Below are positions 1 to 64,000 of a stretch of 64,000 nucleotides of DNA, piece by piece (position 1 is the first letter of the stretch; every line of letters begins with the position of its first letter). Both the position numbers and the translations under genes were made by a program. The notes below the pieces were generated by a model that was not told the DNA's origin, did not search any database, and saw nothing but the letters and a program-made list of their open reading frames with translations. The stretch spans positions 12,092,155 to 12,156,154 of the forward strand of contig NC_134033.1 in assembly GCF_964204645.1 (NCBI RefSeq). Direction: 5' to 3'. Origin of the DNA: Tubulanus polymorphus. Lineage: Eukaryota; Nemertea; Palaeonemertea; Tubulaniformes; Tubulanidae.

Positions 1-1923
1 TGCATACACGTCCTGTGAATAGATTTATGAATGAAATTAATATTTCCCTTAGAATATGTTGAGTATCGCTTCGAAATCGCGGATGAATATATACTGATAC
101 TCGCCGGTGTCTGGCGTGCTGGAAATACAGTCAGTTCATCGTCTCGACTCGAGAGGGGTTTACATTTTGACTACGTTCTTCTAAAGCGTTGAACAAAGAT
201 TTCTTTACCGTCGGAATTCAATACGTGGCTCTCAGGGTTTTTTTTATTGCGCGCTTAGCACCTGCGAATCGCGCTGAGAAAATGAAATGCGGGTCATTGA
301 TTTAAAATCTTGTAGAACATCGTAAGAATGTGTTAAAGCTGCAGGGAGATTACTCTTGAGCAGGCTAGGTACTACGTAGATTTGCCACCAACACGCTGTA
401 GTTTACGATTGTTGAATAATTTGAAGTTTACATTTGAACACGCGAAATATAAGCACAAAAAGGTTTCAAAGCGGTTGAGAAATGAAGTTTTGCCGGCTCG
501 AAGCAGACGAAGCCCGTTAATGTATTATCAGGCATTCGCTGTTCTTGTTTTGAGCTGTCGTCAGGGGCGGATCTAGAATATTTCAGAAGCAGGGCGCGCC
601 TTTGCTTGAAATGAATTAGTTGTTGCAGGGATCCACGAATAGTTGCTTCGCCGACGATTTGCATTTGAAAGGTTTATGCTTTTAGATGGCATTTCACGGT
701 ATTTGAAGTATTCATTTTCATAAAATGAATTGTGGTATCATCCCTTACATTCACCCAAAATGTCTGCGCCGATTTTTCAACAAAACTCGATCGAAAGAAA
801 GGGAGCGGTGCGCGAAAGCTGTGCGCCTAGTTCTGCCGCTAGGTGGTGCACTGAGCCAATTCTTTTCACTGCACCTAGACCCCAATACTAACATTGTATC
901 TAGGTTTCATTAAGATCGACCTAATATTAAGCTAAGTAGCTGAAAGACAGACACACACAGAATACGATAATAAGGGTCTCATGGGAAGCCCGAGGACTAA
1001 AATTAGAAAATACTACCGAATGACACTGAAATGAAAACCCGATACCGCAAACCCAATTGAACGGTGATGAAACAAAAATGGCAGAAACCGCAAAAGAATT
1101 AGAAAGTGCGCAATGATCCCGGATCTCATTATGTGCATCAACCATTTCAATATGCTATAGTAATTTTTAAATGACTCATCGTTATGTCTAAAATTATATT
1201 TTTTTCTGATCAACCACTTCTATCGTGAGACTTCGGGCCTTCATTTTCATGATTTGCCCCCATTTAATACTTTAAACAGTGCCGCAAGGATACATTATGG
1301 CAAAAAAATGAAAATTGTGTATTTTTGCCCGAAAGATAATATTCCATTGTTCAATGACAAATGGATTCCCGTTTTTTTAGCCCCGTGAACTATGCGTACT
1401 GTAGTTCAGTGTGCCGGGCTTGAAATGAGTTATTCAGTTTGGTCGGCCAATGAGGTACCGGGCATATACCAAACTAACGGTTACTTTTTACGCAGCCAAC
1501 AATTAGAGTTTGTGGGTTTTCTCGTATGATGTATAATTTAGTTCATTTTGAACTGGATTTTTAGGCTCCCTAATCCAAATCAAATCAAACGACTCATCAG
1601 GGTTGGCTTATCGACTCTGTCTCTGGAATAGTCCTCGGTAATAGGATTCTGATATCCGAGTAACTACTGGCGCACCTGGTGGTCCCCATAGTGGAATCCT
1701 CGCTTGCCACTGTAGCAACACCGGTACCTTATAGTACAACAATCCCGACACGGTCTGGTCTCCATTGTTTAGTTATATCGTTAGGTTCAAAAAAGCGTTT
1801 GATATGATCTATTTCTTTAACTTCGTATTTTACAGACTTACCTTACGTATTTTACAGACTTACCTCTCGTATTTTACAGACTTACCTCTCGTATTTTACA
1901 GACTTACCTCTCGTATTTTACAG
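1..1923. other. Region upstream of first recognisable MMP exon
   Basis: No coding exon can be supported here. The signal-peptide exon expected upstream of the metalloproteinase propeptide exon was looked for and not found; it may lie before the window. A segment near 890-1010 resembles part of the SINE-like repeat at 50265-50515, sharing a 'aggtttcatt..agatcgacc' stretch followed by a '..ggaagccc' block. The last ~100 bases are a 22-bp tandem repeat described separately. Confidence 0.6.

Positions 1924-1935
<12 letters not shown>
1831..1935 (+). repeat. 22-bp tandem repeat of the exon's splice acceptor
   Basis: Five copies of a 22-bp unit (gtattttacagacttacctc core), each containing a polypyrimidine-TACAG acceptor. 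The AGs end at 1835, 1857, 1879, 1901 and 1923. The last copy runs straight into the propeptide exon, where reading from 1924 gives TYLSKFGW, the expected MMP start of helix 1. The repeat has therefore multiplied the 3' splice site. Confidence 0.85.
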
Positions 1936-12694
<10,759 letters not shown>

Positions 12695-13924
12695 AGCGTC
12701 TTTTTGTACAGTTCGATATCGAAGTAGATCGTCGTTCCTCTGCGTACCACGTCACACACACACCGCGACGACGCGTGGTCGACTGAAATTCGGGTCACAG
12801 GTTACCATCGATACGTCTCTTCTAGAACGGCCTCGTCCGCCAAAAGAAGATAGCACCGGAATTCGAAATACGTCGCTAGTGTCGGTGCGAAAAAAAGTCG
12901 ACAAACAAAATTTATTTTTGTCATTTTGCATTTAACGTGTATGATCATCTGTTTAAGTGAGTGCCATACAAATATATTATTACTAGAATCGGCGGGTGTG
13001 ATAATGCACGGTATAAATTAAAATTGCAGCAGCTGCTGCTCTATGTTGCGAGTGTTTAGTTACGGTTGAGATTAACGTGAGGACCTTGTCAGTCGAGGAT
13101 TTACCGTGATCGTTCGTTCGTAGTAAGTCACCTCTAGCGCACTGAAAAATCTCTTCTATCATTTACCGAAATCTATCCACTCGTCCTCTTCTTCAGTTCA
13201 TCAAGTTTATAAGTAAAAGTGAATATGTACGAAAGAAACGTTGACGAAAGGATTTTTTTTTTAGATTAGGTGGTCAAAAGTTCATCGAAAATCAATCTAT
13301 TTCGGTACAATTTTTAATGTTTTGGTCTTATATATACATCATTGTTAGATTTTCGGCGAGGATCCACAGTTTGACTGCGCCTAGCACGTCCGAGAATGGG
13401 CCTTAGAACTTTTTGGTTACAAAATTGTCAAAGTTAATATAGTTGCCTGACTAGAACAAAATTTTTGTTTTTACTAAAAATTCAGATAAACTATCCACCC
13501 GTAGTCAGTTATTTGAATAATAGATATTTTGTTATCGAAATTTCTTTCTGGAGAACCTTCACCTGGTGGAAGTCACTGTCTCTCTTACTAATACGAGTAT
13601 ACAACGGTTTCCTGTAGGTCTAGTTTAACTAGGTTTTATTTTGGGTGAATAGCAGGATTGTGATACCAATTATATGTATGTCTTTATCAGAGAGTAGAAA
13701 AAATACAACCGGTAAAAATGACAGTAGGAAAAATAGCGCCAATCATGTTTCATCAATTTATTGTTTTTTTTTGTAACTGTACGGATTAAGTAGAGGCAGT
13801 GAAATCGCATGCACTCACCCGGAATCGAAACCTTAGTTACGTCTATTTTCATGTATTTTATCATATTCTGAAGCTCAACGGCGCGAGGTATTACTGAAAT
13901 CACTACGGTTTCTCCAATGATCAA

Positions 13925-13985
13925 CAGGTGAGTGGGCGCACTCACCGGGAATCGAACCCGGTTCTGGCACACACGAAGAAAACGC
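13925..13985 (-). repeat. tRNA-derived SINE-like fragment
   Basis: The minus strand reads 'actggttagcgcg' (D-arm-like) followed by a perfect T-arm 'ccgggttcgattcccgg'. No matching acceptor stem is visible on the 5' side, so a functional tRNA is unlikely. Confidence 0.5.
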
Positions 13986-14590
13986 GCTAACCAGTAAAAC
14001 CGATGGAATTAATCAAGTTCAAGTGCAAGTTAATTTATTTAATAGAAAAGAAAATATACATATACAGGAAATATACATGATAATATTCACGATACAGGCT
14101 ATTTGAGAAAAGTTTGATTTTTGAATAGTGGCTAAACAGCTTGTATAAATGTCGTATTTTCCAAGTAGGCTTGGGTTTAATTATATCTATATTAATCAAA
14201 TTCTAACGTGTATCTAATGTATACCAAACAGTAGGCAGTTTACCTATTGATTCGATACAGTGCACATTGTGCTGGGTTAATTTTCATATTCAATATCTAC
14301 CCCGTGTACATGCGCGTGGTGACATAGTTCGTTGCCCAGCAGTGCTGGGGCCCTGTGTCCATACAACAGAACAAAGGGCCACGTGGACACTCAATAATTG
14401 ACCAGCAACGGCAACCAACAACATTGTTTACACACGTCACACGTAATGTTCACATGTTTCACATTGTCCGACAAATGATTATAATATTTCTCCTCGTACA
14501 CGTCTAACGAATACGTCGATCTACGCAATGACCTGCGACTTAACACATTTGTCTTAAAACTATTGCCGATAAAATGAAAATTCTTGCGAC

Positions 14591-14624
14591 GTTTCGATCT
14601 CACACTTATAGAGATCATCGTCAG
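14591..14624 (-). ncRNA. Hammerhead ribozyme-like core motif
   Basis: On the minus strand CTGACGA is followed by a stem-loop (gatctc pairing with gagatc) and then GAAAC. This matches the hammerhead consensus CUGANGA - helix II - GAAA. Helices I and III and the cleavage triplet are not convincingly identifiable, so activity is unproven. Confidence 0.4.
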
Positions 14625-17404
14625 GTGTTCTTCTGAAAGACGTTTGTAGTGAAAATTGTGCTCGAGGGCCAACATGACGCACCGGCGTGTTTGAGCTCTG
14701 TGGTTCTGTTTCAGGGGTAGATCCAGGTCTTTGAGAAGAGTTACACTGCGAACGGTTTTAAGGTCCTTGGGTTTTATCCTAAGGAATTTTGAAAATGTAG
14801 ATGCAATTAGGTTTATTCTGAAGGGGGTTATTTAATCGGCGATTCACTTTTAATTCTCGATTACATACTCGATTTTAATAACATGTTTAAAGATGGCTAT
14901 CCAATGAACGGGGTCATGTTTATCTGTAAGATTCTTTATAAGATATATTATATTTACATTGAATTGTATTGTATATGACGCATATGTACTAAACGTAAAT
15001 ATGAGCACACAAACTGCTGTTAAACGGAGAATAAAAAATCAAGCCTGTTTTCTTTTTTTACTACTCAACGAGTTCTTCTCTTATTTCGTCACTCGGTGGA
15101 GTATAGAGTTCCGTCTGAAGTCGAAAAGCGGTTGGCATATCGACCGGAATACAGGTAGACTCCGCCTAAACCGATGCAGTTGGGACCTTCACTTGTTACC
15201 GAATTATTAAGCGGTTACCGGTTTGAAGGACAGGTAAAATCAATGCATAAATGTGGATTTACTGAACCTAATGGCAATCTATGGGATTTTACCCTCATCG
15301 CTTTTATTTCATAGCGATCATCAACGCTTAGGGTTTCCTTATTTCGGTAGTTCAATAGTTTTGAGTTTGTCTTTGAAACTCCGCGACCACTTTTCTCCGT
15401 TTCGGTTTGTTGGGTTTTTGATCCATGACTATAGTTGCTAGCACATGAAATACGGCGCACCTAACATCGATAAAAGATCGATAGCGTTGTAAATTGTTGG
15501 CCTACTTTTCGTTTATTTTTCTTTGATGCTTTCTTGAATTCTTCAAGTCATATCAGAATCTAGTCAGACTGAGCTATAGGCAAAATAGCGTTTACATGAA
15601 TGGTGCCAAATTGGCAAAATATCTGAATTTTTTGAATAATTGAAACCTTAAAATCTCGGAAGCCGTCACTATCGCATTCATGCACATCTAAACCCCATTC
15701 ACACCTACAGATTATACAGGACGTTATGGAACACGTAGGAATGTAAAAAAAAACACATAATGGTGATGAAGCAATAACACTATGAATTATGTTTTTTACA
15801 AGAACAATCGCTCCCACTGTCCTGATTTATTTAAAGAAAAAAGGATTTATTATTCATCGTTTTGTCACTACAAATTGTTGGTTTCAAAAATAAATGCCTC
15901 ATACACAGCGACTATAGTCTGAACTATTCTAATTCCGAAATTGTAGGAATATTGTGAATGCATATTGAAATTATTGATAACATGTGACAAACATGCATCA
16001 GCACTCAATCAGTACCGCGATCAATAAATAGATGTTCATCACAATTCGCTACCTAGTATGCTAATAACTGTAATGTCCCATGTTGTGCGTTGACGTTGCC
16101 TTCGTGATACGCGGACACCTGTTACCAAATTGAAAGCATAGATACTGCTATTTATCGTTAAATGTTAAGCCTTATTGAAAATGAATCAATTTCCACAAAT
16201 CATCGGCAAAAAACGCAGGTTCACCGCGGCTATGACTTCACTTATCAACACATGGAACCACTTGTCGCGAGACGATATAAAGAAATCCAGCCTGGCAGAC
16301 ACCACGTGGTCTATACTTCTCGTCATTTCTCAATTACTTAAATGGTTTCCTATTACTGGAAAAAATGAATTCAGAATATTCAAATGCTTTGTGACCATGT
16401 GTGGCAAGTAAACGTTACGATATGTAGCTGTACAAGATCCGTTGATAGCAGGCGACACTACCAATATCATATCGATAAAACGCTTTGACATGTACCGCGC
16501 TTTTGCGCATGACGCCATTTAACAAATAATTATCAAGTTACGAAAATACTTCTCGTCGCTAAATTGCTCACTGATTGGTCTATTTTAACGGGAAATTCGA
16601 CAGAAGCCTAATACCGTTTGTAATAAGCGCTGTGATTGGCGCGACTGGATCCTAGTCGCGAGGTCCAGGGGCTCGGGGAACGGCTTTAGCTTAGCGAGTT
16701 GAAGTAGTAGTTGGAATCACTTTCGATGGATGAAGATGGAACAATAAGATCATGGATGTAATTCTACATGGAATCAAATTTTGTTGGCTGCCAAATTTGA
16801 TACGTGCATCGAGATTTTGAAGGATATATGAATCGTGGCGCCAATATCACAAACGTTGATGTGATGGAGACAAGGAACGCTGACAATTGATGCAAAGACT
16901 GGACGTATTGGCCCACTCCGCGCGGGATTTACGCGAAGCAGCGGAAAGCAAAAAGGCCACATTCCGTATTTTTGGCAAAGTAGAAAATATGTATGAATTT
17001 CAATAATTTTCAGCTCTTAGGGTTTCAAGGCACAATATAATTATATGATGCGATAAGGTGAAGTTGATAAATGATAATGACGCAGTGAAGCTGAGGAACT
17101 ATCCCCATTGAGTGTACAGCGGTCAAAAACATATAGATTGGCGTAGAGTTACATAACTATTAGCAGTGAATTGCAGACGAAACATGAAGCCTTAATGGCC
17201 GTTTACAAATAGATCATAGCAATCTTTATTAATTCCGTTAAGTACAAAGCTTTGTAGGATAAGACAAGTTAATAAAGAAACAACACAACCGTCATGATAA
17301 TAAATCTTACTGTCTGCACCAGTATACATGTATGGCAAACTACGAATTAATCAACGAAGCACTCACGTTACAGGACAATGGCTGCGTCCATCATGGTCAT
17401 GGAG

Positions 17405-17480
17405 TCCCTCGCCTCCATGGTCTAATGGGAACATGATACGCTTGTAACCTGCTGGCCCGGGTTCGAATACTGCACTGACC
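17405..17480 (+). repeat. tRNA-Thr-like SINE head or tRNA pseudogene
   Basis: An A-box-like 'tggtctaatgg', an anticodon-loop-like 'cttgtaa' and a B-box 'gggttcgaata' occur in tRNA order. The T-stem does not pair and the acceptor stem is imperfect. It reads as a degenerate tRNA or SINE head. Confidence 0.4.
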
Positions 17481-18692
17481 GCTCAATTTCTTAACTCTAT
17501 GCTCCAGACTGTCTTTGGATTTTCGAAGTCGCAGCCTCGGTAATATTGCCGCGACATTAGCAAAATATTTTGGTGCGCATTACCGCATTGGCAAGATAAC
17601 ACCTGTCAAGTTGTTTGACAATAATCGTAGCGATCTGTGTGCTAGCCAGAAATGCACTCAGATCACACTTTACCGATCCGACCCCTAGCTACCAACTGCT
17701 TTGTCACCAACCTTCCAATTATCTAAGTGTGCGTGTCTCTCCCTGATTTCAAACGATATGACTCATATATGTTTTAATATCTATCGTCGAAAAGCAATAT
17801 CTCTATTCAAAAAGCACATTTCTTATCTTATCATATGCATTATCATTATTGTGAACAAACAACCAAGTCTAGAACACAACGACGTTGAACGTGGGTTAGA
17901 AGTAATAAAGGTGGTCGCGATAAAGGAAGTTTGAATCATTCCGAATATTGACATGTACGCACAGTGTAAAGGTACACGATTACGGAGTGATATTATATTC
18001 GAGTGTTACAACCAGTAAGTTTAGGAATATATGGACGTACGCGGGGGATTAAAGCATATTGAGTGATCGAAGTGCACAATAAGTTGTAGGTTAAATATGG
18101 ATTAGTTGCAGATGTTTGAGTCGTGTTAGACCTCTCGCTCCTACGTATATCATCTAGTATTGTATTGTTATTCATTTTCTGATATTGATTACATCGATGA
18201 AAGAACCGCTCGCGGCCGATTGTACCACGTGTTACACCGGCTCTGATTCGGTATTCGGTGTGCCGGCGAAACGAAATAGATGTATGGTTATAACGCCTAT
18301 AACGCGTCGGACGCAGGGAAAAGCGGAAACACGGAGTCAAGCACGTTTGATCTCGGAAACATTGATTCCGGAAAGCTCAAAAATATCTCTGTCTTCTGTT
18401 TCCGGGTTTCCCTGCGACGTGCGAACATTTTCAGCGTATAAATTTGAGTAAAAGTCGCGTGTTCGTCTGTTTGGAAATCACAAAACGATAATGAACTATA
18501 TTCGGGATTTTATTCGAAGGAAATTTTGATTTTGCCTCAGTAGCACTGCGGGCACCCCATTGAAATCACATTTGCAAAGGTTGCAATTTGCAAAACTCGA
18601 ATTTGAGAGGGAAATGATATATATAATTGTCGAAACGAAATTGATGATCTTTTTTTTTGTATATTTCAGGAGGCCGCTGCTTATCCAGTAGG

Positions 18693-19727
18693 ATGTATTG
18701 CTCGAGATATATTTTGGGGCGGAATTCAGTTTCAATCGTTTTGTTTGCGCTATCGATTTTTGTAATTGTTGGTTTGTATCTCGTTTTGGAAACATCGATT
18801 ACAAACTATAAACCACAGCAAACGGAGAAGAAGATCGATTCGCTGCCCGTTAAGCCAAAAGGGATCAATACTAGTATGACGGTTATTACGCAGGCGCGAT
18901 TGGGCAATAATATGTTTCAGTACGCCGCTCTTGTTGGGGTCGCGTTAGCTAGAGGTCACGTGCCTATCTACCTAAACGAGGGAAACGATTTGAGGAAAAT
19001 ATTCGACATAAGTGCTGCGAAATACCCGGATAGCGAACACGGTGTGCGTGTTACAAAAAATTCTAATCGCTACAACGAGAATTGTTGCCTTTTCGACCCA
19101 AAGTTAATGAAAACTGTCAAGATCGAAGGGAATTTTGTACTGAATGGTTTTTTCCAGAATTGGCGTTATTTCCATCCGCACGCGTCCGATCAGCTGCGGC
19201 GAGAGTTCACGTTCAGAAAGCAGGTCACAGACGCCGCCGAATCCTTCCTGGCGAAAACAACGACAAAATTTAGACAAAAACTCGCATCTACTAAAAACAA
19301 TACGAAAGTGACGTATGTGGGCGTTCATGTGCGTCGTGGGGACATTACGAACAAATTTTATTATGATAAAGTCGGTATGAGGCAACCGACGATGGATTAT
19401 TTCAAAAAAGCGATGGCAATTATGGAAAGTTTATACCATAACGTGTTTTACGTGATCTGTAGTGACGATTTGAAATGGTGCCGCGACAATTTCGGCTCGA
19501 TGCCGAACACGGCGTTTTGTCCCGGCACGGATCGTCTGGTCGATCTGGCGATCTTATCGAAATCAAACCACTCGATTTTAACGATCGGATCGTTTGGATT
19601 CTGGGCCGCATTTTTAGCGAACGGTACAACGACTTATTTCGGCAGCGCCAGAGCACTCGGTACAGATGCCGATCGAATGTTCAGCTACGATCAATACTTT
19701 ATGCCGGAATGGATCAAAATCCCGTAA
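18693..19727 (+). CDS. GT11 alpha-1,2-fucosyltransferase, copy 1
   Basis: A type II Golgi-membrane glycosyltransferase expected to move fucose from GDP-fucose to galactose in alpha-1,2 linkage (FUT1/FUT2-like, CAZy GT11). The start at 18693 gives 344 residues; it follows a splice acceptor (tatatttcag, ending 18669), so an upstream non-coding exon is likely. Residues ~13-32 form the signal anchor, then a short stem, then the catalytic domain from about residue 62 (TVITQARLGNNMFQYAAL). The nucleotide-sugar motif HVRRGD lies at 212-217, followed by the family's FYVICSDDLKWC and NHSILTIGSFGFW blocks. It is the first of four tandem copies on the same strand with nearly identical catalytic domains. 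No frameshift or stop is seen. Acceptor specificity cannot be read from sequence. Confidence 0.93.
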   Translation: MYCSRYILGRNSVSIVLFALSIFVIVGLYLVLETSITNYKPQQTEKKIDSLPVKPKGINTSMTVITQARLGNNMFQYAALVGVALARGHVPIYLNEGNDLRKIFDISAAKYPDSEHGVRVTKNSNRYNENCCLFDPKLMKTVKIEGNFVLNGFFQNWRYFHPHASDQLRREFTFRKQVTDAAESFLAKTTTKFRQKLASTKNNTKVTYVGVHVRRGDITNKFYYDKVGMRQPTMDYFKKAMAIMESLYHNVFYVICSDDLKWCRDNFGSMPNTAFCPGTDRLVDLAILSKSNHSILTIGSFGFWAAFLANGTTTYFGSARALGTDADRMFSYDQYFMPEWIKIP

Positions 19728-22361
19728 AACGGTTAAAATCCCGAATCAGTGACTCAATCAAACGTAACGATGCCTATCGCATGAATAACCTCGCGGCAAT
19801 ACCTGTACTCTGTGGGTAAATAGCTGTTCGAGCCCGAACGAAATTCATTTCTGATTTACAAACGTATTTTTTCCCGCTAGTTAATTCGGACTCTCGTTGA
19901 TCTGGGGCCAATTTGCGGTCGTCGTTTTGCCCGAGGTTTACTGTAGGGTTCACCTGGTTGGTTCGTCTAACGAATATCCGTCCCTTGGTGGGTTCATTGC
20001 TCCAGTTTTGAATGAAAATTGGTGTTTTGACGCGAAAAGGAGATTGTACGGAAATTATTCCCAGGAGAGGAATTAAGATCTTATAGACTACCGGTATTGA
20101 GAGGTTCGGTAACTGTATGTTCAGTTTAACCTGAGTAGACGAAACCGATTTCTAATCACGGAAATTGTACAGGTCTCATATCCGCTAGAAGGTATAGCAA
20201 TTTTACCCCTTGCATTGCGTGTTTAATAGTACCGGTAGTGTATGTTATGTATGATAAAAATGAAGAATGTATGAATTATCATTAATCAAAATGAAACAAT
20301 GAACGATGCTGCTAACATAGCTAACATAGTGACCTTCATCAGGTGTGTGCGCTTTCAATAATTTACTGCTCTTCAAAAAAATCGTCTTGCAAATTTGTGT
20401 ATATCGGCGGGCTGACCACACGTCCGAGTATTCAACAGGAAGTCCGTCTCCGTCCAAGATATGTTAATGAAATGGCGTCTCATATATTTTCGTATTCTTT
20501 ACAAACAATTTCCTATCCATGGAACCATCCATAATAATCATATCTGTCGACTTGATCGCTTAATTCAGTTCTAAGTGAAAGGTTTGCAGCGTTTTATATT
20601 TACATATGTTCACGTCCAAATAATTAAACTACGCATATGATACTACATGTGTATATAATGTATCTGAAATATATTTTCTTGGTCTATAGAAAAATACTTC
20701 GTTGTTTAATCGGCCTTCGTTCTAATATTCCATATATTGACATTATCGCCGCGTTCACTCGGGTGCCAAATTTGGCCCGACCAAAGACGTCGGATCAAGC
20801 CCGAGTAAGATTTTAGCACGAGTCAAATAACTGTATGTGAGTTGCAACTGGTTCCGGAAGTGGCTCACATCGCCTTGTTTTTGAGCATTGTTTAACCCTT
20901 TCAGATTCGTTCGATAACTAACATCCGTACGCAACAAAACATAAGAAAAACTGGAATAACGGACCCAAAGTTTATATCCTCGATCGATTTCTATTTGACA
21001 TTTATTTCGCTGCCGATTATGATTAAACCCATATATATCCCTGGTTTTCAATAATCAATTTTTTTAAGGATTTCCCGAAACATGCATTAAAAATTATCGA
21101 CCCCACTTTTGCGAGGGCTCGTACACGGTGGCCAAAAATTCGTTAGTGTACCGATTTCACATTCCCATCGGTGACGTGGATTTCACTTGCAACCGAAGAG
21201 CCCCATCAAGTAATTAGCTTCTGACTATATATTGCATGCCTGGCCCGTGTAGGTGAAAAAGCGTGAACTGCAGGTAAGAAAGGCATAAAATGTCATTTCA
21301 TTCCAGTGTCGACGAACATTTCGGTGACGCTGTAGCAAGCTCCAGATCGCCGAAATAACATCGTTATATTCTCCGGGCCGAGAGAAAAATGCATTGTATT
21401 TTCATGCGAATCATAGGCCTATTCGGGAATTAATTCGGAGAATGAGGATCACTCAGAACTAATTGATCTTTGAAAATATGGAATTATTATGAAAATTGAA
21501 TTAGAAATCATTCGTAGTGTCTCGCCGGGCAAGACACTTGCCGTGATCCTCATTGCCACTCTTCACCGGGCAGATGGGTCCACTTGGCCTGATTGGAGTC
21601 CCAAGCGCTAAGTGTGAAATCTCTCATCGCTACCATGAATGAGCAGCAGCCTTTTAAGCAGCTCTAAGTTTATCCACGATCAGCTTCGAAGGATGCAACA
21701 GCATTATGACAATGGTTGTGCCAGAGCAATCTGCCCTGGGCAGAGCGTTTCCATGTCTCAGTGTCTATGCCGCTGGCTTGAGTTGACGCTTGTGAGTGAG
21801 TCCTTGAAGCGTAGGTGTGGACGGCCAATATTACTACGGCGGCCAGCACGCAGTTGGCTGTTGTATAGTAGGGCCTTAGGTAACCTGCTATCATCCATCA
21901 GCGCTTAGTACAGGTAGTTAGTTGCTCAGATGTTACTTCTCCACAGGGATGCAATGTTAGAGTAATAGGCTGGGAGTATCTAGATGATACCAATTCAACG
22001 GAAAGCGCCATTTAACTTAGCAGCGAGGGGCACTTAAGAATTAAATTACTATCACTACTACTATCTAATAAGGCCAGTTGTCGGCTCAGCATGGTCGGGC
22101 GACGCCTGACTTGAGAACACTTTGATTGTGAAAGAATATATTGGGAATTATCATCAGTAAATGAAAATCGTCAATCAAAATAGTTAAATTCGAGAACCTT
22201 ATTGCGTAATCGCGTTCAGGCGTAACGTAAATTTAAAGAATATTAACTACACCATTCTGGAATTGAAATGATTTTTTGCAAAACTCGAATTCGAGAATGA
22301 AATGATGTTCAGATATATTTATCGAAAACAAAATTGATTGTCTCTTTTTCCTATATTTCAG
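19728..22361. other. Interval between fucosyltransferase copies 1 and 2
   Basis: The first ~250 bases match the 3' flanks of the other copies (for example 'ggttcgtctaacgaatat' near 19960, repeated near 23793). A LINE C-terminal fragment lies at 21640-21900. The ~100 bases before 22361 match the intron end upstream of copy 1, so the duplicated unit includes part of the 5' intron. Nothing else is recognisable. Confidence 0.6.
21640..21900 (-). pseudogene. Degenerate non-LTR retrotransposon (LINE) C-terminus
   Basis: The minus-strand frames contain the typical end of a LINE reverse transcriptase polyprotein: GRPHLRFKD, then after a frame change IDTETWKRSAQ...LLWHN...AVASFEADRG. These match the R-G-R-P-x-L-R-F-K-D and D-x-W-E-x-x-A-x-D-R-x-x-W patterns of CR1/RTE-like elements. 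Frameshifts show that it is dead. No upstream RT core is visible nearby. Confidence 0.6.
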
Positions 22362-22394
22362 CACGCTGCTCTCAAACATCACCACCTCATTAAG

Positions 22395-23477
22395 ATGCGT
22401 TGCTTTAGATATTTTTGGAGGCGGAAATCAGCTTCAATCGTTTTGTTTGCGATATCGCTTTTCGTAATTACCAATATCTACCTCGTTTTGGAAACAACAA
22501 TCATAAACAATAAACCACTACGACGGCAAACGGAGGAAACACTACAAATCTCACCGAAATATATCCCCTCTTCTACTGCCATGAGTAGTGGTAAGCAAAA
22601 ACCAACTAAGAAGAAAGTCCCTACTATAATGACGGTCAGTGCACAGGGGCGATTGGGCAATACTATGTTTCAGTACGCCGCTCTTGTTGGAGTAGCGTTA
22701 GCTAGAGGTCACGTGCCTATCTACCTAAACGAGGGAAACGATTTGAGGAAAATATTCAACATAAGTGCTGCGAAATACCCGGATAGCGAGCTCGGTGTGC
22801 GAGTTACAAAAACTGCCAATCGCTACAACGAGAATTGTTGCCTTTTCGACCCGAAGTTGATGAAAACTGTCAAGATCGCAGGGAATTTTGTGCTGAGCGG
22901 ATATTTTCAGAATTGGCGTTATTTCCATCCACACGCGTCCGATCAGCTGCGGCGTGAGTTCACGTTCAGAAAGCAGGTCACAGACGCCGCCGAATCCTTC
23001 CTGGCGAAAACAACGACAAAATTTAGACAAAAACTCGCAACTACTAAAAACAGTACGGAAGTGACGTATGTGGGCGTTCATGTACGTCGTGGGGACATTA
23101 CGAACGACCGCTATAGAAAATTAGGTATGCGGCAACCGACGATGGATTATTTCAAAAAAGCGATGGCAATTATGGAAAGTTTATACCATAACGTGTTTTA
23201 CGTGATCTGTAGTGACGATTTGAAATGGTGCCGCGACAATTTCGGCTCGATGCCGAACACGGCGTTTTGTCCCGGCACTGATCGTCTGGTCGATCTGGCG
23301 ATTTTATCGAAATCAAACCACTCGATTTTAACGATCGGATCGTTTGGATTCTGGGGCGCGTTTTTGGCAAACGGTACAACGACTTATTTCGGCAGCGCCA
23401 GAGCACTCCGTACAGATGCCGATCGAATGTTCAGCTACGATCAATACTTTATGCCGGAATGGATCAAAATCCCGTAA
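22395..23477 (+). CDS. GT11 alpha-1,2-fucosyltransferase, copy 2
   Basis: Second member of the cluster, 360 residues from the ATG at 22395, which follows the acceptor ctatatttcag (ending 22361). The signal anchor covers residues ~13-33 (SIVLFAISLFVITNIYLVL) and resembles that of copy 1. The stem is longer (about 80 residues before TVSAQGRLGNTMFQYAAL). The catalytic region keeps HVRRGD, the ICSDDLKWC block and the GSFGFWGAFLANGT block. DNA identity to copy 1 through the catalytic half is very high, including long runs of unchanged third positions. The frame is intact and there is no sign of pseudogenisation. An AATAAA at 23910 could serve as its polyadenylation signal. Confidence 0.93.
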   Translation: MRCFRYFWRRKSASIVLFAISLFVITNIYLVLETTIINNKPLRRQTEETLQISPKYIPSSTAMSSGKQKPTKKKVPTIMTVSAQGRLGNTMFQYAALVGVALARGHVPIYLNEGNDLRKIFNISAAKYPDSELGVRVTKTANRYNENCCLFDPKLMKTVKIAGNFVLSGYFQNWRYFHPHASDQLRREFTFRKQVTDAAESFLAKTTTKFRQKLATTKNSTEVTYVGVHVRRGDITNDRYRKLGMRQPTMDYFKKAMAIMESLYHNVFYVICSDDLKWCRDNFGSMPNTAFCPGTDRLVDLAILSKSNHSILTIGSFGFWGAFLANGTTTYFGSARALRTDADRMFSYDQYFMPEWIKIP

Positions 23478-24684
23478 AACGGTTTAGAATCCGGAATCAG
23501 TGACTCAGTCAGACGTAACGATGCATTTCCAGCTGTTTTCCGTTCTGTGTTGATGTACTATCGCCATGTTTGTTTCACATCAATTTAGAAAAAATAACCC
23601 GAAACATACAACTCATAATCTAATACATACATTACAATGTCCATACCGTTTATATAGAAGGAAGGTCCCATTGGATTCGTTATCATCAACATTATTTTCT
23701 GATTGTTGACTCTTGGCGTTCGCTTAACGGGTGCTAATTTTCCCGGTCCTAGTTTTTCCCCGAGTAAGTGCAGGTTTTCTGTATAGAGTTGGTTCGTCTA
23801 ACGAATATTCGTCCCATGTCGGGTTCCACATTCCAGTTAGGGTTTATGCGTGATGACGGGATTACCAAAAATATATTTCTTGAATGATTTTGCATTTATT
23901 CGTTTTCAAAATAAATGAAAGCGAATGATCTAACCGGGGGTCTGAAACGAACATCAAATCGCCCCATTGCTTGAAAGGCTGTAGTCGTAAGACGTGTCGT
24001 GCGTGTTACAGACTGTGGTCATCTATGTTAATTTCGAGCACCAGTTAACTCTATATAATTGGTCGACACCGGGCTCACGTTTTGATCGATACAGCGCTCC
24101 TGTGTAGAACTGCGGAATCAAGCGCAGTAATGACTGTTTTCCATGGAAACAACGTTTTTTTCAGTCATGCTAGATTTATGCACATCGTTTGACGTGCTTA
24201 GAGACTAGACAGCTCCGTGCGTGGATTGAATGCTCTCAGATAGTTCGGGCACCAATAAAGGTAGGCCCGTACGTTTTAGGCGCACGATAGGTGTCAAAAC
24301 ACAACCATGCTCGTCGCTCGCAAAACACTAGAATACGGACGTATTTCCAGAGCCAGATCAGTGCTTTTTACGGTGTTTTATCATTCGAGAAACCCTAACC
24401 AAATTCAACCAAATTCCACCGTTCAAAAACTTCATTCACTCTCTTCCACCACCCTGCCTTAAACCGATCATTCTTCAAAACGATAAAAACTTAATGGACT
24501 TAGGTTAAATGAAAATGAATTTCTTTTGTAAAAGGCTTTTCTTCAGCTACTAAATATATCCAGTTGTTATACATACACACAATGTATGTTCAAAAACTGT
24601 GTGATTGGTGTCAGAAACTTCTTAACGATTCCATGTTGCCTTTTCCAAAGATGTACTGAATTTTTGAAGATCATTAAGGGAGAG

Positions 24685-25146
24685 TCCAAAAATTACGTAC
24701 CTCTAATTGGGGGAGGGGGGTTACTGAATATTGGTACAAAGTGGTACATGGGGGAGGGGGTCAGCAAAAAAGGTACGTGCTTTGAGGGAGGGGGGTATTA
24801 TTCTATCTTGGTAAGTACTTTATGCACCCCAAACTCAAATGAAAATGGCCGATACTGGTGTGTTATCGGCTTTTACTGACTCAAGTGACATGTAGTATAC
24901 TTCAACTGGGAATTCCCCATACCAGATACCCGTATCGATCTTACACGCACTTGTTGGAATCAGGTATTTATATTTTTAAATTTTTTGTTTTAATTTGTGT
25001 TCTTTGCATCAATATAATGGGGGGGGGGGTCATGGGTATCATGGTACGTACCTATGAGGGGGTCAGTGAATTTGGTACACAGGTGGTACAAGGGAGGGGG
25101 GGGGGGTCCAGAAAAACTGGAGATTTCGAGGTACGTAATTTCTGGA
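24685..25146. mobile_element. G-rich MITE with 17-bp inverted repeats
   Basis: The ends are 'tccaaaaattacgtacc' (24685-24701) and 'ggtacgtaatttctgga' (25130-25146), an imperfect terminal inverted pair. The interior has repeated blocks of 5 to 12 G next to 'ggtac' words (24711-24797 and 25018-25108). It is non-coding. Confidence 0.6.
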
Positions 25147-26366
25147 CGCATCCTAAGCTGAGCTAACAAAATTGCGAAAACGCCATAACACATTAATTCA
25201 AAGCTTCGTATACGTTTTCGACGCTCTAGGCAACGCTAGGGTGTGGATAGAGGACACGCCCTAAAACTAAAATAGATTTTAGCGTTTGAAGCTGTATCCA
25301 GTGAGATGGGTTGGGAGGGGAAAAAGAAATACAGCACTACCACCAACCAGATACACACACAAGAGATAGAACTATCTAATTTTTTGTTAAGTCTGCAACA
25401 CATTGGGTCAATGTTATAACTTGCAGAAAATTATACATGTACCTTTATTGGCAAATATTTCGAAATTGCAGAAAAATCGAATGCGAAAGGACATCACTTT
25501 AAGTAACAAGATTTCTATTCTTCGAGTTTAAGACAGTTTTTAATCGATATCTAACGGGATAATATGACATGTTCATAAAATAAGCTCAGCTAATAAAATT
25601 GTATCTTGAGACCGTCGTCGAAAGATTCAATGAAAGATGTGCTGCTACATACACTATTATCAACGCTTCTTTGTAGATTGGGGACACGCCCGACAAAATA
25701 TGCAACATAGATTTTCTAGCGTATTGAAATGATGATGTATGCAAATAGAAAGCGAGTAAGCTCGCTGTACCCGTAGAGAAATATAAGCTACGGATTTCGT
25801 TGTTATCTTTTTTAAAAATTGCAACGTGGCTTAAGAAATTGATTACGTAGAATTATTTCTATTATGCAGTCATCTCAAAATGATATAGTTTTTGGTGAGT
25901 ACATCGACATCATGAGAATGTATTAAAAAAGGCGTCGAAAGTTTACAATGTATATTCGTTTACCTTTTTGACGCAATTCAAAACTGTTACGATAATGTAT
26001 TGATACATTGATACTAAGTATGCGTTACGTCTTAAGGGGCACTGTCTGAGTCGATGTGCACTACGTCGTCGATATTGGCGATTCAAAATTAACGATACCA
26101 TTTGTGAATTTGGGCGTTCATTTTTTAATCAAATAATTATTCCATAAATCTCATTTTCCATCTGGTTCATCTCTTCTTGATGATGAATTTTGAGTGAATG
26201 GCCAATGAAAAACCGTGCATTGATAGATGCCTAGCGTCATCGGGGCTAGCTAGACCGGTTGCCGGTCTCTACCTTCAGTTAGACTATCCTGAATGCGAAT
26301 GCAGGTGGCGCAGAATTGGACAGGCGACCAGCCTACGTGGCTAGCCTGTTTGGATTGGTCGGCGTT

Positions 26367-26429
26367 GGTAGGGTCTGAAACAGGGTCTCCTGCGGGGACC
26401 GGAGCCGGGACCGTGTTTCAGACCCTACC
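26367..26429. repeat. Strong GC-rich hairpin
   Basis: 'ggtagggtctgaaaca' is matched by its reverse complement 'tgtttcagaccctacc'. The stem continues through the adjacent 'gggtctcc / gggacc' bases around a short loop. It is isolated within AT-rich sequence. Confidence 0.7.
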
Positions 26430-26519
26430 GTCGGCGTGCAATTCAATTCATTCGTCGATAAAATTCAAATTCAATAATATAGCTGCAAAGCAGCGATAAC
26501 GGGTTTTTTGCACAGTCTT

Positions 26520-26835
26520 AGAATCCTGTTCAACGGTGGATTTCAACAAAGCATTTGATAAGGTTCAACATCAGCCATTACTAAAGAGTCTATTAGGAAA
26601 CAGTATCAATGATAGGTCGTTAAAATGGCTCAGAAGTTATCTCTGAACGGAAACTTGTAACCGAAATCAACGGAACGCCTCATCTTGGAATGAGACGGTC
26701 TAACTAGTGGAGTCACGCAAGGTAGTATCCTAAGTCGTCTTCTGTTTAATGTCCTGACAAATGAAATACACAGTAATCCAAAATATATCAGACCGAGTAA
26801 ATTTCCAAAACGACCTTAACACACTGTTCGACCAA
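26520..26835 (+). pseudogene. Degenerate LINE reverse transcriptase fragment
   Basis: Conceptual translation with frame changes gives VDFNKAFDKVQHQPLL (RT motif with the A-block aspartate), then KWLRSYL, then SGVTQGSILSRLLFNVLTNEI (RT block 4, canonical SGVPQGSVLGPLLF), then NDLNTLFDQ. The order is that of a non-LTR RT palm domain. Frameshifts and missing bases mark it as dead. It abuts the 31-bp satellite directly. Confidence 0.75.
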
Positions 26836-26850
26836 AAAACTTAATGTTCC

Positions 26851-27186
26851 GACAAAACCACGGGGATAAATCCAAAATTATGAATTGTCGCGGGTGACAA
26901 AACCAAAATATTGAATTGTCACGGGCGACAAAACAAAAATAATGAATTGTCGCGGGCGATAAAACCAAAATAATGAATTGTCGCGGGCGATAAAACCAAA
27001 ATAATGAATTGTCGCGGGCGATAAAACCACAATAATGAATTGTCGCGGGTGTTAAAACCAAAATATTGAATTGTCGCGGCGATAAAACCAATATAATGAA
27101 TTGTCGCGGACGACAGAAACAAAATATTGAATTGTTGCGTGCGACAAAACCAGAATAATGAATTGTCGCGGGAGACAAAACCAAAC
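26851..27186. repeat. 31-bp satellite, left segment
   Basis: About ten diverged copies of the 31-bp unit (caaaaccaaaataatg + aattgtcgcgggcga). It is the same satellite as 28288-32672 and is separated from it by a pearl/Helentron-like insertion. Confidence 0.9.
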
Positions 27187-28287
27187 TAGGGGTCCAGGGA
27201 CACCATGCTCACTTGGGAAGTGGTTTCAAATGCTCAACAATCTAACAATTTCAATACATAACGCCCTCTAGTGACCATATACAAAAACCAATGACCTTGA
27301 AACCCACCACAATCATAGAACATGTGAGCAGCTATGATTTTGTAATTGATTGTGATAACAAAATACCAATATGCCTCGTTACCAATTTAATATGGAAATA
27401 CTAAGTTATTCTACTATTCAACGCCCCTGGTGACCATATGCAAAACCCAATGACCTTAAAACTCACCATAATCAGTTAGTTGTCGAATAAACACTATAAT
27501 CCGTGTAAACTGTAGATAAATGAAGAAATCCCACACTTCGAATTTGAAATTATACTATCAAATTAAACTATCGTTTCGGCTGTTGACTAACAGCCATCAT
27601 CAGGTGGAATGATGATGATGATGATGATGGCTGTTAGTCAACAGCCGAAACGTTGTGGTTTCGTAATAATAAATTTGATAGTATAATTTCAAATTCGAAG
27701 TGTGGGATTTCTTCATTTATCTCACCACAATCGTAGTACATGTCATGAAATACAACTTTGCAATTGATCATAGTAACAAAATATGCCTAGGTACCAATCT
27801 AATAAGGAAATACTAAGCCATTCTACTATTCAACGCCCCCTGGTGACTATATGGAATAACTAATGTCCTTAAAAACTCACCACAATCATAGACGATGTCA
27901 TGATCTACAACTTTGCAATGGATCATGGTAACAAACTATGCCTAGGTACCAATCTAATAAGGAAAAACTAAGCTTTTCTACTATTCAACGCCCCCTGGTG
28001 ACTATATGGAATAACTAATGTCATTAAAAACTCACCACAATCATAGACGATGTCATGAACTACAACTTTGCAATTGATCATGGTAACAAAATATGCCTCG
28101 GTACAAATATAATATAGCAATACTAAGTTATTGTATTATTCAACGCCCCCTGATGGCCACATACTAAAACCAATGACCTTGAAGCGTCTTCAAAACTTCC
28201 CAAAAAAACTGGATTCCGTCTATGGACGGACGGACGGACGAAAAGTGAACACAATAGCCCGCTGGGACTAAAGTCCCAAGTGGACTG
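27187..28287. mobile_element. pearl/Helentron-like non-autonomous element, copy 1
   Basis: Starts 'aggggtccagggacacc' and ends in a hairpin (gctgggactaaagtcccaag) followed by 'tggactg'. The interior has about five diverged core units of ~155 bp, each with 'caacgccccctggtg' (near 27260, 27419, 27831, 27986 and 28141). A short ACGG tetranucleotide run near 28225 precedes the 3' hairpin. The 5' 'gctcacttgg' is nearly the inverse of the 3' 'ccaagtggac', giving subterminal inverted repeats. Core repeats plus microsatellite plus palindromic end match bivalve 'pearl' elements and HINE/Helentron families. One core unit is interrupted by the fold-back at 27514-27722. Confidence 0.75.
27514..27722. mobile_element. 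Fold-back element with hammerhead-like core, nested
   Basis: The arms begin 'agataaatgaagaaatccc' and end with its exact reverse complement; the pairing continues inward to a (ATG)n centre near 27606-27632. On the minus strand CTGATGA is followed by the 7-bp stem ggctgtt/aacagcc and then GAAAC (27573-27604), which fits the hammerhead CUGANGA - helix II - GAAA core. In the right arm the CTGATGA end has been overrun by the ATG microsatellite. It lies inside a core repeat of the pearl-like element. Confidence 0.7.
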
Positions 28288-31200
28288 AAAAAGAATTGTC
28301 GCGGGCGACAAAACCAAACTAATGAATTGTCGTGGGTGATAAAACCAAAATATTGAATTGTCGCGGGCGACAAAACCAAACTAATGAATTGTCGCGGGCG
28401 ATAAAACCAAAATAATGAATTGTCTCGAGCGACAAAACCAAAATAATGAATTGTCGCGGACGATAAAACCAAAATAATGAATTGCCTCGAGCGACATAAC
28501 CGAAATAATGAATTGTCGCGGACGATAAAAACAAAATATTGAATTGTCGCGGGCGATAAAACCAAAATAATGAATTATCGCGGGCGATAAAACTAAAATA
28601 TTGAATTGTCGCGGGCGATAAAACCAAAATAATGAATTGTTGCGGGCGACAAAACCAAAATATTGAATTGTTGCGGGCGACAAAACCAAAAAAAAAATTG
28701 TCGCGGGCAACAAAAACAAAGTATAAAACCAAAATAATGAATTGTCGCGGGCGTCAAAACCAAAAACAAGAATTGTCGCGGGCGACAAAACCAAAATAAT
28801 GAATTGTCGCTGGAGATAATACCAAAGCAATGAATTGTCGAGGGCGATAAAACCAAAATATTGAATTGTCGCGGGCGACAAAACCAAACTAATGAATTGT
28901 CGCGGGCGACAAAACCAAAAAAAGAATTGTCGGGGCGACAAAACCAAAATAATGAATTGTCGCGGGCGACAAAACCAAAATGGTGAATTGTCCAGGCGAC
29001 AAAACCAAAATGGTGAATTGTCGCGGGCGACAAAAGCAAAATAATGAATTGTCGCGGGCGACAAAAGCAAAATAATGAATTGTCGCAGGCGATAAAACCA
29101 AAATAATGAATTGTCTCGGGTGACAAAACCAAAATAATGAATTGTCGCGAGCGATAAAACCAAAATAATGAATTATCGCGGGCGCTAAAACCAAAATATT
29201 GAATTGTCGCGGGCGATAAAACCAAAATAATGAATTGTCGCGGGCGACAAAACCAAAATAATGAATTGTCGCGGGCGATAAAACCAAAATAATGAATTGT
29301 CGCGGGCGACAAAACCAAAATAATGAATTGTCGCTGGCGATAAAACCAAAATAATGAATTGTCGTGGGCGATAAAACCAAAATAATGAATTGTCGCTGGC
29401 GATAAAACCAAAATAATGAATTGTCGTGGGCGATAAAACCAAAATAATGAATTGTCGCGGGCGACAAAACCAAAATAATGAATTGTCGCGGGCGATAAAA
29501 CCGTAATAATGAATTGTCGCGGGCGATAAAACCAAAATAATGAATTTTCTCAGGCGACAAAACCAAAATAATGAATTGTCGCGGGCGATAAAACCAAAAT
29601 AATGAATTGTCTCGAGCGACAAAACCAAAATAATGAATTGTCTCGAGCGACAAAACCAAAATAATGAATTGTCGCGGGCGATAAAACCAAAATAATGAAT
29701 TGTCGCGGGCGACAAAACCAAAATAATGAATTGTCGCAGGCGATAAAACCAAACTAATGAATTGTCGCGGGCGATAAAACTAAAATAATGAATTGTCTCG
29801 AGCGACAAAACCAAAATAATGAATTGTCGCGGACGATAAAACCAAAATAATGAATTGTCTCGAGCGACATAACCGAAATAATGAATTGTGGCGGACGATA
29901 AAAACAAAATATTGAATTGTCGCGGGCGATAAAACCAAAATAATGAATTATCGCAGGCGATAAAACTAAAATATTGAATTGTCGCGGGCGATAAAACCAA
30001 AATAATGAATTGTCGCGGGCGACAAAACCAAAATATTGAATTGTTGCGGGCGACAAAACCAAAAAGAAAATTGTCGCGGGCGACAAAAACAAAGTATAAA
30101 ACCAAAATAATGAATTGTCGCGGGCGTCAAAACCAAAAACAAGAATTGTCGCGGGCGACAAAACCAAAATAATGAATTGTCGCTGGAGATAAAACCAAAG
30201 CAATGAATTGTCGAGGGCGATAAAACCAAAATATTGAATTGTCGCGGGCGACAAAACCAAACTAATGAATTGTCGCGGGCGACAAAACCAAAATGGTGAA
30301 TTGTCCAGGCGACAAAACCAAAATGGTGTATTGTCGCGGGCGACAAAAGCAAAATAATGAATTGTCGCGGGCGATAAAACCAAAATAATGAATTTTCGCG
30401 GGCGATAAAACCAAAAAAAGAATTGTCGGGGCGACAAAACCAAAATAATGAATTGTCGCGGGCGACAAAACCAAAATGGTGAATTGTCCAGGCGACAAAA
30501 CCAAAATGGTGAATTGTCGCGGGCGACAAAAGCAAAATAATGAATTGTCGCGGGCGACAAAAGCAAAATAATGAATTGTCGCAGGCGATAAAACCAAAAT
30601 AATGAATTGTCTCGGGTGACAAAACCAAAATAATGAATTGTCGCGAGCGATAAAACCAAAATAATGAATTATCGCGGGCGCTAAAACCAAAATATTGAAT
30701 TGTCGCGGGCGATAAAACCAAAATAATGAATTGTCGCGGGCGACAAAACCAAAATAATGAATTGTCGCGGGCGATAAAACCAAAATAATGAATTGTCGCG
30801 GGCGACAAAACCAAAATAATGAATTGTCGCTGGCGATAAAACCAAAATAATGAATTGTCGTGGGCGATAAAACCAAAATAATGAATTGTCGCTGGCGATA
30901 AAACCAAAATAATGAATTGTCGTGGGCGATAAAACCAAAATAATGAATTGTCGCGGGCGACAAAACCAAAATAATGAATTGTCGCGGGCGATAAAACCGT
31001 AATAATGAATTGTCGCGGGCGATAAAACCAAAATAATGAATTTTCTCAGGCGACAAAACCAAAATAATGAATTGTCGCGGGCGATAAAACCAAAATAATG
31101 AATTGTCTCGAGCGACAAAACCAAAATAATGAATTGTCTCGAGCGACAAAACCAAAATAATGAATTGTCGCGGGCGATAAAACCAAAATAATGAATTGTC

Positions 31201-32672
31201 GCGGGCGACAAAACCAAAATAATGAATTGTCGCAGGCGATAAAACCAAACTAATGAATTGTCGCGGGCGATAAAACTAAAATAATGAATTGTCTCGAGCG
31301 AAAAAACCAAAATAATGAATTGTCGCGGACGATAAAACCAAAATAATGAATTGTCTCGAGCGACATAACCGAAATAATGAATTGTGGCGGACGATAAAAA
31401 CAAAATATTGAATTGTCGCGGGCGATAAAACCAAAATAATGAATTATCGCAGGCGATAAAACTAAAATATTGAATTGTCGCGGGCGATAAAACCAAAATA
31501 ATGAATTGTCGCGGGCGACAAAACCAAAATATTGAATTGTTGCGGGCGACAAAACCAAAAAGAAAATTGTCGCGGGCGACAAAAACAAAGTATAAAACCA
31601 AAATAATGAATTGTCGCGGGCGTCAAAACCAAAAACAAGAATTGTCGCGGGCGACAAAACCAAAATAATGAATTGTCGCTGGAGATAAAACCAAAGCAAT
31701 GAATTGTCGAGGGCGATAAAACCAAAATATTGAATTGTCGCGGGCGACAAAACCAAACTAATGAATTGTCGCGGGCGACAAAACCAAAATGGTGAATTGT
31801 CCAGGCGACAAAACCAAAATGGTGTATTGTCGCGGGCGACAAAAGCAAAATAATGAATTGTCGCGGGCGATAAAACCAAAATAATGAATTTTCGCGGGCG
31901 ATAAAACTAAAATAATGAATTGTCTCGGGCGACAAAACCAAAATAATGAATTGTCGCGAGCGATAAAACCAAAATAATGAATTATCGCGGGCGATAAAAC
32001 CAAAATATTGAATTGTCGCGGGCGATAAAACCAAAATAATGAATTGTCGCGGGCGACAAAACCAAAATATTGAATTGTCGCGGGCGACAAAACCAAACTA
32101 ATGAATTGTCGCGGGCGACAAAACCAAACTAATGAATTGTCGGGCCGACAAAACCAAAATAATGAATTATCGCTGGCGATAAAACCAAAATAATGAATTG
32201 TCGCGGGCGATAAAACCAAAATAATGAATTGTCGCGGGCGACAAAACCAAAATGGTGAATTGGTGCGGGCGACAAAACCAAAATAATGAATTGTCGCGGG
32301 CGATAAAACCGTAATAATGAATTGTTGCGGGCGATAAAACCAAAATAATGAATTTTCTCAGGCGACAAAACCAAAATAATGAATTATCGCGGGCGATAAA
32401 ACCAAAATATTGAATTGTCGCAGGCGATAAAACCAAAATATTGAATTGTCGCGGGCGACAAAACCAAAAAGGAAAATTGTCGCGGGCGACAAAAACAAAA
32501 TATAAAACCAAAATAATGAATTGTCGCGGGCGACAAAACCAAAAAGAAGAATTGTCGCGGGCGACAAAACCAAAATAATGCATTGTCGCTGGCGATAAAA
32601 CCAAAGTAATGAATTGTCGTGGGCGATAAAACCAAAATAATGAATTGTCGCGGGCGACAAAATCAAAATCAT
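28288..32672. repeat. 31-bp satellite array, main block (~4.4 kb)
   Basis: About 140 head-to-tail copies of a 31-bp unit. Variants such as 'gtctcgagcga', 'gtcgctggcga' and 'ggtgaattgtccagg' recur in fixed order, showing higher-order repeats. A marker 'aaag/atataaaacc' near 28721, 30094, 31590 and 32500 gives spacings of 1373, 1496 and 910 bases. Because 31 is not a multiple of three and the unit has no stop in any minus-strand frame, long overlapping reading frames with a 31-residue period (ARDNSLFWF, RPRQFIILVL, SPATIHYFGF) occur in all three. They are judged non-genic. Confidence 0.95.
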
Positions 32673-33692
32673 TGTTTTCTCGCGTTATTTTAGTTTTGTC
32701 GTTTTGTCGTAATGTCGCCCTCATTTGCATATTCGTGTTTTGTTATCTTATCAGCCACCATACTAAAGCTTTAAAGTCGCGTAAAACTCGATAAACACTT
32801 CATGCGACCCAGCGAACGATCTCCTTTCCCCCACAGCGAACGCTTACTCCGAATGTCAAGTGTGAGTCCAGCATACGGATACGAGTGTGTTTTATACTTG
32901 TATTTAGTAAATACCTTGTGGATTTGACAATGATCGGTATGTACTGTAGGAAATATAGAATATTGATGGTATTGATATGGAGGCCCGCGGCCGAATAAAG
33001 TAATATATTCTTTTATTTTGATACCTCGTCGACATAACAGCTTTTCTCCGCTATAATCTCTTCGGCCTACGACTCCCCGGTACACTTATGATTTATCTTA
33101 GTAAAAACACGGTAAATTTGGTAAAGAAAAATAGGTATTGCTAAATTAACTGCTTGACGCCCGCAGCCAAATCACTGGTAGTAATAAATTAATTTGTACT
33201 CGATTTGATTCTCAGAATGAGGAGAAACTCGCAGCTGATTCCCGGAACGACGATGTAGTGACACACGTCGATTTGTCGATGTTTACGGCTCGACAGTGCT
33301 TTTAAACTCCAAAGTAGTAAATTTCCTGTGTATTGGTATTATAATTTGATGAGGAAAATGTGTTATTGTTAAAATTAGTTTTTAAAAACCGCGACAGAAT
33401 GTGCAATCTTTGGGTAATAAATTTGTTAATTTATGCTTGAATCGATAATCGATGTGACAAGAAACGTGCGGTAGATTTCGGAAAGACGACTTAGAAAAAC
33501 ATGTCGGCTCTTTGAATGGGGCTCAATTTTCGATGTTTACGGCCCGACAGTGCTTTTGTAACGTTGATTCTTCAAAATTCGCACGGAGTATTTGTAGATC
33601 GAACTGAGCTGAATGATATCAGACGGATTGTATCGGCAACAGCGGTAATGTAAAAAAGCCTATGTACTTTTGACAAAAAATGTGTGGAAAAA

Positions 33693-33693
<1 letters not shown>

Positions 33694-33733
<40 letters not shown>
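33694..33733. repeat. (AAT)n microsatellite
   Basis: About thirteen uninterrupted AAT/ATA trinucleotides upstream of fucosyltransferase copy 3. Confidence 0.9.
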
Positions 33734-33752
33734 GAAACACGCGAATCTCAAT

Positions 33753-33782
33753 AGGGTTTTCTGTGATGTAACAGAAAACCCT
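33753..33782. repeat. Perfect 12-bp-stem hairpin upstream of copy 3
   Basis: 'agggttttctgt', six loop bases, then 'acagaaaaccct'. It lies about 107 bases before the splice acceptor of fucosyltransferase copy 3. No equivalent was noticed upstream of the other copies. Confidence 0.8.
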
Positions 33783-33927
33783 AATAATCTTATAAGGTCT
33801 TCGATGATTATTCATCGTCGATAATATGGAGATATTGCGTGTTATTTTGCTTCAAATTAGTTTTCTCGTTTGCACGTCGTATATTTCAGCAGGTTGTTCG
33901 AAACACCCCGATCACCGACACAGAAGG

Positions 33928-34974
33928 ATGATGCGCTGGGTAACATATCCTCTGAGGAAGCGGCTTTCGTACGTACTGTTGGGAATGATATTATTCGTAA
34001 TTGTCGGTGGCATCTTTCTACACGCGCCAATCACTAAACAATTACGCACACGGGCGAAACCTACGTCAGCGAAAAAGGTCGAAATCGTCTGCGTTACGTT
34101 GAAAAGCATCGTCGTTAATACCAGTATGACGGTAATCACGCGGGAAAGACTTGGCAATAATATGTTTCAGTACGCCGCTCTTGTTGGGGTCGCGTTAGCT
34201 AGAGGTCATGTGCCTATCAACCTAAACGAAGGAAACGATTTGAGGAAGATATTCAACATAAGTGCTGCGAAATACCCGGATAGCGAGCTCGGTGTGCGAG
34301 TTACAAACAATTCTAATCGCTACAACGAGAATTGTTGCCTTTTCGACCCGAAGTTGATGAAAACTGTCAAGATCGCAGGGAATTTTGTGCTGAGTGGATT
34401 TTTTCAGAATTGGCGTTATTTCCATCCACACGCGTCCAATCAGCTGCGGCGAGAATTCACGTTCAGAAAGCCGGTCGCAGACGCCGCCGAATCCTTCCTG
34501 GCGAATGCAACGACGAAATTAAGACAAAAACTCGCAACTACTAAAAACAATACGAAAGTGACGTATGTGGGCGTTCATGTACGTCGTGGGGACATTACGA
34601 GCGTCGGCTATAAAAAATTAGGTATGCGGCAACCGACGATGGATTATTTCAAAAAAGCGATGGCAATTATGGAAAGTTTATACGATAACGTGTTTTACGT
34701 GATCTGCAGTGACGATTTGAAATGGTGCCGCAAGAATTTCGGCTCGATGCCGAACAAGGCGTTTTGTCCCGGCACGGATCGTCTGGTCGATCTGGCGATC
34801 TTATCGAAATCAAACCACTCGATTTTAACGATCGGATCGTTTGGATTCTGGGCCGCATTTTTAGCGAACGGTACAACGACTTATTTCGGCAGCGCCAGAG
34901 CACTCGGTACAGATGCCGATCGAATGTTCAGCTACGATCAATACTTTATGCCGGAATGGATCAAAATCCCGTAA
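33928..34974 (+). CDS. GT11 alpha-1,2-fucosyltransferase, copy 3
   Basis: Third cluster member. The start at 33928 gives 348 residues; a second in-frame ATG is the next codon. The frame is open further upstream to 33826, but the acceptor atatttcag (ending 33889) makes the upstream part intronic by analogy with the other copies. The signal anchor lies at ~17-35 (LLGMILFVIVGGIFL) and has little in common with copies 1 and 2. From TVITRERLGNNMFQYAAL onward the protein is nearly the same as its paralogues, with HVRRGD, ICSDDLKWC and GSFGFWAAFLANGT intact. Its C-terminus and ~50 bases of 3' flank follow copy 1 closely. The frame is intact. Confidence 0.92.
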   Translation: MMRWVTYPLRKRLSYVLLGMILFVIVGGIFLHAPITKQLRTRAKPTSAKKVEIVCVTLKSIVVNTSMTVITRERLGNNMFQYAALVGVALARGHVPINLNEGNDLRKIFNISAAKYPDSELGVRVTNNSNRYNENCCLFDPKLMKTVKIAGNFVLSGFFQNWRYFHPHASNQLRREFTFRKPVADAAESFLANATTKLRQKLATTKNNTKVTYVGVHVRRGDITSVGYKKLGMRQPTMDYFKKAMAIMESLYDNVFYVICSDDLKWCRKNFGSMPNKAFCPGTDRLVDLAILSKSNHSILTIGSFGFWAAFLANGTTTYFGSARALGTDADRMFSYDQYFMPEWIKIP

Positions 34975-35465
34975 AACGGTCTAGAATCCCGAATCAGTTA
35001 CTCAATCAAACGTATCGATGCCTAAGTAACCCCAAGGCAATAATTTTCGGACGCATTTTCTGCGAGCTAAATCTGTTTTTCGTTCTGCGTCAATGAATTT
35101 GTATCGCCGTGGGAATCAGGGTAATTGCAGCCATAAATCTATTTAGAAAAAAACCACAAAACATACAAATGCATGTATATATTAACGATCTAAACATACA
35201 ACTCACCATTATCTAAAATAGACATTATGATGTCCATACTGTCCCATTGGATTCGTAATTATCAATGTTCATCCTGTTACGCGCAGTAAACCTCGCTTTA
35301 CTCTGGCATGGCTGCTACTTTAGACTGACAAAAACAAAATATCTTTTTTTGTACTATGAAACGTAGTTTTCGATTGTTAACTCGCACTTTCGCTTTTGAT
35401 ACTGGGACCGGTTTTGCCAGTCTTGTTTTTTAGAGTAAGTCGAGGTTTACTAAGTGTTTACCCAC

Positions 35466-35831
35466 GGGGCCGTCCATAACAGACATCCACGCTGTAGGGG
35501 GAGGGGGTTTAGATTTTTTTTTACTTTTGTGGACAAGGGGGGAGGGGTTCCTCTGATATGGATGTCTATCTTGAAAGGGACACCGTTCACTAGTTAGGGA
35601 AATCTTTAATGGATCAAAGTCTAGGTAAAATCACCTGTGACTAGTTACCAGAACTTTACAAGTTATGATAATAATACAAGGTTATGGGAATAAATGTGTG
35701 AAACTTAAGGTCCGCTGTCCGTCGGGCAAGGGGGGTGGGTGGTCAAGCTGATATGGATTTTATGTTGACATAAGGGGAGGGGGGTAAGATTTCCACACTT
35801 TTGTGTGGACGTCTTTTATGGACAGCCCCCC
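35466..35831. mobile_element. MITE with ~25-bp inverted repeats inserted in copy 3 flank
   Basis: Left end 'ggggccgtccataacagac', right end the reverse complement of a close variant, finishing 'tatggacagccccc'. The interior is G-rich and non-coding. It interrupts the cluster's shared 3' flanking sequence, whose right part resumes at 'gtgggttcatctag' after the element. Confidence 0.7.
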
Positions 35832-35932
35832 AGTGGGTTCATCTAGTAGATATCCGTCCCGGGTGGGTTCATTGTAATCTAGGTTCATTCCGCCAACCCG
35901 CTATGCAGATTTAACAAAATTCAACGTACGTA

Positions 35933-36092
35933 CAGTGGAACCTCGTTAATACGAATCTTGTGGGCCAAAGTGATATTGTCGTTTTAAACGGGTTTCGTAT
36001 TATCCAAAGCTTGATCGATATAAATATCTCAGCTGGGACACGCTGAAAATCATCGTAATAAACAGAAGCGTATTCATAACGAGGTTCAACTG
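35933..36092. mobile_element. Tc1/mariner (pogo/Tigger)-type MITE
   Basis: It begins cagtggaacctcgttaatac and ends with the matching inverted sequence aacgaggttcaactg, bounded on both sides by the dinucleotide TA. The 160-bp length, CAGTGGAACCTC end and TA duplication are typical of non-autonomous pogo/Tigger elements. Confidence 0.8.
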
Positions 36093-36299
36093 TATAAAGA
36101 TAGTAAATCATCGAGATAGAAATGAAACGATGCACGGTGCTCATACCAGTGTCCATAGCCAGATCTGAACCTTTCACAATGTCAGCTCCTCAATGCTTTA
36201 TCGTGTTTAACTTTCACATACAAATTTACATATAGGTCTATTTTGTTATATTGTCTATTGGCCTCACGTCCGAGTAGTTCTAGTTAGTCGCTGTCCAAG

Positions 36300-36417
36300 A
36301 TCATCCTCCCTCGGCATGTGAGTACATGCGCGGGCTTAAGGCTAGTGTGACAGGGTTTCGCATACCTTGGCGAAAATCGGTGCCATCAGGTTCGAATCCC
36401 TGTCGGTGAGGATGAGA
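36300..36417. repeat. tRNA-like palindromic repeat
   Basis: The ends 'tcatcct' and 'aggatga' are inverted, and 'gtgccatcaggttcgaatccctg' is shared with the repeats at 7840-8075. It belongs to the same dispersed family. Confidence 0.5.
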
Positions 36418-38382
36418 AAGATATTTCAATAAAATGGGGTTGCAAAATCAACACTACACAATTTCCTATCCTTTTACGAAGCCATCTATAATGATTTTGA
36501 CCATTTATATTTCAGAGTTTGGAAATAGTTAATTTTGTAAATAGCAAGTGGTTTTGTCGGCATAAGCTGTGTACACAAAACTCGAGTAAAAAGAATCAAG
36601 ACCGAGCTGTTTAAGGTTCTATATGGACTTGCATCTGTATATGTTTCAAATTTCTGCTGGTAACGCTCAGATCTTCGTAGCAATATTTGTGCACCAATGG
36701 CAAGTTAACTATATTAACAAATACGGTTTTAACTATCATTTTGTCAACTATTCGCATTTTGAGCTCAAGGGGTAGTTGCTGTCTGACGTGTATTAGCTTT
36801 AAGAAAACCGATCTACTACCATCTTATTTCCATAGAGTCAACCTCAAACAACTGTAGACTCGTCTCCAGATGAGACCACTCTTGTGCTAAGTCACAGCCG
36901 TGCAACTGGTTCTGGGTCACAAGTGTGTCCGTGTGTATTGAGCTGTTGTCATGCCAACACATCCAGATTGAGAGTATAGTCTGCATCATAAACGTGTTCC
37001 TTTTTGTTTGGCTTGTCTTCATCACCGACGCTCGTGCCGTCAGGCCTTTTGTCGTCTATTCCATCGCCGCAATATTTCTATTTTGAGCGCCGGAGACCGG
37101 TTCATCGGGTTGTTCAGCCCTGTTCTCCTCCCGGTAGCAGATAGATGATACGTGTTACTTGAACTTGACTTGAACTTGAACAAGGCCTTCGATTGATCAA
37201 TTAAACGAAGACGGCACACATGCTGCGCGCGCACACGCTGTCATTATCCGATGGAATTGTCATCATGTTCAACACAATAATCAGGATGGAATGAATTGTG
37301 CGAGCGTTTAAATCGAATATTTATTCGCCTGTGATATCGAATATACAAAGGTTATTTATATACCGCTAAGCTCTCCTTCTGATTGGACAGTTACGATTCC
37401 GATCGATATTTCCGTATTCAATTTTTCATTACGTGACGCGTCGAATGATGAGGATGCAGTTACTATGGTTGATGGGACTTGTTATGATCCAAGCACGTAT
37501 ACACGGATAGCCGCAACTGTCCAGGTTAACACTCAATGGACGCGATCGCGATTCATCAAATATGCGTTTAGTTGGTATGAAATTTCAAAGACGAAGAGGA
37601 TAACTAATATTTGATCCGCTAAGTGTCTCGGATGCCCACAATGTCGAGGCTGTTGTGTTACGGTAGGCATATTCGAATCGTTGTCACTTAAGCCACCACT
37701 TATGCATGCATATATATACATTACTTGGGTCATGGTTGCTCAATATATGTTTAAAGTTAACCAGTGGATATGTGAAATAGTGACAATTAGAACTCAATCG
37801 TTGCTATGGCATACACCAGGGGCTGTAGTTAGTTAGGAGTTCACCAGTGGATAGGTAACATAGTGACAATTGAAAGCTCATTGCAACTATCGATCATCAG
37901 AAAACGTTTTCTAATAATTTGGTAATACGTATCAATGATGGATATTACTTGGTTCCATAATAAGAACGATTATTCAGTTTTTTTACATGAATTTCATTCA
38001 GTGGGCTGTGGAGAATATAGATAATAAGTTCAAAACCCACTGTACAAATTTAAAAGATTTGAAATGAAATTCGTTACTGAAGAATTAGAACCAGCTGACA
38101 CCTGGGACTTTTAAAAGACCATCACACCCTGTATACTGGTCATTCACAAACCTGTTCTCTTCTCACTGTACAATGTGTCGCGTGATTTAATCAATTTATT
38201 CACACTTTGACGATGGTCTTTAAGAGAGATTCCGACACAACGTATCATTTTTCTAAATTCTCGAGAAAAAATCGATCGTTTTTAAATGTTTTAGATTTAT
38301 TTATCGAACTTACAACCGTTTAAGTAAACATTTCAAACAAGAATTCAATGAGATATCGTTCATTTTGATTTGATGGCATCTA

Positions 38383-38557
38383 CAGTCAACCCCCGATAAA
38401 CCGCCCTCCCATATACCGCCACCCCCGCCTACCGCCAGGTTTTCTCAAATCACATCTCTATACAAATACATAGTTTAAACACCCCCGATATACCACCATA
38501 CTCTCTATACCGCCAAAATCGTTCTGCACCGATGTGGGCGGTATCAGGGGTTGACTG
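38383..38557. mobile_element. TA-flanked MITE upstream of copy 4
   Basis: The ends are cagtcaacccccgata and tatcaggggttgactg, perfect inverted repeats within TA dinucleotides. The interior repeats 'accgcc' words. It is a non-autonomous Tc1/mariner-like element. Confidence 0.8.
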
Positions 38558-38662
38558 TATAACTATTTCTCAGAACTGTAATCTAATCGATTTTTTTTTA
38601 TTTCATGAATTTCAGCTGGTTGTTTTCGATATCGCTCGAATAACGTTTTCAACACGAATTTG

Positions 38663-39697
38663 ATGAAGTATTCTGTTCGGACGATTTCGTTCGTGTTGTT
38701 CGGGATATTGTTGTTCGTGATTCCTGGCATCTACCAATTGATTCAGACGACTTCGATAGCCACCAGGAATCACCAACTGCAGGAGGTGAAAACTATTACA
38801 CGACTAACTCCGACGACGAAGGTTATGCCGAAAGGGGTCGCTACTAGTATGACGGTTATTACGCAGGCGCGATTGGGCAATAATATGTTTCAGTACGCCG
38901 CTCTTGTTGGGGTCGCGTTAGCTAGAGGTCACGTGCCTATCTACCTAAACGAGGGAAACGATTTGAGGAAAATATTCAACATAAGTGCTGCGAAATATCC
39001 GGATAGCGAGCTCGGTGTGCGAGTTACAAAAAATTCTAATCGCTACAACGAAAATTGTTGCCTTTTCGACCCGAAGTTAATGAAAACTGTCAAGATCGAA
39101 GGGAATTTTGTGCTGAGCGGATTTTTTCAGAATTGGCGTTATTTCCACCCGCACGCGTCCGATCAGCTGCGGCGAGAGTTCACGTTCAGAAAACCGGTCG
39201 CAGACGCCGCCGAATCCTTCCTGGCGATTGCAACGACGAAATTTAGACAAAAACTTGCGACTACTAAAAACAATACGAAAGTGACGTATGTGGGCGTTCA
39301 TGTACGTCGTGGGGACATTACGAACAACCACTATAGAAAATTAGGTATGAGGCAACCGACGATGGATTATTTCAAAAAAGCGATGGCAATTATGGAAAGT
39401 TTATACCATAACTTGTTTTACGTGATCTGCAGTGACGATTTGAAATGGTGCCGCAAGAATTTCGGCTCGATGCCGAACACGGCGTTTTGTCCCGGCACGG
39501 ATCGTCTGGTCGATCTGGCAATTTTATCGAAATCAAACCACTCAATTTTAACGATCGGATCGTTTGGATTCTGGGGCGCGTTTTTAGCGAACGGTACAAC
39601 GACTTATTTCGGCAGCGCCAGAGCGTTCAACACTGAAGTAGAACGTGTGTTTAGTTACGATCAATACTTTATGCCGGAATGGATCAAAATCCCGTAG
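38663..39697 (+). CDS. GT11 alpha-1,2-fucosyltransferase, copy 4
   Basis: Fourth cluster member, 344 residues from the first ATG at 38663, after an acceptor (atgaatttcag, ending 38615). The anchor at ~9-28 (FVLFGILLFVIPGIYQLI) and the stem differ from the other three. From TVITQARLGNNMFQYAAL the DNA is close to copy 1. HVRRGD and the later blocks are intact. Near the C-terminus the sequence departs after GSARA (FNTEVERVFSYDQY instead of LGTDADRMFSYDQY), and the 3' flank after the TAG stop is unlike that of copies 1 to 3. Homogenisation therefore seems to stop within the last coding codons. The frame is intact. Confidence 0.92.
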   Translation: MKYSVRTISFVLFGILLFVIPGIYQLIQTTSIATRNHQLQEVKTITRLTPTTKVMPKGVATSMTVITQARLGNNMFQYAALVGVALARGHVPIYLNEGNDLRKIFNISAAKYPDSELGVRVTKNSNRYNENCCLFDPKLMKTVKIEGNFVLSGFFQNWRYFHPHASDQLRREFTFRKPVADAAESFLAIATTKFRQKLATTKNNTKVTYVGVHVRRGDITNNHYRKLGMRQPTMDYFKKAMAIMESLYHNLFYVICSDDLKWCRKNFGSMPNTAFCPGTDRLVDLAILSKSNHSILTIGSFGFWGAFLANGTTTYFGSARAFNTEVERVFSYDQYFMPEWIKIP

Positions 39698-42117
39698 ATT
39701 GATTGGGAAAGGTGGTTGGTTGGATTTTCCCCCGTAGGTTTTGTGGCCCCCACCAGGAAACTTTGAGGCAAAAGAATCACCGAAAGAATGCATTATCCTG
39801 GTGTTTGTCAGTCAGAACCGAGTTTTCCATCAGAACGACATTTTTGTTCACTTCAAAAGTGGGAAGCTATACCGGTGACTACGAAATTAAAGCTGATAAT
39901 ATTTCGTGTATATCCGTGTGTAGGGTGGCCACATATCTGCAAATCAGGCAAAAAATCAGGGAATTTTCATTCCTTTAAAAAGCCAATTAATTTTCTAACA
40001 AAGCTTATCAGGGAAATGTCAGGGAAATATGTTGAGATATATGTTGAAATATGATTTGAAAGGTTTGGTGGCCATTTGGCCCTCATTAGTCACTTTCGTT
40101 CCCCGGTAACCCGGGAATAGATGAAATAATTTCAAAGTATTTCATTTATATATACACGCTAAGTGGGTTCGTTAGAATCGAGGTTCATCCCTGTAGGTTC
40201 CGTCCGCTCTAGTTACTTTTCGTTTATTATCAAGAAAGGTGCGTGTTTTGACGAGTGTCCATTCCAGTGAACTCGCTGTAAAACCGTCCCCACAGAGCTG
40301 TTCATGACGAGGGTCCGCTTCAGGGGTTCGTTTTAGACGGGTTTCCGTCCTAATAGGATTATCATGACACACGTATAATGTAAATAATCTCAAATATGAC
40401 AACCGTTGCAAACCATGACATCATACGTAAAAGATATTTGTTACTGTTGCTTTATATTTTCTATTCATTTATGTACTCATTGCAATTTTGAACTTACCAG
40501 ATTTGAAGAAAAAGCTGTTTGTAAGCACTTGTGTTATCACACGTCCACATGACCTTTAATATCTTTAACACAGCTTGTTCGTTTTTATATCAGGAATAGA
40601 ATATATAGAATGCACGGACATTACTCGGATTATTCACGTATTACGTCATATTGGCCGTTAATGGCAGGACTAGCTTGTGACTTTACTTTCGATAAGCGTT
40701 TGGCACTAGATATCCAGTATGACGTGTAATACCTGTGGATATAAATAAATGCTGGATCCGTCCAGTGTGCTATAAACGATGATCAAATATATTTTCTTGA
40801 TTGTAAACGAATCCTTTGTTAATTCGGTCATTTATTTAAGGCCACGCAAAAATACCCTTGTTTTGTCTGGACATTAGAATGGAAACATTTTCGACGTCAG
40901 ATGACGGCAAACAATGGCACTTTACGTCAAACCTATTGTTTTCAACTCATGGATTGAGGGGCATGGACAAAGCTCGTTGGTGTTCAAGAAACCTTATCAA
41001 AACTTAATTTCAGCTGCATCTATCTAGCTTTTAAATCGATTTCCGAGCCACTTTTAAATTATAGAACTCTGCTCAGCGAATGTTATCAGTTTCCCAGAAC
41101 CTTGGCATCTTAATCAACGCTTAGTTAAGTGAGGCCTATCCACGATTCACCATGAACCGTAGTGTCTGATGTACCACAGTTGGTATCGTAGAGCAACGTA
41201 GATCTCTGTGGGGCAACAACCACTGTCATGGCTGGGTGAAATCCACGAATGCTGTGAAGAATTTTTTACTGACAACTTGCAAGTCCTCAAAAAGGAGCAA
41301 TTTCTGTAAAAAGTGGCTTAAACAATTTTCTTCCAAAAAGTAACGCTGAGTAGCACTGAGTAGACTCGTCGCTACAAACCAGTAAAGAGAAAACTATGTT
41401 TTCTTAAGAAAATGACGAGATTTTATTCAAATTCAGGAGCGGAACCTCAAGTACACAATCAATACGTGCATCGGACGCAAAAACACGAATTCTTTTTAAA
41501 AATACAATTAATCGAAAACTGACCAAAACACAAGACAACTTGAAATACATGTTTGATTTACTGAACCCATATGAGGCCAACATGCGCAACGAAAACGCAT
41601 TGCGATCGAATTGGGGAAAACCCCAATATTGTTCAATATTCACCATCCCAACATATACATACACATTAACGTATGACCTTGGAGTAATTATTGAATGATT
41701 ACTAAGGTAGGACGGTGTTTCCATTCATGGCTGACATTTCAACATAGTATAGGACAATATAGAATGTCGTGGTGCTACGTATTGACTGTTAGCGGTTTTT
41801 CAAGCAAATATTACGTCAAAAAACGCTTTTGAACACTGTGTGCTGTCTGATGTAATGCATAGATTAGACAGGAAACTACAGACAATTAAAAATCTAAAAT
41901 TCAACAACACCAAACTTCCCTAACATATTGGTAATAATCCTTAGTTTGAATACCGTTACATAGCTTTAGTAGCTGTCAATATCATTCACACAAAAAAATC
42001 ATATCACATGCAATTAAAGTAAATTAAGTGGTTAGGTCTGAAATCTCTTTGACCAAACGTATAAAGATTACTGACTGTAATGTAAGTTCATTCTATTAAT
42101 TATTAGTTATCTAATTC

Positions 42118-42215
42118 GTTTGACCGTAGAGAAGTTCACTGTAACTGGTTTGACCGTAGAGAAGTTCACTGTAACTGGTTTGATCGTAGAGAAGTTCACT
42201 GTAACTGGTTTGACC
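42118..42215. repeat. 30-bp minisatellite, three copies
   Basis: Three near-identical units of 'gtttgaccgtagagaagttc' + 'actgtaactg', followed by the start of a fourth. Confidence 0.9.
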
Positions 42216-43234
42216 ATGGACTAGGTATCTTATCTCTATGTACATCCGCTTACAATTAGAACAATTAAGGAGATGTCTACTACAACAGGTTCCTTCCTAT
42301 ATAAGAATTCTTTTTACATGGACACTTACATTCTTTTCTGAACTGGTTTATAACACTGGCAATTTGGTATATATATTATCAGAAACATCATTAAAAAAAT
42401 CTGTTTTATATTTCTTTGATAATAAATTGGACGGAGCTGATTATTGGACAGCGTTAATGGAACTTATACTCTGAAACTTTAAAACTGTTCATAGGAAAAA
42501 ATAGATACAAAAATTATAAAATAAATCTTTCTTTCTTACACTACTACGTGTATATTGGATGGAAAATCATTATTTCAATTAATCGATGTTACACATTACT
42601 AGAGATGGAATATAAAATAAGTGAAATAATCTAGAGGCCCTGCGCACCTTTAATAAGGGCCAGTTCTTAAGAGGATATACCCAAAATTTAGTGATTTTCA
42701 AACCACCTCCCCATGTATCTATGTAGACAAGGAGGCCAACTATTGACCACATGTCCTATGGATCCAGGGTTTGTATTACGGCATTCTTTGCGCATGAAGA
42801 CACAATAAGGCTGAAATAAAATGACACCTTGTTTCCCTTTTTCGGCCGGGTTACTTTTGTGAACTGCAATAATCAGTTCATTTCTATAGCTGCTGGGCCT
42901 GTTATGGTGAGCTTGATCATCATTAACAAAAAAAAAAGAAGCAATGTACAGGGTAGAAAGGCCGCTGGCTGGGTCAGCGCAGTAGAGTTTTTAAAGTTTT
43001 AGCGCAGTAGAAATGAGAAACACGGTGTCAATTTGTTTTTAGCCTGGACCGCAATAAAATTTGTCAGTAGAAACGTCCCGCGATGAGTCAAAAAAATAAG
43101 CACCTTTCCAGCACTTTCAGGACATTCTCAATTCAAGCAGTGTTTGTCTAGATTTTAACAGCTGTCTATAAACTATCGAATCAGTTCTAGATATCGAGAT
43201 GTCAATGATTGTAGATTTATCGTATGATATACAA

Positions 43235-43235
43235 A

Positions 43236-43262
<27 letters not shown>
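43235..43262. repeat. (CA)n microsatellite
   Basis: Pure CA dinucleotide run of about 14 copies. Confidence 0.95.
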
Positions 43263-43267
<5 letters not shown>

Positions 43268-43465
43268 ACACATACCACAAGCACGCAGAGCAAACAAAAA
43301 TATTCAAACAAAATAGCAGCTGAAATTCAATTCAATACGGATGAGTCAACATTGATGGATGGATTGAATGCATGGAAAAAAATTTGATAGTTCACGCTGG
43401 TAGAGTTCTGGCCGTGGTCACGCCGAGGAAGTTGAACGATCGGCTTTAGAACCAAAATGAACTTA

Positions 43466-43763
43466 AGCCGCGATCACACGGATCTTGGCCAGTGCCTAAT
43501 TAGAGAGCGCGTTCACACGCAAACCATTCACTCGATACTAAACAATGCTCAAACAAAGCGAAGTGGATCATTTCCGGTGCCAGTTGCAATTCAATCGCAA
43601 TCATTTGTCTGGTGCTAAAATTTGGCTAGGGCCTGGTCCGATGTTTTTCTTCGGGCCAAACAGGCTCGGGGCCCATTTGGCACCCGTGTGAACAGTTGTT
43701 CCCAGCCAAATTTGGCACGGGCCAAATTTGGCCCGAGCCCAAAATGCTCGTGTGATCGCGGCT
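43466..43763. mobile_element. MITE with 15-bp inverted repeats
   Basis: Perfect terminal repeats agccgcgatcacacg (43466-43480) and cgtgtgatcgcggct (43749-43763), with TTA on the left and TTA on the right. The interior has several 'caaatttggc(a/c)cg' words, also seen near 20763. Confidence 0.75.
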
Positions 43764-43857
43764 TTAGACTGGTCGTAATTTGTGAGATCATTTATATGTA
43801 GTAGAATCAAGTTAATCCCTCCATAATTTTGATCCTTGACTATACAACTGGTTCCTG

Positions 43858-44096
43858 GTTGATGATGCTGGTTGATGATGCTGGTTGACTGTAGACAGTC
43901 CTGGTTGATGATGCTGGTTGATGATGCTGGTTGGTTGCAGACAGTCCTGGTTGATGATGCTGGTTGACTGCAGACAGTCCTGGTTGATGATGCGCTGGAC
44001 GACTGTAGACAGTCCTGGTTGATGATGTTGGTTGGCTGCGACATTCCTGGTTGATGATGTTGGTTGACTGCAGACAGTCCTGGTTGATGATGTTGG
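43858..44096. repeat. Minisatellite just downstream of DAW1
   Basis: Irregular tandem array of 'ctggttgatgatg' and 'ctgcagacagtc' words. It ends about 50 bases past the DAW1 stop, so it may lie in the 3' UTR. The Gln/Ser/Thr-rich frames over it are artefacts. Confidence 0.85.
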
Positions 44097-44144
44097 AGAC
44101 TGTAGCCAGTCCCAGTTGAATTTAAAATCTAACATGTATTGACA

Positions 44145-47100
44145 TTATCTCCAAATTCTACAAGTGTTGTCTTTACTTCCTATGAATAAGAAAATACAAC
44201 GAAATATATGCAGAAAATGTAAAAATATCATCGCGAACAAGCAGTATTTTCTATTTGTTCATTTCTATTTACCCGTTATGATTGTGGTGCCTTCATAATT
44301 GAAAGAGCAGCTGAATATCTCGTCTGTGTGACCCTGTAGTATGTGTAAACATTCACCGGTCTCGTAATTCCATAACCTCGCCGTCTTATCAGCGCTCGCT
44401 GTTAAAACCATCGTTCCTTGAGGGTTGAAGGCGATCTGTTTCGAGTATAAAATGATCCTCGATTAAAAGAAGGGTTTAACTTCAGAATACATGAGACAGA
44501 TTAAACGTGATTGATTACGCATTAATTTTCAAGATGTTGTTATTGATGTGTCAGTTTCAACGCTATATCAGTAGCCACTATGAGATATCTCATAGTTCCA
44601 GTGCTATAACAGAAGCCACTGTGAGATATCTAATAGTTCCAGTGCTATTACAGAAGCCACTTTGAGATATCTCATAGTTTCAGTGCTATAACAGAAGCCA
44701 CTGTGAGATATCTCATAGTTCCAGTGCTATAACAGAAGCCACTGTGAGATATCTAATAGTTCCAGTGCTATTACAGAAGCCACTGTGAGATATCTCATAG
44801 TTCCAGTGCTATAACAGAAGCCACTGTGAGATATCTAATAGTTCCAGTGCTATAACAGAAGCCACTGTGAGATATCTAATAGTTCCAGTGCTATAACAGA
44901 AGCCACTGTGAGATATCTAATAGTTCCAGTACTATAACAGAAGCCACTGTGAGATATCTAATAGTTCCAGTGCTATAACAGAAGCCACTGTGAGATATCT
45001 AATAGTTCCAGTGCTATAACAGAAGCCACTGTGAGATATCTCATAGTTTCAGTGCTATAACAGAAGCCACTGTGAGATATCTAATAGTTCCAGTGCTATA
45101 CCAGTAGCTAATATGACATATCTCATAGTTCCAGTACTATACCAGTATCCACTAAGAGATATCTCATAGTTCCAATGCTATATCAGAAGCTTCGTAACTG
45201 TACCTTCGAGATTTCTCCTTCGTGTCCTTCCATTTTGGAGATACATTTATGCGTAGTTGCGTCGTAGCACCGCGCCGTCGAATCTGCCGAGGCCGTCAGT
45301 AAATATTTGCCCGTATAGTCGAACGTAACGTCGAGAACTTCGTCGTCGTGACCATGAAGCGTTCCGACGCATCGACCTGCGAAAACAATTCCTCATTAAT
45401 TAGCCCTTCCAGATTTAGGGGGTGGTCTCAGGGATCCGGACCCCTCACTTCCCAATCCGGGTTGCCCCTTTCGTCAAGACAGATATTGTAGAAACCTACA
45501 AATCTGACACTCATCCACTCGAAAATTGCATCTTTTAGAATGGATTTTACTCTGGCGTGGCTGCTATACTGAGAAATACCTTTTCTTTTCTTCTGGACCA
45601 AAGCTTCCAATTTTTCTAGATCCACTCCTCCTCCTGGGCCCAGTTTCACGAAAAATGTTTTACTCTCAAATCCGTTTAATTTCTTCATTAATCCAGTTTA
45701 TCTTAAATCGATTTTGGCCTAAATGCATTTTTGTGAAACTCGGCCCCGTTCAACCAACTGTAAGCCGGGATAACACGATAACACACGACGTTACGACACT
45801 TACCGTCCTTCGGATCCCAGAGTCGACAAGTTTTATCCATCGAACCGGTGGCGATCAGCGAACTATCCCAGTTGAACTGCGCGCTACTGATTTCGGCTTT
45901 ATGTCCGATCAGGGTATGAACGATACTGAAACAAAAAATACCGATCGCGATAAGATAATTCACACGATGTTAGGCGGTAAAAAGGAGAATGGCGGTTTAT
46001 CACCGGTTAATTTGTATCAAATTTCAAGATAAAATACCAATGATTTGTTCCCAGAAAAGGTCTGGCATTAGGCAGGGGTGGCAGTTTATCGGGGGTTTTC
46101 TGCATTTCTGAAAATGAGCGTATTTTCAACAACATTTCAGGGAGAGAATTTCATTGCCGGTTTACTGAGCTGAACTTACGTCTGTGTCGCGACGTCCCAC
46201 AAACAGACCGTATTGTCGAACGATCCTGTAATCATTTGATTTCCCGTGGTGTTGAACGCTAGAGATATGATTTCCGCTGAATGACCCTGAAATAACGCAT
46301 GAATAAGAGTGAGCACCAGGCAGAGATATTTGCTCGACTAACCCAGGTTCCCTACAGATCAGTCATTCCTGGATATACAGAGTCCCTACAGATCAGTCAT
46401 TCCTGAATATACAGGATTCCTACAGATCAGTCATTCCTGGATATACAGGGTTCCTACAGATTAGTCATTCCTGGATATACAGAGTCCCTACAGATCAGTC
46501 ATTCCTGGATATACAGTGTCCCTACAGATCAGTCATTCCTGGATATACAGAATCCCTACAGATCAGTCATTCCTGAATATACAGAATCCCTACAGATCAG
46601 TCATTCCTGGATATAAGGAGACTTCACTTATAAGAGAAAATTTATAAGAGAAAATTTATAATTTTAATGGTCTGCGTTACATTCATATCCCAATAGACTC
46701 CTAAATCGGTACTGTTTATTCTCGTTCAGTGGTTTTGTTTAAGCATACTTTTATCCTTAAGACAACCTTATGTCAGTTTATAATTTGGTAACCGCCTAAT
46801 TGAGTAAAAACACATCCCAGCCACCCGTAGCGATTTAGGCGTAGTTTATTGTACAACTACAAACTAGACAAACATTTCTAATCGTCTATATTTCTCAAAA
46901 TAGAAAGAGTTTCAGGCATATTGCTCAAATCAAAGGAGTTATGAGCATTTTCAAGCATTTTCAGTTGGGGAGAATCAAGGAATCAAGGAGTCATAGAGAA
47001 CCTGTAACCTAACAATTGAACAAAATACTGATATACATCATTTTTTTTCTAAATTTGTCGTTGAAGAAACTTACACTCAAAGTACAAACTTCAAGACCAG

Positions 47101-50100
47101 TTTGGACGTTCCACAGTTTCGCCGTGGTATCCATACTCCCAGTCGCTACCATCGTGCTCTGCGGGTTAAAACTCAAACACACCTGTGAATTAGAATCATA
47201 CGAACATCTTACACCGCATCAACGTGTCTACCCCACGGTGCGCACCTATTAACACACCGCATTTAACCCTGCAGTGCAGTGTATATTATACATTCCATCG
47301 CGGCGTAAATCTGATATACATATCCTAATCATTTATACACCGTACATGGATTGGAACTCGAAGGCTTCGCGACCACAGCACGAGCCCCTTCCTGATTAGC
47401 CAATCAGATTCAGGTAATTCTATTCATGGCTATCCATGAATTTGCGTCAACAAAAAAAAAAAAAAAAAAACCACGGGCAATCTGGCACCGCATATTTTGT
47501 GCGGCTAAGGTATGAAAATAGCCACGCGCTTGGAGCAAACAGGCAAGGGTTCATGCAATTGCAGAATCGATGTCATCAGGTTCAAATCCCTGCTGAGGCT
47601 GAAAGCCGTTAAAATTTGTGGTGCATTCATAAATGTTTTAACCGAGGCCAGTCATATCGACATTAATCCCCGGGAAGTCACTTGTGGGCCAGGAGAACTA
47701 AGTCAAACTAACAACGCGTCTAGAATTATGAACTTAAACTGTTTGTCGTAAACTAAACTTACTATTTCAGCCGTATGTCCCCTGAACGTATGGTAAAGTT
47801 TACCCGTTTCAGCGCTCCACAGTTTACAAGTCTTATCGAACGATCCGGTCGCTATTTTATCCCTACGAAGAAAACGGGAATTTTTCGTGAAGAACGCGAA
47901 AAACTTACAGCGACAAAATCATGTCACTACTCGGCTGTGAAGTGAATGGGAAGAAGTGGCTTCACAACTAATATTTGATTCAACTTTATTTGGCTGTTTT
48001 CTTTATTCTTTATTGCTCAAAATTGTCCATAATTTTTCGAGCACAAAAACAAGAGTAATATACATGGGAATAAAAGTTTACATACTTCTGCACAATATTT
48101 TAATATTAACTGCAAGTTTTCTGAACACATTTCTATCATTTGTATTGAGTAATTTACTAAATTTGCGGAAAAATTTCGGGTATATACACATTTCGCAATT
48201 ACAAAAAGTTAGCCTGTCCTATATCATGTAAAAAGCATCAATTTGCTGCCTTGACCTCTACTCCCCCAGACATTTAATACTTCAACCCTTTCTGTGCTGA
48301 CAATTTCATACCCTAAAAATAGTAACAGCATTTTGAAAATCAGCTCACTTCGATTAAGTAATCTTTAAGACTTCACATTAAGATACCAGTAGTAAATGCC
48401 TGGGTGCTCTTCCAGGCTGCGGATTGATACTTGTGAATTGGTCCTCGTTCTGTACGTACCCGTAAGGATTGTTAAATGCAATTGCGTAAACGACATTTCG
48501 ATGACCCTCGAGCGTGTGTAACTCCTCGCCCGACGCCGTATCCCATATTTTACACGTTCGATCGTAACTTCCCGTGATAAAACTACAATGAAAACGATCA
48601 ATAAAATTATCCGATCCAGAGCATAATCTACCTCTTTGTTGAAAAATGAAGACTTAACATCACAATGTGATCCTAACCTACTATGATGAAGGATTCACTT
48701 CGGTGGTTAATGGAGCATCCACAAGGTTTGCTACTAAACCGTTAAGTAACTTAGTCTTCCACACATTTCAATTTCACTTACATTCCTATCACGTATGGGG
48801 ACCAAAAATCTGGTATTCGATTCTTTGGGGCAAGAGTGAGGATTCGTCAGGTTTGCAAGTAATTACTTGGCCTTTTTTCGTTTCAATATCTTCTACATTT
48901 CAATGGGATTGCTAACGATCAAAAGGATTCGACTTGTGCCAAGTGAGGACGCCCCAGTTTGCTAGTAATTACTAGGTTATCCGCGCTGCTATTTCTGGCA
49001 GTTCTTTCAATCACAATGAATGAAAATAATTAATCCTCAAGGGCTCGATCCTAAACCTTATAATTGTTTGTACGATTTTTTGTATTCGTTTACCTGGATC
49101 CGGATTTGTTAAAAGCCACATTGGTCAGCGGAAGTATATGCGCTCGGAGCACTTTGAACAGATAGAAATGGTGATGATCTCTGGTTTGTTCGAGCTTCTC
49201 TTGAAGACCTGTTTCTATCAGTTAAAGAAATTCCGGTACGGCGACATTCTGTGGAGGACTCGGCTACACAGTTCTCAATCGAAATATTACCCCAATACCA
49301 TATTTGAAAAATGCCGGGTTAACTCAGGGACTACTTTCACAGTTTCAATTGGTAATTTTTGTCTTTTCAGAATTAAATCATTCCATTTTCAATAGTTGAC
49401 TGTAGAGTAACATTATTTCAAAGGAGAATCGTGCATTGGGCCCTACATAACAAGCCTAATACAAAGCCTGCTAGATGTACTACATGTACTAGGCCTACCA
49501 TATTCAGCTTTGACCTTTTGTGACCATGTTAACCCAGCAAATGTGGTTTCACAGTTCCACCGGAAATGAAATTAAATCAATACTTGCTTTTCAGTAAGCA
49601 TGCAAGAGATGGGGATAGGTGAATCCAGCCTGCCAAAATTACGAAATTGCCTCTCTTCGTTCAAAATTTTTTTGAAAATAAGAAGCAATTTCACAACTTC
49701 TTGCATTTTTGGGACGAAAGTTTTGCTTCTGCTGAGCACTTTGAACACCCAACGACCAACATTTACGTTGTTCCACTTTCATGGGAAGTTGCACTTTCAT
49801 GAAAATTGTACCTCCATGAAGGGTTGAAGACATGGCTGGCTACGGGCCTGGAATGCCAAGGACACGTTAAGTTTAGTACTAAAGGATACGTATGATTAGT
49901 TTTCGAACTTGTTCGGCTTTTGATTGTGTTATGAGCGGTTCTTTATTGGTGATTTCATCAACGACGGCATCTACGTCAGTCCTGGAAAGAAAGATAAAAA
50001 AATTGAAAAAAAAAAACAAAACAAACAATGAACACTACGCTCCCATCTTTACCGGCCCCAGGTTTGATACTTGAATAACGTTCACATGGTGGTAGACAAA

Positions 50101-51418
50101 CCCCCTGACAAGATTCACCCAAGATTTTACTAGTTAAATTCATACCAATTTCGGGGACCAGATTTTATTCGATTCCACGGACAGACAGAATTCAAAATAA
50201 TGATACGCCTATTTAATTAGAAATAGACTCAGACTGACTGCATACATTGCACAACTAAATCCCCATTAACATTGTACCCAGGTTTCATTCAGCAAGATCG
50301 ACCATCAATGAAGCGACAATGGGTGTCTAATGGAAGCCCAAAAACCAAATTGATATTTTTTTTTAACACGCAAGGGCATTATCAGTGGGTTCGATATTTC
50401 TTTTTCCCACTGGGGGAGAAACCTTCGACCAAGAAACTCCGTCTCCAACAGGGTTTGAACCCATAAACCCTGGATTGACGAGACCAGTGGCTTAAACCAC
50501 TCGGCCACTGCACCACCTTTCCAAATTCAAATTGACATTAGAAATAGACTCAATCAGAATGACTGTAGGCTATACTCACTCCGGTTTTAGATCGAGTAAA
50601 TCGATAGATTTCGTTTTCAGGCATCCTTTTGTTTCGTATTCCAGAATAATTCCTACAAAAAATTTAAAAATGATTCACAGGTATCCAGTCCCCGGTTGCA
50701 CAGTTCTGGACAGAAAAAATTTAATAATGATTCACAGGTCAGTCCCCGGGTTGCACAGTTCTGGATCAAGATTTGACTGATCAAAAATGAACTAATCTTA
50801 ACTTTTACACCGCAACAATGAAACTAGATCCTGAATATCAGATGCCCCTTTGGCACAGGGGTAAGCACATCTATCAAAGCCCAAATTACACGACAAAGTT
50901 TCCAACATGCTAGGCCTAGTTTGGTCTCACTTAATTTCTAGTGTCAGCAATTTTGACAGTAGGTCTGAACTACAGCGACCGCACTCAATCCCGACCCATG
51001 GTGGACCATTCCGGACTGTCTGTCTATAGTTCCGACTTAACTCCTGACATTGGCGACATTATCAATACGGTCGAAACTTCTCAATAACATTCTGCCCAGG
51101 CCCAGGCAGTGCTGTTCTTTTATCGAGCAAGGAATGGTCAGATTCTGACCCAATCATGGAGAGCCCAAGAGCCCTATCGCCAAAAAAAGAAGTCGAAGAA
51201 TGGTCAAGCGAGTACTGACATGTCCTGGTCGCCATGACGACGCGTGTAAACACCTTTAACTAGCGGCGATTTTCAGTTTCTTTCATCGAAACCATCGCAA
51301 AAATTATCATAATTTTTCATCACATGAAACATGACCGAATCTCTCATGTACCATCGTAAAATATTCACGCGCACATACCTGGGGGATAGTAGCGTAAAAG
51401 AAAGCGCTTCAATTTCAT
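44145..51418 (-). CDS. DAW1: Dynein assembly factor with WD repeats 1 (ODA16/WDR69 orthologue)
   Basis: A cytoplasmic WD40 adaptor that helps load outer-arm dynein onto intraflagellar transport, needed for ciliary motility. Twelve exons in transcription order: 51418-51379, 50652-50580, 49981-49890, 49208-49094, 48582-48460, 47862-47763, 47182-47075, 46286-46180, 45925-45804, 45376-45204, 44435-44273, 44179-44145. All borders are GT-AG and all phases agree. The coding length is 1251 nt (416 residues), close to the ~415 residues known for vertebrate DAW1. It starts [15 protein letters not shown] helical N-terminus (LQEKLEQ) precedes the segment [20 protein letters not shown] and eight WD40 blades (for example [44 protein letters not shown]). 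It ends [10 protein letters not shown]. The conserved C-terminal motif and full length argue for an active gene. Two introns and the 3' flank carry minisatellites. The identification is strong; expression is not shown. Confidence 0.96.
44550..45180. repeat. 41-bp minisatellite in DAW1 intron
   Basis: About fifteen copies of a 41-bp unit containing 'actgtgagatatctaatagt' and 'ccagtgctataacagaag'. It occupies most of the intron between exons 45204-45376 and 44273-44435. Confidence 0.95.
45636..45747. mobile_element. Short MITE in DAW1 intron
   Basis: The left end gggcccagtttcacgaaaaa and the right end tttttgtgaaactcggcccc are imperfect inverted repeats 112 bp apart in an intron. Confidence 0.65.
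46350..46616. repeat. 34-bp minisatellite in DAW1 intron
   Basis: About eight copies of a 34-bp unit made of 'ccctacagatcagtcattcc' followed by 'tggatatacagagt', in the intron between exons 47075-47182 and 46180-46286. Confidence 0.95.
47520..47600 (+). repeat. tRNA-like repeat in DAW1 intron
   Basis: It contains 'gatgtcatcaggttcaaatcc', a B-box-like stretch related to the repeats at 7840-8075 and 36300-36417. It is preceded by a poly(A)-like run near 47450-47470. Confidence 0.4.
50265..50515 (-). repeat. tRNA-derived SINE in DAW1 intron
   Basis: The minus strand begins with a Ser/Leu-tRNA-like head: 'gtggccgagtggttta' (A box), 'agccactggtctcg', then 'gggttcaaaccctg' (B box and T arm). The body runs down to about 50265. 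Part of the body recurs near 890-1010, supporting a dispersed SINE. Confidence 0.6.
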
Positions 51419-52110
51419 TTCGCCGACCGACTCGATCAGAGCAATAATGGCCGCCCTCGCGTGCCAGTGTAGGAGGCGCGCCGGCGTAAATTCAAATGGC
51501 GGTTGGCTCCGAGAAATCCATACCGGGCCGAGTGCTACAGAAGGCACTCGTTCCATGCTTGGGAATTCCTTTTTAAATATCTAAAAATCTGTTTCCACAA
51601 CAATGAATTCTATGTAAACTTCTACTTTTCACTTGCAAAACTGACTGTTTTTGCTCCGGCGGTGACTGGTGCGCGCACAGATTTGATCCTGAGCCGCTTT
51701 TCTGTATCACAATTCTCCCCGTCGAATTTGGAGATGATCCTAAAGACCAACACATAACGATCCAGGGAAACACAGAAACTAAGTTTCCGAGCTTTTTCCT
51801 GTTTTAAGGACAGATTGAGAAACATTTAATAGTACTTAGTGGTTAGTTTCACAACTACGTCGTATGTGTTGAGCTTGTAACACTGAGTCGTTCACCGATA
51901 AGACACGAAAATTGAATGGCACCTGAAGTCACGTTCTGCGCAAGATTGATATTTATTTCCAATTATTGAAATGCGGCCGTTGAAAGAAAAATGATAACAC
52001 TAACCCGATCGTGAATGCAAAAGTAAACAGATAATTTAGAAATGCGGAGTCTATGCCTTTCCACTAAATAAGATAATCATAAATGTGACAAATTTATCTG
52101 ATCTGCTGAT
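51419..52110. other. Spacer between OAS-like gene and DAW1
   Basis: About 690 bases separate the OAS-like stop from the DAW1 start codon; both genes are read leftward. It must hold the OAS-like 3' UTR and the DAW1 promoter and 5' UTR. No TATA box is evident near DAW1. Plus-strand frames here have no recognisable domain. Confidence 0.6.
51952..51957 (-). other. Polyadenylation signal for OAS-like gene
   Basis: AATAAA on the minus strand about 155 bases after the OAS-like stop codon, at a plausible 3' UTR distance. Confidence 0.5.
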
Positions 52111-55100
52111 TCATTGTGTCGGATAACCACGACCCGAACGCTTGCAGAGCTTCACCGACGTTTCCAAACTGATACCCCACTTTTCGACATCTTTCAGTAA
52201 CGGCGAGTGAAGACCTTTATCGGCTTCTCGGGCTAACTGACCACATGTGACCGAATCTATGTTATATCCAACGTCGGAAAACGGGTTTGCCGGGTCCACA
52301 ATCCACGGTCTGAAAGATTAAGGACAATCATGATTTTCAGTAGAAGTTGATTAATTTTGTTTTCTTTTTACAGTTAATACAATCCTGTTTATCTAAGTAA
52401 GCATCGCCATCGCATTGTACCGAATGATTTAGGTAATACATGTTCGCCAAATAGAGATTTAATGTATGTTTGCTTCAGCTAGTATACTGGTTCAGCAGGG
52501 CTGTGCATAGCAAGGGTCAGAGGGTAGACCCCGAAATGTCGAAAAGTACCAATTTTGCAAATATCATTGTTATATCCTATATAAGAAATCTAATGTAGAA
52601 TCCTTCACGTGGGACTGACAAGCATTTTTATAAGCCAAAAATAGTTTTTATTATGGCATATTTAAGAAGAATCATTATATCGATTTTTTTGTTTTAGGTA
52701 AATCCTTTTTTGGGTTTCACTGCCCCCTCACATCCTTATGCACGGTAAGGCCCTGGAATGTATCTACACATGACGTAGATCCATCTAACGCGTAATCGAG
52801 ATGATTAGTAGATACATTCATCCATGACTGAGTAGATCCATTCATCCATCTATCCACCTATCCACATATCTGGCACTAAGATCCTCAGTGATGACTGTTA
52901 GTAGACCTAGTATTCTAAATCAGTTAATTAATAATTAACAATTACCTGCCAGGCCGCGGTTCACAGCACGGTCTGTCGTAGTTAACAGTCCATTTTATCC
53001 TAATGGACCCCGGATCCGTAAGTCGTTGTAACACGGTACGGAGTCCGACTCTGAGGTCAAAGCTCCGAGGACTTCCTGCTCTCTCCCACGTATCTATAAC
53101 CAATAACTCGTAAAAGTATGACGGCGGTCCTTTCTTGAAAATAGAAATAAGATGATTCGTTGTAAATTTCAAAACACACATGCTAACTAAGTATAAATGT
53201 TGATTGGGACGCTGCAATTTCGTAGTGATAGTTGTCACCGTCAAATTTGTGTGATCATTATACTAAAATCGGTACTAGAAAATGTCGGTAGGGGGTGAAA
53301 CTTCGTACGGGATGTAACGATGAAACTTAAATAATTCGATTCAATTTCCTCATAAATTAAATTCATCTTAACTCGATTAAAGAGTGAATCCAGTTACACC
53401 TAACTCGATTTAAGCGAAACTGAATAAAAATAATCTGGATTTATTTAGAAATATTTTGATTTAACTAGGGGTCCAGGGACACCATGCCCACTTGGAAAGT
53501 GGTTCCAAATGCTCAACAATCTAACAATTTCAATATTCAACGCCCCCTGGTGGCCATATACAGAATCCAATAACCTTGAAACTCACCACAATCATAGAAC
53601 ATGTCAGCAGCTACGATTTTGTAATTGATTGTGATAACAAAATAATCCTCGTTACCGCTATAATATGGAAATACTAAGTTATTCTACTATTCAACGCCCC
53701 CTGGTCACCATATTCAAAACCCAATGACCTTGAAACTCACCACAATCATAGAACATGTCACGAACTATAACTTTGTAATTGATCATGGTAACAAAATATG
53801 CCTAGGTACCAATATAATAAGGAAATAATAAGTTATTCTACTATTCAACGCCCCCTGGTGACCATATAGAATAACTAATGGCCTTAAAACTTGCCACAAT
53901 CATAGATGATGTCATGAGCTACAACTTTGCAATTGATTGTGGTTACAAAATATGCATTGATACGAATATAATATAGAAATACTAAGATATTGTATTATTC
54001 AACGCCCCCTGGTGGCCATATGAAAAAACCAATAACCTTGAAACTCACCACAATCATAGAACACGTTATGAGCTACAACTTTCTAAATGATTGTGGTAGC
54101 AAAATACGCTTAGGTATCAATATAATGTGGAAAAAACTTTTTCCCACTTACGAACGAGTACTGCTGACACCAAGATGGCCGCCAATTGCGTCATAATTGG
54201 CTGATGAAAAATACCTGTCTCAGGTATAAAACATCCCTTTCCAAAGAATACCCATCACAAATTGCAATGAGAAATGATAAACCAGTAGGAAGCTACAGGA
54301 CTCAGAATTTGGGCCAAAATTAACATTTTTGGGCACTAAAAAGGTCATAGGACGGCCATCTTGAGTCCGATCGACCCAATTTTTGTTATGCTGATGGGCC
54401 CTGGGGGAATTCACATATATCCGAAAGATCAAGGTAATTGATCAAAGCGTCTTCAAAATTTCCCTCAAAAAGTTCAAAAATGTGTAAAAAGTGCTGATTT
54501 TGGCGAACAACAATGGCTGCCAGTCGGCCATCTTGAATCTGACTGGGCCAGTTTTAGGCTGAAGATGTGTCTAGGGTAGATACATGCGTAACCCAAATAT
54601 CAAGATATTACCTTGAAGCGTCTTCAAAACTTCCCAAAATAACTGGATTCCGTCTACGGCCGGACGGACGACGGACGAAAAGTGAACGCAATAGCCCGCT
54701 GGGACTAAAGTCCCAAGTGGGCTAAAAATTAAACTTTTCATGAAATCGAGGCCAGAAGTGAATAAGTCGTGTACATATGCTACGCAATCAAGGAACAACG
54801 ATTGGGTGCTCAGATCGTAGGAACAGCAAGCCGCGCAATAATCTGCTGAATATCTTAAAAGAAACATCAAGGTTCAAATCTAGACTATTTTGTGATTGAA
54901 AGTGTTGATATTAGAGAAAACCTGGGTTCAGACGGTATGTTCTACTACCGATCCCTATTCAAACGTACTTTATCATTTACCTAGAATTTAGAAATCTAAC
55001 CTGGAAAGAACGTCTTGTTTTTGACCAGTATTTCACTGTTCGTATCAGACTTTTTACGATCGTAGGTTGTTTCTTAACGAATTCGAGCTGTAACGGGGCA

Positions 55101-56194
55101 AGTGGTGCAGAATAGAATCCCCTCGACCTACCATCGATATTCCGCATTTCACCATAGATATCTGCCTCTAAAAACGTTAAAATTAATCCATGCTTTTATT
55201 AATTCTCTGTCAACTCTCTGTTGGTTTTACTGATCTAACTGTGGATTTTACTGATCAACACGTATATCGATTATGATAGACACGCTTACTACCAGGATAG
55301 CGTTTCAAGATATCGTAAGTTGGCAGAAGGTCAACTTCGTGGAACTCGTCATCATAGCGTCCCCGGAGTTTCAAGTTTATCAGGTATGAATCCCGACGAA
55401 TCAATTTCAATTTGCCCTCTCTGTTCCACTTATGGGCGGCCAGAATATCCCATATGTTATCGATGCACTCTTTAATTTTGAGTTGTATATTGTCCATGCC
55501 GCGGAAATTGTTGATATACATCACACAGTCGATATCGGCCTTGCCAATGACGGCTGTACCTTTACCTAACGATCCGGACTAGAATTAGAAAAAAAGACAC
55601 GTACACGCAACATATCAACAAAATGCACTAAAGATATCACATTCACCATATACAGCTAGCTGCTAAACATTGAAGTCACAAAAACAGTCCTACGAACTGA
55701 AAGTAACTGATAAGGCCGGCGTTAGAGTCGAAGACTTGAAATGGCGGTAGCGCACAAATCAAAACGCTAAAAAACCTCTGCTTTGTGTTTTCTGCAATGT
55801 GTGTTTCTCCGAACACGAAACATTGCCATGTGCGCACGACTTACATTGTTTTTAATGACATGCGTTTAATTCGTTTTCATTTTCATTCAGACAAAATAGT
55901 GTCCTTATCGTTTTTTGTTTGTTTTGAGGATTCCGAGGTTGACTGCAAAAGGCATCTGGCGGTGTAAGTACGTACCTTAGAGCGCCAGTCCTAACAAGTT
56001 ATCGATACGGTTTTTACCTTAACAACTTCACTGACGTCGAATGGCACATTTTCGGAATGAAGATACCTTATCAACATGTCAAGAGCTCGTTTAAAACCGT
56101 CGTGGTATTCTTCCGTAGGTTGGATGGAATGAGCTTGAAATGTGTTCATCTCTGAATTGCACGTATCATAAGGACTTTTAACACGTATATTCAT
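52111..56194 (-). CDS. 2'-5'-oligoadenylate synthetase-like (OAS-family) nucleotidyltransferase
   Basis: A polymerase-beta-fold enzyme of the OAS/cGAS group; known members make 2'-5' linked nucleotide products from ATP, in vertebrates on binding double-stranded RNA. Exons in transcription order: 56194-56018, 55578-55290, 55167-55001, 53133-52946, 52309-52111. GT-AG borders and phases agree, giving 1020 nt (339 residues). An in-frame stop lies just before the ATG at 56194, which supports this start. Catalytic domain: VVKSGSLGKGTAVIGKADID carries the GS loop and aspartates D74 and D76; D142 lies in HEVDLLPTYD. This triad spacing matches OAS1. The C-terminal half resembles the OAS1_C domain (ELLVIDTWERAG, LRVGLRTVLQRLTD, IKWTVNYD, VDPANPF). 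No cGAS-type zinc module is seen. A 5' non-coding exon is possible near 56280-56336. The 1.87 kb intron holds a pearl/Helentron-like element. The family call is strong; the exact product and activator are unknown. Confidence 0.92.
53464..54728. mobile_element. pearl/Helentron-like non-autonomous element, copy 2
   Basis: Same family as 27187-28287: it begins 'ctaggggtccagggacacc' and ends with the hairpin 'gctgggactaaagtcccaag' and 'tgggctaaaaatt'. Four core units occur at a 154-bp period ('caacgccccctggt' at 53538, 53692, 53846 and 54000), with an ACGG-type microsatellite near 54658-54680. The subterminal repeats gcccacttgg (53486-53495) and ccaagtgggc (54713-54722) are perfectly inverted. 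A unique stretch of about 450 bases (54140-54600) is absent from copy 1. It lies in an OAS-like intron. Confidence 0.75.
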
Positions 56195-57111
56195 TGATCA
56201 GAAGCCAGTTCTTCAAAATTTGCAATAGAAAACCATTAGATGCCTTAATTATTATTCTGACCTACCCCTTTGAGACATTTGCATTCGCATGATATCATCT
56301 TGAACATTAACTGCTGCTTCTTGTTCATCATTCCTGATGGATATGCGTGAAACAGAATAACAAAAAGTTGACTTTACACTCAAATGTTAACATAGATCTA
56401 TGCTAATTGTATATAATCGAACGAGTCCCAATGTTACAGGTTGATTGATCGATTTTCGGTTGCTAGTAAAATGGCGGATGGAGGATTCTCCCGTATTTTA
56501 ATCACAGGGACTAATTGTCATTGTTGATAGTGAATGAATAAAACCAGTACCGTCACATGTATCAATGACCAAATCCAGATGTATCTTCTTTATTTGCAGG
56601 TATACTGGGATTGGTCATTGAAATTGGTTTTGTATGGTCATTGATACTGGTTTAGTGCACCAGGTCCATGTGGTTTGGATTCTTCAGCATCTTGGTTGGA
56701 TGAGTCTATAAAACCACTACTCGAATGGTTTTACTCAAACCGTTTACGTTTTCGACAAAACAAATGTGCAAAACCGGTATTTTTTAGTAAACGAAGTGGA
56801 TATTTAACCGTATACGGCAAAGTGTTTACTTCCGCTATTTTACCGTACATCATTGCTATATATTATAGTTTAAACTAATAAAAGTAACTATAAAATCATT
56901 TTATTCGGTTTAGGGTCTAAAGGACTCAAAGGGTTAGGTTTAGAGATAGAGGTTAGAGTCCGTTTTGCCCCTAGGGATGGGTGAGGGTAAGGTTGGGCGC
57001 TATAAGTAGTTAAAACATTCGGTAGGAGTAATTAGAAAAGTGGGGTTTCATACCAGAGGGCGAGAGGGCGAGACACCACTCATCACCACAAGTAATTTTT
57101 TTTCCTAATAA
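56195..57111. other. Region between OAS-like gene and PolB pseudogene
   Basis: A possible 5' exon of the OAS-like gene lies at about 56280-56336 on the minus strand (acceptor 'atccatcag', donor 'aaaggg/gtaggt'). The rest, including a 67-codon frame at 56675, is not recognised. The last ~200 bases have repeated 'ggttag' and 'gagggcgag' words and may belong to the Polinton-like element. Confidence 0.45.
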
Positions 57112-60100
57112 ATGGGGGAGAATGAACACCAACTAGAAAACAATAATGTCAATAAAAATCAATATTATTGTCAATATTGTAAAAAATACATCGATACATC
57201 TCATAAAACACGACATGAAAAAACTGTAAATCATATAAAAAATGTAATAGATTTTGAAACTCCAGAAAATTCTAATGAAAGAAAAGAACGATTAGAAAAT
57301 ATGAATGTGGATGAAATAAAATGTGAAGTTTGTAATGAATTTATAGTAAAAAGGAATTATAATAGACATCTCGAATCACAAAAACATTATAAAAATTTAA
57401 ATAAAAATGTTTTAGGATTAGAATATTTTGATAATAAACCTCAACAAGTAAAAGAATCAACTTCAAAAACTAAATCAATTTCAAATAAACCTTACATGGA
57501 AAATGTTAGAAATTATATTGATTCACTAGAAATAAAAGATACAATTGAAATCTTAGAAACATTACATAGTAAAATTGGTCCTGCAGCTATTATATTTAGA
57601 TTTTTTAAAGGTACAACAATAGAAGATTATAGTACATTTAATGAAATAATAGAAAAATTACTAGATTTGATAACAGATGTTGAATATCCAAAAATTAGTA
57701 TCTCTGGGAAAGTAAGTTTTATAAAGTCAGAAGAAAAAATGAATTATAATATTCAAACACACTCTGAAGAAATAATTTCAAAAACACAAATAAAAGAGAA
57801 GTTAGAAAAAATATTAAATGAATTTAAACGTCATATTGAAGAAAGATATTTTGAGGGTTCTGGCTTAACATTGAATGAAATTATATATTTAGATTTAAAT
57901 GTTTATAATACAAAAAGGAATAAAACATCAAAAAGTAATAAAATGTTTAAAAATGATTCAAACTTTACAACAGAAAAGGATATTAAAGCATCATCTTATA
58001 TTAAATTACCATTTACAACAAAAGCAGTAATAAATGTTCAAAATGAAGATAATAAATGTTTTCTATGGTCAATTATTAGTTGTTTACACCAAACAGAAGA
58101 TATGACGCATAGTTTTAGAATAACAAATTACCGGAAATATGAAACATTATATAAAATTGATCAATATCCAGTAACTATAAAAATGATTCCTAAAATAGAA
58201 AAAATTAATAATTTAAAAATAAATGTATTTGAATTAATGCAATTACCAAAGACAAAAGGTGAAAATATTAAAGATTATACATTGGAAGCTTTATATTTAA
58301 CAGAATATTATGATGATGAAAATGCTATAGATTTGTTATATTACAAAAAAGATGAAAATGAACATTATATGTGGTTAAAACAAATTGATTTATTCTTTTG
58401 AACAACAGAAAGTGATCATCATCGTAAAATTTATCTATGTAGAAAATGTTTATCTAAATTTATGACTGAGAATACATTATTAAAACATAAAGAATTATGT
58501 GATAATAAAGATTTTTGTAAATTAATAATGCCAACAGAAAAAGATTATAAATTGAAATTTACTAATCATAAATTTAAGAATATTGTTCCATTTGTAATTT
58601 ATGGGGATTTTGAATCGTTGAATAAAGAATTAACTGATCAAGATAGAAAAGAAATATATAACAAAAAGCAATTATTAAAATCAATGGATAAAGGAAATGA
58701 ATTAAATGAAGACGCAATACAAGACCCACCAATTATAAATACAATTAAAAAAGTTCATCAAAGAGCTGCTGCTTATGGAATTTACATCAAATCAAATTAT
58801 CCCGAATTATATGAAAGTCAATATATTTCTTTTAGAGGTGAAAATGTAGTTAATGATTTTTGTGATAAAATGATTGAATTAGAAAGTGATTTTACAAAAT
58901 TATTAAACAAAAATAAAAGAATAGTTATGACAAAAGAAGATGAAATTGATTTTAATTATGCAACTCATTGTTGTTACTGTGAAAAACGTTTTTATTCATT
59001 TGATAAAAAAGTTAGAGATCATGATCATTTAAATTCAAAATATCGTGGAGCTGCTCATGAAGATTGCAATTTACAAGCTAAAAAAGTAAATTTCGTACCA
59101 ATATTATTTCATAATTTATCAGGATATGATACCCATCTACTTATAAAACAATTATCGGGAAAATTGGGCGCAATTAATCAAGAAATAGAAGAATATAATG
59201 CTATGAATGAAGCAAATGTAAGAAAATATGATTTTAAACTATTAGCTAAAACATCTGAAAATTATATTTCATTTCAATTTGGTTGCATTAGATTTTTAGA
59301 TTCTTATAGATTTCTAGCAAGTTCATTAGATAATTTATCAAAAAGTTTAGTTGATAATGATTTTGTTATAACTCGATATTATTATCCAAATGAACAAGAT
59401 TTTAAATTATTGAGATATAAAGGCGCAATTCCTTATTCATTTTATAAAACACATGATGATTTTAATGTAACAGAATTATTAAAAGATCAATTTTATGATA
59501 AATTAAAAGAGGAGTATGTGAAAGACGAAGTGTTTAATAGAACATTAAATATTTGGAACCATTTTAAGATGAAAAATCATGGCGAATTAGTTGATTTATA
59601 TTTAAAATCAGATGTTATGATATTGGCTGACATATTTGAAAAATTTAGAGAAGTTAATTTGAATCATTTAAATGTTGATCCGGTTCCTGAACTTCGCTGA
59701 AAAAGCTGAAACACTGAAACGCTGAATCGCTGAAATAAAAACGCTGAAATTTCAGGGAATTTCCGAAAAACGCCGAAATTTCAGGGAATTCCCGAAAAAC
59801 GCTGAAATCGTGCTAGGTACCGACAATACTCGTTTTGAAATATTTTCCGGGCCGGTGTCCGCTGCCGAGTCCTGAACCGTGTTTTGCATGGGCAGTATGT
59901 GTGGAGTATACTTCTAGAGGGCCACTTGTTGGACAAATTAATTCGCTTGAAATCCGGATTTTTAATGCATACAGGCAGCATGATGAGGAAAACCCATTCA
60001 CAAACCGTGCAAGCCAACTTAAACACTATGCTCAATATTCCAAGAATATGGTTTACTTCTGCAAGACGTAACGTTCATTCATGTATAAAACAGGATTATG

Positions 60101-61374
60101 AGCAACTTTTCTTTTGTCAACACGTTGATGGGCGACGGACTATGGTATTCTCTGAAGGAGGTAAATTAAATTTGACAGCTAGTTATATAAATGATGCAGC
60201 TTTTGGACAAAAGGGATCTAACTAAATTTCTTTTTTATTCACCGTGGAATGGAATGGATTGACGCCAATGACATGCAGTAGGCCCCTACTTATAGGTCAT
60301 ACCAATTAGCGTCAACCAATTAATCTAAATCGGGCAAACCATTCAACACCTGTAATTTATTTGCTGTGGTGTGATAATAATAAGTTTTTTTTGAAAAAAT
60401 GACATACCAACTGTTAGAAAAATTTACCGATTCTTATTTTTAGACTACTACGGTAATACCGATAAAGATAATCTATAAAAGGAGGAGTCATAGACAAAGT
60501 TGATTTGCCTAGCTGGACACACTTCTTGTCCAGTTCATCATCTCAAGTATTGGGTGTTTTGTAAGTTGTTTCAGTATTTATTTACAAAGTGCTGTTCCCT
60601 CGGACCTCAGTGCTTTCAAACTAGGCCCACCCCATAGGCTATATCTCCAGGGTGTATTAGCCACTACTCTTTTATTTCCTACTTTAAATGCACTTTTTTC
60701 AATTTTTAGACTCGGGCTAAGAATGTGCAAATTTGAGAAATCAGATAGCACTAGTTAACTTCAACTGCGAAATTTACAGCAGGATAGCTGAACGACACAA
60801 TTTTTAAAAACAAAATGGCTATTTGAATGCTATTTCAGTAATAACTTGATTCAACCAGAGAGAAATAAGTCAATTGCGGATGTACAGTACACCCACTTTA
60901 CTTATCCGTTTTCCTGGTACCAAATTTGTTATCTTAAGCTAAGCAATATTCTTAGGTATGCTAGTGAATTTCATTAGAATATGAAGCAATGGAACCAGAA
61001 TTCAAGCCCGAGTTAAGCGAACTATTGATTCTGATATAATGTAAGAACTGATTTCTTTTGTGTACTCTTGCAGAATGTGTTAAGTATTATTTTAAGCTGT
61101 TAAATGATATAGTTAGACAAACGTCCAATTATTGGATCTTTCTTGTTGACTCGTTTAATTTTGTGAGTTTAGAGTTCCAGTCAATCCACAATGTGTAGTG
61201 CCTAGCCTTCATCTAGTACTAAAGCCAAGCCTGTGTATGGGAAAACGTTGTTCGACTCTCATAAGCCAGACAAATCAAAGCATGCAATACATTGCAGATA
61301 GTAGTATCCAGCAAGTAGACAGAGAAAGTAAACCAGGTTTTACCCTGTACCCTACCCGGCATCTTCACCTGTCA

Positions 61375-61430
61375 AGGGATTCGAACCCACTACACTAAAG
61401 CTGTTCTCCGAACCGCTTGACCTCACGAGT
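61375..61430 (-). repeat. tRNA-like SINE fragment inside the Mutator-like element
   Basis: The minus strand shows 'ggtcaagcggttcgg' (A-box-like) and 'gtgggttcgaatccc' (B box) in tRNA order, but without a foldable acceptor stem. Confidence 0.4.
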
Positions 61431-62068
61431 CGTTACTAGCCGACCAGAATCAGGTCGGGCCAATCACAGCGCTTGTTACAAATGACATTGGGCATCTGTG
61501 GAATTTCCCGGTAAATGGACCAATCAGCGAACACGTAGCGAAGGGGAAGTATTGTCGCGTGTTGATATATGACGTCATGCTCAAAAGCGCCGGTAATGAA
61601 ATCGCGCGTCGTGAGGCCAGGGGGCTGCTGGAAGCGAGTTTGGGAGCAATACTGGTCTCCTGGCAAGCGAGGATGCCTACCCGGGAACGAAAGACACTTC
61701 AATACTCCTTTCTTGTAGAGATTGTAGAAATATGGCACCCAATCGTAGTAATGCTAAGTACCAGTATACTATGACGGTTGAACCTTTATTCACACCGAAA
61801 TAGAATCAAAGTAGTCATAAGTTCCATGCTAGCACTTAATTTGGGTTATCAGGTTCAGCCTAACTAGCTGTACTTTCATTCAGCTACTACTTTTGTATGA
61901 GAATTGGCAATGATAAGTTGCAAGAAATCACCAAACATAAGAAAAAATATTGAGAATTAATATTACTGTAATTAAGAATTTATTCAAATGAAGTGATAAT
62001 TTCATTGTTAGATCGTACCGGTATATGCGCATAAAACAAAAAACACATCTAACAATCCACGCAAATCG

Positions 62069-62820
62069 CAATGCAAAAACCGTAAAGTTTCCCAAGTCTC
62101 TGTTTATAACGCATGCGCATTAGGAAGTGTTGGGGAAATCCTCTAAGTCTAGAAACTGGTCGCGTGCGCATGCGTCGCTACATGTGTATTTTTTCCTAAA
62201 CTGGGTCATGTCAGAACGCTGAAACATAGAACTATAACGGACTGAACTTGCGTGAACTTATGCGCAGCGGGAAGGCGCAGTTTGTTTGGTCACTTACGAG
62301 GATCATTTGTATTTTTTGGAATGACAGGTGTTCAAGTGGTCTTGCCATAAGCTGAAAATCTAAGATATATATCGGTATATTAAAAAGGATGAATGTATTT
62401 TTCTGCTACACATTCGGGATTCGAACCTAATAGCACTTAAAAGTAAATCCTGTCTATTTTATGTTCATTGTTTCATATTCGGGATGCTGTAACTTTTTCC
62501 TTGGCAAACAATAACCCAGCGACACTTTAATCATCAAAGTTCATGTCGTAACGCTTGAAATACGATCAGTAATTTTCGGGTTTCGAACCTGATAGCGCCG
62601 CTTAAGATGAACAGCGTAAATAAGATCAATATTTTTACGGGATTCGAACCTAATGGAAACTACAGTGACTATTAGTCATTAAAGTTCACATGCAGTTCAC
62701 ATGTAGTGCCGCATGCGCAATGTGCCGATTTCGCGACTAAGAGCAATTCCAGCACTGACTAATGCGCATGCGTTAGGTAGAAACGGAGACTTGGGAAACT
62801 TAACGGTTTTTGCATCCGCA
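62069..62820. mobile_element. Nested inverted-repeat element inside the Mutator-like element
   Basis: The left block 'atgcaaaaaccgtaaagttt...aacgcatgcgcat' (62069-62120) and its reverse complement (62762-62815) bound about 640 bases. The interior has three spaced copies of a 'ttcgggattcgaacctaa(t)' type stretch (near 62408, 62576 and 62638). It is non-coding. Confidence 0.6.
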
Positions 62821-64000
62821 ATCGATCAAGTCGAACATGACGACGACCTCAAGGCATGTCTCTGTAACCGAAGGTAGAGACTAAAACGGTTCAGGACTCG
62901 GCAGCGGACACCGGCCCTGAAAGAATTTCAAAACGTGTATTGTCGGTACCTAGCACGATTTCAGCGTTTTTCGGGAATTCCCTGAAATTTCGGCGTTTTT
63001 CGGAAATTCCCTGAAATTTCAGCATTTTTATTTCAGCGTTTCAGCTTTTCAGTGTTTCAGCTTTTTCAGCGAAGTTCAGGAACCGATGTTGATCCTTGTT
63101 ATTGTTATTCTAGTCCTGGTTTAACCTGGCAATGTGGTTTAAAATATACAAATGTAGAATTAGATTTATTAAAAGAACCAGATATGGTTTTATTATTTGA
63201 AAAATCAATTAGAGGTGGAATTAGTGGTGTTATGGGAGATAGGTATTTTAAAGCAAATGATGAATATAAATTATTATATATTGACGCTAATAATTTATAT
63301 GGTTGGGCAATGATGCAACCTCAACCATATAAAAATTTTATATTAACAGAAGTTGAAAATGGTGATAAAACTGATTGGGAAAACGCAATTGCGAGTTTAA
63401 AAGATGAAGCACCAATTGGTTATTTCTTTGTAGTTGATTTAGAATATCCTTAAAATATAAAGTTTAAAACAAGAAACTTACCTTATTGCCCAGAACATTT
63501 AACTGTAGATGATAGTTATTTAAGTGAATACCAGAAGAAAATAAAACCGAAAGATCATGTTTTTACAGAAAAATTAATACTTACTCAAAATAATAAATAC
63601 AATTATATTGTTCATTATAGAATGTTAAAATTTTATCTAAAACAAGGAATGAAATTAAAGAAAGTACATAGATATATTGAATTTAATCAATCGAAGTGGT
63701 TAGAAAAATATATAGATTTCAATACTCAACAGAGAACCATATCAAAAACAGATTTTGAAAAAGATTTTTTCAAATTGATGAACAATAGTTTTTATGGAAA
63801 AACATGTGAAAATATTAGAAATAGAAATGATATTGAATTAGTAAATAATTCTGAAAGATTAAGACATTTACAATCAAGTCCTAGACATTTAGGAAATAAA
63901 AGATTTGAAGATTATTTAACTGCGGTAAAATTAAAAAGAACGTCCATGAAATTTAATAAACCAATATTTATAGGTTCAACTGTTTTAGAAATTTCAAAGC

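Follow-up and report, generated by a model that had tools for sequence, protein, structure and literature searches.

OAS enzymes encoded in genomes that lack RNase L have been published from four sponges, two corals, Nematostella, a springtail, the Pacific oyster, the owl limpet, Lingula and an acorn worm (Hu et al. 2018, PMC6307210), and share 23-33% identity with human OAS1. In sponges, enzymes in which T187 and T190 (pig numbering) are changed synthesize both 2-5A and 3-5A in the absence of dsRNA, and docking has tied the loss of 2' specificity to these changes (PMC6307210). OAS (PF10421) and cGLR (Mab-21) form separate superfamilies, OAS falling within bacterial clade C (PMC10732462). For the role of 2-5A where RNase L is lacking, the genome described here is a compact example: it carries four OAS genes, all with an intact triad, of which three are recent tandem copies that appear to have exchanged sequence, and no RNase L was found in it.

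The OAS gene of the window, copy A, has much in common with mammalian OAS1 (PDB 4ig8, 4rwn; about 30-33% identity): the OAS1_C domain, the GS motif, the catalytic triad, the equivalents of K213 and Y230, and a single OAS unit. With the oyster, limpet, Lingula, acorn worm, coral and springtail enzymes it shares an OAS unit without ubiquitin-like domains in a genome where RNase L was not found. The sponge enzymes (Geodia, Lubomirskia and others) resemble it in the substitution of both T187 and T190 and in an incomplete basic dsRNA face; the sponge enzymes have been characterised by assay. Given the published cases, it comes as no surprise that an invertebrate without RNase L has an intact OAS, and the rarity implied by the initial annotation is wrong, as OAS is on record from sponges, cnidarians, molluscs, a brachiopod and a hemichordate, and also from a springtail (PMC6307210). 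Copy A is an ordinary member of the family, set apart by a few testable active-site changes. The genome adds one species to the known pattern of OAS without RNase L and leaves that pattern unchanged; its notable features are a tandem trio that recombines, an old paralog and the substitutions in the acceptor pocket.

Structure of the gene and its surroundings

The window is the whole 64,000-nucleotide stretch analysed here and corresponds to C9:12092155-12156154; the assembly comprises 77 contigs and 268 Mb. Copy A occupies 56194-52111 on the minus strand, and its five exons join into a single open frame of 339 amino acids. All four introns are of the GT-AG type, with phases 0, 1, 0 and 2. The predicted splicing pattern gives the following features:

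56018..56194, minus strand: exon 1, residues 1-59, from the ATG to ...SEVVK; phase-0 splice donor AAG/GTAAAA
55290..55578, minus strand: exon 2, GS motif S60-G-S-L-G-K-G-T, D74, D76 and D142; splice donor GGTA/GTAAGC
55001..55167, minus strand: exon 3, start of OAS1_C; acceptor pocket S175/A176/A179/Q182; K187, K194 and K201
53134..55000, minus strand: intron 3, with three 154-nt tandem units at about 53527-54134
52946..53133, minus strand: exon 4, core of OAS1_C, GPPSYFYELL...WTVNYD
52111..52309, minus strand: exon 5, RPWIVDPANPF... to the stop codon

Exon 2 has a second possible splice donor, with 55293 as the last exon base, whose use would yield a protein one residue shorter. The repeats of intron 3 are reminiscent of marine lophotrochozoans, and the small size of the genome, like its gene content, is in keeping with an invertebrate. 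The coordinates, strand and residue numbers of the initial annotation are exact, in agreement with the five-exon frame and the alignment to human OAS1; its description of a complete OAS-like enzyme with an intact triad and OAS1_C in the C-terminal half is supported by the frame, the alignment and the Pfam matches given below.

Several other elements of the window were recorded. A Matrixin (M10) exon (PF00413, 2.3e-23) lies at 6943-7452 on the plus strand. Four similar glycosyltransferase 11-type ORFs on the same strand (18648-19724, the first, PF01531, 8.6e-30; 22338-23474; 33808-34971; 38609-39694) constitute a tandem fucosyltransferase-like family near copy A. A long repeat array at about 26800-32750 shows extended minus-strand open frames (repeated 'ARDNSLFWFYRPRQF') and a strong AT skew. 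Tandem repeats with units of 41 and 34 nt are found at 44430-45303 and 46310-46683, respectively. The region 57112-64000 (plus strand) is AT-rich and resembles a mobile element: a U1-type zinc finger ORF is followed by a type B DNA polymerase ORF (PF03175, 4.5e-8) and then by an inserted segment, about 3.4 kb long, whose inverted arms of 203 nt occupy 59681-59883 and 62883-63085.

Family assignment

Copy A matched the Pfam models OAS1_C (residues 159-315; E=5.6e-24; score 85.2 bits, the cut-off being 19.9) and NTP_transf_2 (E=3.6e-4). Comparison with solved structures retrieved OAS2 (E=4.8e-39), OAS1 (E=7e-28), OAS3 and OASL. No cGAS, cGLR or Mab-21 chain matched copy A among the solved structures up to E=10, a profile of the three tandem copies described below again retrieved no cGAS or cGLR chain, and the Mab-21 domain (PF03281/PF20266) had no Pfam match in copy A. 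The absence of such matches is informative, because a Mab-21-type protein of this genome, run against the same structure library, retrieved cGAS chains and a Mab-21 domain protein. Judged by these homologies, copy A belongs to the OAS superfamily, and its predicted fold is already fixed by the solved OAS structures.

The initial annotation had left room for a cyclic-dinucleotide product, and a cGLR supplying such a messenger to STING would share the general CD-NTase fold that OAS and cGLR have in common. Some invertebrates do carry many cGLRs (PMC9980059). As OAS and cGLR are distinct superfamilies and the structure matches of copy A are to OAS only, with OAS1_C present and Mab-21 absent, this option has little support and we regard it as extremely improbable. 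Models of the STING ligand-binding and transmembrane domains had no match in this genome, nor in the control genomes, so that they lack a working positive control. The Mab-21 genes found, a MAB21L-like gene and two Mab-21_C genes in which a GS/DxD site was not evident by eye, include no clear cGLR.

The NTase half of copy A also matched, weakly, the bacterial clade C CD-NTase CdnC (PDB 6p80; E=1.4e-6, and 0.0034 with the three-copy profile), which fits earlier work that derives OAS from clade C (PMC10732462). Unlike in the OAS matches, the OAS-specific C-terminal part was not covered to the same extent, and clade C enzymes make cyclic products.

Tandem copies and a distant paralog

A genome-wide protein search with a single OAS protein found four OAS genes, three on C9 and one on C11:

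56194-52111, C9, window coordinates, minus strand: copy A
97258-93230, C9, coordinates continued from the window, same strand: copy B
109453-106674, C9, coordinates continued from the window, same strand: copy C
8666426-8666328, 8666257-8665972, 8665660-8665506, 8665278-8665094 and 8664396-8664261, C11, minus strand: exons of the paralog

The C9 genes span about 57 kb and their proteins are 88-94% identical. Frames, splice sites and triad are intact in all three. A reading of the exon 2 donor sites limits copy C to the donor of the 55293 type and copy B to the other one. Purifying selection appears to have acted between the copies: in the core, non-synonymous changes are fewer than expected under neutrality (dN/dS 0.42-0.52, dS 0.07-0.13; Fisher p 0.05, 0.018 and 0.005, on 13-25 synonymous differences and with estimates affected by gene conversion). 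The frame of copy A is not a chance one, since the two tandem paralogs keep frame, splice sites and triad at these dN/dS values, and since a paralog of only 33% identity, on C11, has the same exon phases. On this sequence evidence, the predicted gene is confirmed as a real and intact gene of the animal OAS enzymes, the family that makes 2'-5' oligoadenylates.

Copy A has a mosaic structure: it shares 98% identity with copy C between 57026 and 54723, likewise 98% with copy B in introns 3 and 4, and only 87% with copy C downstream of 53464; the switch from C-like to B-like sequence falls around intron 3. Past exchange of sequence among the C9 copies is therefore likely. Beyond about residue 320 the C-terminal tails of the three copies differ through frame change.

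Recent duplication, recombination and frame-changed tails could also be expected of a decaying tandem copy, whose triad is intact merely because too little time has passed since its function was lost. We consider this quite unlikely for copy A, as it has no in-frame stop, splice sites are kept in each member of the trio, non-synonymous changes stay below the neutral level, and the changes of the tail fall outside OAS1_C.

The C11 gene has the triad, the same four intron phases as copy A and an OAS1_C match of E=1.6e-19; an upstream exon may be missing from the N-terminus of its model. Its identity to copy A (about 33%) is no higher than that of copy A to human OAS1, which suggests that the duplication separating it from the C9 trio is old.

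Active site, dsRNA-binding face and partner genes

Residues were compared by alignment to human OAS1, and human numbering is used unless stated otherwise. G61-S62, D74, D76 and D142 of copy A correspond to G62-S63, D75, D77 and D148 of the human enzyme. On the nucleotide-donor side G62, S63, K66, K213 and Y230 are kept (own numbers G61, S62, K65, K201 and Y217). Three positions count against the functional reading given below: on the donor side S74 is replaced by A and Q229, unlike in mammalian OAS1, by S, and on the acceptor side the R130 position, within a gappy stretch of the alignment, is paired with Y. On the acceptor side S187 and Q194 are kept, whereas T188 and T191 of mammalian OAS1 are both A. 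These two substitutions bear on the product question and make linkage specificity testable; because T191 has its equivalent in the C11 paralog, that gene provides a natural comparison for the C9 copies.

The dsRNA contacts of human OAS1 were taken from a published list (PMC8143464). Human positions in the N-terminal part were assigned manually by way of pig OAS1, the numbering of which is one lower. R195, which we take to be a dsRNA contact as well, was added separately. Copy A keeps K60, K199, T203 and K206 (own numbers K59, K187, T191 and K194) as well as S56 and G67. Unlike in mammalian OAS1, the contacts R27, R195 and K204 are replaced by H, L and I, and the N-terminal region is five residues shorter, the five-residue gap lying at the K42 region. 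New basic residues, R152, K188 and R234 in copy A's own numbering, appear at three contact positions, those of Q158, Q200 and T247. The basic face thus seems partly kept, and because some contacts are retained and others lost, activation by dsRNA may be possible, perhaps in a weaker or different form.

A narrower reading, compatible with membership in the OAS family, is that copy A is a dsRNA sensor of the vertebrate OAS1 type, strictly 2'-specific and dsRNA-dependent. The four retained contacts K60, K199, T203 and K206 and the extra basic residues R152, K188 and R234 would suit such a sensor; the three lost contacts, the gap at K42 and the T188A and T191A changes of the acceptor pocket would not, and we hold this reading to be possible but doubtful.

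From these comparisons we infer the activity, linkage, RNA dependence and role of copy A. It is very probably a functional-looking invertebrate nucleotidyltransferase of the OAS family, a member of a recent tandem trio, that would make linear 2'-5' oligoadenylates and possibly some 3'-5' product. ATP would occupy the conserved donor site, D74, D76 and D142 would hold two metals, and linear 2'-5'-linked oligoadenylates would be the main product. Some 3'-5' linkage may occur because two threonines of the acceptor pocket are replaced by alanine; in proposing it as possible we reuse the docking-based argument of a single paper.

Matches to the KEN domain were found genome-wide in only two exons, on C4, belonging to a gene that we read as IRE1 from its kinase exons (HRDIKPHNVLISLP..., DFGLCKKL) and its KEN exon (KHHYRELP...). 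RNase L (ankyrin plus KEN), the partner of mammalian OAS1, was not detected genome-wide by this exon-by-exon search, which could miss a divergent gene with short exons and which has some power, as the known KEN gene was recovered. The initial annotation had noted no evident RNase L partner in the window and proposed a genome search; its observation is borne out, the sole KEN gene being the presumed IRE1. As far as detected, the downstream reader of the OAS product is not RNase L. A bolder scheme, in which the tandem array, with neither RNase L nor STING detectable, uses a relaxed acceptor pocket to signal through mixed 2'-5'/3'-5' oligonucleotides to some other receptor, appears unlikely.

Long retroelement-like ORFs lie between the exons of the IRE1-like gene, at about 2000-6400 of the segment C4:18929000-18938900.
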